64,000 nucleotides of DNA from a virus. Numbering within the stretch: the stretch's first letter is position 1; each line of letters starts with the position of its first letter. Made by a program: the position numbers and the translations under genes. Below, one piece after another: positions 1 through 64,000 of the stretch. The DNA lies in the IMG/VR virus record IMGVR_UViG_3300032334_002236, positions 22,914 through 86,913 of that record; one strand, given 5' to 3'. Below the pieces are notes generated by a model. It saw only the letters and a list, made by a program, of their open reading frames with translations. It searched no databases and was not told where the DNA came from.

Positions 1-7645
<7,645 letters not shown>

Positions 7646-7673
7646 AAGATATTTCCTTGGATAAATTATCCAT

Positions 7674-7681
7674 TATTTATT
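7674..7681 (-). promoter_or_regulatory. Late promoter box, collagen-like fibre
   Basis: AATAAATA on the minus strand, 28 nt before the ATG at 7645, in the gap after the S74 fibre gene. It matches the T4 late -10 element TATAAATA at seven of eight positions. Confidence 0.6.
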
Positions 7682-7707
7682 AGATGTCGCAGCCATAGGT
7701 CTTATTG

Positions 7708-9705
7708 TTATTGCTGGGATTTCAATTGATCTACTTGGGCTTGCAGCTCTTGGATGGCTGCAACCAACAGCGGAATCACATCTGTGTAGCTGAGACCCAG
7801 TGGTTCTGCAGGATCAGCTGGCACTGTGACGGCTTGTGGAAATACCTTCAACACATCCTGTGCTATGAGGAAACTGCGGCTGATACCTGGTTCATCCTGG
7901 GTGTATCTGCCGGTCATGGCTCGTAATCCAGCCACTTTTTCAGTGGCATCTGTGATGGGTAACAGATCTGCCTTGATGCGTTCATCGCTGTTTGCGGTCC
8001 AACTGGTTTGTCCGTTGCTGATATACACGCCCAGGTTGGCATTGTTCAAGATACTGAAGTTGCTGTAGGTGTTATAAGGACCCACACCCCAATATGCACC
8101 CACATTTGCTCGGCTATGTCTCAAGAATAGCTGTTGGTTAGGTGCTTCCACCTGCACTGATTGGATCACAGGTGCAAATTTGTTGCTAGAGCCTACTACG
8201 AAATTACCATCGCTGTCTATTTTAGCTGCCTGATACATGTCATTTTCAGATGGTCCACTGCGTGTGGCAAAGGCCAGATAACCATAATAATTACCAAGTT
8301 CATCCTCGTTACCAGCATAGATATCAGCCATGGTGCCAGTGGCACCACTGTCATCATTGCTGCGACTGAATCGCACACCAACTGCTGCTGTACCTTGACC
8401 AGCACCATATATCCAGGGGTTGTTCCAATTCTGTGCGATGGCTAATCCAGCCACGTTAGCTGACTGGATGGTTAATTTATTCACCGGCTGGGTGGTATTG
8501 ATACCCACCTTGCCATCATAATTTATAGTAACTTGTTCGCCCAGGTTGGTAGCCAACTGCATGCCACCAGTGGAATTATCAAATCTTATATGGGCTGAAT
8601 TTTGTTTACCGATAATTAAACTGTTTTCTAAACCTATATTCAGATTGCCCAGGAAGAAAGCAGCATCACCGTCCTGCGTGGCATAAAAGTATTCATATTG
8701 TTCCAGCCTGGGAGTGATAAACAAGCTGTTGACAGTATCGAAAACACTGAAACTGTATCCTGGACCATTGGCACCGAAATCCTGGAACACGCTCAATGCT
8801 GCCGTGTCACGGAAATTTTGTCCTATGGTGACACGGCCAGGCATGTTGATGTTGGCTCCCTGGGCACTGAAACTGGTGTAGTTGGCTCCGCTATCCCTGG
8901 TTATGATACTGATGTTGGCATTGTTGATGCTGTTGCTGATCACCAGGTTATTGCTTTGCATGTTCATACGTACCTGGTTGAAAGCACCCATGTTGATGCC
9001 CAGGTTATTTGTGACACTGAGGCTGCCTCTGGTGCCAGTGTTGATATCAGTACGCATGTAGTTGTTGCTGTATAATCCACCCAGCCTGAAACTATCGCTT
9101 ACCTGTCCTGTGAGACGGTTATTTGTGACAAAATTTTGATTGACCAGGTTGAGTCCTGGTGCGATCCTGCTGAACCCACCTATGCTGTTCTGTGGAATGA
9201 ATTCCTGGTCAGCACTGAGTATGGCATATCTGGTGTTATCGATGTTGAAACTCAACACATGATGGTTGGAACCCATTACGTCTCTGATGGTCTCAGCATT
9301 AGTGCCATTGGCACCACCGCTGCCCACTGTGAACCAGGTAGCTCCTATCCAGATACGAACCTGTGGATTACCCAGGTTTCCAGTGTCTAACCACATGTCC
9401 CCCACATTGGGAGCAAGTGGACTGATGCTACTGGTGTAACAGCTGGTCACATTCTTGAAACGCTGTCCATTATAAACATTCAACTGGTTGGTGGTAGTGT
9501 TGTACCATAATTGACCAGTTATGGGTCTCACAGGTGCGGTGCTGTTGGCAAAATTTTCCAATAACGACAGGAAATTCTGATCGATCAATCCACCGTAATT
9601 CTGTATGTTCCTGCCCACGAATGTCAGGTTAGTGCTGTTGTCTAGTTTACCATCTAGCACTACTATGGGGTTCTGTCCGTTGTTAGGGGTGAGTGTATAG
9701 CTCAT
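7708..9705 (-). CDS. Tail fibre protein with C-terminal S74 chaperone domain
   Basis: 665 residues. Residues 1-85 form the virion-anchor module shared with two other genes here (VLDGKLDNS, LVGRN/FVGRN, QNFLSLLENFA, GQLWYNT). The centre is a beta-rich, Asn/Gly-rich shaft. The C-terminus (about 570-665) is an intramolecular chaperone of the endosialidase/peptidase S74 family, with NSDERIK as the start motif carrying the Ser-Asp pair and a terminal coiled coil (LVAAIQELQAQVDQLKSQQ). S74 domains trimerise the fibre and then cleave themselves off just before the Ser. The start is supported by CGGAG eight nt upstream and a late box at 9723-9730 that overlaps the stop of the preceding gene. Receptor specificity cannot be inferred. 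Confidence 0.85.
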   Translation of the reverse strand: MSYTLTPNNGQNPIVVLDGKLDNSTNLTFVGRNIQNYGGLIDQNFLSLLENFANSTAPVRPITGQLWYNTTTNQLNVYNGQRFKNVTSCYTSSISPLAPNVGDMWLDTGNLGNPQVRIWIGATWFTVGSGGANGTNAETIRDVMGSNHHVLSFNIDNTRYAILSADQEFIPQNSIGGFSRIAPGLNLVNQNFVTNNRLTGQVSDSFRLGGLYSNNYMRTDINTGTRGSLSVTNNLGINMGAFNQVRMNMQSNNLVISNSINNANISIITRDSGANYTSFSAQGANINMPGRVTIGQNFRDTAALSVFQDFGANGPGYSFSVFDTVNSLFITPRLEQYEYFYATQDGDAAFFLGNLNIGLENSLIIGKQNSAHIRFDNSTGGMQLATNLGEQVTINYDGKVGINTTQPVNKLTIQSANVAGLAIAQNWNNPWIYGAGQGTAAVGVRFSRSNDDSGATGTMADIYAGNEDELGNYYGYLAFATRSGPSENDMYQAAKIDSDGNFVVGSSNKFAPVIQSVQVEAPNQQLFLRHSRANVGAYWGVGPYNTYSNFSILNNANLGVYISNGQTSWTANSDERIKADLLPITDATEKVAGLRAMTGRYTQDEPGISRSFLIAQDVLKVFPQAVTVPADPAEPLGLSYTDVIPLLVAAIQELQAQVDQLKSQQ

Positions 9706-9722
9706 GATTACTCCGCAGCTGA

Positions 9723-9730
9723 TATTTATC
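9723..9730 (-). promoter_or_regulatory. Late promoter box, S74 fibre
   Basis: GATAAATA, 17 nt before the ATG at 9705. Its first two bases belong to the TGA stop of the preceding gene, giving TGATAAATA. Confidence 0.65.
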
Positions 9731-10742
9731 AGACGGTGATATAAGTGATGCCTGCCCGAACATGGGTATTTGCTGTGGTACTCACAGCATACAGCGATAC
9801 CAGATCAGCTAACAAATCAGTGCTCAGTGAGAGTAGTGATCCGCCTGCTATCACTTCACTATATACCACCAGGTTACTGATTATGCCGTTATGTGTCAGC
9901 AATACTTCCATGGAATGCGAATTAGATGCGGTAAATGCAGATATCACATATTTGGCTGTCCTGTATTGGACATGATCAAAGCTGTCCAATGTTACGATAC
10001 TGGTTCCCACAGTGGTTGGTGCTCCGTCATATAATATGGAGTTATTGATCAGTGTGGTATTGGCAGTTATCTGCATGACAGGTGTATTATTTGCCAGGAT
10101 CAGATTAATCTGGCCTTGGCCCTGATTATCGTAGACTGCTTGCACATGGATACTATTATTGACGATTTCCGTGACAACAGAACTGACACCAAACACCCGT
10201 GCTTCCACGATATCAGTATCAAGTGGTACCTCACTCTGGAAACTCAACACGTTGCCGCTGACTGTGTAACTGCGCCCTGGTATCTGTGCCACACCGTTAA
10301 CATGCACCAATGTGCCCTGTGTGTTGCTATTCTGTGTGAGATAAAAATTACCAGTGACATTATCACCTGTGAACACATCGCTGGTCACATAACTGTTACT
10401 GATGGTACCGCCACTGGTGCCGCTGCCCACTGCTTGCCATGCAGATCCAGTGTATACTTCCAGGCTACTGCTGACAGTGTTGAATCTGATCTGGCCGCTT
10501 ACTGCTGTGGGTGGATATGTGTTGTTGCCATTGGGCGCAACCAGGCTCGTGGTGGCTACGATGGTGTTGGCATTGATGATGCCACGCACATCCAGATCAA
10601 ATCTGGGCATGACAGTGTTGATGCCCAGCCTGCGATTACTGACATCGAAATATGCCAGATTGCTGTCGATAACCAGATCCACACCATTGCGGATCAGGTT
10701 GTCCCGGAGCATGGAACCAGCTACTTTACCCAGAATTGCCAT
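9729..10742 (-). CDS. Fibre-like virion structural protein
   Basis: 337 residues, no enzymatic motif. The N-terminus (MAILGKVAGSMLRDNLIRNG) is followed by RRLGINTVMPRFDLDVRG, a motif often seen where phage fibre shafts begin. A GQIRFNT...LEVYTGSAWQAVG module at about residues 83-107 is shared with the next gene upstream. The rest is Ser/Thr/Asn-rich beta sequence. It lies between genes of the fibre series with its own late-like box (10762-10769) and an AAGGTGAG ribosome binding site. Probably a short tail fibre or fibre adaptor; the exact role is unknown. Confidence 0.65.
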   Translation of the reverse strand: MAILGKVAGSMLRDNLIRNGVDLVIDSNLAYFDVSNRRLGINTVMPRFDLDVRGIINANTIVATTSLVAPNGNNTYPPTAVSGQIRFNTVSSSLEVYTGSAWQAVGSGTSGGTISNSYVTSDVFTGDNVTGNFYLTQNSNTQGTLVHVNGVAQIPGRSYTVSGNVLSFQSEVPLDTDIVEARVFGVSSVVTEIVNNSIHVQAVYDNQGQGQINLILANNTPVMQITANTTLINNSILYDGAPTTVGTSIVTLDSFDHVQYRTAKYVISAFTASNSHSMEVLLTHNGIISNLVVYSEVIAGGSLLSLSTDLLADLVSLYAVSTTANTHVRAGITYITV

Positions 10743-10761
10743 CTATCTCACCTTGATAAGG

Positions 10762-10769
10762 TATTTAAC
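10762..10769 (-). promoter_or_regulatory. Late-like promoter box, 337-residue protein
   Basis: GTTAAATA, 19 nt before the ATG at 10742; one base weaker than the other late boxes in the core. Confidence 0.45.
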
Positions 10770-10774
10770 AATGC

Positions 10775-11188
10775 TCAGGATACATAAGCATCTGTGCTGG
10801 CAAAGTTATGGAATATCACTACAGTTTGCCCAGCAGGTGGTGGATTAAGGAAAGTTATAGTGGCATTGCTTAATGTGAAAGCATCATCTGGATTCTGATG
10901 CACGTTACCCACGAATACCAGGACGCTGCGGCTGCTTACAGGAATCTGGCTCAATGTATACTGTGTCTGTGATCCGTTACCAGTAAATGTGTCCTTGGTG
11001 ATGGATACCTGGCCAGTGATAGCCAAAACCAACCAGGAATTGTAATAGATCTCGAAACGCTCAGTATCTGAATTGAATCTGATCTGACCATTCACAGGTG
11101 CAACTGGTCTACTGGCAGTATTACCCACAGGTAACTGTATGGCTGTACTTCCGGTCTTGATCTGATCGTTTTTAAGATATCTGGCCAT
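10775..11188 (-). CDS. Small fibre-related structural protein
   Basis: 137 residues. It begins MARYLKNDQIKTGSTAIQLP and carries GQIRFNSDTERFEIYYNSW, the same type of module as in the neighbouring 337-residue protein (GQIRFNTVSSSLEVYTGSAW). The second half resembles beta-sandwich pieces of phage fibres (TKDTFTGNGSQTQYTL, VFVGNVHQNPDDAFTL). Its ATG overlaps the stop of the preceding 102-residue gene (TAATG), so the two are probably translationally coupled. Function is inferred only from composition and position. Confidence 0.6.
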   Translation of the reverse strand: MARYLKNDQIKTGSTAIQLPVGNTASRPVAPVNGQIRFNSDTERFEIYYNSWLVLAITGQVSITKDTFTGNGSQTQYTLSQIPVSSRSVLVFVGNVHQNPDDAFTLSNATITFLNPPPAGQTVVIFHNFASTDAYVS

Positions 11189-11496
11189 TAGAGTCCAATA
11201 TACCCCACTGTGCTATTGATCACGCTGTTGGCATTGGCACTGGCATAAACTGCATCGCCGTTGCTTAGGATGATTTTTTCTTTGTCTACCACCAGTGTAT
11301 CGCTGGTGCTTATGCTGTAATTTTTGTATACGATGGTAGTATTGTCTGGACTACCACCATTGGGCACCAGATACATATTGATGGTGTGGTTAACACTATC
11401 AGTGTTACAAAAATACATAAGTGTCACCACAGTCTGCCCAGTGCTGGTATAGATGGCAGTGGGACTGGTGGTTAGTGTGTTATTGACTATGGCCAT
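11188..11496 (-). CDS. Small conserved virion protein
   Basis: 102 residues, predicted all-beta. It starts MAIVNNTLTTSPTAIYTSTG and has the pattern TVVTLMYFCNTDSVNHTINMYLVPNGG...IYKNYSISTSDTLVVDKEKIILSNGDAVYASA. I associate small proteins of this kind with phage tails and baseplates, where they are usually unnamed. It starts 8 nt after the stop of the 255-residue gene with a TAGGA ribosome binding site and no late box of its own, so it should be co-transcribed with that gene. Its stop overlaps the next start. Confidence 0.6.
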   Translation of the reverse strand: MAIVNNTLTTSPTAIYTSTGQTVVTLMYFCNTDSVNHTINMYLVPNGGSPDNTTIVYKNYSISTSDTLVVDKEKIILSNGDAVYASANANSVINSTVGYIGL

Positions 11497-11504
11497 GTTT
11501 GTTC

Positions 11505-12272
11505 CTAACTAAAAATCAAAGCCAAAACAGTGGCTTTACTCTTGCTTATCAATTCATCTTGTGTGCTGGTATTTACGAAGTATAGGCCTGTGCCGCCGCT
11601 GCCTGGAGCATTAGCATACAATGTGACTTTACCACTGGCACTTGCTGGCTGGGCTGAGTAAGACATCTGTACAGGACTGCCAACTTGGAGCGGGCCTGTG
11701 AAATTAGTGATGCTGTTGGTGGTTAAACGCAGATTTCCCACAAAGAAGATACCAGATCCCGCATTATATTTCAGCACACTGTCGCCCAGGAAACTGGTGC
11801 CGTTGCTGTATTGTACGCTCTGGGCTGAACCACCAGGTTGTGATGACGGCAAGCTCTGCAGATATCCTTTGGTCACTACATCGTCACTATTGACAGGTGT
11901 TGCTGCCCTGATGGCACTGAGGTTACTTCCCAAGAGTCCTTCGAATCTGCTGCTTACTTCACTATATTGCCATATGGCATTGGCACTGGTTCCGCGGCTG
12001 ATTATGATGCCACTGTTACTCTGTGTGATACCTGCACCGGTTTCTCCGCTGTTCAATGTCATGAACAAGTTTCCGGATGTGCTGTTGGTAGTGGTCACAC
12101 TCACAGTATTTCCCAATACCAACAGGTTACCATGGATGGTAGTCAATCCACTGTAGATATCCAACTTGTTATTGGTGATGCTTGTATTTCCCAGCACATT
12201 GAAATTACCGTGTATGGACACGGTATTACTATAGATGTCATAATTTCCACTAAATCTTCTGATACTGTCCAT
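11505..12272 (-). CDS. Fibre-like structural protein
   Basis: 255 residues, first gene of a three-gene unit. The N-terminal half holds tandem short repeats of the type YSNTVSIHGNFNVLGNTSI / YSGLTTIHGNLLVLGNTVS, a triple-beta-helix-like shaft signature. The later part reads like phage fibre repeats (RFEGLLGSNLSAIRAATPVN, DDVVTKGYLQSLP). The C-terminus is LYANAPGSGGTGLYFVNTST followed by a short helix. A consensus-like late box lies at 12291-12298. The host-binding role is inferred from resemblance only. Confidence 0.6.
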   Translation of the reverse strand: MDSIRRFSGNYDIYSNTVSIHGNFNVLGNTSITNNKLDIYSGLTTIHGNLLVLGNTVSVTTTNSTSGNLFMTLNSGETGAGITQSNSGIIISRGTSANAIWQYSEVSSRFEGLLGSNLSAIRAATPVNSDDVVTKGYLQSLPSSQPGGSAQSVQYSNGTSFLGDSVLKYNAGSGIFFVGNLRLTTNSITNFTGPLQVGSPVQMSYSAQPASASGKVTLYANAPGSGGTGLYFVNTSTQDELISKSKATVLALIFS

Positions 12273-12290
12273 TGTGTGTTCCGGCTAGAT

Positions 12291-12298
12291 TATTTATC
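12291..12298 (-). promoter_or_regulatory. Late promoter box, 255-residue fibre unit
   Basis: GATAAATA, 18 nt before the ATG at 12272 and downstream of the intrinsic terminator of the preceding unit, so it is needed to express the next three genes. Confidence 0.7.
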
Positions 12299-12313
12299 TG
12301 ATGGAAAAAACTC

Positions 12314-12339
12314 AGAAAAATAGCGGCCGGAGCCGCTAT
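12314..12339 (-). terminator. Intrinsic terminator of the 272-residue protein
   Basis: On the minus strand ATAGCGGC pairs with GCCGCTAT around a 4-nt loop (12339-12320), followed by TTTTT. It begins 9 nt after the stop codon. Confidence 0.9.
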
Positions 12340-12347
12340 CTGTTTGT

Positions 12348-13166
12348 TTAAGCCTGTGGCAGTCTTACTGTAGTAGCAGTAGGATTGCTGAAGGTGTAAG
12401 CATATTTGTTGCCTGCAAAATCACGAGCAAACTTGTTGTCCAAACGAGCGACATATGCTGTTACAAACATGTCACGAGTGCTGTTTGACACAGCTTGGCT
12501 ACTGAAGCTGATGCTGGCATTAGCTAGTCCATTGGCAATAGTCACGTTCGTGACAACCACGTTGCCATTCAAACCAGTGTTATTGATGACCTGTATTTCA
12601 GGATCTGATGTGGTAACTGGACCACTGATGACACCAGCTACGTTACCCACTGCATAAGTGACATAAGCACTGGTAGCAGGGCTACCATTTTGCTTGAGAT
12701 TAGCACTAAGCAGAACGGCCTTGTCCATGGTGATGCTCATTTCACCAGGTGACAATTCTTGGGGCAACTTGTTGACCAGCTTGCAAACCTGTGCACCATA
12801 AGCACTGCCAGTTGTAGTCAATGCACTGTTCTGTGCGATGCAAGTGAAGATATCACCAGCAACTGCATCTTTAGGGCCACCAAGTGCTGCCCAATCAGTA
12901 GTACCTACGGTTTTGACCACATAGGCGTTGCCATTAGTCAAAGCCTCATCTTGGATGGTATTAGTTGTATCAGCAACTAAAAACTTGCTGCGGCCACGAG
13001 CACGTAGCAAGCTGCCGTTAGCTTGTGTGCCATTCTGTACCACATTGACTTGAGCTTGGATCTGGCTACCAGTGATGGTTGCGAGACCACCTGTGCCACC
13101 GATTACGTTTAGCGCATCAGCATACAGGTTCACTGTTGCTGATTTCTGAATCTTAAATTTTGCCAT
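12348..13166 (-). CDS. Virion protein in a monocistronic late unit
   Basis: 272 residues beginning MAKFKIQKSATVNLYADALN. Residues about 75-130 hold a module found in many phage virion proteins (LTNGNAYVVKTVGTTDW, GDIFTCIAQ). The rest is Val/Asn/Ala-rich beta sequence with no catalytic signature. Unusually for this block it stands alone: it has a late box 64 nt upstream (13231-13238), a leader with a 5-bp hairpin (13192-13210), a strong AGGAG site before the ATG, and an intrinsic terminator 9 nt after the stop. That layout suggests a high-copy virion protein, for example a decoration or abundant tail component, but no family was recognised. Confidence 0.6.
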   Translation of the reverse strand: MAKFKIQKSATVNLYADALNVIGGTGGLATITGSQIQAQVNVVQNGTQANGSLLRARGRSKFLVADTTNTIQDEALTNGNAYVVKTVGTTDWAALGGPKDAVAGDIFTCIAQNSALTTTGSAYGAQVCKLVNKLPQELSPGEMSITMDKAVLLSANLKQNGSPATSAYVTYAVGNVAGVISGPVTTSDPEIQVINNTGLNGNVVVTNVTIANGLANASISFSSQAVSNSTRDMFVTAYVARLDNKFARDFAGNKYAYTFSNPTATTVRLPQA

Positions 13167-13230
13167 TTTATTCTCCTGTTGCGACGTTCTAGGTCATCGG
13201 CTGGCTGACCGAAGTCTATCAACGACTATC

Positions 13231-13238
13231 TATTTATC
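13231..13238 (-). promoter_or_regulatory. Late promoter box with structured leader
   Basis: GATAAATA overlapping the TGA stop of the 619-residue fibre gene. The ATG of the 272-residue gene is 64 nt away, an unusually long leader here, containing the hairpin GGTCA/TGACC (13192-13196 with 13206-13210) and a strong AGGAG site. Confidence 0.65.
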
Positions 13239-15096
13239 AGTTTATCTGGCTATATGCATTAATGCGAGTGACCCAATGCCAGTTTACCAGGTTTACTACC
13301 AAGGTACTGCGTGTCTTTGCATAAAGCACGTCGATATTCCATAATTTGATCTCTATGGGACCAGATGCACCAGCTTTCACTTGCAGGGGGCTAACCAGGC
13401 TATCCTGGCCGCTTATCTGCAAGAAATTCTTATCGCCACCAGAGAATCCGGAATTAACCACCCTGTATTTGTTGCTGCCAGCATCATTGATGGTTACTAG
13501 ACCGCTATAATTCTCATTGGTGGTGATCTCGGTGAATTGCATCCATATGGTGGCACTGTAAAAATCAAATGGATCGGTTATGGTCAGCACAGTATGTGCG
13601 GTATATGCTGCTTCACCTGAGGGGAACTCCACTGCTGTGGTATATGGCACAGTATTGATTCCATTGACAACACTAGCAGCAACTGGAGCATCTATCCACT
13701 GAGCGATGGTACCGTTGGTACCTAATACTTTGTTGGCTTTGTTAGTCTGATCAGGCAATACTGCTGGTGTCAACCAGGCTAATTTGTTGTTGTTGCCCAG
13801 GCCCAATACAGCACCTGGTGATCCGCCACCCACGCTTATGGTGTTAGCTAGACCCAGATCCACATTGCCTCTCACTGTGAGCAGTTGCATGTTAGGCAAA
13901 GCCGTGATGAGATATTGGACAGGGTCAGTGACAAACCTGGCTTGTATGGCCTGTTGGCTATAGATGCTGCTGTTGGCGCTACCGTTGATATTACCTGAGA
14001 TGGTGCTAGTTACAGCTAGCCCAGTGAGTGTACCCAGGCTGGTGATGTTTGGTTGTGCTGGGGTCAGGATGTTTCCTGATATTGCTTGTGTCTGTAGTGT
14101 ACCTGTGACCAACGTACCCACAGTGGCAGTACCAGTTACAGTGATGCTGCTCAGGTTACCTAAACTGGTTATGTTAGGTTGTGGTCCTGGCCCCAATACG
14201 CCGTTAAGGATAGCAGCAGTGACATTGCCTGCCGTGATAGCACCTGTGACATCCAATGATGTCAATGTGCCCAGGCTGTTTATGTAAGGCTGGTTATTGG
14301 TAAGGATCAGTCCATTGATGCCTTTGCTGGCACTAAGCACATTAGCACCAAAATTATTATTGACTTGGAAATTATCAGCCACTAGACTGGTAAAGCTGCC
14401 AGGATAACGCAATCCACTTTGGTTAATAGGACCAGTGATATTACCAAAAAAGTCCTGTGCTGTGACTCTGACAGCTGTGACTTGTGTAAAGGCAGCTACA
14501 TTTGGCACACGATTACCTATGACGCCATTGAAATAACCTGATATGTCAGGTGATTTTATGCTTGTGGCAGTGACACTGGTAAATGCACCAGTATTAGGGG
14601 CAGTTAGTCCTATGGGACCAGTATAATTTCCACTGGTGCTGTTATTAGCAATGACATTACCTATCTGAGCTTTGTTATAGATGAAGCTGTCTGTTACGAT
14701 CAGATTCTTGATCACTGCATTCACAGCACTGAGATTGATCACTGACAAGTTTGCTATCACTGCACTGTTAGCAGTCATGGCATCAGTAACCAGATTGGTA
14801 TTGGTGCTATTCTGGCCAACTATCACGAATCCCGGCTTGCCATTAGCACCGCCGTTACTAGTCCAGACGTACAATGTTTGCTTAGTTTTACTAAACCAAA
14901 GTTGCCCCACTAAAGGATTTTGGGGTGGGATCGTGTTGGCATAATTTTCCAGCTGACGTATGCTGTTTCCAGCAAAAACAGTGGCATAATCAGCATAACC
15001 TTTGCCTACCAGCGTGGTACTGTAGGTTGTGTTCAATGTACCGTCAGTTACTGTTACTAATGGTGTTCCGTCAGTGAGATTAACGCTATAGGTCAT
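13237..15096 (-). CDS. Tail fibre-like protein with shared anchor domain
   Basis: 619 residues. Residues 1-80 are the anchor module also seen in the genes ending at 7708 and 15125 (DGTLNTTYSTTLVGKGYADY, SIRQLENYANT, NPLVGQLWF). The middle is a long series of near-repeats of the form QPNITSLGTLT / GVLGPGPQPNITSLGNLS alternating with VTGTATVG and ISGNI, giving a repetitive shaft. The C-terminus (about 490-619) is a globular beta domain with WMQFTEITTNENYSGLVTIN. A late box lies at 15112-15119. Probably a long fibre or fibre segment; attachment partner and receptor are unknown. Confidence 0.7.
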   Translation of the reverse strand: MTYSVNLTDGTPLVTVTDGTLNTTYSTTLVGKGYADYATVFAGNSIRQLENYANTIPPQNPLVGQLWFSKTKQTLYVWTSNGGANGKPGFVIVGQNSTNTNLVTDAMTANSAVIANLSVINLSAVNAVIKNLIVTDSFIYNKAQIGNVIANNSTSGNYTGPIGLTAPNTGAFTSVTATSIKSPDISGYFNGVIGNRVPNVAAFTQVTAVRVTAQDFFGNITGPINQSGLRYPGSFTSLVADNFQVNNNFGANVLSASKGINGLILTNNQPYINSLGTLTSLDVTGAITAGNVTAAILNGVLGPGPQPNITSLGNLSSITVTGTATVGTLVTGTLQTQAISGNILTPAQPNITSLGTLTGLAVTSTISGNINGSANSSIYSQQAIQARFVTDPVQYLITALPNMQLLTVRGNVDLGLANTISVGGGSPGAVLGLGNNNKLAWLTPAVLPDQTNKANKVLGTNGTIAQWIDAPVAASVVNGINTVPYTTAVEFPSGEAAYTAHTVLTITDPFDFYSATIWMQFTEITTNENYSGLVTINDAGSNKYRVVNSGFSGGDKNFLQISGQDSLVSPLQVKAGASGPIEIKLWNIDVLYAKTRSTLVVNLVNWHWVTRINAYSQIN

Positions 15097-15111
15097 GTTC
15101 TTGCCTCAGAG

Positions 15112-15119
15112 TATTTATC
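15112..15119 (-). promoter_or_regulatory. Late promoter box, 619-residue fibre
   Basis: GATAAATA, 15 nt before the ATG at 15096, directly after the stop of the C1q-like fibre gene. A GAGG site lies between box and ATG. Confidence 0.65.
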
Positions 15120-15124
15120 GGCTG

Positions 15125-16060
15125 TTAGCCCACGAGCCTGATGCTAAATCCACTGTTGCTGTCATTTATATGAGCATTGCTACTGGCACTGATCATGAAT
15201 TGCAATACATCGCCAGCAAAACAGTTGAGGAATCCCCTGATGCTCAGTTGTTGTTGGGTGCTTGTGGAATGTTTGTTCTCTGCGATGAGACCAGTATAAT
15301 CCTGGTTCTGCCACCACATTACCCGGTGTCGATCATAACCTGTGGCGCCGCCCAGTGTCTGGACATATCCATGCACCTCATATGTGCCGTCCACAGGGCA
15401 TTGGAACACCCCGCCACCAGGAGTGCTGAGCCAATATCCACCATTATTCACAGGCACATAGACTGCATCATATGTGCTGGGCACATCGATTCCTGATCCT
15501 GAAAAATATCCGGTACCAAATGTGTTCACACGATAATTGGCACACACACAAGCATTGTATGGAAAATTGATCTGGCCCTGGTAATTGGTTTTAAGCACCG
15601 TGGTGCCCTGTACTTGCAGATCAAATTCCTTGGCTTCGGCACGTAGTTGCCCAGGATTGCTCAAGATAGGACCGATCACTGTGAAAGCGTTATTGTAGTA
15701 TACGCTCAACTGTAGATTGTTGGTATCCCACCATAGATCGCCATTGTTTACCAGCAAAGGTTTATTGTCTGATTGGATCATGCCAGTGAGCGATTGCCAA
15801 TAAGCCTGCGTGGGTGTTACCCTGTAAACTTTTATGTTCTGGCTGTTGAGATCATACCATAGCTGCCCTTGTACAGGATAGTTAGGAGCACTGGTATGTG
15901 CGAAATTTTCCAACAGGTATACCAGGTTCTGATCGAATATCTCACCATAAGCTGGATAATTCTTTCCCACTAATACCAGGCTGGTGCTTTTCTCATCTAG
16001 TGTGCCGTCAGCTATGTTCACGAGTGGATCTGTGTTGCTACGTTTGATATAATAGGTCAT
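15125..16060 (-). CDS. Fibre protein with C1q/TNF-like head
   Basis: 311 residues. The N-terminal anchor module (NIADGTLDEKSTSLVLVGKN, YPAYGEIFDQNLVYLLENFA, GQLWYDLNSQNIKVY) matches two other proteins in this block. A second GDLWWDTNNLQLSVYYNNAF repeat follows. Residues about 190-311 have the pattern of a C1q/TNF-like jelly roll (GGVFQCPVDGTYEVHGYVQT, LSIRGFLNCFAGDVLQF, GFSIRLVG), a fold common in trimeric receptor-binding heads. The ATG overlaps the stop of the upstream 209-residue gene by 4 nt, so translation is probably coupled. Confidence 0.7.
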   Translation of the reverse strand: MTYYIKRSNTDPLVNIADGTLDEKSTSLVLVGKNYPAYGEIFDQNLVYLLENFAHTSAPNYPVQGQLWYDLNSQNIKVYRVTPTQAYWQSLTGMIQSDNKPLLVNNGDLWWDTNNLQLSVYYNNAFTVIGPILSNPGQLRAEAKEFDLQVQGTTVLKTNYQGQINFPYNACVCANYRVNTFGTGYFSGSGIDVPSTYDAVYVPVNNGGYWLSTPGGGVFQCPVDGTYEVHGYVQTLGGATGYDRHRVMWWQNQDYTGLIAENKHSTSTQQQLSIRGFLNCFAGDVLQFMISASSNAHINDSNSGFSIRLVG

Positions 16061-16686
16061 GCTGAAACACCCAAGTTGGTCAAGCTCTGGATCCTGATGG
16101 TATAATCCACTTGTATCTGCCTGTTGAGGCTCTTCTGTATGGGATGGAATATCACATGTGTTAATAGCATACCTGGATTGGCTGTGATGCCGTAATCATC
16201 AGTGGTGGTGCCAGCATAGCTTTTTATGCCCATCTCATCAAAAACATAAGTGTCATTTACCAGATAACTGTTGTCGAAAGCCAACTGATCACTGGGCTCA
16301 CCGTAATCCAACACACAACTGATGAACAGATCAGTGTACACTTGCCCAGGAGTATGTCTCACCTGTATGTTGTTGCGTGTGGCATCAGTATTACTGCTCT
16401 GGTATTGGTTAACGATCTTTTTATAAGTCTGGTTATACAAGCTGCTGTTGCTGCCTTTGGTGTTGGTGGGCAGATATGTTATCACGCCAGTGTTGTCTAT
16501 ACTGGTACCACCATTTCCAAATACCATCTCACTGACAAAACCTTGCCCGCCATTCACGAGGCTTTGGGCAATGGCCAGACTGAAGTTTTCATAATGTATG
16601 GCATTGTGATCGTGATAAAAAATGGTGCCATCTGTGGGACTCCAGATCTTAACGTCGCCGGTTATTTGCAGTGGCAAGTGGTTCAT
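16057..16686 (-). CDS. Conserved virion structural protein, unnamed
   Basis: 209 residues: MNHLPLQITGDVKIWSPTDG, then HDHNAIHYENFSLAIAQSLV, EMVFGNGGTSIDNTGVITY and LFISCVLDYGEPSDQ. From memory, proteins with NAIHYENMS and FGNGGT motifs recur in T4-like phages of marine and soil hosts near the baseplate/fibre genes and are usually left unnamed. It overlaps the preceding 51-residue gene and the following fibre gene by ATGA, so the three are coupled. It may join fibres to the baseplate, by position only. Confidence 0.65.
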   Translation of the reverse strand: MNHLPLQITGDVKIWSPTDGTIFYHDHNAIHYENFSLAIAQSLVNGGQGFVSEMVFGNGGTSIDNTGVITYLPTNTKGSNSSLYNQTYKKIVNQYQSSNTDATRNNIQVRHTPGQVYTDLFISCVLDYGEPSDQLAFDNSYLVNDTYVFDEMGIKSYAGTTTDDYGITANPGMLLTHVIFHPIQKSLNRQIQVDYTIRIQSLTNLGVSA

Positions 16687-16838
16687 GCGCGGGTTTCCAG
16701 TAATATTTGTCCTGATTCACCATCAGTTATCTTGAGGAACCCTTGTAACAGGATGCCACTGGATTCTTCTGGCAGATCTTCAACAACATTCTGTTGTTGT
16801 GGTGTATTATTTATCTGTGATTCCTGCTGCGAATCCAT
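16683..16838 (-). CDS. 51-residue linker gene in a coupled chain
   Basis: A short reading frame of 51 codons, MDSQQESQINNTPQQ at the start and GILLQGFLKITDGESG near the end. The first half is Gln/Asn-rich and acidic. Its ATG overlaps the stop of the giant gene (TAATG) and its TGA overlaps the start of the 209-residue gene (ATGA). This exact packing on both sides is the main evidence that it is translated. Function is unknown; a small virion or assembly protein is likely given the context. A late-like box (16808-16815) lies inside it. Confidence 0.6.
   Translation of the reverse strand: MDSQQESQINNTPQQQNVVEDLPEESSGILLQGFLKITDGESGQILLETRA
16808..16815 (-). promoter_or_regulatory. Possible internal late box
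   Basis: GATAAATA inside the 51-residue gene, about 120 nt before the 209-residue gene. It may be chance, but it would give the coupled genes after the giant gene an extra promoter. Confidence 0.35.
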
Positions 16839-19800
16839 TATGCGCTCCTGATATATCTGGCTTGTATACTGTCCGATTCATGCAGTGTCTGACCAGGTTT
16901 GATCCATAGATGACCTTGTCTCAATTTCTGCCCATTGGCTACAGTGACCAACTGTCCGGCCTTGTTAGTTATCACCACATCTATCAGCTGTGTAAAGATG
17001 CTGAAACCTGGTGTGCCAGTCAATGTGATTCCTGTGGCATCATTACCCGTATCAGCAGCAATCACGCCAGTGAAGGCAGTGAGTGCATTTATGGATGTGA
17101 CTATCCTTGATCTATTAGTGGCAGTATTTGTTGTCAACAACAGGTTGACTATGGTGCCATTTATCAAGATCTGGGTGCTGGTACTGGCCGAGGGTGCAGT
17201 CATGGCACTACCAGGCACAACGGTAATTGCACTGAGTGGACTGGTACCTTGCTGGAGACCAGTATATCCCAGATCAGCACCGTTGCTGTCAGTAAATCCA
17301 CCACTTATATCCACAACTATATCCTGGCCTATCAGATCACTCAGTTTGATGCCAGTGGTATCACTGCCACTGTCTATGGCTGTGACCCCGGTGATGCTGC
17401 TGACAGCATTTATGGCATTGGTTATCTTGCTGCGATTAGCTGTGATATTGGTTGTGAGATAGCCTATGCTTATGTCCTGCCCATCTATCCTGATGCTGCC
17501 AGTTATCTCAGTACGCGGTGCAAGCATGCTGGTTCCAGCAACAACATTCACAGCAGCAAATGATCCCAATGTCAATCCCAACCATGTGGCATCTATGCCT
17601 TCAGTCAATAATTCTGTCTCTGTGCTCTGTGGTATGTTCATCATGTCGCTGGCATCTTGAAGTATGCTGAAAGTGTCATGCCTATCTGCTGCTCCAGTTC
17701 CAGCCGTGCCCCTTCTGAGTAATCCCAAGCGGCTGTTGGCCAGATCCTTGACTCCATATGTTATGCGTTCACCGTTGACAAACACCACACCAGGTTTGTT
17801 CACACTGGGATCACTGTCTGCCAACCTGCTGAGATCTGCCACATATATCCACTCATCCGCCTGATACAGATCTTGTGTGAGATAGGTCATATGGTCCTGT
17901 TTGATCACCTGGTATGTGGTGGTATCAGTGAGATCCTTGAATATCCTGAACTTGCTCCAACGGTTGCGGTTGGCACTGCCGAATGCTCTAACCACGATGA
18001 TGTCAGCATCAGCAATATATTGATCGAATATGATCCTGTTCTTGCCTATCAGGCGATAATCCAGATATGGCATCTGTAACATGCCGTTGATGGTTATCAT
18101 CACTGCACCTGGATCTTCTATATCCACAGGCAACACGAATGGCAAGTCGGTCCTGATCTGGGATAACTCGTTATCGAAAGGACTGTCATCCAGGATATCG
18201 CCATCGAACCCTGCGTTAACATTGACATATGTGCCCATGTTATTTCCAGTGTACACCCAGGTCTTGAGATCTATCATGTCGTGGTTTGTCAGTGTTAACA
18301 CATGCACACGATCAGTGTCATGTAATCCCAAGCTGGGATCGATAGTCACTGAGTTGGTGCTGTGTATGCGATAATCGCTGTAACTGCTGTCACTGATTAT
18401 GATCTGGCTACCTGGTAACGGAGTCACATTGAATTGTATCTGGGGCCATTGGCCTGCCACACGTACTACCTGATATTCTATGCGATTCTTCATGGTAATA
18501 CCATCTACTACCACGACAATGTCGCTGTCCCGTATCAGATTGAGATTGGAAACATATCTAAGCTGGCTGAGACTGAATTTGCTGGTCATGCCATTGGCAG
18601 TATAATAAGCCTGGCTGCTGGGTGTCAGATAGGTGTTGTTTACTCTCACGATGGTATGTACTATGGCTGGTTCTTCCTGCAATACCGGATCAGCCAATAC
18701 CAGGTTGTAATTGACTGGAGCGCCTGCTGATGTGGAATAAGTGTATTCGTTTATACGAGCATAGCTACGCAGTCCGTTATCATAACCATAGCTGTGCAAT
18801 GATATCTCATCATTCAGCTTGGGCTTATGTGCCAATGTGACCAACACACCATTATCAGTCTTACTCAGGGTAAAGTCAGTATAATGATCTTGTTGTATGC
18901 GCACATACACCTGTTTGCAATCGACCAGGCTGACATCTGGCAGCAGGAATGTCCTGGTGACGCCGTCACTGATATATCTGGCATTGCTGCTCTGTGCAAA
19001 TCCCGTGCTACCCCAGATATTGATCTGCAGAGTAAGGCCAGCAACTGCTGGATTAGTCAATATGACATTCTTTCCTGACAGATCCAATGTGTAATCCAGA
19101 TCCAGGTCAAGTGGTCCATATTTTTCCACCGCCACCCAGACAAACTCGCTGCCTGCCTGAGGCAGTGAAACATCGCTCCAACTGTAAACTTGTTGGATAC
19201 CATCTGACACATACGCCACCTGGCGTATCTCAGGATTGATATAATGTGTGAGCATATCTGTGGCGCTGGTAGTCACTGTTATGTCCAGTGTATCCATCAA
19301 TCTGCCTGGCAACAATTCTTCAGGTGCTGGCACATTATTGGCATCCACGAATTGGCCGCCTTCAGTGATGATATCTTCTGGCCTGATACCCAGCATCTGG
19401 TCTGTGAATTGGCTGGTATAGATGGTATCTATGGCTTGTGGACCACGTATGATATCCAATCCCAGTTCATCACGATATACAGGATCATATGGAGCCTGAT
19501 CATAAGCTGGCTGGTCATATCCGCTTGCCTGATCGAATCCTGGTCCTATCACTTGCACACCAGCATGCTTGATACCGGCCATCAGTTGGCTGAGATCACG
19601 ACCAGCTTTGCCTGGACCAGTCTGGTAATAACTCCAGATACGGTCAGCAGCATTGTCCAACCAATTGCCTGCATAAGGTCTCAATTTAGCAGCATCGAAA
19701 TCGTTGCCACTGACAAAACTTTCAGTAACCACATAGGCCACTGGTCCAGTATGATCCCACAGGCTGTCACGATAGATCACCACATCTTCCTTGTTGTAAC

Positions 19801-22800
19801 TGGTGTCAGGTGTCCATATCCTTATTATCATCAGTCTGAAGTTCAGCATGTTGAACCGGTTGTTGCTGACATGGTCCACCACACACCTGAATGCTGGATC
19901 GATGTAACTCACCACCTGATCCAATTTGTAACTGGTATCAGGTTTCCAATCTTGTACCTGATTGCTGTAGGTATATCTGTCGAATTTCAGCTGGGTCTTG
20001 ATGTTCCTGGCCAGGCCCAATCCCAGGTGTACCGCAGCAACAGCAGGCGTGTCATTTATGCCAGTGATGGTCACTGATGCTTGTGTATATCCTTTACCAG
20101 GATCGGTCACTGTGATCTTAGTGATCACACCGTTAACCACGGTTGCTTTGGCCTTGGCACCAGTACCATTGCCATATATCTTGACGCTCACTGTGCTGGC
20201 AATATATCCTGTTCCAGTGTGTATCATACGAACACGCTCTGCACCATAAGCATGGTTATTGAGCCAAGGTGCATACACTGTACGGGCCAATGCTACCTGA
20301 TCTATCTGGTTGTTAAGTTGTGGACTACGATACCTGCTGGCATCTATATTGTAATAAGGCTGCAGATCAAAATCCGTTATGTCCAGTTGAGCCACGTCTG
20401 GATTTTGCATGTTGTCGTATCTGGCCACATATTTTTTCAGATACACATGGAAAGGTTTGATCTCCTGGAAGAACTCGCTTATGCTGTTTTGTATATCTGG
20501 CAGGAACACTGGAAGTTGGTCCAGTTTTCTCACTCTCTGATACATGTCCACCAGGCTGGTTTTCATGACCCAATCTGCATCCAGGGTCTGGCTCAGTTGC
20601 AGGTTCATCAGGCTACGCATGATGGATTTGAGATCAGTACGGAATTCCTGGGTCATCAGATGTTCTATCACAGCTTGGAATATCACGCTTACTTCTTTAT
20701 TGCAATCTTTGCCATAACTGGTGCTGTCCAAACTGCTGCCGTCCAGGCCCAGACCATTCTGGCTGTTATCCCATAGGTTGTCGCTGAATGACACAGTGGC
20801 ACCTTGTTGAGCCAACAATGTCAGACCGTTGCCAGTTACCAGGCACATCTTCCAACCACCAGCATCACTATTACGGATGTATATGACATCCCCTAATGCC
20901 AATGGTAGGTTGTTGATCTCACCTTCATTATCGATGTTGTAATTGGTCTTGGTATCCTGTGTATATTCAGGACTATACCAATCAGTACTGGTCCAATACT
21001 TCCTGACATCATAGGTCTGTACTCTCACCAGGTACCAATAAAATTTATTCTGTGGATCTTTTCTCAGTTCCCTGATGCTCCATCCACCAGACACATCTGA
21101 ATCTTGGCTTACAAGTACCTTGGCACCCAAGGTGTATAATCTCTGATCCAGGTAACCCAATTCTGTCAGATCCTGGACGCTTGTGACATAATGGCTGCTG
21201 TCTGGCACTGGATCATGGCGACCCAGAGCAGCCAAGAAGCTGGGCCTGATCAACGTGATGCAGACATTCTTACAGAATTCATTCAGTTGTAAGAAATAAC
21301 TCTGGCGTGCCTGGTATAGATCACCAAACACTGTCTGCCTGGGTCTCACACTGGTGCCGTATCGTTGTTTTTCCGGCAATCTGGTGTCAGGCACAGGCCT
21401 GTCCTGATCGTCTTGCCCAGATAGGCTGTGGCGTATCTTGTCATAGATTTCTTGGTTAGTTCCCAGATCGCTGCCATCGTCGAACACCGCCCATTCACTG
21501 TGAGTGACACTTGTATCTGACTCACTTGTGCGTAATATCAGGCTGGTGTCTGAACCTATCAGGCCCTGGCAATTATATAATCCCAACAAGTTTGTGTCAA
21601 GCACACTGATATACGCCTGATCCTGCTGTCTGGGACTGGCTAATATCTGTTCCATCTCTATGGTGCTGACGTCGTTGAGATTGCTATTTCTCACCCAGAA
21701 ATAATAACGCACCTGTGCTGCACCAGTGATATTGTCCACGATGGTGCGGGTACTGTACACATCTGTCTGTACATACAAGGGCTTGGTTTTACCATTGGCT
21801 GTGGAAAATTCCAGTGGCGGAACATCAGATTCTATCCACTGATAGATGCTGATGCTGCTGTTGGGGAAAGCATTGTTCCAGGTATTCAGTTTGAAGATGA
21901 TGTCACCCTGATCCTGATCCATCAATTTGATGTTATTGGTATCCCACCAAGTTTGTCCCACTTGTTGGTATCCCCAACTGCTTCTTTGATCTGTATTAAA
22001 AGTCAGTCTGTTGGGCGCATTGGTATAAACTGCTGGATCGGTATTACTGATGTAATTTAGTTTGCTGGCCACTGTGGGAGCAAATTTGCTATGCAAAGGA
22101 TCCAGCACTATCAGATCTTGCATCTTGGTACGGGTATTACGATCATAAAGATAAGCATGCGTGATACGGCTGCTGTCATATTCTGCACCTTTGCGTCGCA
22201 ATGTCTTCCATACACGTTCAGCAACGGGATTCTTGTAGATGTATAATGTGCCCTGTGGTTGGTCGTTGACATTGCCACTGGGGCTGCCGATGGCTAACCA
22301 ATTTTCACTGATAGCTACACCTGTGCCAAATTTGCTCTGTGTGGACAGATCTTTATGGCTCAATGTGCTTGCGTACACATATTTGTCTGGTCTGTCAGTG
22401 TCGCCAGGTCCCTGCAATTCATATAGATAGGCTGTGCCACTACGATAGGTCTTGTCTTTGAGGTCCACTAATGTGCGATTATCGAATGTCAATGCACCAT
22501 TATCGAATGTTGTTATCTTATAGTTGTCACTTACGCTAGTTCCCACCAGCAGCAGTTGCCCATCAGGACTCAATGTTATCCTTTCTCCGAATTTTTCTGT
22601 GTCCTGGGTCAACGGGCTCAGTATAAGCTGGCTATGGTTCCAGGAACTCATGCCCAACAGAGACAACACATCTGTCAATCCATTACGTAGGCGCATGATA
22701 GCTGGAGGTGCTGCTATTATTTGTATCTTGCTGGATACCAGAGCAGCAGATATTCCCAGTATACCAGCATTGTTTATGGTATCCAGGATATCCTGTGTGC

Positions 22801-25800
22801 TGCCAGTGGCAAATCTCAACAGATGATCATTTATATACAAACAACTGTTGGCTGGTATCACCGGTAATACCACATTGCTGGTCACCTGATTGTACTTGAG
22901 ATGTGTATCCAGGTAACGGAAGATAGCGCCATTCCTGTTGTTGGTATAGCGATATCCAGGAGCACCCACCACCAATTCAGCACCGGTCTGGTCTAATTTT
23001 ACTTCTTGACCGAATTCCAAGGAATCATTCACCAGAGCAGGCAATACGTTTGCTGTACTGATCAGCCTGGAGTATTCAACACTTATCTGAGCACCAGCAT
23101 CCACAGGTTGTGACAGTACCACTATCTGGTAACTGATGTTGCAACTGTTGAAATTATAGGGATTGGGATCAGTGTACAACACCACATTGCTGATGTCACG
23201 ATCAGTACACAATTTCAAGGTGTCCTTGTCCACATATTGCACATAGTATGCAGTGTTGTTGACAAAATTTGCAGGCACTGGACCACTGATCTGTACTTGA
23301 TCCTGATCTGCCATGCCATGATCCAATACGGTCAATACTGCTTGCCCGTCGATCTCTATGATCCTCTGTATGACTAAACTTTGCCTGCCCAGCATATAAT
23401 CTGTTCTTATCTGCTGATCCACTGTTATAACAGGATCCATGTAATAGGGTTCGCCAGTGGATATGGTATTAGTATTGTTTTGGCCCAGGACATCTATGTG
23501 GAATTTGGTCTGTGATGCAGTAGCTTTTACTATTCTGACCTCACGTTCCAGTATCTCTACTGTTCCATAGCCACCATAACTCTTGTGTCCCACAGCTATA
23601 CGCCTACCTGTGGCATCTGTGCTGATGCTCGATCCCCAATCACTACTGTTGGTACCCTCGTATGCTCCCACCAGTTTATAGTAATCTCTATAATGGATGG
23701 TTATCACACTGTCAAGATCTGGAGCTACTGTGAAAAAGATGTTGTCTGGATTGGGACTTAGTGTATAATCCAGGTTGGGTATCTGCACTACCTGATCTAT
23801 CATCACAGTAACATCATTGGCTTGCAACAGTTTTGTCTGTGCAGCACTGGGGAAAGCATATTCCTGGCTGGTGCTATCACCTGTATAACTGACGCTACCA
23901 GATATCACAGTGGTGTAACGGAAGCTGTAAAGCTGCCCATTGACGCTATCTGTCACATACAGCCAATTGCCATCCTTGCTGACAGTCATACCAGCCATAT
24001 CACCATCAGTGAATGCATAATAGATTATCTGTTTGATGCTGATTTCACGATCCACGATTTCAGCCACGTGTACTATTCCCCGGCCAGCACAAGTGCCTGA
24101 GATGCACACCCGATCTTGATCACTGATACTGATTTCTTTACCGAAATCACTTATGGCTGCATTTGCAGGATTGAGCCTGGATGTCTGGTTCCAGTTGTTA
24201 CTGGTATCCAATGTGTACAGATAAACTGCACCTGTTGAACCTCTGCCCGGACTGTTGACCACGCTGTAATTTTGTCTGCTGTTGATCACCACCCGCTCAC
24301 CGTAACGGTCCACCGGGTGGGTGTATATGGGACTGATCATCTTGTCGAATTGCCAGCTGTCTGTGTTCTGTAACACGCTGTAATCTTTAGGATCATGATC
24401 GATGTAAACTATGTCTCCATTCTTCCAACCACGGGCTGGTTGGAAATCTCCGAAACTAAATTTATCGGTGAATCTGACATTTACCAGTTTATACACCAGT
24501 GAACGGATGGTCTGTGTTCCTATGCTGATGTTGTTCTTGACGTTTACTGTGAAGTATGCCCCTGCCACTGCTTTAATGGTGTAGAATCCTGCCAGATCCA
24601 CCTGGTTATTGGTGTTATTCAACACAGTACTGTGCAACATGATCACATCTAATACCTGGAATCCATGGGCAATATCTGTGGTGAATGTCAGTTCGTTAGG
24701 TGCAGTCTGGGAACAGTTTGTCACATAGATGCGATCAGTGAGAGTGACACGATAGGTGGCCCATTGACCAGCATTGTCGTTAGCCACCCATACCAGGCTT
24801 CCTTCACCCAATAAGCTGTTGATACTGTCTATCTGATCTATCTTCTGTATGTTGAATACTGTGGCGCTGACTTCACTGCTACGCACCGGCCCTGTATCAC
24901 CTAATATCTGTGGTTTGGCAACACCTGCAAATATATTCTTGTCATATTCATATGGACATTGTATCAGATCAGTTTGACGATAATTGTTGGCTCCTGGCAG
25001 ATCTTGATCAGTGGCATCTTGGAAAGCCAGAGCATACTGGTTATTGATGCTGCTGATTCCTGCCAGATCCAGTTCGAACAGTTGTTGTTGTTGTGTATTA
25101 CCGAATCTGTCCAGGCGTACTGCAAACAATTCCTGGATCTCTATACTAGTATCCAGGCTCTCATTCTGTGCGCGGATGAATGCCTGCACCACTGCCTGGC
25201 TGCCTTTCTGTTTCAGCATGCCCAGATAGAATTTGTGTTGGCTGACCACATCCAATCCCAGAGCATTGAGATATCTTCTCTTGCTGAAACCAGTGGCATG
25301 CCTGCCATACATGTCTGCCAATGCGTTGACATTCTGCTTGTCCACGTCATAGAATCCCAGGAATTGGCTGGCATCGTATGCTGGATTGGGTATCAACTGA
25401 TGTTGCAGCAGGTCACCTGAAATCTCATACCATAGACCGTGGTTGAATTTACCAGCACCAGGTGTGAAGTTCTTGGCAGTGTAATAATGGTTCTTGTGGA
25501 AGGTCACGTCGCCGCGATAATAATCAGTGTAACTTTGCCAATTTTCCACAGGCCTGACATTTATCAGATATCCTGGTGCATAAAGGCTGCCGTTCCAATC
25601 CTGTGTCTTATTGCCTTGTATCTTGATCCTGCTCTGGCGATTGCCCATGACAGGATCAAATATCACATCATTGAAAACTGTGCGGTTGTCCAGCACCAAA
25701 GCATGTTCATATTGTACCACGCTCAGGTCCAACAGGTGTATGCCTTTGTTCTGGGATCTGGTCTGGATATGGAAATCGTTGCCATCACGGTATATGCGAT

Positions 25801-28800
25801 AGTCGCTGCTCTTGAGCGTCCTGCCATCGCTGTCTACCAGCCTGGTATAATCGCTGCGATTGCTCAGTGTTTCCACAGCACCATAATCGCTGTGGAATTT
25901 CAAGGATACACCAGCAGGTGTCACACTGATCACCACGTCCTGACCCCAGTGCTGTTGGTTCCAGAACAGGAACTCTTTCACAGCTAGTGTCCAATTACTC
26001 ACAGTCTGTTGATCGTCTAATATATCATCGAATTGGAATCCCTGTTGTGCAAGATAATGTCCATACCCCATGAGGAAGTTCACAACAGCCTGTTTGTTGG
26101 CCAATATCTGTCCATAAGGCATGCTGATGACGTTTGTGCTGAATTTTTCGTAGATCAGTATGCTGTCTGTTCCCACAGTCAGGGTGTAGGAATTATTAGT
26201 ATCCAACACAGGAGTCAGCAGGAAGTAGGGCTTAACGGTATCGAATCCGTATATCTTATAAGTGTCTCCTATCCGTACTATGGTCACTGCGCTGTAGATG
26301 GCACGGGCAATCACACTGCTCTTGCTGAAAACCACATGATAATTTTCATTAGGGATCATTATGCTGTTGTTGGTGGTCTGTGGGCTGACCTGATCTGCCA
26401 ACAATATCAGCTGCTGTTTGTCTGTATAACCAGCCAGTTTGTACACCAGATTGATCTGGCTGTTTTCCACGAAATCATACCAGGTGTGTTGCAGTTGCTG
26501 GTTGCGTGACAGAATGAAATCTCTGACCCACACGTTAGTTCCAGCATGGAAATCTGTGCTGTCACTCAGCTTGTGATTCCATTCACGTGTATTGGTCTGT
26601 TTATCCACTAATTGTCCGGTCAACACATCACGGATCTGGTCTCTGGTATTGAACCTGAGGCTGGCATATTCGGCAGGGCGAGCTAATGCACAAGCTATCT
26701 GTATGGCAAAAGGATAATAGCTGCTGCGCCTCCAGGAATTCTCAGCAGGTGCCCAGTCGCCCACTTTCCAATCATTAGTGGTACTGAAATCCTGATAATT
26801 CTTTACCAGGAAACTGTCAGGGCTTAACAAGTTGCCATGTGAATCCACAGGGATTATCTGGCTAAGTCCTGGCCTGCTGTATCTGACATCTAACCTGGCC
26901 TGGCCAGGATTGCTGCCCCTGATGAATCCCATCTCCAGATCCATCCACATTGTCATGTTGGCATTGGTATATGGAGCTGAGCCATAAGCTGCTGTCCACC
27001 AATCAGGCATGTCGGCAAAGCCCAACATCTGCCAGGGCTTGTGGTGTGGTTGATCAGTATCATAGAAATATTGATAGATGCCACGCCAATGCCCTGGCAC
27101 CTGCTCACTGTATATGACATCACGGCCACTATTATAATTAATGGTGAAGGCATCATAACCTGTGCCAGTGTTTTCAAAGATGTCGATGGCAAACTGCCCG
27201 CTCCATTCCAACAGGCTCTGACCGATGAATTTGTTCCATTCGGTCATGGTATAATCAGTCTTACGGAAAGCGCCAGGCTTCATGCTATTGATGCCAGTGT
27301 TCTCATCATCCCTGTAAAATGTCTGGCAATTATTGTATACCCTACGCTCATATTCCATGAGGATGTTATCGCGATAATCACCATATGCTGGAGTGATGCT
27401 GCCATCATGTCCTATGATCACCTGGATGGGTGTGGTATAGGTGTTGTCAGTTTCTATCACAGGCATGCTCAGCGGATACAATCCCAGCTTGCTGGGTGTG
27501 GCAGGTATCACATTCGCCTGTGTTGATGCATATTCCAGGATGGTTATGGTATCATTGAGGAATATGGCCAGGTCATTGCTGAGTGTCAATGTGTAACCCT
27601 GTACTGTATAATCTTTGCCACGCAGCAACAATATGTTATTGCGATAGGCCAGTATGGATGTGTAATTGCTTTCCTGTAGATCATAATTCTGGTTAAGATT
27701 ATATGACCTGTATCCCAAGTTGATCACAGGATACTGGTTGGAGTAATCAGGCAGTCCATGGGCTGCCATGTCAGTGTGATAATAAGGATCGGTAGGTTTA
27801 GCATCCTGCGATAATGTGGCTAATACCAGATCCAAACACTGCCTGATATTGGAGGTATCAGCAAAATTGGTATTATTGATCTGATCATGTAGATTGATCA
27901 TGAACTGGCCATATGCTGTCATGTTTTGCCGTATGGCACTGATAATATTGCAATCCGGATTGAGGCTTAATGTGGTATGTGCCCACATTCCAGCACTATG
28001 TTGCAATAGTTTACCAGGAACACCAGTGAGATCGATGTCACGGCTATTGTTTATACCAGATGCTTCGCCTGAAAACTCCATGCTATTGCTGGATATTTCT
28101 ATCAGATGGTTTCTCATCTGTCCCAATGTGACATCTGTTATCAGTTCGTTCTTATTGTTCACACCCAGATTAACTGGTATCTCATAAGTGGCATAAGTGT
28201 CTCCAGCTATGCCTGCGATCATCACTGTCAAACGATCACCTACTGATAAGTCTTGATGCAGGTGTAGGGTGACATATTTGTCTTGTACGATTATGTCATA
28301 ACTGTTTTTATCCATGAGGCGGGCATTGACCCGTATCTTGGCATCTATCAATCGTCCACTCTCTTCATAAGTGGTCTTGAATATGAAGTCATTCACACGA
28401 ACAATGTTAACATCTACGCTGTATACTACTTTTTGTCTGCTGCGTTCCCTGACCCGATCCCAGCCTGTGAGATACTTTATTCTGCTGTCAGGATCGATGC
28501 TGGCAGCATATCCTGTGCGGATGTGTCGTTGTGTGTTCTTGCTGTCTTGGGTGTAGTTGAACACATCTGTGTGGTAATAATTGGTGAAAACTATGTCACC
28601 TATGTTACCGATGTTCTGATATTTTAATGGTATTCCCAACACCTTATCTGATGTGCCAGTTGCATCAGCATAGCCAAACAAGCGGCTGCCTTTGAAATTG
28701 GTGCCCAGATATTTCTGGTTGTGCCCAAAGCTGTCAGTCTGCTTGTCAACTATCTCGAACAACGGGGGCTGTGGTATTCCCAACTTCTGTTGGCTGCGTT

Positions 28801-31258
28801 GCCATTCTCCCTGGTGATAGTGATACACCACGCCTTGGTTCTCGATGCCACTGTCAACTACAACTACATCACCTTCTGTAGCAGTGCCCACAGGTGTGAG
28901 TGTTATCTGGCTGGCTTCATTAGTGAATGTGTAACTGGTACCAGCTGGCACATCAGTGGTGACACTGTTGCTCAGGTATATCTGGTTGCGATCGTGATCG
29001 ATCACGACCACAGTACATCCTGGTACTAGCCCTGGTCCTGTGACCAGATCACCCACACGTATGGTACTAACATTTCCAAGTTGTAGCACACGGGTATCAG
29101 CAGGTATGAAGCTCAATGCCTGGAAGTTGCTGTTACGGAAGCTCTGCGCCAGCACATTTTTAACTTGATAGATGGTTTTTCTTATTTCTGGTCTAGTATC
29201 TGTGGCAAATATGATCTTGATGCCATCCACTAATAGTATGCCATCACAGTTGTATTGACCGAAATAAACCTGTTCTGCAGCCAACACATCACCAGTGAGT
29301 TCTTTGCTCAAGGTGATCTGTTTATTCTGTACATCTACCTTGGTAACCCTGGTGTCTGTATGGATGTTTACCCCAGTGATCAATTGGTTTACAGCCACAC
29401 CTGATATATCACCTAATGTTAAAACATTAGTGCCAACAGCAGCATCCAGTATGGTCTGGTGGAAGAAGAATTCGCTCTGTAAGCTGAGGTTGTTCAGTCC
29501 CAGTACCTGATTGAAAGCATCAGTCGTGGTCTGATCGTAGATGTTTACAGTGGTCAGGAACTTCTGTCCATGATCAAATAACTGGATGTCTGGAACAAAT
29601 TCCACTATGGGACGCTGTGCTTGGAAATTGGGGTTCAACACCAGTTGCTTTCCGGTTATGGAAGCCACATAATCCAATATGCTGCGATGGAACCAACGAT
29701 TATTACGGCTCCAGGCATTGCGATCCCTGCTGCCACGGCTGATGGTGATGTAGTCTGGAATCACAGGATTATTCTGGCTGCTGTCGTATCCACTGGTGTC
29801 ATAAGGATCAAAATCATATTCACCACCCAGATAATAATTGAATAATTCAGGTGTGACAAATTCCTTCCATGGCATCAGTCGGCAACCATGACTGAGATTT
29901 TCCACCACATATACCTGTCCATTATATTCAGGAGGATTGACGTTTCCACCAAAGGTCACTTTCAATCCATTACTGAATCGGATTCCATTGGGACTGGTAT
30001 ATTCTGTGGAACCCAGGATGTCACTGATGTTAAGCACACTGTTGGGATCTGGATCCAGCAACCTGATCTCACCCACGAAATCAGGATTGCTGCTGTCTTG
30101 GTAATACAGCTTGTCCATGAGTGCAGTAAGAGTGGGAAATTTCTGTAGTGTGTCAAGCAGATCCCGGTATACCCATATGTGTCCATAGGTGTTGCCTTCT
30201 GTGACAAACACACGCCGGTTCCTGTCCAGGTCGCTGACATAAACCAATTGGATGATGTTGTTGGTGTCCACGCTGACTTGCCACACACCCAGTTGTTGTT
30301 CCAGCGGTATATGAGCAGGCCAACCTGCTGTATTATTGATTATGATATTCCTGCTACCAGTGGTGTTTAACCTGGTGCCATCAAGATCTTTATTTTTCAG
30401 AAAATTAGCAAATAAATTGCCTTGCAATTCATTATAAGGCAGATCGGTTATCACATCCACTGTGACGGTAGAAATGGGCATGTTATATAATCTATCTTGT
30501 GCATCTCTCAGAGGCACACCAAAGCTGATCACACCGTTGTCAGTGCCATTATTGACCACACCCAGTATCTGCCTGCTATCGATATTGTGTTGATATTGTG
30601 TATGCCCTGACAGTCCAGGTTCTGTCTGTATCCAGAACTTATATCCAGGTTGATCCACATGGAAATTATAAATGCGGCCACGCACTAGATATAATACAGG
30701 GTTCACGTTTTCCACTTCAGCAAAAACATAACCTGTTTGTGTCTGCTGCGGGCTGGTCTTCCTGCTGATGTGGTAATCACTCACAGCATCGTCTGTGACG
30801 TTGGCGTTCACTTCCACTGCGGCAGGTCCTGATGGAACCCAATAATATTGGCGATAGTTCACCAATTTGTCCAGTTCTGTGAAACTGTTGTAATTGTAAT
30901 ATTCCTGTCCGAACAACCTGGCGTGATCATTGATCACGCTGCCATCATTGCCGCATTGATTCAGCATATCCACATAGTTGTAGACATTACCATCCACTAT
31001 CAGGTCGCTGTTGTTCTGTTTGTTGCGCACTCGCAATCCAGGTTCCAGCTGATAGAATTGGCTGTAAGAATCAGACTCAGTGATGTAGCTGTCATTGACC
31101 CGGAAATTATTACTCAGATCTTTCTGTCCCACATAACCATAGATGGGTTTTAATGAAGGTTCCTGTATCAACTGATCCACAGTGGCATTGAGGAATTTTT
31201 CATTCGTATTTGTCTGGAAAATATTTGGTAAGAACTTTTTAGTGCTGCGTTTTGCCAT
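16838..31258 (-). CDS. Giant (4806-residue) tail/baseplate structural protein
   Basis: A single uninterrupted frame of 14.4 kb. The N-terminus (FLPNIFQTNTNEKFLNATVD, IYGYVGQKDLS, LFGQEYYNYNSF, NYRQYYWVPSGPAAVEV) resembles very large virion proteins I recall from marine T4-like phages. Residues about 2315-3000 contain repeated blade-like motifs with FG-GAP character (YGERVVINS, WGSSISTDATGRRIAVGHKS, FGQEVKLDQTGAELVVGAPG, FGERITLSPDGQLLLVG, FGTGVAISENWLAIGSPSG), suggesting a beta-propeller. The C-terminal part (about 4570-4770) has two tandem flagellin-hook-IN-like repeats (ILINGTIVNLL... NALTAFTGV... TGITL). It begins 14 nt after gp6, the place of gp7 in T4, so a baseplate wedge or peripheral role is plausible but unproven. 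Confidence 0.75.
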   Translation of the reverse strand: MAKRSTKKFLPNIFQTNTNEKFLNATVDQLIQEPSLKPIYGYVGQKDLSNNFRVNDSYITESDSYSQFYQLEPGLRVRNKQNNSDLIVDGNVYNYVDMLNQCGNDGSVINDHARLFGQEYYNYNSFTELDKLVNYRQYYWVPSGPAAVEVNANVTDDAVSDYHISRKTSPQQTQTGYVFAEVENVNPVLYLVRGRIYNFHVDQPGYKFWIQTEPGLSGHTQYQHNIDSRQILGVVNNGTDNGVISFGVPLRDAQDRLYNMPISTVTVDVITDLPYNELQGNLFANFLKNKDLDGTRLNTTGSRNIIINNTAGWPAHIPLEQQLGVWQVSVDTNNIIQLVYVSDLDRNRRVFVTEGNTYGHIWVYRDLLDTLQKFPTLTALMDKLYYQDSSNPDFVGEIRLLDPDPNSVLNISDILGSTEYTSPNGIRFSNGLKVTFGGNVNPPEYNGQVYVVENLSHGCRLMPWKEFVTPELFNYYLGGEYDFDPYDTSGYDSSQNNPVIPDYITISRGSRDRNAWSRNNRWFHRSILDYVASITGKQLVLNPNFQAQRPIVEFVPDIQLFDHGQKFLTTVNIYDQTTTDAFNQVLGLNNLSLQSEFFFHQTILDAAVGTNVLTLGDISGVAVNQLITGVNIHTDTRVTKVDVQNKQITLSKELTGDVLAAEQVYFGQYNCDGILLVDGIKIIFATDTRPEIRKTIYQVKNVLAQSFRNSNFQALSFIPADTRVLQLGNVSTIRVGDLVTGPGLVPGCTVVVIDHDRNQIYLSNSVTTDVPAGTSYTFTNEASQITLTPVGTATEGDVVVVDSGIENQGVVYHYHQGEWQRSQQKLGIPQPPLFEIVDKQTDSFGHNQKYLGTNFKGSRLFGYADATGTSDKVLGIPLKYQNIGNIGDIVFTNYYHTDVFNYTQDSKNTQRHIRTGYAASIDPDSRIKYLTGWDRVRERSRQKVVYSVDVNIVRVNDFIFKTTYEESGRLIDAKIRVNARLMDKNSYDIIVQDKYVTLHLHQDLSVGDRLTVMIAGIAGDTYATYEIPVNLGVNNKNELITDVTLGQMRNHLIEISSNSMEFSGEASGINNSRDIDLTGVPGKLLQHSAGMWAHTTLSLNPDCNIISAIRQNMTAYGQFMINLHDQINNTNFADTSNIRQCLDLVLATLSQDAKPTDPYYHTDMAAHGLPDYSNQYPVINLGYRSYNLNQNYDLQESNYTSILAYRNNILLLRGKDYTVQGYTLTLSNDLAIFLNDTITILEYASTQANVIPATPSKLGLYPLSMPVIETDNTYTTPIQVIIGHDGSITPAYGDYRDNILMEYERRVYNNCQTFYRDDENTGINSMKPGAFRKTDYTMTEWNKFIGQSLLEWSGQFAIDIFENTGTGYDAFTINYNSGRDVIYSEQVPGHWRGIYQYFYDTDQPHHKPWQMLGFADMPDWWTAAYGSAPYTNANMTMWMDLEMGFIRGSNPGQARLDVRYSRPGLSQIIPVDSHGNLLSPDSFLVKNYQDFSTTNDWKVGDWAPAENSWRRSSYYPFAIQIACALARPAEYASLRFNTRDQIRDVLTGQLVDKQTNTREWNHKLSDSTDFHAGTNVWVRDFILSRNQQLQHTWYDFVENSQINLVYKLAGYTDKQQLILLADQVSPQTTNNSIMIPNENYHVVFSKSSVIARAIYSAVTIVRIGDTYKIYGFDTVKPYFLLTPVLDTNNSYTLTVGTDSILIYEKFSTNVISMPYGQILANKQAVVNFLMGYGHYLAQQGFQFDDILDDQQTVSNWTLAVKEFLFWNQQHWGQDVVISVTPAGVSLKFHSDYGAVETLSNRSDYTRLVDSDGRTLKSSDYRIYRDGNDFHIQTRSQNKGIHLLDLSVVQYEHALVLDNRTVFNDVIFDPVMGNRQSRIKIQGNKTQDWNGSLYAPGYLINVRPVENWQSYTDYYRGDVTFHKNHYYTAKNFTPGAGKFNHGLWYEISGDLLQHQLIPNPAYDASQFLGFYDVDKQNVNALADMYGRHATGFSKRRYLNALGLDVVSQHKFYLGMLKQKGSQAVVQAFIRAQNESLDTSIEIQELFAVRLDRFGNTQQQQLFELDLAGISSINNQYALAFQDATDQDLPGANNYRQTDLIQCPYEYDKNIFAGVAKPQILGDTGPVRSSEVSATVFNIQKIDQIDSINSLLGEGSLVWVANDNAGQWATYRVTLTDRIYVTNCSQTAPNELTFTTDIAHGFQVLDVIMLHSTVLNNTNNQVDLAGFYTIKAVAGAYFTVNVKNNISIGTQTIRSLVYKLVNVRFTDKFSFGDFQPARGWKNGDIVYIDHDPKDYSVLQNTDSWQFDKMISPIYTHPVDRYGERVVINSRQNYSVVNSPGRGSTGAVYLYTLDTSNNWNQTSRLNPANAAISDFGKEISISDQDRVCISGTCAGRGIVHVAEIVDREISIKQIIYYAFTDGDMAGMTVSKDGNWLYVTDSVNGQLYSFRYTTVISGSVSYTGDSTSQEYAFPSAAQTKLLQANDVTVMIDQVVQIPNLDYTLSPNPDNIFFTVAPDLDSVITIHYRDYYKLVGAYEGTNSSDWGSSISTDATGRRIAVGHKSYGGYGTVEILEREVRIVKATASQTKFHIDVLGQNNTNTISTGEPYYMDPVITVDQQIRTDYMLGRQSLVIQRIIEIDGQAVLTVLDHGMADQDQVQISGPVPANFVNNTAYYVQYVDKDTLKLCTDRDISNVVLYTDPNPYNFNSCNISYQIVVLSQPVDAGAQISVEYSRLISTANVLPALVNDSLEFGQEVKLDQTGAELVVGAPGYRYTNNRNGAIFRYLDTHLKYNQVTSNVVLPVIPANSCLYINDHLLRFATGSTQDILDTINNAGILGISAALVSSKIQIIAAPPAIMRLRNGLTDVLSLLGMSSWNHSQLILSPLTQDTEKFGERITLSPDGQLLLVGTSVSDNYKITTFDNGALTFDNRTLVDLKDKTYRSGTAYLYELQGPGDTDRPDKYVYASTLSHKDLSTQSKFGTGVAISENWLAIGSPSGNVNDQPQGTLYIYKNPVAERVWKTLRRKGAEYDSSRITHAYLYDRNTRTKMQDLIVLDPLHSKFAPTVASKLNYISNTDPAVYTNAPNRLTFNTDQRSSWGYQQVGQTWWDTNNIKLMDQDQGDIIFKLNTWNNAFPNSSISIYQWIESDVPPLEFSTANGKTKPLYVQTDVYSTRTIVDNITGAAQVRYYFWVRNSNLNDVSTIEMEQILASPRQQDQAYISVLDTNLLGLYNCQGLIGSDTSLILRTSESDTSVTHSEWAVFDDGSDLGTNQEIYDKIRHSLSGQDDQDRPVPDTRLPEKQRYGTSVRPRQTVFGDLYQARQSYFLQLNEFCKNVCITLIRPSFLAALGRHDPVPDSSHYVTSVQDLTELGYLDQRLYTLGAKVLVSQDSDVSGGWSIRELRKDPQNKFYWYLVRVQTYDVRKYWTSTDWYSPEYTQDTKTNYNIDNEGEINNLPLALGDVIYIRNSDAGGWKMCLVTGNGLTLLAQQGATVSFSDNLWDNSQNGLGLDGSSLDSTSYGKDCNKEVSVIFQAVIEHLMTQEFRTDLKSIMRSLMNLQLSQTLDADWVMKTSLVDMYQRVRKLDQLPVFLPDIQNSISEFFQEIKPFHVYLKKYVARYDNMQNPDVAQLDITDFDLQPYYNIDASRYRSPQLNNQIDQVALARTVYAPWLNNHAYGAERVRMIHTGTGYIASTVSVKIYGNGTGAKAKATVVNGVITKITVTDPGKGYTQASVTITGINDTPAVAAVHLGLGLARNIKTQLKFDRYTYSNQVQDWKPDTSYKLDQVVSYIDPAFRCVVDHVSNNRFNMLNFRLMIIRIWTPDTSYNKEDVVIYRDSLWDHTGPVAYVVTESFVSGNDFDAAKLRPYAGNWLDNAADRIWSYYQTGPGKAGRDLSQLMAGIKHAGVQVIGPGFDQASGYDQPAYDQAPYDPVYRDELGLDIIRGPQAIDTIYTSQFTDQMLGIRPEDIITEGGQFVDANNVPAPEELLPGRLMDTLDITVTTSATDMLTHYINPEIRQVAYVSDGIQQVYSWSDVSLPQAGSEFVWVAVEKYGPLDLDLDYTLDLSGKNVILTNPAVAGLTLQINIWGSTGFAQSSNARYISDGVTRTFLLPDVSLVDCKQVYVRIQQDHYTDFTLSKTDNGVLVTLAHKPKLNDEISLHSYGYDNGLRSYARINEYTYSTSAGAPVNYNLVLADPVLQEEPAIVHTIVRVNNTYLTPSSQAYYTANGMTSKFSLSQLRYVSNLNLIRDSDIVVVVDGITMKNRIEYQVVRVAGQWPQIQFNVTPLPGSQIIISDSSYSDYRIHSTNSVTIDPSLGLHDTDRVHVLTLTNHDMIDLKTWVYTGNNMGTYVNVNAGFDGDILDDSPFDNELSQIRTDLPFVLPVDIEDPGAVMITINGMLQMPYLDYRLIGKNRIIFDQYIADADIIVVRAFGSANRNRWSKFRIFKDLTDTTTYQVIKQDHMTYLTQDLYQADEWIYVADLSRLADSDPSVNKPGVVFVNGERITYGVKDLANSRLGLLRRGTAGTGAADRHDTFSILQDASDMMNIPQSTETELLTEGIDATWLGLTLGSFAAVNVVAGTSMLAPRTEITGSIRIDGQDISIGYLTTNITANRSKITNAINAVSSITGVTAIDSGSDTTGIKLSDLIGQDIVVDISGGFTDSNGADLGYTGLQQGTSPLSAITVVPGSAMTAPSASTSTQILINGTIVNLLLTTNTATNRSRIVTSINALTAFTGVIAADTGNDATGITLTGTPGFSIFTQLIDVVITNKAGQLVTVANGQKLRQGHLWIKPGQTLHESDSIQARYIRSA

Positions 31259-31272
31259 TATTTTTTACCTGA

Positions 31273-34200
31273 TCATCTCTGGTTAGTTAAAGCTAGGCCA
31301 GCATTGTTGATGCCACTCAACACACCGGTGGTTATTTCAATATTATCCACAGTGGCAGCACTAAGGAATATCTCATTGGGTAGACATCTGATTTCATACA
31401 AGCTGCCGAAAACACTGTTGGTGTCTTGTGGTGCGATTATTATGCTGTTGAGCAAACCGGGCAATTTGCTGTGCAGATAGGCACTGAGTTCGGAAAAATA
31501 AAATGTCTCGCCGAAATCCCAGTTTTCCAGAGCAAAATAATCCTGTATGTGATCCACTATACGGCTCTTCAATTCGTTGTCACTGATGCTGGTGTTGGTG
31601 TTCTTGACAACATAGAATTTAGCTTGTAGACTTAACATAGCTCTGTTGCCAAACAATAACTTATATCTGCCAGGATTGATCACCAGTTCGTCTGATATCA
31701 TCTTGTTACGGAACAACCCACCATAGCTGTTGTTCAGTGTCACACTATCCAGCTCAGCTGGACGCATCTGTGTGTTTGTCTGATCTGCCACATAATTCCT
31801 GTACTGCTCGTCATAACTCCGGGTGATGATGAACATGTCAATCAAGTTACTTGTGGCAGGATCCAATCTGCGATCATTGTTGGCATTATGTTGGTATTGG
31901 AAATTTATCAGTTGCCTTCCAGCAAAAACCAAGTATTGGCTGGTTACATCTCTGACTGCAGGAACATTGTTGGCTGATACTATCTGATAAAATTTACGGT
32001 CAGTGACAGCATAGAACAATTTACCGATAGGGAATCCGTTCCTGGCCAACTGTATCTGGTTAAACGTGCTGTAATTGCTGGCATTGATCACTTCACCAGT
32101 GTCCAATAATTGATAACGAACCAAGCTATCACTGTCAGTATAACTCTTGTAAAACACTGTGGTATTGGAGACCACTTTGCGGAATATGTCTGGATCACTA
32201 GGCAATGTATCATTTGCACGGTTAGCATATGTGACCATTATACGGCTGCTGTCACTAAATCCGTCATTTTCCCTGATGTTATCGCTTATCCTCAGGTCCA
32301 CAGTTGCAGCCAATCCCATGTTGTTGGCCAACACCCTGATGTTGTCATACATCAGCTTGTTAGTGCTGCTGTCGAATACTGGTACCGGATTGATATTGAG
32401 GAAGCTGATCTGTTTCTTGCTGCCAAAAACCATTTCACATACACGATATGTCATGGTGTAACGGTTGCCGTCTGTCTGGAATAACACCATCCAGCTGCTG
32501 TCCAAATTAGTACCCAGTGTATTGATATCGTAATCGCCAGTGACGCTGACATTGTCTATGCTGATTATGGTCCAAGGATCTTTGAATCCACTAGTGAAAC
32601 TGCGGTTGTATACCAGTGCAAATTCCTGATGGTTGAATATCAGGTTGATGATGGTGTTGGCAGTGATGTTCTGCATGGTGGTGGACCAGGGAGCATATAC
32701 CTTGGCTACTATCGCACCAGTGGGAATATTGTCCAACAGTGTGATAGCACCTATCCTACGTCCAGCAACATAACTCACCTGCGTGCCATCTCCCACCACG
32801 TTACGGACGCCTGTCCAGAATTCCATGCGGTCGGTGGTTATGGCTGGCGTGCCAGCTATCAGCACATTGTCCTTATCGAAATAATAACCAGCAGGCGCAC
32901 GTATCAACACCAGGCTGTTGGGCAACAGATATTGAGTGTTGCTGGTGCTGAATTCTGCCACTGTCTGGCTCACACCCACGTTGTTGACAAAATATCCAGT
33001 GCAACTGCTGTTGTCATTGGTAGTACGCTGCCAGAACAGGTAGGGTTGATCCAGCAATCCGCCTATGTTGGTATAAAATGATATGCTGTTGTAGTTTTCA
33101 TAATAGAACTGGCGCATGCCATCGCTTGCGATGCTGTTCAGCAATAACTTGTTGTAGACATCCACCACTTCATTGCGATTGGTAAACACAAAGTCCTGTG
33201 TCTTGTTCTTCTGGTCCTTGTAGAATACGCCGTCATCTGCAAACAAGTTGGTGCTGCTGTAGTTTCCCGTGGGGTCATTGATCTCGATACCACGGCTGCT
33301 GCCGATACTGAAACGGTTGACTGCTTTGCTCTTGACTATGTCGCTGTATTGTGTGTAAGGAAAGCTGTTGTAATCTTCACCATTGACCATGCGGTCCTGG
33401 CTGTAGAATGCCTGTGGTGCTTTGTTTTTTATCTCTGCCATGGAATCTGCCCGGCTGGCATTACTGACAGTGTATTGCAGGCTGGCCAGTATGCTCAATG
33501 TTTCCACACGGTTACTCTTGCTGACATAGGGTATGGTTATCAGTATACGGCTCATGTTACTGGGGCTTATGCGGTATGTGGTTCCATTACTGACACGATA
33601 GTATAACCTATATGTACCATATGGAATGTTACCGAATGTGCCATCACTGAACACCAGATCTATCTGATCGTTCATCCTGCTATTGACACTATAGATGTTC
33701 CTGACACCTTTGGCCAGGTCGCTATAGATGGCGCTGCTGTTATACAAGCTGGGTACCTTGGTCCATAGGTCAGCAACGGTGCCATTCTGCAGATCATAGA
33801 ACCAGATGTCTTCATTGTTGATGTTGTCGCTGTTTACATTGATCAGCCTATTGGGGATCTTATCCGAGATAGTCAAATCATTGTTGAGCAGGGTCCCCTG
33901 TTTGAAATACAGGAAATAACCAGTATTACTGCTGCCATAACCTTTACCATCATCCTGATGTATCAGACCGAATTGGCCACGTGTGCCAGGGTCCTGCTCA
34001 GTTATCAGATCGCTGGTAGCGATGTTGGCACCAACTATCTCGAAAGGACTGCTGTTGGTATCCAGGTTAGCAGTGAAGCTGAATACCGGTAAGATGCTAT
34101 TGGGGGTAATGATGTTATATTGTTGGGTGAGTATGTTGCTGATATATTTGCTGGCATAGGGTCTGCCCACACGTCCTGATCCCTGAGTAGCATTCAATAT

Positions 34201-34674
34201 CTGATTGAACTGGTTCTGCCAGTTCTGGTTTCCGCTGTCATCCCAGTTTACATATACATCATTTATGTTGTTGCCATTGATATCAGTCATGTTCTCAGTG
34301 GTACTGATAGCTGATATCTTTAACAACCCGCTTGCGCTCTTGTTACGATTGGGTGAATAACCCAGTTGTTTGATCAGTTTAAGCACACTGTCACTACGGG
34401 TAGCAGTATCCAGGAAATTCTCACGAGCATTGAGATCGGTGCGGAAAGCCAATGCTTGTGCATTGAAAGCAATCAGATCCAATAATGCCACAAACTCTGA
34501 ACTTTCTATGAAGTCATTGAAATCCTCTGCGTAATAAGTGCGGATGTAATCCACCATTACCTTGCGCATGGTTTCGAAATCATAACTCTGGAAATTGGCA
34601 TCACTGAAGGTGGTGTACAGCGTCTTCCAATCTTGCAAAGCGAATAGATTATTTTGTCTGGTGTTACTGGCCAT
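31273..34674 (-). CDS. gp6: Baseplate wedge protein gp6-like
   Basis: 1133 residues. The N-terminal 120 residues carry the gp6 signature (VDYIRTYYAEDFNDFIESSE, FVALLDLIAFNAQALAFRTD, LNARENFLDTATR, LIKQLGYSPNR). gp6 forms the dimeric wedge ring that holds the baseplate together and triggers sheath contraction. The length is well above T4 gp6 (about 660 residues), so the middle (about 450-850, with YLLPNSLVLIRAPAGYYFDK and similar) is probably an extra domain set. The C-terminus (ENWDFGETFYFSELSAYLH, IIIAPQDTNSVFGSLYEIRC) again looks like the conserved end of wedge proteins. gp25 lies immediately upstream in the same orientation, as expected. The start is 18 nt below a late box. Confidence 0.85.
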   Translation of the reverse strand: MASNTRQNNLFALQDWKTLYTTFSDANFQSYDFETMRKVMVDYIRTYYAEDFNDFIESSEFVALLDLIAFNAQALAFRTDLNARENFLDTATRSDSVLKLIKQLGYSPNRNKSASGLLKISAISTTENMTDINGNNINDVYVNWDDSGNQNWQNQFNQILNATQGSGRVGRPYASKYISNILTQQYNIITPNSILPVFSFTANLDTNSSPFEIVGANIATSDLITEQDPGTRGQFGLIHQDDGKGYGSSNTGYFLYFKQGTLLNNDLTISDKIPNRLINVNSDNINNEDIWFYDLQNGTVADLWTKVPSLYNSSAIYSDLAKGVRNIYSVNSRMNDQIDLVFSDGTFGNIPYGTYRLYYRVSNGTTYRISPSNMSRILITIPYVSKSNRVETLSILASLQYTVSNASRADSMAEIKNKAPQAFYSQDRMVNGEDYNSFPYTQYSDIVKSKAVNRFSIGSSRGIEINDPTGNYSSTNLFADDGVFYKDQKNKTQDFVFTNRNEVVDVYNKLLLNSIASDGMRQFYYENYNSISFYTNIGGLLDQPYLFWQRTTNDNSSCTGYFVNNVGVSQTVAEFSTSNTQYLLPNSLVLIRAPAGYYFDKDNVLIAGTPAITTDRMEFWTGVRNVVGDGTQVSYVAGRRIGAITLLDNIPTGAIVAKVYAPWSTTMQNITANTIINLIFNHQEFALVYNRSFTSGFKDPWTIISIDNVSVTGDYDINTLGTNLDSSWMVLFQTDGNRYTMTYRVCEMVFGSKKQISFLNINPVPVFDSSTNKLMYDNIRVLANNMGLAATVDLRISDNIRENDGFSDSSRIMVTYANRANDTLPSDPDIFRKVVSNTTVFYKSYTDSDSLVRYQLLDTGEVINASNYSTFNQIQLARNGFPIGKLFYAVTDRKFYQIVSANNVPAVRDVTSQYLVFAGRQLINFQYQHNANNDRRLDPATSNLIDMFIITRSYDEQYRNYVADQTNTQMRPAELDSVTLNNSYGGLFRNKMISDELVINPGRYKLLFGNRAMLSLQAKFYVVKNTNTSISDNELKSRIVDHIQDYFALENWDFGETFYFSELSAYLHSKLPGLLNSIIIAPQDTNSVFGSLYEIRCLPNEIFLSAATVDNIEITTGVLSGINNAGLALTNQR

Positions 34675-34692
34675 GTATTTGCTCTTTTGATC

Positions 34693-34700
34693 TATTTATC
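34693..34700 (-). promoter_or_regulatory. Late promoter box, gp6
   Basis: GATAAATA, 18 nt before the gp6 ATG at 34674, in the 46-nt gap after gp25, with AAGAG as a weak ribosome binding site. Confidence 0.7.
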
Positions 34701-34720
34701 GGCTATGAAATACACAGATA

Positions 34721-35107
34721 TTATAGCAGGAATAATCGCTGAGCTTGGCTATCGAATTTTATCTGTAATGTGGTGATCTGGTCGGTATTATTGAAAGCCA
34801 GGGTGCATACCACTATCAGTCCATGACCATCAGGGCTTTCCTGCAAGGTAGCACCGCTGATCACGTTTAATCTGGGATCATTACTGATGATGTTCTGTAT
34901 GTTTGTCAGTATCTCGTCCTTCAAACCTATGGTCAATGGTTCGAACAACCTGTCCCAGATAATGCATCCAAACTCGGGATTCATCAGTTTTTCACCACGA
35001 CGTATGTTGAAATTATTCAACAGATCCTGGATGATCAGATCGTTATCTGCGATCCTAAAAGGTCCGAAATCCCTGTTTACTGTGCTATAACCGCGATACA
35101 ATACCAT
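34721..35107 (-). CDS. gp25: Baseplate wedge protein gp25-like
   Basis: 128 residues, the usual gp25 size. Motifs are FGPFRIADNDLIIQDLLNNF, RRGEKLMNPEFGCIIWDRLF and EPLTIGLKDEILTNIQ, typical of the gp25/lysozyme-like wedge family (also the type VI secretion TssE family). gp25 binds gp6 and gp53 in the wedge core and nucleates sheath. It sits directly upstream of gp6. A GGTAAATA box (35113-35120) overlaps the stop of the preceding gene and leaves only 5 nt before the ATG. Confidence 0.92.
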   Translation of the reverse strand: MVLYRGYSTVNRDFGPFRIADNDLIIQDLLNNFNIRRGEKLMNPEFGCIIWDRLFEPLTIGLKDEILTNIQNIISNDPRLNVISGATLQESPDGHGLIVVCTLAFNNTDQITTLQIKFDSQAQRLFLL

Positions 35108-35112
35108 GTGGT

Positions 35113-35120
35113 TATTTACC
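35113..35120 (-). promoter_or_regulatory. Possible late box directly before gp25
   Basis: GGTAAATA overlapping the TAG stop of the preceding gene and ending 5 nt before the gp25 ATG. If used, the transcript would start at about the ATG. Confidence 0.35.
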
Positions 35121-36334
35121 TACTTTCTGAACACAGGTTTACTGAACACACTGCGGCCCAACGTGACACTGCCAGTGCCTGGCAGCACATATCCACCACC
35201 GATAGGTGTTTTCCTGGTCTTGGTTTTTCCCAGGTTCTTCTGTGCCAGAGCCTGTTGGTTTATGTTATTCTGATATATCTCTCCAGACTGGCTCATGTAG
35301 GCATCAGCAGTCATCTGGGTACGCAGTGCGATGTCATTGTTTTGTATCAGTGCTGCATCAGTATCTCTCTGGCTATAAGGTTCCGTGCCCGTTTGGCTAT
35401 TGATCACTGATGTCTTATTTGTACCAGTCAATTGGCTGTTGATAGCCATACGCTGTTCTACCAATCCCTGCCGTTGGAATTTTGTATTCTGTATCTGATC
35501 ATTAAGAACTTGTTTCTTGTATGCATCAGTGGTCCTGACATATTCCGATGTGAGCGATGTTATCTGATCATCTAACAGGCTTATCTGCTTGTTTACCTGC
35601 TGGCGTTTCAGTTGGCTTGTGCCCTGGTTGCTGTCATATAATTGTGCTGTGCTATAAGCCACAGTGCCGCTCTGATTATTCTGTTTGGTTGTCAGGTGTT
35701 CCAGCATGTCTTTCTGGTTCCAATAAGATTTTATGTTCATGTCATCTGGTAATCTGGGAGGTGACTGTGCCAGATCTTGTATCTTTTCCTGCAACAAGCT
35801 GCTGGCTCCAGATGACAGCAGATCACTTGTGGGATTAACGAATCCCTTGTCGCCGTTTATTCCAGCGCCATTCTGCCAGGCATATTTTCGTGGCTGTACC
35901 AGATTGGTGAATTTCTCAGCGGTCATATTCAAAGCCAGCGCACAACCACGCAACTGGCTGTCCACATTGAACAACGAACCATCATTCAACAGGCTGATGA
36001 AATTACTGACCCAACACAACAGCGTCAGTGGATCTTTGAGATCAGGAACCTGTTGCGGTTCTATCCCTGTATTGTCTGCCATATATCTGCTGACCAATGC
36101 CACTTGCAGGGCATTTATATCTGTTATCCTCAAGTAATAGGCACACAGTTTTTCACTGGTATTATTACCCAGTTGTGCTGCATCAATGAACAATGTAGCC
36201 AGGGCTGCTATGCCCTGTTCGGCTCTGAGATAAACTGCATAGCCCCCATTGGTGCCTGATGCATATTTGTCATTTGCATTGTACAGCAAGTTGCCTGGAT
36301 TGTTGAGGTTAATACTAAGTGTCTTGTCTGCCAT
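35120..36334 (-). CDS. Baseplate-associated structural protein (P5-like N-terminus)
   Basis: 404 residues. The N-terminal 90 residues (NLNNPGNLLYNANDKYA, GGYAVYLRAEQGIAALATLF, EKLCAYYLRI) resemble the 'structural protein P5' type domain of phage virions, where Asn-Pro-Gly-Asn and a Gly-Tyr-Ala-Val-Tyr strand recur. The central and C-terminal parts are helical and Gln-rich (RQQVNKQISLLDDQITSLTS), likely coiled coil, ending in a basic tail. It starts 1 nt after the gp5 stop codon, so it is probably coupled to gp5 and belongs to the hub or spike periphery. Muralytic activity cannot be claimed. Confidence 0.6.
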   Translation of the reverse strand: MADKTLSINLNNPGNLLYNANDKYASGTNGGYAVYLRAEQGIAALATLFIDAAQLGNNTSEKLCAYYLRITDINALQVALVSRYMADNTGIEPQQVPDLKDPLTLLCWVSNFISLLNDGSLFNVDSQLRGCALALNMTAEKFTNLVQPRKYAWQNGAGINGDKGFVNPTSDLLSSGASSLLQEKIQDLAQSPPRLPDDMNIKSYWNQKDMLEHLTTKQNNQSGTVAYSTAQLYDSNQGTSQLKRQQVNKQISLLDDQITSLTSEYVRTTDAYKKQVLNDQIQNTKFQRQGLVEQRMAINSQLTGTNKTSVINSQTGTEPYSQRDTDAALIQNNDIALRTQMTADAYMSQSGEIYQNNINQQALAQKNLGKTKTRKTPIGGGYVLPGTGSVTLGRSVFSKPVFRK

Positions 36335-36335
36335 A

Positions 36336-37952
36336 TTATACCACCATTATGATTCCAGTTCCAGTTCCCAGTGTGCCGCCACCAGCGATGCCTGTGCCGC
36401 TGGGTGAAATAGTTCCCTGGTTATTGGTAGTGAGTCCAGTGATGAAACCAGGATCGTTAGTGTTGGCACCAGTGATGATACCAGTATTGGTATTAGTATT
36501 AGTATTGGTATTAGTATTAGTATTGGTATTAGTATTGGTGCTACTGCTGGATTGTTGCAATTGGTTTAAGTTTGCCATGCCACCACCAAAATTGTTCTGT
36601 GCGCTATATGAATTAGTACTAATGGGGGTACTGCCAGCTGAACCTTCGAAACCTTCATTGGGATTGAAACTATAATCAGCTGGACCACCACCGTTGTCCA
36701 GATGGTAGGGCCAGGGTTCGTGCCTGGGCATGTAGATGGGTAATTTGGCAACAGGTGCTGGTTCAGCATCTTGCTCTCCGCCACTGTTGATCAAGACCAA
36801 TGCACCAACGATGACCACGACACCATGTCCATAGATGTTTATCATGTCTGCACTGTTAAGCCATACTTCACCGCCTTTGAGATGTAATCCTGCTTCTGCG
36901 GTGATCTTGGTGTTCTCATGGCTCAGGCTGGTGATCTGGTTGCTTTCGCTGCGTATGTACTGGCGGCTTTCTATATCGATGGTGTCTGCTTTGAGACGGA
37001 AGCTGCGACCCACATCTATGAACATGTCTCGCATGGCTGTGATCTTGATGTCGCGTTGGCTGTACACATACACGTCACCTTCCTTGTCTATCTCCACCCA
37101 GGCTTTGCCGTTGTGATTGATGATATAGATGAACTCCTTGTCCTCCTCATCATGCATGAGGATGGTGTGTCCAGCAGTGCTGCGCAATCTCAGCCTGCGA
37201 TTTTCACCTTCTATGTTACCGTCATCCATGACGAAGGTGTGGCCACCCTTGCGCTCAGGATAATAGATCTTGAGAGTGCCATGTTTATCATCGTAGGGCT
37301 CTATCACTGGGTCTCGGTCCACAGGCATACCTGGTGTACTGATACCGAACACCCTGCTGGGGCTTTCACGGAATGCAGTGCTGGTACCAGGATTACGATG
37401 ATCATCCTGATCTATACCCTGTTTCTTATAAGCCTTTTGCTGATAATCCAGAGGAGTCTGTGCCTTTGTATAGAAATTGGTGTAAGCATCAGGACTCTGC
37501 TCCTTGTCATTCCATTCTTTCACAGGATCTTTACCGCCCACGATGTCATGGCTTATGCCAGGCATCATGTGCATGCTGGGCCAGTCTGGCACACAACCTA
37601 TCCAATAACCCCTGCTGGGATCACCGTTGACAAATATGCACATGACGTTCACACCCACATCAGGGCTAGCGAACCATAAACCGCTGCTCTGTGGTTCAGT
37701 TTTCCTGCTGTCGAATGGCGGTGTCACTGTGTAAAAAGGACTGAGATAATCCACAGTCTTCCAGGAAGCATCGTCCGCAGGATCGCCACCTAGTTCTGGT
37801 ATGTAAACCTGGACACGACCGCTACGTTTGCGATCCACATTGGCTTTGACTGAACCGATATAGGGTCCAGGACTGATGCGAATGCCATCTGCGCTTTCAT
37901 GAACGGTGTGACCTAAGGGTTTTTTACTGTCGGTAATATCTAGATTAGGCAT
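36336..37952 (-). CDS. gp5: Baseplate spike/hub protein gp5-like, no lysozyme domain seen
   Basis: 538 residues. Residues about 28-140 form the OB-fold (GPYIGSVKANVDRKRSGRVQ, VYIPELGG, WFASPDVGVNVMCIFVNGDP, GYWIGCVPD). Residues about 235-375 form the beta-helical spike (GHTILMHDEEDKEFIYIINH, GDVYVYSQRDIKITA, LHLKGGEVWLNSADMINIYG), as in gp5/VgrG. T4 gp5 has a lysozyme domain between these parts; here about 95 residues rich in charged and Gly/Pro residues take its place and no Glu-Asp-Thr lysozyme signature is visible. Residues about 470-490 are an Asn-Thr repeat. The C-terminal Gly/Thr tail is unlike T4. The start has TGGAA upstream. Confidence 0.85.
   Translation of the reverse strand: MPNLDITDSKKPLGHTVHESADGIRISPGPYIGSVKANVDRKRSGRVQVYIPELGGDPADDASWKTVDYLSPFYTVTPPFDSRKTEPQSSGLWFASPDVGVNVMCIFVNGDPSRGYWIGCVPDWPSMHMMPGISHDIVGGKDPVKEWNDKEQSPDAYTNFYTKAQTPLDYQQKAYKKQGIDQDDHRNPGTSTAFRESPSRVFGISTPGMPVDRDPVIEPYDDKHGTLKIYYPERKGGHTFVMDDGNIEGENRRLRLRSTAGHTILMHDEEDKEFIYIINHNGKAWVEIDKEGDVYVYSQRDIKITAMRDMFIDVGRSFRLKADTIDIESRQYIRSESNQITSLSHENTKITAEAGLHLKGGEVWLNSADMINIYGHGVVVIVGALVLINSGGEQDAEPAPVAKLPIYMPRHEPWPYHLDNGGGPADYSFNPNEGFEGSAGSTPISTNSYSAQNNFGGGMANLNQLQQSSSSTNTNTNTNTNTNTNTNTNTGIITGANTNDPGFITGLTTNNQGTISPSGTGIAGGGTLGTGTGIIMVV
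36486..36539 (-). repeat. Asn-Thr coding hexamer repeat in gp5
   Basis: Nine tandem hexamers ATTGGT/ATTAGT on the plus strand, coding for alternating Asn and Thr near residues 470-490 of the gp5-like protein. The two hexamer variants alternate irregularly, which shows some drift since expansion. Confidence 0.9.
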
Positions 37953-37967
37953 ATCTGGTTTCCATCT

Positions 37968-39848
37968 TTACATAGGTGAATTTTGATTGAATTGTCCAAA
38001 GTCGGGCAAGGATACCTTGCCTGTGTTACCAGCGTTACCACCTGTGGTACCTGTAGCATCAGTTATATTACTATCTCTTTTGCCAGTCTGGCTACCAGCG
38101 TTGCCACCTGTGGTTCCAGTGGCATCAGTTATATTACTATCTCTTTGCCCGGACTGCTGGGTCTTCTGCGTGGTGGTATCATCCTGGTTTGTGTTGCGTA
38201 TCATGCGTAATAACTGCGTAAAGCTGCCGTTGCGGAAACTGGACTTGACACTGATGATCTTATAAACACCTTGTATGAAGCTGGCGTCACCTACGTCAAA
38301 TAATCCGTCGTCCTGATAATCGGTTTTAGGAGCGCGGCTGCGGATAAAAACGAATTGATCACTACTGGTAAAATCTATTGTATCTTTCAAGTTGATATTG
38401 TTGCCGCTGACAAAGTCTGGATCTCCCACTATCTGTATCTCCAATGTGACCATGTCCACATTATGATCATACACATATTGCATGATGTCGTCCACACTCA
38501 TGCGAGCGATATTATCGGTCATGGGTCCAGTGTTCTGGCGATTGGCCAACCCACGTGCAGGAATCATCTTCCTGTCCAGTTGCAAGGGATTCTTTGTTGT
38601 GCCATTGATGTCTGGTTCTTCTGGTTGTTGGCCTTCCTTGATGGGACCGATGGTGTTACTGTCCTGGGCATTATAGTTGGCATGTGATGCATTCCTGGCT
38701 GTCCAGAATGCTGTCTTGAAATCCATGTCTAGTCTCAGTATGTCCCGGTTAAGACCAGTATACAGGTAATCATAGACTCGCACACAGTCATCTATGGTGA
38801 CTTTTTTAGTGGTTATGTGCGGTGGACTGATGCCTTTGACAGGATAGGTCACCACTTTATAGGTGAATACTTTCTGCCAGTCATTGCGTTTCCTGTCCCA
38901 CTTAACGAACTGGGTGTCCACATTGATCTTCCACAATGTCATTTCTTTGCCGCCCACCTGGTCTTTCATGTAACTGCTATAGCCGATGATGGTGTTGATG
39001 AAATCGGTGATCTTGGTACCTGATGCCACACGGAATACGTTGTTTTTTATCTCCAGCGGCAGGAATCCTTTCTGCATCTGCTGCCAAGCTCCAGCATTCT
39101 TGGCATCTGGCACACTGAATGTCTGGAACTGTTTGCGGTTATCAGTAGATACTTTGGCGCCTGCTATCTCACCGGGCAGCTCTATAAGATAAGTGTTAGC
39201 CTGTTCCACTTTCTGTAATTTGGTTTGCATCTCTTGTTCGGCCAGGTTCAGAGTGTCTTTGAGGCTCTTGACCATTTGCGAGTTGGGACCTGACAATATG
39301 TGTTGTACGGTGGTACCTTGCAATTCCAAGCCGAACGGTATGAGATTTTCTGCTGGATTAAGTGCATAATGGCTTGTGGGGATAGCTCTACAACTATAGA
39401 CGCTGCTGCCATTGAGTATCTTCATCTGGACGCCAGTCATGGTAAATGGTACCACTTTACTAGTGATCACACCAGTGGGGTTGCCATCATCTGTATATCC
39501 CAGCCACTGGATCTTCATGGCGAAAAAACAACTGTTCCACTGGGCGCCAGGGTTAAGCCTAGCATGTGTCTTTAATATCTGTGCAAGGAATCGATTAGTG
39601 TAGGGTTCAGTGACATCGAATGTGAAATTGACCACATCTGTGTTCCTACCCCTGGCAGTGAGACCCACCAAGCTGCTCATCTCCAAGTTATCGATATGCA
39701 GGTCCAAAGGAAAATCCGCACTGCGGTTGCCGCCCACACCGCTGTCAGCTATGAGCAACTCTGAGCCTTGCAGTTCATTAGCCTTACAGGCCCACATCTC
39801 TAACCTGTAAGCATAGTTGACATAGTTGTGTAATGTATTAGTGGCCAT
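37968..39848 (-). CDS. Baseplate hub-like structural protein (possible gp27 analogue)
   Basis: 626 residues, predicted mixed alpha/beta with no catalytic signature. Motifs include VNYAYRLEMWACKANELQGS, DFPLDLHIDNLEMSS, NFTFDVTEPYTNRFLAQI and, in the C-terminal third, RMSVDDIMQYVYDHNVDMVT, LEIQIVGDPDFVSG and FIQGVYKIISVKSSFRNGSF, the last like tail hub proteins of the gp27/VgrG class. It lies between gp53 and gp5, which suits a hub ring holding the spike, but sequence identity to gp27 is not evident. The C-terminal 60 residues contain a 22-residue tandem repeat. The ribosome binding site GGAGG overlaps the end of gp53. Confidence 0.6.
   Translation of the reverse strand: MATNTLHNYVNYAYRLEMWACKANELQGSELLIADSGVGGNRSADFPLDLHIDNLEMSSLVGLTARGRNTDVVNFTFDVTEPYTNRFLAQILKTHARLNPGAQWNSCFFAMKIQWLGYTDDGNPTGVITSKVVPFTMTGVQMKILNGSSVYSCRAIPTSHYALNPAENLIPFGLELQGTTVQHILSGPNSQMVKSLKDTLNLAEQEMQTKLQKVEQANTYLIELPGEIAGAKVSTDNRKQFQTFSVPDAKNAGAWQQMQKGFLPLEIKNNVFRVASGTKITDFINTIIGYSSYMKDQVGGKEMTLWKINVDTQFVKWDRKRNDWQKVFTYKVVTYPVKGISPPHITTKKVTIDDCVRVYDYLYTGLNRDILRLDMDFKTAFWTARNASHANYNAQDSNTIGPIKEGQQPEEPDINGTTKNPLQLDRKMIPARGLANRQNTGPMTDNIARMSVDDIMQYVYDHNVDMVTLEIQIVGDPDFVSGNNINLKDTIDFTSSDQFVFIRSRAPKTDYQDDGLFDVGDASFIQGVYKIISVKSSFRNGSFTQLLRMIRNTNQDDTTTQKTQQSGQRDSNITDATGTTGGNAGSQTGKRDSNITDATGTTGGNAGNTGKVSLPDFGQFNQNSPM
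38028..38159 (-). repeat. 66-bp tandem duplication in hub-like gene
   Basis: Two copies (38028-38093 and 38094-38159) coding for RDSNITDATGTTGGNAG plus a short linker. The first about 54 bp of the second copy match closely, with substitutions mostly at third positions; the remainder has diverged. Confidence 0.85.
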
Positions 39849-39851
39849 GCA

Positions 39852-40154
39852 TCAACCTCCCAGCGCGGTACGAAGATATTTGCCTTGGGGCAGGTATATG
39901 ACAGTGCCAGCATTGTGATCCCAGATGGGATCCTTTATGATATCAGGATTACGTACTGAAAACACCCACCATAGCCCACTGGTACCATACAGATCATAAG
40001 CCATGAGATCTGGTCTCAGATCATAAGTGGGGCTGATGGCTATCAGGACGTCATCTGCTCTCGCAGGCACATCCCTCATGGTCATGATGTCCAGGAAACG
40101 ATTCTGTAACAGGGCGGTGGTGTAATAAGGACTGCTGATGCTGTACTCTACCAT
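39852..40154 (-). CDS. gp53: Baseplate wedge protein gp53-like
   Basis: 100 residues. The core YDLRPDLMAYDLYGTSGLWW followed by VFSVRNPDIIKDPIWDHNAG and TVIYLPQ is the characteristic signature of gp53 wedge proteins, in which a compact LysM-like domain is seen. gp53 links neighbouring wedges in the inner baseplate. The length is shorter than T4 gp53 (196 residues) but typical of environmental T4-like phages as I recall them. The start overlaps the stop of the preceding tail-tube cap gene (TAATG), so the two are coupled. Confidence 0.75.
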   Translation of the reverse strand: MVEYSISSPYYTTALLQNRFLDIMTMRDVPARADDVLIAISPTYDLRPDLMAYDLYGTSGLWWVFSVRNPDIIKDPIWDHNAGTVIYLPQGKYLRTALGG

Positions 40155-41164
40155 TAGATGAATCCTTGTCCTATCAGACCACCTTGTGCTAATTTTTCCA
40201 AGCTGTAGCTGTTGGTTATCTTATTTCTGCTGTATACTGGCATCATGCTGGCACTGATGGAGCACAGCGTGGGCACACGCTGATGGTTGCCTCCCACAGT
40301 GCAACTGATATAATCCACATCTGCAGGTAGTGTCATCTCATAGTTAGTCACAACCACCGGCACGTTCTCAAAAACCACTGGGCCATGGCCCGTGAGGAAG
40401 AATATAGGTGGCGGTGTGCCGCGCAGGCTGTCCTGACCATAAAACATCTTGGTGCTCATCCTGAGGAACCAGATCACGCCAGCCACATATGCAGCACTAG
40501 CTTCGCTACTAGCTGAGAATTCACCAGTGACGTTGATGGATTCCACGCTGCTGTTCTGATAACTGACAACACCATAAGGAGTATGGGTCAGTTTTTGTAC
40601 GTCATAGGTGGCACGATGGCTGCTGGTAACCGTTGGAGTATAAGGCCATAGTATGCCACCAGTGGCAGCAAGAGCACTGGCCACACCTTTGGTGAACTTG
40701 CCAGTGTTATCTTTGAGATATACACGATCATCTATGTTACCATATCTGCGATCCAGGTTGGCATTATTATCCACTAGTTTCTGATAAGGATCAGCACCAT
40801 TAGGTAACCCGCTGTTGACCAGGCGTTGCTGCTTGAGGTCGCGGTTGGGTTCCAACTGGCTGCTGGTGCCCTGGATATAATCGGTATTAGTGGTGGTGTA
40901 TATGACGCTGGTGCTGCTGGCCTGGCTTCCACTAGCAGATATCTTGGCTAATGTCTGGGTGGCATAATTCTGAGCTGGTAATTTATAACCACTGAATCCA
41001 GGAAGCTGCCCCTGTGTGTTATAATTGCTCAACGATGCGGTACCAGCAGGTCGTGTGCCAGTGTAACTGCTTTGGCGTTGGGAGCCGAAAGCTTCGGTGA
41101 TGTTCTGCTGGTTGGCCGCTGGCAAACGAGCATAGTGTTGGTTTGGGTCTGATATTTTTGTCAT
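40154..41164 (-). CDS. Baseplate tail-tube cap/initiator (gp48/gp54-like)
   Basis: 336 residues. After a low-complexity N-terminus come GILWPYTPTVTSSHRATYDV, NSSVESINVTGEFSASSEAS, WFLRMSTKMFYGQDSLRGTP, FLTGHGPVVFENVPVVVTNY and TLPADVDYIS. These are the tube-like beta-barrel motifs of the proteins that sit on top of the hub and start tail-tube growth (gp54 and gp48 in T4, which are related to tail tube gp19). Which of the two it is cannot be decided. It is the first gene of the minus-strand baseplate operon, with AGAAGG before the ATG and a late box at 41180-41187. Confidence 0.75.
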   Translation of the reverse strand: MTKISDPNQHYARLPAANQQNITEAFGSQRQSSYTGTRPAGTASLSNYNTQGQLPGFSGYKLPAQNYATQTLAKISASGSQASSTSVIYTTTNTDYIQGTSSQLEPNRDLKQQRLVNSGLPNGADPYQKLVDNNANLDRRYGNIDDRVYLKDNTGKFTKGVASALAATGGILWPYTPTVTSSHRATYDVQKLTHTPYGVVSYQNSSVESINVTGEFSASSEASAAYVAGVIWFLRMSTKMFYGQDSLRGTPPPIFFLTGHGPVVFENVPVVVTNYEMTLPADVDYISCTVGGNHQRVPTLCSISASMMPVYSRNKITNSYSLEKLAQGGLIGQGFI

Positions 41165-41179
41165 GTGCCTTCTGAATTA

Positions 41180-41187
41180 TATTTATT
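41180..41187 (-). promoter_or_regulatory. Late promoter box, first gene of baseplate operon
   Basis: AATAAATA, 15 nt before the ATG at 41164, with AGAAGG in between. It overlaps the -35 region of the opposing gp55 promoter. Confidence 0.65.
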
Positions 41188-41210
41188 CTTTAGTAAACTG
41201 GCTATATAAT
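41182..41210 (+). promoter_or_regulatory. Sigma70-like promoter of gp55, leaderless
   Basis: TATAAT at 41205-41210 with a weak -35 (TTTATT, 41182-41187) at 17-nt spacing. The ATG at 41217 is only 6 nt after the -10 box, where transcription is expected to begin. No Shine-Dalgarno sequence. Confidence 0.6.
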
Positions 41211-41216
41211 AGTGTC

Positions 41217-42098
41217 ATGACAAATGTAACCCCACCCACCCTCCCTACCAAACGCACCCCATATCTAACCAACAAAGACTTGTTGAGGCAGATCCATCTC
41301 AGTAAGAACAGCTATTGCAGTTATCTGGTCCCTGAAGATAACCAGTATGATATCATACTGCCCAGTCTCAGTAAGGTAAACCAGAGGACAGTGGCAGAAG
41401 CCAAACGCAATCGCGCAGACCGGATCGCCAAGAGAGCTTGGGAAGCCAGCCAATTGACTGGTGTCAAGACCAAATTGGACCAACACACCATTGATTGGCA
41501 CAAGGTACCCAAGACTGATGTGGTATTCCGTATCATCTGTTGGGATCATATACCGCTGGCACCAGGACGTAAGAAGAATCCCAAGATTACTGCAGACCAT
41601 CATGTCAAGGTCAATTTTCCTCCTTTCCAGCATTATCGGTTTAATGATCAGGACGAGCTGGTGTGTGTGGGCAAGAGCCACTGGCAGGGTGGATTACAGA
41701 ACGGACATTTCAGCAAAGATCACGGCAAGATGACTCCTGCCCTGGCTCGCATGTTTATCAAGCTGTGTGAGCGTTATGGCAGCAAGGGTAACTGGCGCGG
41801 TTACACCTATAATGACGAGATGCGTAGCCAAGCATTATTGCAACTGAGCCAAGTGGGACTCCAATTCGATGAGAGTAAATCTAATAATCCTTTTGCTTAT
41901 TATACTGCAACTATCACTAACAGTTTCACTCGCGTCCTCAACGTGGAAAAACGAAACCAACACCTACGAGATGATATCTTGGAAATGAACAACCTGAATC
42001 CTTCTTATTCTCGTCAGACTGATAATGCCATCAAGGCAGCAGAAGCAACGACCGCTGCTGTGGCTATCACGGCTGCTGCTGACACTCCCAAAGTATAA
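41217..42098 (+). CDS. gp55: Late-transcription sigma factor gp55-like
   Basis: 293 residues from ATG 41217. The C-terminal half carries the gp55 core: GSKGNWRGYTYNDEMRSQAL, then LQFDESKSNNPFAYYTATI and NSFTRVLNVEKRNQHLRDDI, matching sigma region 2 of T4 gp55, which binds core polymerase and recognises TATAAATA. The N-terminal about 170 residues (KRNRADRIAKRAWEAS, VFRIICWDHIPLAPGRKKN) extend beyond T4 gp55 (185 residues) and are unassigned. An upstream in-frame ATG at 41163 exists, but TATAAT at 41205-41210 ends 6 nt before 41217 and there is no Shine-Dalgarno site, so a leaderless start at 41217 is preferred. Confidence 0.85.
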   Translation: MTNVTPPTLPTKRTPYLTNKDLLRQIHLSKNSYCSYLVPEDNQYDIILPSLSKVNQRTVAEAKRNRADRIAKRAWEASQLTGVKTKLDQHTIDWHKVPKTDVVFRIICWDHIPLAPGRKKNPKITADHHVKVNFPPFQHYRFNDQDELVCVGKSHWQGGLQNGHFSKDHGKMTPALARMFIKLCERYGSKGNWRGYTYNDEMRSQALLQLSQVGLQFDESKSNNPFAYYTATITNSFTRVLNVEKRNQHLRDDILEMNNLNPSYSRQTDNAIKAAEATTAAVAITAAADTPKV

Positions 42099-42100
42099 GA

Positions 42101-42129
42101 TAGACTTTCCATCAACAAGATAGTATATT
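42101..42129 (+). promoter_or_regulatory. Sigma70-like promoter of gp47, leaderless
   Basis: TATATT at 42124-42129, with TAGACT 17 nt upstream (42101-42106). The ATG at 42136 follows the -10 box by 6 nt and no ribosome binding site is present. Confidence 0.5.
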
Positions 42130-42135
42130 GGATAC

Positions 42136-43149
42136 ATGGCAAATTTATTCAAACGTGCGGCTGTGTTCACGGACCTTCATCTGGGTAACAAGAGCAACAG
42201 CCATCAGTTCCTGACCGATTGTGAAAATTATATCACATGGTTCCTGGATGTGGTCCAGACCAGGCAATGTGATTGCGTGATCTTCTTGGGTGATTTCCAT
42301 CACAATCGCAACAACATCAACATCCAGACCATGGATGCCAGTTTGAAGATACTGCAACAGCTGGACGATCTTGGCATGCCAGTGTATTTCATCACTGGTA
42401 ACCACGACCTATATCACAAAGACAAGCGCACAGTCAGCAGTGTCAAATATATACATAAATTCCAAAACATACAACTGATCAACGATCAGATCACCACAGG
42501 TGATGTCACGTTCGTGCCCTGGCTCATAGGTGAGGAATACAAGAACATGAAGCGTGTGAAGAGCCAGTATGTCATGGGACATTTCGAGCTGCCACATTTC
42601 AAGATGAATGCCATGGTGGAGATGCCAGATCATGGCGAGCTTAATTCCAGAGATTTTGACAATGTGGGCTTGGTGTTCTCAGGACACTTCCACAAGCGCC
42701 AGAAAAAGAGCAACATCCATTATATCGGTAATGCTTTTGCACACAATTATGCAGATGCATGGGACGATGATCGTGGTTGCATGGTACTGGAATGGGGTTC
42801 GGAACCAGAATACCTGAACTGGCCTGGTGCTCCCAGATATCGCACACTCACGCTGGCACAGATGTTGGATCAACCAGATGTACACCTGGATCATCGCACA
42901 CATGCTCGTGTACAGTTGGATATCAGCATCAGCTATGAGGAAGCCACGTTCATTAAAGAAGAGATGCAAAAGAATTATAATGTGCGTGAACTCAGCTTGA
43001 TCCAACACAAGAATGAGACTCTGTTGGAAACTGGCATACAGGATGTCATGTTCGAGAGCGTGGATCAGATTGTCATGAGCCAGATACAGAACTTAGACAC
43101 CAAACATTATGATCAGCACCTGCTGATGGAAATTTACAATAGCTTGTGA
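42136..43149 (+). CDS. gp47: Recombination endonuclease subunit gp47 (Mre11/SbcD-like)
   Basis: 337 residues. The metallophosphoesterase motifs occur in order: FTDLHLG (about 11-17), GDFHHNRNN (about 52-60), GNHD (about 91-94) and GHFHKRQ (about 180). With gp46 it forms the ATP-dependent nuclease that resects DNA ends for recombination-dependent replication and host DNA degradation. It lies 37 nt after gp55 and 17 nt before gp46. There is no ribosome binding site; a TATATT box ends 6 nt before the ATG. Confidence 0.95.
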   Translation: MANLFKRAAVFTDLHLGNKSNSHQFLTDCENYITWFLDVVQTRQCDCVIFLGDFHHNRNNINIQTMDASLKILQQLDDLGMPVYFITGNHDLYHKDKRTVSSVKYIHKFQNIQLINDQITTGDVTFVPWLIGEEYKNMKRVKSQYVMGHFELPHFKMNAMVEMPDHGELNSRDFDNVGLVFSGHFHKRQKKSNIHYIGNAFAHNYADAWDDDRGCMVLEWGSEPEYLNWPGAPRYRTLTLAQMLDQPDVHLDHRTHARVQLDISISYEEATFIKEEMQKNYNVRELSLIQHKNETLLETGIQDVMFESVDQIVMSQIQNLDTKHYDQHLLMEIYNSL

Positions 43150-43161
43150 TGGGTGTATAAT
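43133..43161 (+). promoter_or_regulatory. Strong sigma70-like promoter of gp46, leaderless
   Basis: TTTACA (43133-43138), 17-nt spacer and TATAAT (43156-43161), close to full consensus. The ATG at 43167 begins 5 nt after the -10 box. The -35 box lies inside the end of gp47. Confidence 0.75.
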
Positions 43162-43166
43162 AAATC

Positions 43167-44939
43167 ATGCTTCAATTAAACACATTGACGGTCAAGAACT
43201 TCATGAGCGTGGGAAATGCCACACAAGCTGTGGATTTCAATCGCCGTGATCTCACTCTTGTGCTGGGAGAAAACTTGGACCTGGGTGGTGATGATACAGG
43301 TGCCCGTAACGGCACAGGAAAGACCACCATCATCAATGCTCTCAGTTATGCCTTGTATGGCCAAGCACTGACCAATATCAAGAAAGACAACCTGATCAAC
43401 AAGACCAACGGTCGCAACATGCTTGTGACCGTGGAATTCATCGTGAGCGGCAAGCAATATCGAATCGAGCGTGGGCGCAAGCCCAACGTGACCAAACTGT
43501 ACATCGACGGTAATGAACAGACCGAATATTCAGATAACAGCCAAGGCGACAGTCGTGAAACACAGCACGATATCGATCGTTTGTTGGGCATGAGCGTGGA
43601 CATGTTCCGCCATGTTGTGGCATTGAACACCTATACAGAACCATTCCTGGGCATGCGGACTAATGATCAGAGACAGATCATCGAACAGCTATTGGGCATC
43701 ACTATCCTGTCCGAAAAAGCAGACATGCTGAAAGACCAGATAAAGATCAGCAAAGAGATGATAAATGAAGAGCGTATCAGTATCAAAGCGCAACAGGATG
43801 CAAATACTCGCATTGCTGAACAGATAGAAAACCTCAGGAAACGCCAGAGATTATGGCTGGCCAAACGAGAAGAAGATTGTGTCAATCTGGAACGTGGCTT
43901 GAGAGATCTGGCCGACGTGGATATCGATACTGAGATCGAGAACCATCGCATCCTTGCTGATTACCATGATCGCAAAAAGAGGAAAGCTGATGCGGAAAAA
44001 TGGATCAAAGCCATACAGCAGGATAAGATTAAGGAAGAAAGAAACCAGGCCAAGCTGGAAAAAGAGATCGCTGATCTGGAAAACCACACATGCTATGCTT
44101 GCGGATCTGCGCTCCACGATCAAAAGCATGAACAAGTGCTTGCTGGAAAAGTCAAACAACACAGTGAGTCCGCCGCACAGCTCTTGGCACATGAGCATCA
44201 AGAACAAGAACACACCGACGTGATCGCACAAATCGGCGATATAGGTGATATGCCTAATGTGATCTATGACACACTGGAACTGGCATTGAACCATCGTAAC
44301 ACGCTGGAACAGATGATGGACCAGCTGGACAAACGCCAGGAAGAAGACGATCCGTATGCCGAGCAGATCACAGACATGGAGACAACTGCACTGGCTGAGA
44401 TCACATGGGACCAGGTCAACAGCCTCACACAGGTGCAAGAGCACCAGGAATTCCTGCTCAAGATGCTGACCAACAAGGACAGTTTCGTACGCAAGAAGAT
44501 CATAGATCAGAACCTGGCTTACCTGAACAGCCGTCTGGGCAGCTACCTGTCAGCTATCGGCTTGCCACATGAGGTCAAGTTCCAGAACGATCTTACTGTG
44601 GAGATCACAGAGCTGGGTCGTGAACTGGACTTTGACAACCTGAGCCGTGGCGAACGCAACCGTCTGATACTATCACTCAGCTGGGCATTCCGTGATGTAT
44701 GGGAGAGCTTGTACATGCCCATCAACCTGTTGTTCATCGACGAATTGATCGACTCAGGCATGGATGCATCAGGTGTGGAGAACAGCTTGGCTATCCTCAA
44801 ACGCATGGCACGTGACAGGAACAAGAGCATCTTCCTGGTCAGCCACCGTGACGAACTGGGTGGCAGGGTCAACAATACGTTAATTGTAACAAAGGAAAAT
44901 GGTTTCACGAGTTACGGATCTGATACGGAAATGGTATAA
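43167..44939 (+). CDS. gp46: Recombination endonuclease subunit gp46 (Rad50/SbcC-like ATPase)
   Basis: 590 residues. Walker A is GARNGTGKTT at about 45-54, preceded by an Asp/Gly-rich insertion (LDLGGDDTG). Long coiled-coil arms flank a zinc-hook CYACG (about 309). The ABC signature LSRGERNRLILSLSWAF lies near 490-506 and Walker B LLFIDELIDSGMD near 520. The D-loop and H-loop region (FLVSHRDEL) follows. It is the ATPase partner of gp47. Its promoter is the best in the window, TTTACA-N17-TATAAT, ending 5 nt before the ATG, so the transcript is predicted to start at or next to the A of ATG. Confidence 0.95.
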   Translation: MLQLNTLTVKNFMSVGNATQAVDFNRRDLTLVLGENLDLGGDDTGARNGTGKTTIINALSYALYGQALTNIKKDNLINKTNGRNMLVTVEFIVSGKQYRIERGRKPNVTKLYIDGNEQTEYSDNSQGDSRETQHDIDRLLGMSVDMFRHVVALNTYTEPFLGMRTNDQRQIIEQLLGITILSEKADMLKDQIKISKEMINEERISIKAQQDANTRIAEQIENLRKRQRLWLAKREEDCVNLERGLRDLADVDIDTEIENHRILADYHDRKKRKADAEKWIKAIQQDKIKEERNQAKLEKEIADLENHTCYACGSALHDQKHEQVLAGKVKQHSESAAQLLAHEHQEQEHTDVIAQIGDIGDMPNVIYDTLELALNHRNTLEQMMDQLDKRQEEDDPYAEQITDMETTALAEITWDQVNSLTQVQEHQEFLLKMLTNKDSFVRKKIIDQNLAYLNSRLGSYLSAIGLPHEVKFQNDLTVEITELGRELDFDNLSRGERNRLILSLSWAFRDVWESLYMPINLLFIDELIDSGMDASGVENSLAILKRMARDRNKSIFLVSHRDELGGRVNNTLIVTKENGFTSYGSDTEMV

Positions 44940-44940
44940 T
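44912..44940 (+). promoter_or_regulatory. Sigma70-like promoter of nuclease gene, leaderless
   Basis: TATAAT at 44935-44940, exactly over the gp46 stop codon, with a weak -35 (TTACGG). The nuclease ATG at 44947 follows after 6 nt. Confidence 0.55.
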
Positions 44941-44946
44941 TACTGT

Positions 44947-45468
44947 ATGCCAAGTCCAAGTAAGAACAAAGGAAATAGCTGGGAACGTGACGTTGCCAAG
45001 GATCTAACCAATCTGTATGGTGAATCATTCATCCGAGCTCCTGGCTCAGGTGCATATGTGGGTGGAACCAATGCCCATCGTAAGCAGGTATTGCATGAGG
45101 GACAGATCAGGAGTTTCAAAGGCGACATCATTCCTGGCCAGAGTTTTCCCAGGCTTAATATCGAAGCAAAGAGTTACAAAGACTTTCCATTCCATCAATT
45201 CTTCACAGGCACAGTACTACAACTTGAAACTTGGCTCACACAATTGGCAGCATCGGCAGACCCAGGCGACGTTAACTTACTCATAATGAAATTCAACCGC
45301 AAAGGCAAGTTTGTAGCTTTCAATTTTGACGAAGACAGAGCTTATCCTATATTTGTGGAACGGCATTTCCTATACACCAGCGAAAAACTAGGCACTTGGG
45401 CATTCATGGGTTACGAAGCATTCTGGCGTTTGAATGCGGACGGCATCAGGCATTTATCGGCTGCATAG
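44947..45468 (+). CDS. PD-(D/E)XK nuclease, Holliday-junction-resolvase-like
   Basis: 173 residues from ATG 44947. It begins KNKGNSWERDVAKDLTNLYG and continues FIRAPGSGAYVGG, SFKGDIIP and LNIEAKSYKDFPF. The Glu of WERDVA, the Asp of KGDI and the E-A-K of IEAKSY form a complete PD-(D/E)XK active site in the layout of phage resolvase-like nucleases. It could act on recombination intermediates made by gp46/47 or on packaging substrates; the family alone does not decide. The start follows a TATAAT box by 6 nt and overlaps no ribosome binding site. The longer in-frame start at 44899 lies inside gp46 and is rejected. Confidence 0.75.
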   Translation: MPSPSKNKGNSWERDVAKDLTNLYGESFIRAPGSGAYVGGTNAHRKQVLHEGQIRSFKGDIIPGQSFPRLNIEAKSYKDFPFHQFFTGTVLQLETWLTQLAASADPGDVNLLIMKFNRKGKFVAFNFDEDRAYPIFVERHFLYTSEKLGTWAFMGYEAFWRLNADGIRHLSAA

Positions 45469-45810
45469 GCAAATCATAGTCCCCTATATGAACTACCAAT
45501 CTGAAGGTTGCTGACACCCCGACATTGTCAGGACAGGGACACCGCACGGCCACGCGATAGGCTAAATGATGACAGCTCTGAGAAAAAGCAACTGTCTGGT
45601 AACTGACTCAGTCACACTGGGGTAAAGTTGCTTCCGTTGGATCAGCAGGATTAAAGGGGTACAGGCCAACCGCCCCGCTAGTAACATAGTTCCGCAGTGT
45701 AGATATGATTGAGAGACTCACCGAACGTTCTCATCAGCTGGTCCTGTGATCAGGATCAGTATGACCTCAAGGTCTACCGAAACATTCCAAGATAAACCTT
45801 CAAGAGAATT
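45469..45810 (+). ncRNA. Candidate structured RNA between convergent genes
   Basis: About 340 nt without any credible reading frame. Several helices can be drawn on the plus strand: CTGACA/TGTCAG (45511-45516 with 45526-45531), GACAG/CTGTC (45571-45575 with 45592-45596), AAGCAA/TTGCTT (45586-45591 with 45628-45633) which lies in the loop of the previous helix and makes an H-type pseudoknot, GGGG/CCCC (45656-45659 with 45673-45676), TGAGA/TCTCA (45710-45714 with 45729-45733), CCTG/CAGG (45743-45754) and TGACC/GGTCT-type (45762-45775). No known class was recognised. No own promoter or plus-strand terminator is evident, so strand and boundaries are uncertain. Confidence 0.35.
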
Positions 45811-45843
45811 AAAAAAAAGTTAACGAACGAAGTGAAGTTAACT
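45811..45843 (-). terminator. Intrinsic terminator after gp26 / gp51-like operon
   Basis: On the minus strand AGTTAAC (45843-45837) pairs with GTTAACT (45824-45818) around a 12-nt loop and is followed directly by eight T residues (45818-45811). It lies about 57 nt after the stop codon of the 70-residue gene. A further 6-bp hairpin, GCTTGC/GCAAGC (45844-45861), precedes it. Confidence 0.75.
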
Positions 45844-45899
45844 GCTTGCTGCCAAGCAAGCCTGAAGATGAGCACACAAGGATAAATGGCAAGCTGTGA

Positions 45900-46112
45900 T
45901 CAGAAGTAGGGTAATCCTGATTTCTTGGTCACTTCCAAGTTCTCTTTTATTATCTTGCTGATCATTTCCCGCTCATCACTACTCAGCAACATGGCATCCT
46001 CATATGTGACACCACCTCGCATGTTCCAACTCATCTGTAGTGCGGTATATTTGAGACTCTTGACTTGACCTTCCATGCTATTGACCATACCGATTATCTG
46101 CTCGGTGGTCAT
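45900..46112 (-). CDS. Small baseplate assembly protein (gp51-like by position)
   Basis: 70 residues from ATG 46112: MTTEQIIGMVNSMEGQVKSL, then YEDAMLLSSDEREMISKIIK and ENLEVTKKSGLPYF. It follows the gp26 stop by 2 nt in the same orientation. In T4, gp26 and gp51 are both needed for hub assembly, and small proteins with this kind of C-terminus (SSDEREMISKIIKENLE) follow gp26 in environmental T4-like phages as I recall them. The gp51 name rests mostly on context. The TTG six nt further upstream is not a better start. Confidence 0.55.
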   Translation of the reverse strand: MTTEQIIGMVNSMEGQVKSLKYTALQMSWNMRGGVTYEDAMLLSSDEREMISKIIKENLEVTKKSGLPYF

Positions 46113-46114
46113 GG

Positions 46115-46981
46115 TCAAGAGCCGACTGCGAAAAAATTTGAGTAATCGAACTCCAATGCTAGATCATATACATGGGCACATTCGGTGCATTCCAATCTCA
46201 TCTTGGGTAACTTGGCATCTTCGTTGAATTTTTCCATCTGTTTCTGTATGCGACGGATCATCTGTCCAGGTGCATTGTTGTAATATTCCAGGATATATTC
46301 TGGATCGTCCACCTCAAGTCCATCGCTAGTCATGATATTCTGGGTACTAGTGGCCAACAAGCTCATGTTGAGATCTACCAGGTTTGTCAAGTAGGTATTA
46401 TATCTCTTTACTTTCTCATCTTCAGCCAAGCTATCATCTGTCACTGTGGCTAAGATGCGTTGTTCCTCGAATAGGATACGATTGCGACGATTCACATCGA
46501 AATACTTCTGTGGTTTCAGTTTGATCTTGATATCGGTATCAGTCACCAATTCTGTATAATCAGGTGATCGCACATTAGCCAATGCGTAGTTGAGATCCAC
46601 TGCATGGGTGTTTTCTGCTTCACATGCAGGGCATTTGCTATCCACATCCATGTCTTGACCGTAACTGGCGATCCTAATAGCTATCAGTACAGCATCCACA
46701 TCTATGCTAGGCATCTCCCAGGCATTGATGATGTCAGGGCAGCAGTTCTGGATCACTTTAACCACACCTTCACCATTCATCAGTGCATCAGGGGTGCGGA
46801 TGATGATTTCTTCCCTGGTAGTCATGGGATATACTGCCACTTCTCCGCTGCCTGTGAGATTGATGCTACCAGCTGGCCAATAGTTTCCAGAGCTTGGTAG
46901 TTTCAGATACAAAGCAGGTTGCCTGAAATGTTTGATTAGGGGATTACTTGATTGATTATCCATGTGGTTTTCTGGTTCCAT
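46115..46981 (-). CDS. gp26: Baseplate hub assembly protein gp26-like
   Basis: 288 residues from ATG 46981. Motifs are PALYLKLPSSGNYWPAGS near the start, VYPMTTREEIIIRTPDALMN, GEGVVKVIQNCCPDI, and two CxxC knuckles (CPACEAENTHAV near 114-125 and CTECAHVYDL near 265-274), which suggest a zinc-binding fold. This matches the T4 baseplate-hub gp26 family. ATG 46963 (MDNQSSN) is an alternative start. The upstream late box on this strand (46995-47002) leaves 13 nt of spacing and no clear Shine-Dalgarno sequence is visible. It is divergent from the tape measure gene with overlapping control elements. Confidence 0.8.
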   Translation of the reverse strand: MEPENHMDNQSSNPLIKHFRQPALYLKLPSSGNYWPAGSINLTGSGEVAVYPMTTREEIIIRTPDALMNGEGVVKVIQNCCPDIINAWEMPSIDVDAVLIAIRIASYGQDMDVDSKCPACEAENTHAVDLNYALANVRSPDYTELVTDTDIKIKLKPQKYFDVNRRNRILFEEQRILATVTDDSLAEDEKVKRYNTYLTNLVDLNMSLLATSTQNIMTSDGLEVDDPEYILEYYNNAPGQMIRRIQKQMEKFNEDAKLPKMRLECTECAHVYDLALEFDYSNFFAVGS

Positions 46982-46986
46982 AAATA
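46979..46986 (+). promoter_or_regulatory. Late promoter box, tape measure gene
   Basis: CATAAATA, 25 nt before the ATG at 47012. It overlaps the start codon of gp26 on the other strand. Confidence 0.6.
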
Positions 46987-46994
46987 TGTACAGA

Positions 46995-47002
46995 TATTTA
47001 TT
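46995..47002 (-). promoter_or_regulatory. Late promoter box, gp26
   Basis: AATAAATA on the minus strand, 13 nt before the gp26 ATG at 46981. With the plus-strand box at 46979 it forms an imperfect inverted repeat shared by divergent transcripts. Confidence 0.6.
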
Positions 47003-47011
47003 GGTTGAAAA

Positions 47012-50000
47012 ATGAACCCTCAAGATTTACAGAATCTGTTAGACACACTGAAACAATTCAGCGACAAGCTGGGTACCATCGCTGACGACATCAAGACCAA
47101 TGCCAATAACACGCAAGCCCAGGTAAATCAAAATAATACCAAAATTTCACGTAGCTGGTCCGAGCTGGGTGAAGCCACGAAAAAATTGTCAAAACGTCTG
47201 GACGAAAATGAAAAATCTGCACAAAAGAATGAGGACAGCCAAAAACGCACATACAAGCAACAAGACGACGCAGTAAAGTTCTTCTCCCGGGGTATCAGGC
47301 AGAGCACCACAGAATTCAGTAAAAACTTACAGACTGGCAAGATAAGCCTGAATGAGTTTCGTGATCAGATCAACAGTGCCAAGGATGATATAAAAAACGA
47401 ACAGAATCTCAAAGTCCAGCAAAAACAAGAGCTGATGCGTGAGATCGAAGCCCTGGATAAGAATGTTCAAAGGCAAGCCAAATATGGATTTGCCACAGAT
47501 CTGGCTGGTAAAGCATTGGGCCAGTTGGGCAAGGCAGCTGGTGTTGTAGGCGGAGCCACGTTAGATGTGGTACGTTCCTACCAGAATTCCAGTAGCCAGA
47601 TAGGAATCAGCACCGCTGCTATGTCAGCTGGGGTAAACCTGGCTGGTACTGGGCTCAGCATGGTGGGCGATAGTGCTAGCATTGCTGGCGGTATGCTAAC
47701 CGCGTTCAGTAGAGGACCATGGACAAAAGGTCTTGGTGTAGCCCTCCAAGTTGCAGGGTTTGGTGCTTCTTTTGCTGGTAAATCCATTACAGAACTGGGA
47801 AAAGTAGTACTCCCCATTCTCAACACTGAGATGGAAAAACAGATACAGAGCTTCCAGGCTCTGAGCAATATCGGTGCCATATTTGCAAATGGCGTGGATG
47901 GTATGAGAAAGGCAAGCATAGAAGCTGGCATGGATCTGGGCATGTTGAGTAACGTGTTCAAGACCAACACAGAACAGTTTGCAAATAGTGGTTTAGGTAT
48001 GACTGCTGTCATGGAAAGGTTTGCTGGTGCCCGTAGCAGGAGCATAGCTGATGGATTCCAGAAACAGTTGTTGAACCTGGGTTACAGCGTGGAACAACAG
48101 GGTGGGCTCATGGCTCAGGTGTTCCAACAACTGGGCAGGTCAGGTAAAGCACAGACTGCTACCAGTGAAGAAATAGCCAAACAGACTCTGGAATATGGCA
48201 AGACTCTCAAAGTCATAACAGAATTGACTGGCGCTGACGCTGCTAAACGCATGCAGGAAGCTGGTCGCCAGATGCAAGAAGTGCAGATAGCTTCCAAGAT
48301 TCGTGAGATGGAAGCAAAAAATCCTGGAGCTGAAAAAAGGATACAAGCTATATTAGCCACTGTGCCTGACGAATTAAAGCTGGGAGTCAAACAAAAATTA
48401 GTATTGGGGCAAGTGGTAGACCAAACCACCAATGAGATGATCAGCCAATCACCTAAAATGGGACAAGCAATGGACACCATTGTTGGTGCGATGTATGATT
48501 CCTCTCTTGATGCTAAATCAGGAGCAGCATTAACTGTTAAGACATTGAGTGCTGCTAGAGATCAACTGGCAAAGGATCTAGAGGCTATGGGTACTGCTCA
48601 ATTAGCAGATCCCATGTCATTCACAGCACCGGCTGTTGAAAAAGCAAATAAGATCATAGCACAAACACAATCTTTTGCTGATAAGTTAACTGCAGATGGT
48701 GCACCTAAACGCACAGAAGACGCAGCTAAGACAGAAAACAAAGCCACTGCTGCTATGAATAACGTGATCGAAAACAACATCAAGATGGCCATGAAGATCC
48801 AGGAATTGATATTGGACACAGACATCATGGGCAAATATGCCAAGGCTATGACTAATCTCACTGATACTGTGATAGAACAGATATCAAAATTCGGTGGCAA
48901 GTCTAAACCAGAAAACGAAAACGACAAATCTGAAGCAGCAAAGATAGGAGGTGCAACAGTAGCCTATGGCGTACCAGCAGCTACCTCAATAGCTGGTGCA
49001 GTAGCTGGTGAAGCAATAGGTAAAGAAGTAATCAAGCAGATAGTCAAACGAGGAATTACAGCAACCACAACTGTTGCTGGAGGAGTTGCAGGAACAGGGG
49101 CTATGCCTGGTCCAGGTTCAATTGCAGGTGCAATTGCTGGTGGGATCTTGGGAGAAAAACTAGGTGAAGCTATCGTTGACAGTGACGTCGGGGAAATACT
49201 AATAACTGCTGGTGAGAAAGTAGGACAAATAGTAGAAGCTTCGGTAGAGATTGCCAAAGCTGGGTTCAATAGCATAATAGGCATGTTCAAGAACGCACCA
49301 CATGCCAAACAAGGAGGGATCATTAACAGTGATGTGTCTGGCAGCATTGCCATGCTGCATGGCACTGAAGCAGTATTACCGCTGGATGATGCCAGCATCA
49401 TGACTAAATTGCGCAATAGCCTGATGCCAGAAGCTGGTAATGCTAACCAACTAAGTGGTGTCTCTGAAATCTTAAAAAATATGCAAGACAATAACAGCAA
49501 CATATTGAAACAAGTCTACAAGGAAAGCGGTACAGAATCTTATATCATGATGAGATCCCTTCTACAAATGCAACCATCTACTGGTCACATTACTAATGAT
49601 TTAATAACAGATGCTATCACAAAACTGAATGATCAGGGATCTATCAGTATAGAGACCAATAATCAGATCAAACAGCTTAATGATACTACTAAAATTACGG
49701 CTAGAGATCAACTTATATCAGATCTACGTAATAATAAGGAAGATCCTTTAAGATTTACAGCAGACTCACCGTATTTTGCAAAATACAACGAGGCTATCTC
49801 AGGTAAACAAAAACAACCGGAAAATTTCAATACAGAAGATATTTTTGGTGATCGTATAACCAAAATCAACACGCAGTTGCAGGGCGGTTTCCTTAATATA
49901 AATGACACCATTAGTAAGATACCAAAGACTGTGACTAACCAAAGAGAAAACGTCTTTGATTCAGAAATAGGTCCTGCTAAAGAAAAGACAGGAATTGTTA

Positions 50001-50371
50001 GCGATCTTTTCAAAACTATATCATCGTTAATACCTAACATGGGTACCATGGGCACTGCAAATGATGCTGTCATAGGTGCATTGAACAATCTGACCAGCTT
50101 GAGCGATGCCAGCAACAAGAGTATAGACAATGTCAGCCAGGCTTTAACTGGTGTTAAAGACAGCATGCAAGCTATCGTACAACAGAAACAATCACCTGTT
50201 TCGGAAGAAATGATACAGGCAGTCACAGGCAAAGTCATGGATAGCATGGGTAAGACTCTGGACACCCATAATGAAATATTAACAAAGATCAGCGGCCAGA
50301 TGGCTGATCTGGTGGACCATAGCCGTGCCACCAACTACAACACTGAACAGATGAAATATAGTATCCAGTGA
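47012..50371 (+). CDS. Tail tape measure protein (gp29 analogue)
   Basis: 1119 residues. The N-terminal 150 residues are highly charged, Gln/Lys-rich coiled coil. Hydrophobic Gly/Ala-rich segments lie at about 165-265 (GKAAGVVGGATLDVV, GTGLSMVGDSASIAGGML, VALQVAGFGASFAG) and 645-725 (SIAGAVAGEAIG, GSIAGAIAGGILGEKLG). Near residue 763 is GGIINSDVSGSIAMLHGTEA followed by VLPLDD, a motif typical of tape measure C-terminal regions. The tape measure sets tail length and passes through the tube at ejection. It is placed immediately before the portal gene rather than in the hub operon of T4. The ATG has only a weak ribosome binding site; a late box lies 25 nt upstream. Confidence 0.8.
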   Translation: MNPQDLQNLLDTLKQFSDKLGTIADDIKTNANNTQAQVNQNNTKISRSWSELGEATKKLSKRLDENEKSAQKNEDSQKRTYKQQDDAVKFFSRGIRQSTTEFSKNLQTGKISLNEFRDQINSAKDDIKNEQNLKVQQKQELMREIEALDKNVQRQAKYGFATDLAGKALGQLGKAAGVVGGATLDVVRSYQNSSSQIGISTAAMSAGVNLAGTGLSMVGDSASIAGGMLTAFSRGPWTKGLGVALQVAGFGASFAGKSITELGKVVLPILNTEMEKQIQSFQALSNIGAIFANGVDGMRKASIEAGMDLGMLSNVFKTNTEQFANSGLGMTAVMERFAGARSRSIADGFQKQLLNLGYSVEQQGGLMAQVFQQLGRSGKAQTATSEEIAKQTLEYGKTLKVITELTGADAAKRMQEAGRQMQEVQIASKIREMEAKNPGAEKRIQAILATVPDELKLGVKQKLVLGQVVDQTTNEMISQSPKMGQAMDTIVGAMYDSSLDAKSGAALTVKTLSAARDQLAKDLEAMGTAQLADPMSFTAPAVEKANKIIAQTQSFADKLTADGAPKRTEDAAKTENKATAAMNNVIENNIKMAMKIQELILDTDIMGKYAKAMTNLTDTVIEQISKFGGKSKPENENDKSEAAKIGGATVAYGVPAATSIAGAVAGEAIGKEVIKQIVKRGITATTTVAGGVAGTGAMPGPGSIAGAIAGGILGEKLGEAIVDSDVGEILITAGEKVGQIVEASVEIAKAGFNSIIGMFKNAPHAKQGGIINSDVSGSIAMLHGTEAVLPLDDASIMTKLRNSLMPEAGNANQLSGVSEILKNMQDNNSNILKQVYKESGTESYIMMRSLLQMQPSTGHITNDLITDAITKLNDQGSISIETNNQIKQLNDTTKITARDQLISDLRNNKEDPLRFTADSPYFAKYNEAISGKQKQPENFNTEDIFGDRITKINTQLQGGFLNINDTISKIPKTVTNQRENVFDSEIGPAKEKTGIVSDLFKTISSLIPNMGTMGTANDAVIGALNNLTSLSDASNKSIDNVSQALTGVKDSMQAIVQQKQSPVSEEMIQAVTGKVMDSMGKTLDTHNEILTKISGQMADLVDHSRATNYNTEQMKYSIQ

Positions 50372-50380
50372 TTGGCATAG

Positions 50381-50388
50381 TGTAAATA
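50381..50388 (+). promoter_or_regulatory. Late-like box, gp20
   Basis: TGTAAATA, 18 nt before the gp20 ATG, with AGAGGA between them. Confidence 0.45.
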
Positions 50389-50406
50389 TACAGAGGATTT
50401 ATCTTA

Positions 50407-52188
50407 ATGGCATCATGGAAAAAACACTGGCGTGTGGTCAGTGACGGCAAATATAGTCCAGTTAACGGCAGCGTCACAGACTACAGCAACACCAATTATC
50501 TGGGCCAACAGGCCAATGCGGCATTCCGCAATTACCAGAGCATGCTGCCTGATGTGTATTCGGGACATCCCAACCGTGTGGACCGTTATGCCCAATATGA
50601 GAACATGGACCTGGATTCGGAAGTGAACGCTGCACTGGACATCCTGGCTGAGTTCTGCACACAGATAAACCCAGATACCCAGACCAGTTTCCAACTGCAT
50701 TTCCATGAAGATGCCAACGACAACGAGATCATGATCCTGAAAGAACAACTGCGAGCCTGGTACAGTCTCAACGAATTTGATCAACGCATGTTCAAGATAT
50801 TCCGCAATACATTGAAATATGGCGATCAGATATTCATCCGTGATCCAGAGACCTACAAGTGGTACTGGTCAGAAATGAACCGTGTGAGCAAGGTGGTGGT
50901 CAACGAGAGCCAGGGCAAGAAACCTGAGATCTATTACATCCGTGACATTGCACCAAACTTGCAGAACAACACCATCACCAAGCAACCAGGACCCAACGAC
51001 ACTTATGCTCATGCTCCTTACATGGGTGGCAGCCGCAGTTACACTGCTGGTGGCGAAGTGTTCAGTCCCAACAACCGTTTTGGTGCTGGCAACAATGAAT
51101 TCCCTGTGGATGCAGAACACGTGATCCATCTCAGTCTCACGGAAGGACTGGATGTGAACTGGCCTTTCGGTGTCAGCCTGTTTGAAGGCATCTTCAAAGT
51201 GTTCAAACAGAAAGAACTATTGGAAGATGCCATCATCATCTATCGTGTCCAACGTGCGCCTGAACGCCGCATGTTCAAGATCGATGTGGGTAATATGCCA
51301 GCGCATCTGGCCATGCAATTCGTGGAACGTGTGAAGAACGAGATACATCAACGTCGTATTCCCACACAGGGTGGCGGCGGTCAGAATCTCATGGATGCCA
51401 GTTATAATCCCCTGAGCATCAATGAAGATTATTTCTTTCCACAGACTGCTGACGGTCGTGGATCCAGTGTGGAAGTGTTGCCAGGTGGACAAAACCTGGG
51501 CGAGATCGACGATCTCAGATATTTCACTAACAAATTATACCGTAGTTTGCGTATTCCGTCAAGTTATTTGCCCACTGGTCCTGAAGATTCAGACCGTGTG
51601 TTCAACGACGGCAAGGTTACCACAGCATTGATCCAGGAATTCAGGTTCAATGAATATTGCAAGCGCATACAGCGTTATATCAGTCCCAAGTTCGATACGG
51701 AATTCAAGATGTTTTTGAAATATCGTGGGTTCAATCTGGACAACAGCATCTTCGAACTCAGGTATAGCGAGCCACAGAACTTTGCTGCTTACCGTGAGAT
51801 GGAATTGAATGTCAGCCGCATCAGCAGTTTCACTGGCATAGCACAGACAGAATTCCTCAGCAAGCGTTTCATGCTCAAGAAGTATCTGGGTCTCACAGAA
51901 CTGGAAATGGCAGAAAACGACAAGATGTGGCATGAGGAACGTGGACAAGACGAGCCAGGCAATATGTTACAAGGTAGCGATCTGCGTACAGTGGGTGTCA
52001 CACCAGGTGGTATCAATACCGACATGGATACCTTGGGTGATATAGCTGCACAGCAACCTGGTCCAGGTATGCCTGGTGCAGATAACATGGCACAGGGTGA
52101 AGTTGGTGCTGGTGGTGCTGTAGGTCCACAAGCTGGTGCTGGAACAAGCCCAGGTGGTGCTGCTCCTCCAAGTGGTGGCTTGATATAA
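50407..52188 (+). CDS. gp20: Portal vertex protein gp20
   Basis: 593 residues. Conserved gp20 motifs: YENMDLDSEVNAALDILAEF, QIFIRDPETYKWYWSEMNRV, VIHLSLTEGLDVNWPFGVSL, FEGIFKVFKQKELLEDAIII, YRVQRAPERRMFKIDVGNMP, SYNPLSINEDYFFPQT and SSVEVLPGGQNLGEIDDL. It forms the dodecameric portal through which DNA is packaged and the neck attaches. The last 75 residues are Gly/Ala/Pro-rich and disordered, longer than in T4. AGAGGA lies nine nt before the ATG, with a TGTAAATA late-like box at 50381-50388. Confidence 0.97.
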   Translation: MASWKKHWRVVSDGKYSPVNGSVTDYSNTNYLGQQANAAFRNYQSMLPDVYSGHPNRVDRYAQYENMDLDSEVNAALDILAEFCTQINPDTQTSFQLHFHEDANDNEIMILKEQLRAWYSLNEFDQRMFKIFRNTLKYGDQIFIRDPETYKWYWSEMNRVSKVVVNESQGKKPEIYYIRDIAPNLQNNTITKQPGPNDTYAHAPYMGGSRSYTAGGEVFSPNNRFGAGNNEFPVDAEHVIHLSLTEGLDVNWPFGVSLFEGIFKVFKQKELLEDAIIIYRVQRAPERRMFKIDVGNMPAHLAMQFVERVKNEIHQRRIPTQGGGGQNLMDASYNPLSINEDYFFPQTADGRGSSVEVLPGGQNLGEIDDLRYFTNKLYRSLRIPSSYLPTGPEDSDRVFNDGKVTTALIQEFRFNEYCKRIQRYISPKFDTEFKMFLKYRGFNLDNSIFELRYSEPQNFAAYREMELNVSRISSFTGIAQTEFLSKRFMLKKYLGLTELEMAENDKMWHEERGQDEPGNMLQGSDLRTVGVTPGGINTDMDTLGDIAAQQPGPGMPGADNMAQGEVGAGGAVGPQAGAGTSPGGAAPPSGGLI

Positions 52189-52191
52189 ATA
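52184..52191 (+). promoter_or_regulatory. Perfect late promoter, prohead gene cluster
   Basis: TATAAATA, identical to the T4 late consensus, overlapping the TAA stop of gp20. It should drive the core, protease, scaffold and capsid genes. Confidence 0.8.
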
Positions 52192-52207
52192 TCTTCGGAG
52201 TATGACA

Positions 52208-52426
52208 ATGTTATTGATGGAGATGTTCACAGACGAAGCTGGTGATTACCAAGATGTAAGCCAGGATCAGAGCGTACCAAAGATCAATGATCTGCGTAAA
52301 AGCCGTCTGACACTGAGCCAGATAAACCAGTTGCGTAAGATGAATGACCAGAGAATGGTCGAATATATGGCTGACCTCAAGAAGGTGAAACAGCAGTATG
52401 GTGCACCGCCTGCACCAGTCCAGTGA
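52208..52426 (+). CDS. Small prohead-region protein between gp20 and core proteins
   Basis: 72 residues from ATG 52208. It starts MLLMEMFTDEAGDYQD and ends with a basic helix, LTLSQINQLRKMNDQRMVEY and MADLKKVKQQYGAPP. Similar small helical proteins lie between portal and core genes in cyanophage-like T4 relatives, in the place of T4 gp67/gp68. ATG 52202 is one nt from the GGAG site, too close to use, whereas 52208 is seven nt away and is preferred. A perfect TATAAATA late promoter overlaps the gp20 stop codon. Confidence 0.65.
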   Translation: MLLMEMFTDEAGDYQDVSQDQSVPKINDLRKSRLTLSQINQLRKMNDQRMVEYMADLKKVKQQYGAPPAPVQ

Positions 52427-52515
52427 AATGGCTCAAAAACCATAGGTTTGAGCTAGTATTTACTCCCGCTTATTAAATATTATCACAGTACAGAACCTCA
52501 CAGGAGTCCAGGGTT
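52427..52515 (+). promoter_or_regulatory. Hairpin and late-like box before acidic core protein
   Basis: GCTCAAA (52431-52437) pairs with TTTGAGC (52447-52453); no T run follows, so it may be a processing or stability hairpin rather than a terminator. ATTAAATA at 52472-52479 lies 36 nt before the ATG, with AGGAG close to it. Confidence 0.4.
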
Positions 52516-53346
52516 ATGCGTAATTATGAACAACTGATCGAATACATCATCAATGATGAACAGGACAAAGCAAAGGCCTTGTTTCACAATCTGGTGGTAG
52601 ATAAGAGCCGTCAGATCTATAATGATCTGATTGCAGAAGAAATGGAAGACGAGATGTCAGAAGCTCACGGTGATGAAGCTGATGATATGATGAGCGATAT
52701 CCAAGCTGATCATGAAGGCATGGATGCTGATGCAGATCATGACGATGAAATGGGTGACATGGACGACATGGACGACATGGACGACATGGATTCCATGGGC
52801 GATGACGACAGTGGTTATGCCACCAAAGACGACGTCATGGACCTGGAAAGCGAATTAGAAAACCTCAAGTCACAATTTGAACAGTTGATGGCTGATGAGC
52901 AGCATGAGCCAGAACACAATGACGGCATGGATGATCCGGAATTTGGTGGTATGGATGATGATATGCCACAGGAAAACATGATGTACCGCGAAGGTATCGT
53001 TCGTGAATACGTGGAAAAAGTTGCTGCACCAAGCAACAGTGAAGGTCAACCAGTTGGCGCTAAGAACACTAGCCCCAGCAAGACCAACACCAAAGGCATC
53101 GTAGCTGGCAAGAACGACATGGGCGGCACCACAAAGAACATTGCACGTGGTGGCAAGAATGAAGATCCAGACGGCAAGCAGTACTCAGATCCTTCAAATG
53201 AATACAGCAAAGGCAAGGGCAACCTGCCAGGCGCTGGTAAGTTTGAAAACGTACCTGGTGCAAGTGCTGGCAAGGCATTCGCAAATGCCAAAAAGCCAAC
53301 ATCAAGTGAGCCATCAGGCGTTAACAAGCGCAGCACAATTGATTAA
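52516..53346 (+). CDS. Acidic prohead core protein (gp67/gp68-like)
   Basis: 276 residues. The N-terminus (MRNYEQLIEYIINDEQDKAK, ALFHNLVVDKSRQIYNDLIA) is of the type found in prohead core proteins of environmental T4-like phages. Residues about 45-105 are extremely Asp/Glu/Met-rich with a DDMDDMDDMD tandem repeat, followed by a coiled coil (DLESELENLKSQFEQLMADE) and a Gly/Lys/Asn-rich basic tail from about 180. Such acidic core proteins are removed by the gp21 protease during head maturation. AGGAG nine nt upstream supports the start. It is followed by gp21 after 12 nt. Confidence 0.7.
   Translation: MRNYEQLIEYIINDEQDKAKALFHNLVVDKSRQIYNDLIAEEMEDEMSEAHGDEADDMMSDIQADHEGMDADADHDDEMGDMDDMDDMDDMDSMGDDDSGYATKDDVMDLESELENLKSQFEQLMADEQHEPEHNDGMDDPEFGGMDDDMPQENMMYREGIVREYVEKVAAPSNSEGQPVGAKNTSPSKTNTKGIVAGKNDMGGTTKNIARGGKNEDPDGKQYSDPSNEYSKGKGNLPGAGKFENVPGASAGKAFANAKKPTSSEPSGVNKRSTID
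52756..52790 (+). repeat. 9-bp tandem repeat in acidic core protein
   Basis: Almost four identical copies of GACATGGAC coding for Asp-Met-Asp units in the acidic centre of the prohead core protein. Confidence 0.9.
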
Positions 53347-53358
53347 GGAATCGACACG

Positions 53359-53988
53359 ATGAATAACAATTTTCTGGTAGAGAACCTCACTTACGATCAG
53401 GCCAAGATGGAAATGAGTCATGGTCCTGAAGGTAAGGATCTCTACCTGAAGGGCATCTGCATACAAGGCGGTGTCAAGAATGCTAATCAACGTGTATACC
53501 CTATTAACGAGATAAATCGTGCCATTGAAAGCCTTAATAAACAGATAAACACAGGTTACAGCGTGTTGGGCGAAGTGGATCATCCCACAAACCTCAGGAT
53601 CAACCTCGACAGAGTCAGCCACATGATCACAGAAATGTGGCTGGATGGTCCCAATGGATATGGCAAGATGAAGATATTACCCACACCCATGGGCAACCTG
53701 GTCAGCACTATGCTTACCAGTGGTGTCAAATTGGGAGTCAGTAGTCGCGGAAGCGGTAATGTCAATGAAGGCGACGGTCAGGTAAGTGATTTTGAAATCG
53801 TTACCGTAGATATAGTGGCACAGCCTAGTGCGCCAAACGCTTATCCCACAGCAGTCTATGAAGGACTGATGAATATGGCAGGCGGGCATCGCATACTGGA
53901 AATGGCCGGAGAAGTAAAGAATAATCAACGAGCTCAGAGATATTTGGAACAAGAAGTTCGCAAGATCATCTCAGAGTTGAAACTTTAA
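53359..53988 (+). CDS. gp21: Prohead core protease gp21
   Basis: 209 residues, the usual size. Conserved parts: LYLKGICIQGGVKNANQRVY near 28-48, VLGEVDHPTNLRINLDRVSH (catalytic His of DHP) near 69-88, and GVKLGVSSRGSGNV (catalytic Ser region) near 122-135, followed by DFEIVTVDIVAQPSAPNA. It belongs to the S80/herpes-assemblin-like serine proteases and cleaves scaffold, core proteins and the gp23 N-terminus. AAGGAA lies eight nt before the ATG. It sits in canonical order with gp22 and gp23. Confidence 0.95.
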   Translation: MNNNFLVENLTYDQAKMEMSHGPEGKDLYLKGICIQGGVKNANQRVYPINEINRAIESLNKQINTGYSVLGEVDHPTNLRINLDRVSHMITEMWLDGPNGYGKMKILPTPMGNLVSTMLTSGVKLGVSSRGSGNVNEGDGQVSDFEIVTVDIVAQPSAPNAYPTAVYEGLMNMAGGHRILEMAGEVKNNQRAQRYLEQEVRKIISELKL

Positions 53989-54006
53989 GTTCGGGAGAAT
54001 GAAAAA

Positions 54007-55101
54007 ATGTTCGAATCACTAAAACCATTACTCGATAGTGGTATCCTGAACGAAGAAACTCGTGAGGGTCTGGAAGAAGCTTTCAAAGCTAAAATTTCAG
54101 AAGCTCGTGAGCAGATCCGTGCAGAAATACGTGAGGAGATGGCTAACCGTTATAAGCATGACCGTGAAGTCATGGTTGAGGCTCTGGACCGCATGGTCAC
54201 AGAATCACTGACATCAGAGATCAAGAAGATCGCTGCTGAACGTGACACCATCACCGAAGACCGCGTTCGTTTCACAAACGCGATGATGCAGAAAGCAAAC
54301 AATTTCGATAGCTACTTGTCAGAAAGCCTGGTAAGTGAAATCAGCGAATTGCGTAGCGATCGCGTCGCATATCAGAATAAGATCAAGAAATTAGAATCTT
54401 TTGTGGCAGAAAACCTGCAGGCAGAAATTCGTGAATTTGCACAAGACAAAGCCGAATTGGCTGCTACTCGTGTGGCTGTGGTTGCTGAAGGACGCCAACG
54501 TCTGGAAGCTATCCAAAAGAGCTTCATAAAGAAAAGCAGTTCATTGGTGGAAAACATTGTGACAAATCACCTGCGTTCAGAATTGTCACAGTTGAAAACC
54601 GACATCCAGGAAGCTAAAGAAAACAACTTCGGACGTAAAATCTTCGAAGCATTTAGCACTGAATTCGGAGCGAGTTACCTTAACGAGCGAGCAGACCTTA
54701 AGAAGCTACAGAATCAACTGGGCCGCATGGCTGCTCAGATCTCTGAAGCTAAAGAAACTGCTGTTATAGCTCAGGCTGAAGTTAAGGCCAAGGACCAGGA
54801 AATACGTAGAATCAACGAAAGCGTAGCCCGTGAGTCTAAGATCAACGATTTGCTCAAGAGCCTGAGCAAAGAAAAAGCCGCTGTAATGTCAACACTGCTG
54901 GAATCAGTCCCAACAGGTAACTTAGACGCAGCATTTAAGAAGTATCTAAAACCTGTAATGGAAAACGGAATCGTGGAGACACCTAAGAAAGTGTTGACCG
55001 AAAGCCATAGCGAAGTCACTGGTGATAGAGCTGTTAAATCAGACCCTAGTTCAAACAATATCATAGAAATGAAGCGTTTGGCTGGTCTTGTCAGAAACTA
55101 A
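54007..55101 (+). CDS. gp22: Prohead scaffold protein gp22
   Basis: 364 residues, almost entirely helical and charged. It begins MFESLKPLLDSGILNEETRE and has long coiled-coil stretches (REQIRAEIREEMANRYKHDR, EIKKIAAERDTITEDRVRFT, MMQKANNFDSYLSESLVSEI). The C-terminus has a short conserved segment near NIIEMKRLAGLV. gp22 forms the internal core on which the capsid assembles and is degraded by gp21. It is longer than T4 gp22 (269 residues). GGGAG upstream supports the start; the stop is 15 nt before the gp23 ATG. Confidence 0.9.
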   Translation: MFESLKPLLDSGILNEETREGLEEAFKAKISEAREQIRAEIREEMANRYKHDREVMVEALDRMVTESLTSEIKKIAAERDTITEDRVRFTNAMMQKANNFDSYLSESLVSEISELRSDRVAYQNKIKKLESFVAENLQAEIREFAQDKAELAATRVAVVAEGRQRLEAIQKSFIKKSSSLVENIVTNHLRSELSQLKTDIQEAKENNFGRKIFEAFSTEFGASYLNERADLKKLQNQLGRMAAQISEAKETAVIAQAEVKAKDQEIRRINESVARESKINDLLKSLSKEKAAVMSTLLESVPTGNLDAAFKKYLKPVMENGIVETPKKVLTESHSEVTGDRAVKSDPSSNNIIEMKRLAGLVRN

Positions 55102-55116
55102 TTGGAGATAGTAACA

Positions 55117-56316
55117 ATGACACAAGAACTACTTGAAGGACGTTGGAACGAGACCAAGTCAGCCCTGTTGGAAGGACTCACTGGTAACCGTAAAAACACA
55201 ATGTCAATGGTATTGGAAAATACCAAGAAGTACCTGGCAGAAAACGCATCAGCTGGTGCAACTTCTGTTGGTAATATCGCTACCCTAAACCGTGTGATCC
55301 TCCCAGTGATCCGCCGTGTTATGCCCACAGTTATCGCCAACGAAATTGTAGGTGTTCAACCAATGACCGGTCCAGTTGCTCAGATCCACACTCTACGTGT
55401 TCGTTATGCAGATAACTTCACAAGCTCAGCAAATGGCCAACCTGGCACAGATGCTACCTCAGGCGACGAAGCATTGAGCCCATTCAAGATTGCTAGCGGT
55501 TACTCCGGTACTGCTACAGGTGTCACAAGCACCGATGGCAGAGCAGGATGGACAAGTTCAATGGAAGGTACTCCTGGACGTCGTTTGAACGTGCAGATCC
55601 TGAAACAACCAGTAGAAGCAAAGACCCGCAAGCTGTCAGCTCGTTGGACTTTCGAAGCTGCTCAGGACGCACAGGCAATGCATGGCCTGGACATTGAAGC
55701 CGAAATCATGGCTGCACTGGCACAGGAAATCACTGCTGAAATCGATCAGGAAATTCTTTACAGCCTGCGTTCACTGGCTGCTAACGAATTCACCTTCAAC
55801 CAGGCTACAGTATCTGGTACTGCAACATTCGTTGGTGACGAACATGCCGCTCTGGCAGTTCTGATCAACCGTGCTGCTAACTTGATCGCACAGCGTACAC
55901 GTCGTGGCGCTGGTAACTGGGCTGTTGTAAGTTCAGCTGCTCTGACAGTATTGCAGAGTGCTACAACTTCAGCATTTGCTCGTACAACTGAAGGTGCTTT
56001 TGAAGCTCCAACAAACACTAAGTTCGTTGGTACACTCAATGGCGCGATGCGCATCTATGTCGACAGCTATGCTGATGACACTGTGCCAGTTCTAGTTGGT
56101 TACAAAGGCTCAAGCGAAGCAGACGCAGCAGCGTTCTACTGCCCATACATCCCACTGATGTCAAGCGGTGTTATCCTTGATCCTGCTACCTTTGAACCAG
56201 TTGTTGGCTTCATGACACGTTATGGTTATGTAGAACTTACCAACACTGCAAGTTCATTCGGTAACGCAGCCGATTACTTGTCAGAAATCACTGTGAGTAA
56301 TTTGAGTTTTCAATGA
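55117..56316 (+). CDS. gp23: Major capsid protein gp23
   Basis: 399 residues from ATG 55117, with GGAG nine nt upstream; an in-frame TTG at 55102 is not the start. Conserved gp23 features are LPVIRRVMPTVIANEIVGVQ, PMTGPVAQIHTLRVRYAD, RKLSARWTFEAAQDAQAMHG, LDIEAEIMAALAQEITAEID, RRGAGNWAVVSSAAL, YVDSYADDTVPVLVGYKGSS and YCPYIPLMSSG. The HK97-fold subunit lacks the long insertion domain of T4 gp23 (521 residues), as in marine T4-like phages. A gp21 cleavage site of the LxE type may lie in KYLAENAS near residue 45; this is inferred. A strong terminator follows the gene. Confidence 0.97.
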   Translation: MTQELLEGRWNETKSALLEGLTGNRKNTMSMVLENTKKYLAENASAGATSVGNIATLNRVILPVIRRVMPTVIANEIVGVQPMTGPVAQIHTLRVRYADNFTSSANGQPGTDATSGDEALSPFKIASGYSGTATGVTSTDGRAGWTSSMEGTPGRRLNVQILKQPVEAKTRKLSARWTFEAAQDAQAMHGLDIEAEIMAALAQEITAEIDQEILYSLRSLAANEFTFNQATVSGTATFVGDEHAALAVLINRAANLIAQRTRRGAGNWAVVSSAALTVLQSATTSAFARTTEGAFEAPTNTKFVGTLNGAMRIYVDSYADDTVPVLVGYKGSSEADAAAFYCPYIPLMSSGVILDPATFEPVVGFMTRYGYVELTNTASSFGNAADYLSEITVSNLSFQ

Positions 56317-56340
56317 TTTATCATTAAAAACAAATAAAAA

Positions 56341-56362
56341 GGGGCAGAAATGCCCCTTTTTT
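56341..56362 (+). terminator. Intrinsic terminator after gp23
   Basis: GGGGCA (56341-56346) pairs with TGCCCC (56351-56356) around GAAA, and six T residues follow. An A run precedes the stem, so the hairpin could also work weakly in the other direction. It ends the plus-strand head-gene transcript. Confidence 0.92.
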
Positions 56363-56389
56363 ATTGGATAAAATATTACTGGAAAGTAA

Positions 56390-56581
56390 AGATCTGTAGC
56401 ATTAATAGGTAAAAAGAAAAACCAAAATAGTTCTGTTAAAAAATCAGAAACATTAAAAAATTTAGCTGCCTCTGGAAAACATCATAGTATGATAAAATTA
56501 ATATGTCCGCATTGCGGAACAACTATGCAAAAACTGTTGTATGCACGTTATCACGGTGATCGTTGTAAATTAGCAAAATAG
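56390..56581 (+). pseudogene. Remnant of a homing endonuclease C-terminus
   Basis: An open stretch of 63 codons without a plausible start except an internal ATG at 56489. It reads GKKKNQNSSVKKSETLKNLA, then SGKHHS and LICPHCGTTMQKLLYARYHG, then DRCKLAK and a stop. CPHCG followed by a Tyr-His-Gly and Cys-Lys is the zinc-finger-like tail common to phage GIY-YIG and HNH homing endonucleases, and the preceding GKK..N...S..K.S part recalls the NUMOD3-type DNA-binding repeats. The nuclease domain itself is missing, so this is a relic of an invasion just downstream of the capsid gene. Translation of the last 30 residues from 56489 cannot be excluded. Confidence 0.55.
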
Positions 56582-56602
56582 AAAGCGGCTTAAGCCGCTT
56601 TC
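56581..56602 (-). terminator. Palindromic hairpin ending the DUF1127 micro-operon
   Basis: A perfect 22-nt palindrome built on GAAAGCGG/CCGCTTTC lies directly after the stop codon of the 33-residue gene on the minus strand and is followed there by TATTTT. It also sits next to the stop of the remnant on the plus strand, so it may separate the two converging transcripts. Confidence 0.65.
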
Positions 56603-56704
56603 TTAAAAGTATCTGGGAATACGTCCTGTGCGTATCATCTCTTCCACTTGGCGTTCTCTGGATTTGATCAAGAAATTCCAAATGCTCATTAATACAGCAA
56701 TCAT
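56603..56704 (-). CDS. 33-residue basic peptide, third gene of micro-operon
   Basis: A 33-codon frame from ATG 56704: MIAVLMSIWNFLIKSRE, then RQVEEMIRTGRIPRYF. A short hydrophobic N-terminus precedes a basic amphipathic part. The ATG overlaps the TGA of the 25-residue gene (ATGA), and the stop abuts a terminator hairpin. Tight packing at both ends is the evidence for translation. No family was recognised. Confidence 0.45.
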   Translation of the reverse strand: MIAVLMSIWNFLIKSRERQVEEMIRTGRIPRYF

Positions 56705-56778
56705 ACTGATTTCCCTATTACAAGATTGTGATACAGATTTTCTACAGCATCTGTGAGTAGGAATACTAATGTAATCAT
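56701..56778 (-). CDS. 25-residue peptide, second gene of micro-operon
   Basis: A 25-codon frame from ATG 56778: MITLVFLLTDAVENLYHNLV followed by IGKSV. The ATG overlaps the stop of the DUF1127 gene (ATGA) and its own stop overlaps the next ATG (ATGA). It may be a real micropeptide or only a coupling device that carries ribosomes to the 33-residue frame. The hydrophobic start suggests possible membrane contact, but this is speculative. Confidence 0.4.
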   Translation of the reverse strand: MITLVFLLTDAVENLYHNLVIGKSV

Positions 56779-56963
56779 TGTGTTACGGTATCCCCAAACT
56801 TTGTAATGCTGTGCTTGCGAGCAACAAACTCGATGTCACAACGGTGGATGCCCAGATCGTTGAGATCACGGTCTGTCAGACGGTTTAGTTCATATACTGT
56901 GGTACGATATTCTTTCCAACGCTTGAATGCTCTGGAAACAGTTGCGATAAGTGTAATTAGCAT
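56775..56963 (-). CDS. DUF1127 (YjiS-like) small protein
   Basis: 62 residues: MLITLIATVSRAFKRWKEYR, then VYELNRLTDRDLNDLGIHRC and DIEFVARKHS. The pattern W...R....L..L.DR.L.DLG..R.DIE is the DUF1127 signature known from small Arg-rich bacterial proteins such as YjiS; some family members in alphaproteobacteria have been linked to RNA turnover and nutrient regulation. A strong AAAGGAG site and a dual promoter (perfect late box at 56999-57006 and TATAAT at 56987-56992) precede it. It is oriented against the surrounding virion genes. Likely a regulatory or host-takeover protein rather than a structural one. Confidence 0.8.
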   Translation of the reverse strand: MLITLIATVSRAFKRWKEYRTTVYELNRLTDRDLNDLGIHRCDIEFVARKHSITKFGDTVTQ

Positions 56964-56986
56964 GGCTCTCTCCTTTGTTATGCTTT

Positions 56987-57006
56987 ATTATACAATAGTA
57001 TTTATA
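56987..57006 (-). promoter_or_regulatory. Dual promoter of the DUF1127 micro-operon
   Basis: On the minus strand a perfect TATAAATA (57006-56999) followed by CTATT, as in strong T4 late promoters, sits just upstream of TATAAT (56992-56987). The latter has a possible -35 TTGCGC (57016-57011) at 18-nt spacing. The operon could therefore be expressed both before and after the late switch. Confidence 0.65.
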
Positions 57007-57081
57007 TGCAGCGCAACATATTTTTATTGCTCCGCACAAATAGCTGGTATGCAGATAAAAATACCAGAAAAACAGGTAAAT

Positions 57082-58470
57082 ATGACACATCCTGGAGCAA
57101 GCATGCTACGCCGCTATTTTGGTAAAATAAGTCCATTACAAATTGGAAATCTAGTAGGTCACAATGGTGAATTAGTGATCGATGAACTCAATAATACCAT
57201 GCACATCATGGATGGTGTCACTCCTGGTGGTCACAAGATGTTCATAGACGGCGTCAATACCAACCAACCTGTGAATCCCAATCCTGGCAGCATGTGGTAT
57301 GACGATCAGAGTGGTCGAGTGTTTATCTATTATGGTAACACCTGGGTCGATGCTAATCCTGGCTTAAGAGGTGATGTGGGACCCACTGGGCCTGCTGGTG
57401 GTCCTACAGGTAGCAGAGGGCCTACTGGTCCCGCTGGCGGCCCTACAGGTCCCGTTGGACCCACTGGAGCATCTGCACAAAATAACCGAATATCCAATGG
57501 CAATTTACAAGTAACATTAGATTCTAGTGGCACATTGAATACTCCGTTACTGTTGCCCAGGATCTTCACAGCAACATTAGACACAGCACATTGCACATCC
57601 AGTCCTGGTGGAACGTTCACCAGCGAGCCTTGGTATTATGAGGTGCATTTTGTTTGTACCCAAGGCGGTATAGTGGAAATACAGATCGATGGTAATCGAG
57701 TATGGAATATGTTACCAAACTATCCTGACGGCAGCACATTTGATTTTACTGAAGCAGATCACGGAATTCCAAATTACACATTAACTATCACAGTAGTCAG
57801 GACCATAAACACAGGTCCATCAGGTTGGGCTGCAGAACTTGCTGTTACCCAAGGTCCAGTATATCCGTCAACTATTAGATCTTTAGGTGCAATCAAAATC
57901 ACATCTTATGCTAATAGTTGGACCTTTGGTACTAATGGTATCCTAACATCACCTCCAGGAAGTGACATACGTGATGCCATGTCTAACATCAGTGTATTGA
58001 AAACCCGCATAGGCGATACATATGCATCAGGTGCGTTCCAACAATTATCTATTGCACGTGACGAAGGAAAATTAATCACAGTGGGTGGTGGCAACGGTGT
58101 CTTTAGATTACCCAGATTGTATGCAAGTTTATTAGGTGCAGAATTCGAATTTTATTTTTCAGGTGATGCTGGACAGATCCATATACAGAGTTATTATACT
58201 GGTGTGAGGGAAACCACTGATGTATTCAGAGGGTCCATATATGTGGGCGTGGATAATGCCACTACTGGCAAGCTGCACAAAGCAACTGCCACCACTTCCA
58301 CAGCTTGTGATCTATTCCTGGGACAGCATCATGCCAAAGCTGGCAGCTATGTCAAAGTCAAAGCTATCGCATTTGATACAGTAGGCACATGGCTATTCCA
58401 AGGCATGTGCATAGGTGATACTGGCCAAACGCCAAACAGCTCAGATCATCCCTTCCAAGATTATAATTGA
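57082..58470 (+). CDS. Collagen-like tail fibre/adhesin protein
   Basis: 462 residues from ATG 57082, with AGG five nt upstream; ATG 57049 is an in-frame alternative. The N-terminal about 95 residues hold SPLQIGNLVGHNGELVIDEL and MHIMDGVTPGGHKMF, the same anchor type as the minus-strand collagen-like fibre ([12 protein letters not shown]), then PGSMWYDDQSGRVFIYYGNT. A short Gly-X-Y run ([20 protein letters not shown] and onward) covers about 97-130. The rest is a globular beta region with WTFGTNGILTSPPG, a motif shared with the next two genes. It starts a second fibre locus. Receptor unknown. Confidence 0.65.
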   Translation: MTHPGASMLRRYFGKISPLQIGNLVGHNGELVIDELNNTMHIMDGVTPGGHKMFIDGVNTNQPVNPNPGSMWYDDQSGRVFIYYGNTWVDANPGLRGDVGPTGPAGGPTGSRGPTGPAGGPTGPVGPTGASAQNNRISNGNLQVTLDSSGTLNTPLLLPRIFTATLDTAHCTSSPGGTFTSEPWYYEVHFVCTQGGIVEIQIDGNRVWNMLPNYPDGSTFDFTEADHGIPNYTLTITVVRTINTGPSGWAAELAVTQGPVYPSTIRSLGAIKITSYANSWTFGTNGILTSPPGSDIRDAMSNISVLKTRIGDTYASGAFQQLSIARDEGKLITVGGGNGVFRLPRLYASLLGAEFEFYFSGDAGQIHIQSYYTGVRETTDVFRGSIYVGVDNATTGKLHKATATTSTACDLFLGQHHAKAGSYVKVKAIAFDTVGTWLFQGMCIGDTGQTPNSSDHPFQDYN

Positions 58471-58511
58471 TGTGATTTTTTACTTACTCATAGCTGCCAA
58501 GGATATATCAG

Positions 58512-58519
58512 GTTAAATA
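58512..58519 (+). promoter_or_regulatory. Late-like box, second fibre locus
   Basis: GTTAAATA, 21 nt before the ATG at 58541, with AGGAA between box and ATG. Confidence 0.45.
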
Positions 58520-58540
58520 TACCATATAGGAACAAAAAAC

Positions 58541-59629
58541 ATGGCTTTGCATTTTCCATTTCCAGCAGTAAACGGTGATATCTATCCTGCGGAGAATGGT
58601 GTCACATACACCTACGATGGCACCAAATGGGTTGGATCGGGTACAGCTACGGTTAACAATGTGAGTGAATTAAATCGTGGTGAAAGCCAGCTGTTGTTGA
58701 ATGCCAATGGCAGTGTGCAATTCCCAAATTATCTTTTCCCTGCTACAGATGGCTCATACAATCAAATATTGAATACTGATGGCCAAGGCATGCTGTCATG
58801 GAACGATATCGTAGCTGATAATGGTACTGGTACTGGTAATATTGCGTTTGATGGATCCATAATAAGTTCCATTACTGATGACAATATCCAGCTAACCACT
58901 AACAACAAGACATGGACCTTTGGCACAGATGGTATCATAAACTTACCCAATAACAATGGCCAAATAGGACAACTGGAATCACCATACACTGGTCTAGAAT
59001 TTAGAACAGGATCAGGGGCAGACTGGATTGGTATAAGCTATGGTGAAATTAATGATAACAACACCAGCTATTTCTATTTTGATAAAGATGGCTCAGATTA
59101 CTTAACTGCCAATCATCAGGCTCATCTACAAATTAAGAATACTGCACATGACGGACATGTTGAATGGCTGTTTGAATCCAATGGTGCATTAACACTTCCA
59201 CAAGGCACTACGCTTGGTATCAATGACTCTACGGATGGATTTATTATTGATGGTGCAGCAGACAAAGATATCTCAATCTATACATACGGTAGTTCTACTG
59301 CTTACGGATGGACCTTTGACATCGACGGTGATCTCAAAGTACCCCAGGAGATCCGTAACCCACAAGGTCACAGGGCCATCTGGAGCAACGAAGTTCCGCG
59401 TGATATCAGTGACCTGACAGACAACAGCATGTTGCTGGGCATGAGTAGCAGCACATTGGACATCAATATAGATGGTGGTGGTGCATATGCCACCTATGAG
59501 GGCACACTGGTACGTGCAGATGGCGGGTTCAGCGGCACACGATGGGGCGTGAACACCACAGTGTTTGACGGCGGCTCAGGTGCTGCTAGCGCGGGATATA
59601 CAATGACATTGAACGGCGGCGGAGCATAA
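58541..59629 (+). CDS. Fibre-like structural protein with WTFGTDG repeats
   Basis: 362 residues. The N-terminus (MALHFPFPAVNGDIYPAENG, VTYTYDGTKWVGSG) is a small anchor-like module. Several repeats of the form WTFGTDGIINLPNNNG, WLFESNGALTLPQGT and WTFDIDGDLKVPQEI alternate with loops, typical of fibre shafts in cyanophage- and pelagiphage-like genomes. The C-terminus is Gly-rich (MTLNGGGA). A GTTAAATA box (58512-58519) and AGGAA precede the ATG. The next gene follows after 1 nt, so the locus is probably one transcript. Confidence 0.65.
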   Translation: MALHFPFPAVNGDIYPAENGVTYTYDGTKWVGSGTATVNNVSELNRGESQLLLNANGSVQFPNYLFPATDGSYNQILNTDGQGMLSWNDIVADNGTGTGNIAFDGSIISSITDDNIQLTTNNKTWTFGTDGIINLPNNNGQIGQLESPYTGLEFRTGSGADWIGISYGEINDNNTSYFYFDKDGSDYLTANHQAHLQIKNTAHDGHVEWLFESNGALTLPQGTTLGINDSTDGFIIDGAADKDISIYTYGSSTAYGWTFDIDGDLKVPQEIRNPQGHRAIWSNEVPRDISDLTDNSMLLGMSSSTLDINIDGGGAYATYEGTLVRADGGFSGTRWGVNTTVFDGGSGAASAGYTMTLNGGGA

Positions 59630-59630
59630 T

Positions 59631-60779
59631 ATGGCCAACAAGATACAATTACGTAGAGATACAGCTGACAACTGGGACAGAGTTAACCCCATATTGGATG
59701 ATGGTGAACCAGGGTTAAACATCACAACTAATCAAATAAAGTACGGTGATGGCAACACTACCTGGCGTGATCTAGCATATGCCAGTGGTGGTGGTTTTAC
59801 AGATGTAGAAGGCGTAGTGACTTTTCCAGGAGACCTATTGATAGGCACGCTATGGCCAAATGACCCAGTTATTGGGCCAACTGGACCAAGTGGACCAAGT
59901 GGCGATAAAGAAAGTGTCGTATGGGCCAAAGATGATACAGAATATCTAGGACTATGGTGGGGCGGTGATCAGATTTATCCATCTGAGGGATACGGTCCAG
60001 TGGCTGGTATCATGATCGGGTCCGACGAAGAAAATAGCATGACCGATGATTTTATCGAGAACGCAAGTCCGGTAGGAACAAACATCACCTTCGGCATAAA
60101 CGATTCCTCAGGTTTTACAAACGAATGGCGTTTTGATAGGGATGGCACGACAACATTTCCCACTGGCGGACGCATCGGTACTACTAAAGGCGGCACGATG
60201 CTAGATGGTGGCTTTGGCTTTGATACCAGTCTAACGACTTATTATGCTAACACAAATTATGCTGCCTGTGTCACAGGTTTCTCATCTACCGGTAGCCTGG
60301 GTATTACAACATACAAGGACGGCGGAGTAAATCCATCCAGGACCTGGACATTCGACAACGATGGTAACCTAACATTACCACCCAGCGGCGATATACTAAT
60401 AGATGGCGGTACCAACAGTGCCATACGCGATCTCATACAGAATGATGTTCATACAGGTGCTGCTGATTATACCTTAGTGTTGAGTGATCGTGGTAAGATG
60501 ATTTATCAGACTGGAGGATATTCTGTTATGGTTCCTAATGTGCAGGTTGCCTTTCCAGTAGGCACTGTGATAACCGTAGTCAACTCAGGTGGCGCTGGCG
60601 ATCTTAGCATTACTGCCGATGACGGCGGCGCCGATACCGATATCTACGGTGCCGGCACTGATACAAACTCCAGTAGTTGGGCGTTGCCCAGCAACAGCAT
60701 CGCAACTATACTAAAAGTGGAAGCAAGCAGCGTATATGCTAAATGGTTGCTCAGTGGCACTGGCATATATGCGATTTAA
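59631..60779 (+). CDS. Tail fibre with Mtd-like N-terminal domain
   Basis: 382 residues. The first 50 residues, MANKIQLRRDTADNWDRVNP, ILDDGEPGLNITTNQIKYGD and GNTTWRDLAY, match the N-terminal domain of the major tropism determinant (Mtd_N), a common virion-attachment module. A short [10 protein letters not shown] turn follows near residue 83, then WRFDRDGTTTFPTGG and WTFDNDGNLTLPPSG repeats like those of the previous gene. The C-terminal about 100 residues are a beta-rich tip (YTLVLSDRGKMIYQTGG). No C-type-lectin variable repeat of a diversity-generating system is visible. GGCGGAG near the ATG serves as ribosome binding site. Confidence 0.7.
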   Translation: MANKIQLRRDTADNWDRVNPILDDGEPGLNITTNQIKYGDGNTTWRDLAYASGGGFTDVEGVVTFPGDLLIGTLWPNDPVIGPTGPSGPSGDKESVVWAKDDTEYLGLWWGGDQIYPSEGYGPVAGIMIGSDEENSMTDDFIENASPVGTNITFGINDSSGFTNEWRFDRDGTTTFPTGGRIGTTKGGTMLDGGFGFDTSLTTYYANTNYAACVTGFSSTGSLGITTYKDGGVNPSRTWTFDNDGNLTLPPSGDILIDGGTNSAIRDLIQNDVHTGAADYTLVLSDRGKMIYQTGGYSVMVPNVQVAFPVGTVITVVNSGGAGDLSITADDGGADTDIYGAGTDTNSSSWALPSNSIATILKVEASSVYAKWLLSGTGIYAI

Positions 60780-60787
60780 GGTGTAAT

Positions 60788-63700
60788 ATGGCAATAGTCC
60801 AAGCAGCAATCGTAGGTAGTTCAGTAGGTAGTTCCATATACCCTCCTCCAAGGGTGGATGCCAGACCATCAAATAATTGGACTGGAATGATACAATCTTC
60901 AAGTCCTACAATATACAATGATAGGAAATACATATCATATGATGGTGATATCCAATATGCTGTAAGTGTGGGGCTCGCTGCAGGACAAGATTATTCACTA
61001 GAGTTTTATATCAGAACTAGTGGTGACAATGGAGTCATAGTTTCTGATAATGATTCAGTTGGATATCATCAGTCTTTGTTGGAAATCGTTGCTGGTAATC
61101 TAACAGTGGGATACTACATCGGTGCAGGCGGCCCTGCCCTTCAAACATCAAACCCAGTGATCGAGGATTTCTGGCAACATTATGTCTGTACCTATGTCCA
61201 TGGCGGCGCATTAAAACTTTATATTAACGGTATTCTCGAAAGTGATAACACTGGTTACACTAGTGCGGCCAAGTTAGGGGCCGCTGGCCAGTTAGTGTTT
61301 TTCAAAGCAGAAACTACCAATCTCGGCGGTGGCACAGCCCTTGTTGTTGATTTTAGAGAGTTTAGACTATGGGATCAGGTTCTTACAGATCATCAAGTGC
61401 TTCAACAGTATAACAGCACACGCAGTCGTTATCCAATGATCATCACGCCAGAATTCCGTGAAGCAATCGCAGATGCTGGGCCTAATAGTCTGTATGGTTA
61501 TATTCCAGGCAATGTCATTGCAACTTGTAATGAAGGTGATTTTGTATGGCTTAACGTGAAATGGCAAAACGTCCCTTACCAGACTGCTGCTAATATATTG
61601 ATCAACGGAACTGGTATAACTGCTGGTGATGTCGGTATACTTGGCGCCACAGTTGGTACTGAAGCAAGTGTGGGACAGATAGCAACATCGGAATCACTTG
61701 ATACTTACGGAGAAGGACTAAGTGGTCCAATAGCTATATTAGCCGACCACACAACTGAAGGTACTGAATCATTAAAATACCACATCAAGATACCTGCACG
61801 TAATCGTGATTATGTTGCTAGTTTGACTATTGTCGATACCAGCCTAAATCCCACATACTTGCTAGAAACAGCAGGACCTGCGCTCAATGTTGACGAAGGT
61901 AATGAAATAACCTTTAATGTGACTACTACTGATGTTGATGACGGCACTACACTATGGTGGACTACTGGTGTTAGTGGTGGAAATATGCAATTTGGAAGAC
62001 TTTCATCTACTGCTGGTTCACTTACTATAACTGGTGGAGCAGCAAGTTTCAGTATCACGGTTAGCGCAGACGATCAAACAAGCCCAAATCAACAGTATTT
62101 CCTTGCTAAACTGTATAAGAATGCGCCAAGCGGCCAACCTGGTGCTGTAAAGGTTGCTGAGATCAGTATAGATGTAAACGATACCAGCCTGACCAGACCA
62201 CAGTGGACTAACGGTGATGCTACTGCTTCAGGGCTAAGTGTAAGTTATAGATACTACAAGTTTAACATAACCAAAGTAAGAAATTTAAGTACTGCTACTA
62301 ATAATACACAGATCAGCGAGTTGATAATACTCAATGGCAGCACAAGACTAACGGGCGGTACTGCTACTAATCCCAATGGTAGCCAGGTCTCCGCAGGCGA
62401 AGCTCCAGCTAAGATTCTCGACGGATATTACGATACTAAATGGTGCGATCTTTCTTTTGTTTCCAACAGCAATACATCAACACTGATAATCGACTATACC
62501 ACAGCACAGACATCCAATGGATTTACATTCGCAACTGCTAACGACTATGAGGGGAGAGATCCTGTTAGATGGACTTTCGAAGGCAGCAACAACGGATCAA
62601 CTTGGACTGTAATACACGAACAGTTTGCTGATGCTACTATTACCACAAGCAGAAACACACTTGTGAGCACTGTGTTTAACTATCCAACACACGGCAGTGC
62701 TGTGATAAATCAACCACAGAACGATTACCTAAAAGTTGGAAGCACTTATTGGATAATAACCTCTATAGGTGGCGGTCTGTATGGCCAAAGTGCCGGAACT
62801 ACGATAACAATAACAGACACATCAGGCAACTATTACTATCCCACACTACATGACAATGCCAATGGTACTACATTTGCAGTGAATAAAGTTGACGGTATGC
62901 CGCAGCCTGCGTATGGATGGCGTTGGGGCGCCTCTGAAGGATTTAATGGTTTCCTTATCGGCAGCTCTTCAGATCCCAGCGATTTTTCCCTCAACCTTGG
63001 AACAACTTGGACTGTTGAGTTCTGGATCTATATGAACAGTGGGTCAAGCGTCGCTGCGAATCAGCAAGGCGGTATCTGGGGAGTATTGAACCAGGGCGGT
63101 TGGGCTACTACAGACAGCATAAACATCGCGTTGAGCGGAGGTTATCTACAGATAAACCAAGGTAACAACACTGCTTATTACAACAAGCTCGTCTATGAAC
63201 CTACACCACTACAGTGGGTTCATGTTGCTATAGTCAATAACGCAGGAGCCAACAAGGTATACTACAACGGTATAGAGCAGGTTCCAGTAGCTAATGTCGG
63301 TAGCCAAGACTACACCGCAAGCTGGACCAATAGCACGAAACCATTATTCATAGGATGTCTAGGTCGTAGTGACAATGACGGTACCGGCGGCAGCAGCTTC
63401 GACGGCAAGATCACTAACCTACGCATAACGAATACCGCAGAATATGCTGCTAATTTCTATCCACCTACTACATTGCCAACAAAGATTTCCGGAACTAAGT
63501 TATTGTGGAACCCAACTGATCAAGCACTAACAACAGACACCGGCAATAGCGCAGTAACTATAACCAACAACGGTGCTACATTTAGCACTAGCTACCCAGC
63601 AACTAATAGCACACGTGGTAGCGCAGTATTCAATGGTTCGACAAATCGCTATTACAAGGTTCCAGGCGGAAGCCACTTACAACTGGGAACTACTTGGACC

Positions 63701-64000
63701 ATCGAATGGTGGCAGAAGTCTACAGCCTTAACAGCCGGTAATGGCAATTTATATGCGGTTATGGGCCAAGCACCAGACGGTGGCCGCATTGACATATACT
63801 ATCAAGACGGTAACTTGAAGGTACAGAATGGCCAGACGCTGTGTGCTGAGCCTGCGACAGATGTATGGGTACATGTAGCCTTAGTCAACAATGCTGGAGT
63901 AGGCACGGTCTATTATGACGGTGTCGCACAGAGTGCTTCTGGAAACTTTGGCAACTACGGTCAGACGCAGGATCTCTACATCGGTAAGCGCGGAAACAAC
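60788..64000 (+). CDS. Large multidomain adhesin-like fibre (3' end outside window)
   Basis: The frame from ATG 60788 is open to the right edge, at least 1071 residues. Reading order: MAIVQAAIVGSSVGS, a first concanavalin/LamG-like domain (about 40-210, with YSLEFYIRTS-like and LKLYINGILE motifs), linkers, a Calx-beta-like domain near 360-470 (LNVDEGNEITFNVTTTDVDD), an F5/8-type-C-like domain near 490-640 (ISELIILNGSTRLTGG, WTFEGSNNGSTWTVIHEQF), a second LamG-like domain near 720-890 (WTVEFWIYMNSGSS, WVHVAIVNNAGANKVYYNG) and a third near 940-1071 (WTIEWWQKSTALTAG, WVHVALVNNAGVGTVYYDG). Such carbohydrate-binding modules suggest host-glycan recognition. The start lies 8 nt after the previous stop. 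Confidence 0.75.
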   Translation, partial: MAIVQAAIVGSSVGSSIYPPPRVDARPSNNWTGMIQSSSPTIYNDRKYISYDGDIQYAVSVGLAAGQDYSLEFYIRTSGDNGVIVSDNDSVGYHQSLLEIVAGNLTVGYYIGAGGPALQTSNPVIEDFWQHYVCTYVHGGALKLYINGILESDNTGYTSAAKLGAAGQLVFFKAETTNLGGGTALVVDFREFRLWDQVLTDHQVLQQYNSTRSRYPMIITPEFREAIADAGPNSLYGYIPGNVIATCNEGDFVWLNVKWQNVPYQTAANILINGTGITAGDVGILGATVGTEASVGQIATSESLDTYGEGLSGPIAILADHTTEGTESLKYHIKIPARNRDYVASLTIVDTSLNPTYLLETAGPALNVDEGNEITFNVTTTDVDDGTTLWWTTGVSGGNMQFGRLSSTAGSLTITGGAASFSITVSADDQTSPNQQYFLAKLYKNAPSGQPGAVKVAEISIDVNDTSLTRPQWTNGDATASGLSVSYRYYKFNITKVRNLSTATNNTQISELIILNGSTRLTGGTATNPNGSQVSAGEAPAKILDGYYDTKWCDLSFVSNSNTSTLIIDYTTAQTSNGFTFATANDYEGRDPVRWTFEGSNNGSTWTVIHEQFADATITTSRNTLVSTVFNYPTHGSAVINQPQNDYLKVGSTYWIITSIGGGLYGQSAGTTITITDTSGNYYYPTLHDNANGTTFAVNKVDGMPQPAYGWRWGASEGFNGFLIGSSSDPSDFSLNLGTTWTVEFWIYMNSGSSVAANQQGGIWGVLNQGGWATTDSINIALSGGYLQINQGNNTAYYNKLVYEPTPLQWVHVAIVNNAGANKVYYNGIEQVPVANVGSQDYTASWTNSTKPLFIGCLGRSDNDGTGGSSFDGKITNLRITNTAEYAANFYPPTTLPTKISGTKLLWNPTDQALTTDTGNSAVTITNNGATFSTSYPATNSTRGSAVFNGSTNRYYKVPGGSHLQLGTTWTIEWWQKSTALTAGNGNLYAVMGQAPDGGRIDIYYQDGNLKVQNGQTLCAEPATDVWVHVALVNNAGVGTVYYDGVAQSASGNFGNYGQTQDLYIGKRGNN

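Follow-up and report, generated by a model that had tools for sequence, protein, structure and literature searches.

Promoters predicted to be fused to start codons in an uncultured T4-like phage and its relatives

Why should four consecutive genes of a T4-like phage each have a -10 box a few nucleotides before the initiation codon, and no Shine-Dalgarno (SD) sequence? The question is raised by a 64-kb stretch of viral DNA (64,000 nucleotides, hereafter the window), in which gp55, gp47, gp46 and a nuclease gene follow one another (Table 1). The first three have the same order in cultured T4-related jumbo phages (PA5oct of the Arenbergviridae and others), whose gp46 is up to 49% identical to that of this phage; the cassette and the homology identify it as an Arenbergviridae-related T4-like jumbo phage. 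The original prediction, that a TATAAT or TATATT hexamer ends 5-6 nt before each of the four ATGs and that SD sequences are missing, was correct for all four boxes (SD 0/4), and the gp46 promoter, described as almost perfect, matches the consensus at 11 of 12 positions. Support from -35 elements was good for gp46 and gp47, as also for the exonuclease gene listed in Table 1, and weak for gp55 and the nuclease gene (3/6 matches in the latter). Because an in-frame ATG exists further upstream of gp55 (41163) and of the nuclease gene (44899), these two starts were assigned by homology and spacing. Of the four boxes, that of the nuclease gene is the least secure, since the close relatives L002, L008 and L009 lack it, and singly it could be a chance occurrence; the same three contigs, the closest relatives, keep the leaderless spacing at gp55 (6-7 nt). 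Longer mRNAs with upstream starts could also serve gp47 and gp46. There was nothing unusual in mRNA structure at the four starts, and no Rfam element was found within the window.

Table 1. Positions of the promoter-like elements and genes discussed (window coordinates, except where L082, the whole contig, is indicated)
Feature	Position	Strand	Remarks
gp55 -35-like TTTATT	41182-41187	+	weak
gp55 -10 box TATAAT	41205..41210	+	ends 6 nt before ATG 41217
gp55, late sigma factor	41217..42098	+	phrog_12791 E 3.8e-81; phrog_234
gp47 promoter TAGACT-N17-TATATT	42101..42129	+	TATATT 42124-42129 ends 6 nt before ATG 42136
gp47, SbcD-like nuclease subunit	42136..43149	+	phrog_100 E 1.6e-57; Metallophos
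gp46 promoter TTTACA-N17-TATAAT	43133..43161	+	ends 5 nt before ATG 43167
gp46, SbcC-like nuclease subunit	43167..44939	+	phrog_77 E 2.3e-99
Nuclease-gene -10 box TATAAT	44935..44940	+	ends 6 nt before ATG 44947; overlaps gp46 stop codon
PDDEXK endonuclease / RusA-like resolvase	44947..45468	+	PF24608 E 2.3e-26; phrog_244
Nucleotidyltransferase	L082:3011		TTGACA-N17-TAGAGT-5-ATG; passes looser cut
QueE-like ORF	L082:7900		TATGAT; weak, possibly chance
Exonuclease	L082:9603		TTGACA-N16-TATAAT-6-ATG
gp25, baseplate wedge	34721..35107	-	PF04965; phrog_261
Late-promoter-like GTAAATA	35113..35119	-	ends 5 nt before gp25 ATG; predicted leaderless late transcript
Late promoter TATAAATA of small gene	52184..52191	+	~11-nt leader to ATG 52208
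Small gene between portal and protease (gp67 position)	52208..52426	+	phrog_13986
Late promoter ATAAATA	9723..9729	-	17 nt before ATG of 7708-9705; leadered, SD present
Late promoter ATAAATA	12291..12297	-	18 nt before ATG of 11505-12272
Late promoter ATAAATA	15112..15118	-	15 nt before ATG of 13237-15096; SD present
Late promoter ATAAATA	34693..34699	-	18 nt before ATG of 31273-34674

The number of promoters is not evidence in itself, because a plain scan of the region found 10 promoter-like strings and the shuffled sequences 9.7 +/- 2.7, i.e. there was no excess. What is significant is solely where they lie with respect to the ATG. In the whole 86.9-kb contig six bipartite promoters ended 5-6 nt upstream of a candidate ATG, whereas 500 shuffles gave a mean of 0.26 and a maximum of 2. 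Two of the six sites, at the exonuclease gene and the QueE-like ORF, lie outside the window.

The same placement was found in a sample of 12 related contigs, all incomplete, with 1210 ATG starts. Sigma70 promoters ended 5-6 nt before the ATG in 36 cases (3.7 expected, p 2.6e-23), with a peak at 6 nt, which is the expected offset for sigma70, and few promoters at distances of 7-16 nt. As repeated orthologues could inflate such numbers, both promoter classes were also counted by gene families, which gave 22 vs 3.7 for this class. A -35 element at 16-18 spacing accompanied 49% of the -10 boxes located at 6 nt, but only 19% of the boxes elsewhere. The excess was specific for ATG (38 vs 9.0 expected) and not seen for GTG (2 vs 2.3) or TTG (2 vs 2.8).

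The T4 late promoter is TATAAATA at -13 to -6 and depends on gp55 (PMC1524935, PMC2988020). The late promoters of this clade resemble it in having a TAAATA core, at -11 to -6, no -35 element and a gp55-type sigma factor encoded nearby. TAAATA ended 5 nt before the ATG in 35 of the 1210 starts (1.2 expected, p 8.7e-39; 18 vs 1.05 by gene families), whereas in T4 none of the 237 called ATG starts had it there. The peak is sharper than that of the sigma70 class, with a sub-peak at 7 nt, and by start codon the counts were 39 for ATG (2.4 expected) and 0 for GTG/TTG. If the offset is borrowed from T4, a late transcript with this 5-nt spacing would have the A of the ATG as its first nucleotide.

In either class the leaderless-type sites make up about 20-28% of promoters. 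SD sequences precede 11% of the genes in each of the two leaderless-type classes, i.e. they are not above the background of ~10%, vs 50% of other genes, and the -10 box is predicted to place +1 on the start codon, as in leaderless genes. The nucleotide at -1 is a pyrimidine in 29/36 sites of the sigma70 class and 35/35 of the late class, vs 50%. At ATGs that are not starts the frequencies were 14- and 80-fold lower.

Conservation can be followed gene by gene. At gp47 relatives keep the arrangement in the form TTGACN-N17/18-TATANT-N6-ATG. Of 58 clade members 37 are leaderless-type at this gene, with unrelated spacers, and about a third lack the arrangement, whereas the gene is SD-led in all seven cultured outgroups (PA5oct, Atu_ph07, Phosso, 121Q, RaK2, GAP32 and XaC1). 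The arrangement at gp46 is the same in 15/64 relatives. As for the late class, the motif lies 4-6 nt before the gp25 ATG in 13/15 relatives, and the gene in the gp67 position is leaderless-type in 21/25; the base at -1 is always a pyrimidine at these two genes. The gp67-position gene of the window itself is SD-led, because TCTTCGGAGT and ATGACAATG come after TATAAATA. In the control phages T4, S-PM2, RaK2, PA5oct and Atu_ph07 the sigma70 leaderless peak was not enriched, and no leaderless peak was detected in the cultured jumbo phages scanned (PA5oct whole, RaK2 and Atu_ph07 in part).

We think, with a probability of roughly 0.87, that a subset of promoters of this clade, of both the sigma70 and the late class, is fused to the start codon and gives rise to leaderless mRNAs. 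Where the RNA begins and how it is translated we infer from the position of the boxes, the -35 spacing, the AUG specificity, the absence of SD, the -1 pyrimidine and the conservation, all of them observed, which together strongly support the leaderless transcription originally predicted. The more specific proposal, that leaderless translation is confined to early and middle genes while late genes use SD sequences, did not hold up. It was suggested by the four neighbouring early genes and by the late genes of the window, most of which are preceded by an SD and, at a distance of 13-28 nt, by a late promoter. In the clade, however, the TAAATA promoters have a leaderless peak of their own, sharper and at its own offset, the leaderless-type late genes include gp25, here and in the relatives, and the gp67-position gene of the relatives, and many early genes are SD-led, which makes stage specificity improbable.

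It could also be that the promoters are real but produce leaders of 1-4 nt, or that the RNA begins within the ORF and its translation at a start codon further downstream. The exact start at sigma70 promoters differs by a few nucleotides, and the 7-8 nt spacing in some relatives and the late sub-peak would be compatible with this; nevertheless the commonest distances, 6 and 5 nt, agree with a +1 position on the A, as does the -1 pyrimidine, and SD-led homologues such as PA5oct gp47 have their start codons at the same place in the alignment. We regard this possibility as rather unlikely. Even less probable is that the box is no promoter but an A+T-rich stretch which enhances translation, binds S1 or is free of structure. 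SD-less genes are often A+T-rich upstream, and some -10 boxes lack a good -35, but such a stretch would not be expected to show correct -35 spacing, a peak one base sharp, different positions for the two promoter types, no GTG/TTG excess and a pyrimidine at -1. Chance has hardly any probability: A+T-rich DNA and tight packing will scatter promoters, some beside an ATG, and promoter-like strings are no commoner in the region than in shuffles, yet the shuffle, distance, non-start-ATG and control-phage comparisons and the conservation per gene rule it out for the class as a whole.

According to the preferred reading, fusion to the start codon, RNA polymerase would initiate on the A of the ATG. 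The host sigma70 holoenzyme would act at gp55, gp47, gp46 and the nuclease, exonuclease and nucleotidyltransferase genes (early/middle), and the gp55 holoenzyme at late genes (gp25 and a glycosyltransferase gene here; in relatives, gp25 and the gp67-position gene). The 5'-terminal AUG would be recognized by 70S/fMet-tRNA, and no pairing with an SD would be needed to begin translation, most genes remaining SD-led. Leaderless mRNAs are generally known to use 70S ribosomes differently, as was originally suggested for these transcripts. Phage-encoded S21, IF3 or S1 was considered as the cause of leaderless use and rejected, as no such gene or domain was found in the 12 incomplete contigs. Genome compaction was also rejected: gaps between genes of the same strand are shorter at leaderless ones (medians 34 vs 55 and 18 vs 45 nt), but the overall difference was not significant (p 0.14 and 0.07). 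One may speculate that genes which start transcription units at very tight borders gain an autonomous expression in this way, independent of SD and probably modest. Three marine MAG contigs contain relatives 48-51% identical, none leaderless-type at gp46; they are probably misbinned phage and were discarded as pointers to the host.

Leaderless phage mRNAs are already known. The PRM transcript of lambda cI begins with a 5'-terminal AUG and comes from a sigma70-type promoter; that is a single gene of a temperate phage, whereas here the feature is conserved and multi-gene. In Thermus phage phiYS40 most middle and late transcripts are reported to lack leaders, while IF2 goes up and IF3 goes down (review PMC3594737, which cites the primary work). 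That phage is similar in that a large class of its genes has leaderless mRNAs, but differs in that here a T4-like phage has a leaderless subset in both early and late classes, about 20-28% of promoters per class, and not a whole middle/late class. In Deinococcus-Thermus and Actinobacteria leaderless genes without SD have a TANNNT-type -10 adjoining the ORF, its first T ~12 bp and its end 6-7 bp upstream of the start, and in D. radiodurans this placement was shown experimentally to give leaderless mRNA (PMC3160421, PMC12340547). Our case differs in concerning phages, a minority of genes, a usable -35 and, in addition, a second, phage-type late promoter. The strict use of AUG is like E. coli and unlike mycobacteria or Streptomyces (PMC9031893).

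T4, whose mRNAs generally have leaders, serves as the textbook example of gene control in phages. A search of the open-access literature agreed with the claim that no T4-like phage has been described with this pattern. The feature appears to span this uncultured phage and dozens of relatives, in a conserved subset of early and late genes, and none of the cultured T4-like phages examined showed the predicted fusion of promoter and ATG. Gene finders relying on SD will put such starts in the wrong place; for gp55 and the nuclease gene a longer in-frame reading is available here. Both promoter types seem to be placed on start codons in a large environmental group of T4 relatives, with which the choice of start sites by gp55 could be tested. 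The same genes are affected over long evolutionary distances, a natural experiment on why genes become leaderless. Tentatively, and with the odds rather against it, the clade may use two modes of translation side by side during the whole infection, one led by SD for the majority of genes and the other leaderless, for a conserved minority with sigma70 or gp55 promoters fused to the start codon, and genes such as gp55 and the gp67-position gene may switch states in evolution; leaderless status would then be regulated, and would keep chosen proteins expressed independently of SD-based initiation, e.g. when initiation factors or 30S subunits are limiting.

The window comprises bases 22,914-86,913 of a linear IMG/VR record of 86,913 bases and derives from a T4-like phage in which gp55, gp47, gp46 and a PDDEXK nuclease gene are consecutive and form a row divergent from the large block of virion genes. 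Among cultured phages, the closest are jumbo phages such as PA5oct, Atu_ph07, 121Q and RaK2 (gp46 identity at most 49%), in which gp55, gp47 and gp46 are clustered in the same order; distant gp46 relatives in MAGs were found only in three marine contigs, probably misbinned. The original prediction that these four genes have leaderless mRNAs was based on their -10 boxes and the spacings of these to the ATG, all of which were correct on re-reading, as was the gp46 promoter. A plain scan of the region found 10 promoter-like strings vs. 9.7 expected, which is no excess, thus the evidence has to rest on position. When the whole contig was compared with 500 shuffles, as had been proposed, 6 bipartite promoters had a -10 box ending 5-6 nt before a candidate ATG, whereas the shuffles averaged 0.26 and never gave more than 2.

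Predicted promoters and other features of the phage contig and of a related contig
Feature	Position	Strand	Arrangement or content
gp55; nuclease	window		perfect TATAAT, weak -35
gp47	window		TAGACT-N17-TATATT
gp46	window		TTTACA-N17-TATAAT
5'-3' exonuclease	outside window		TTGACA-N16-TATAAT-6 nt-ATG
Nucleotidyltransferase			TTGACA-N17-TAGAGT-5 nt-ATG (passes looser cut)
gp25	window		GTAAATA-ACCAC-ATG
Glycosyltransferase	same contig		TTAAATA-TCCAC-ATG
gp67-position gene (between portal and protease)	52208-52426	+	TATAAATA, then TCTTCGGAG; start at 52208
Single ORF	16838-31258		4806 codons, within late block
52-bp divergent region	41164-41217	-	AATAAATA late-promoter motif for virion operon
52-bp divergent region	41164-41217	+	gp55 sigma70 promoter
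Near-palindrome	46968-47010	both	CCATAAATATGTACAGATATTTATTGG, common to divergent genes 46115-46981 (-) and 47012-50371 (+)
Possible 7-deazaguanine genes	L082:4820-8514 (same contig, outside window)		GTP cyclohydrolase I, 6-pyruvoyl-tetrahydropterin synthase (QueD-type), QueE-like ORF
Predicted leaderless late gene	G002:58634 (related contig)		begins right after tRNA-like end

We fetched 80 related viral contigs and read 11 large ones in full. Among 673 de-duplicated starts the peak of TANNNT boxes lay precisely 6 nt upstream of the ATG (55 vs. 17 +/- 5.4), and half of the -10 boxes at this distance had a -35 at a spacing of 16-18, as compared with 19% of the boxes elsewhere. Sigma70 promoters lay 5-6 nt from the ATG at 36 of 1210 starts in 12 contigs (3.7 expected, p 2.6e-23), or at 22 vs. 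3.7 if each gene family is counted once. A second sigma70 peak in the related contigs G001-G010, about 30 nt before the ATG and often with AAGGA-type SD leaders, represents a standard-leader class of early promoters. The original prediction also held that leaderless translation is stage-specific. This was not borne out, because the T4-type late motif peaks as well, at 5 nt before the ATG (35 vs. 1.2, p 8.7e-39; by gene family 18 vs. 1.05), gp25 included. The leaderless-type late arrangement was present at gp25 in 13 of 15 relatives and at the gp67-position gene in 21 of 25. Two of the relatives, G002 and G003 (stretches L101-L103 and L111), carry about 24 tRNA genes each.

Several features suggest that the AUG is 5'-terminal. 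The usual sigma70 offset is 6 nt. With a spacing of 5 nt, late transcripts too would begin at the A of the start codon, since in T4 the late TATAAATA occupies -13 to -6 (PMC1524935). The two promoter types differ in offset and yet both reach the A, a pattern for which it is difficult to find an explanation other than leaderless transcription. The excess of both classes is confined to ATG starts (sigma70: ATG 38 vs. 9.0, GTG 2 vs. 2.3, TTG 2 vs. 2.8; late: ATG 39 vs. 2.4, GTG and TTG 0), and leaderless mRNAs of E. coli require AUG (PMC9031893). SD sequences were at background in both leaderless-type classes (11% vs. 50% of other genes). The pyrimidine at -1 (29/36 sigma70 and 35/35 late sites vs. 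50%) is what transcription starting on the A would predict. Promoters 7-16 nt from the ATG are scarce, so that a transcript would have either no leader or one of about 11 nt or more. At non-start ATGs of the same contigs the arrangement was 14 times (sigma70) and 80 times (late) rarer. Neither peak was found in T4, S-PM2, PA5oct or the parts read of RaK2 and Atu_ph07; the parts read of Prochlorococcus phage P-SSM2 (L208-L217) gave a weak hint of both classes, with 3 starts each.

In a tree of 65 gp47 proteins (58 clade members and seven cultured outgroups) the leaderless arrangement occurred in 37 of the 58 members, including 4/4 of the window's own subclade, whereas gp47 was SD-led in all seven outgroups. 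The state changed at least 12 times within the clade, and across relatives the 6-nt distance is kept despite -35/-10 spacers of unrelated sequence. The gp55 gene is leaderless-type chiefly in close relatives of the window; more distant ones often have TATAATAGTAGTAG, then an SD leader. Judged from its upstream sequence, the gp67-position gene of the window phage seems to have switched to an SD.

The region upstream of gp55 forms a compact early/late switch point, and the motifs in the CCATAAATATGTACAGATATTTATTGG near-palindrome, one on either strand, point to overlapping divergent late promoters. The product of the 4806-codon ORF is probably a virion or tail protein of very large size. GTP cyclohydrolase I and the QueD-type synthase had Pfam matches, the QueE-like ORF had none; together they may constitute a 7-deazaguanine pathway for DNA modification.

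By sequence comparison, predicted promoters of both classes are fused to start codons in a conserved subset of genes. The RNA would start at the A of the ATG and, being leaderless, would be translated by 70S ribosomes with fMet-tRNA. Compared with leadered promoters, same-strand gene gaps were reduced by about 20-27 nt, approximately one leader length, a difference that overall was not significant. It is a reasonable but speculative guess that the benefit is SD-independent, moderate expression of low-copy proteins.

Lambda cI is a leaderless phage mRNA. Leaderless mRNAs are also described for middle and late genes of phiYS40 (PMC3594737), and -10 boxes adjoining ORFs are standard in Deinococcus-Thermus (PMC12340547; PMC3160421). 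Searches of open-access literature turned up no description of leaderless mRNA in T4-like phages, in agreement with the original prediction. What appears to be new is a T4-like clade with leaderless-type genes, its use of both promoter classes, gp55-type late promoters among them, and the conservation of the arrangement gene by gene.
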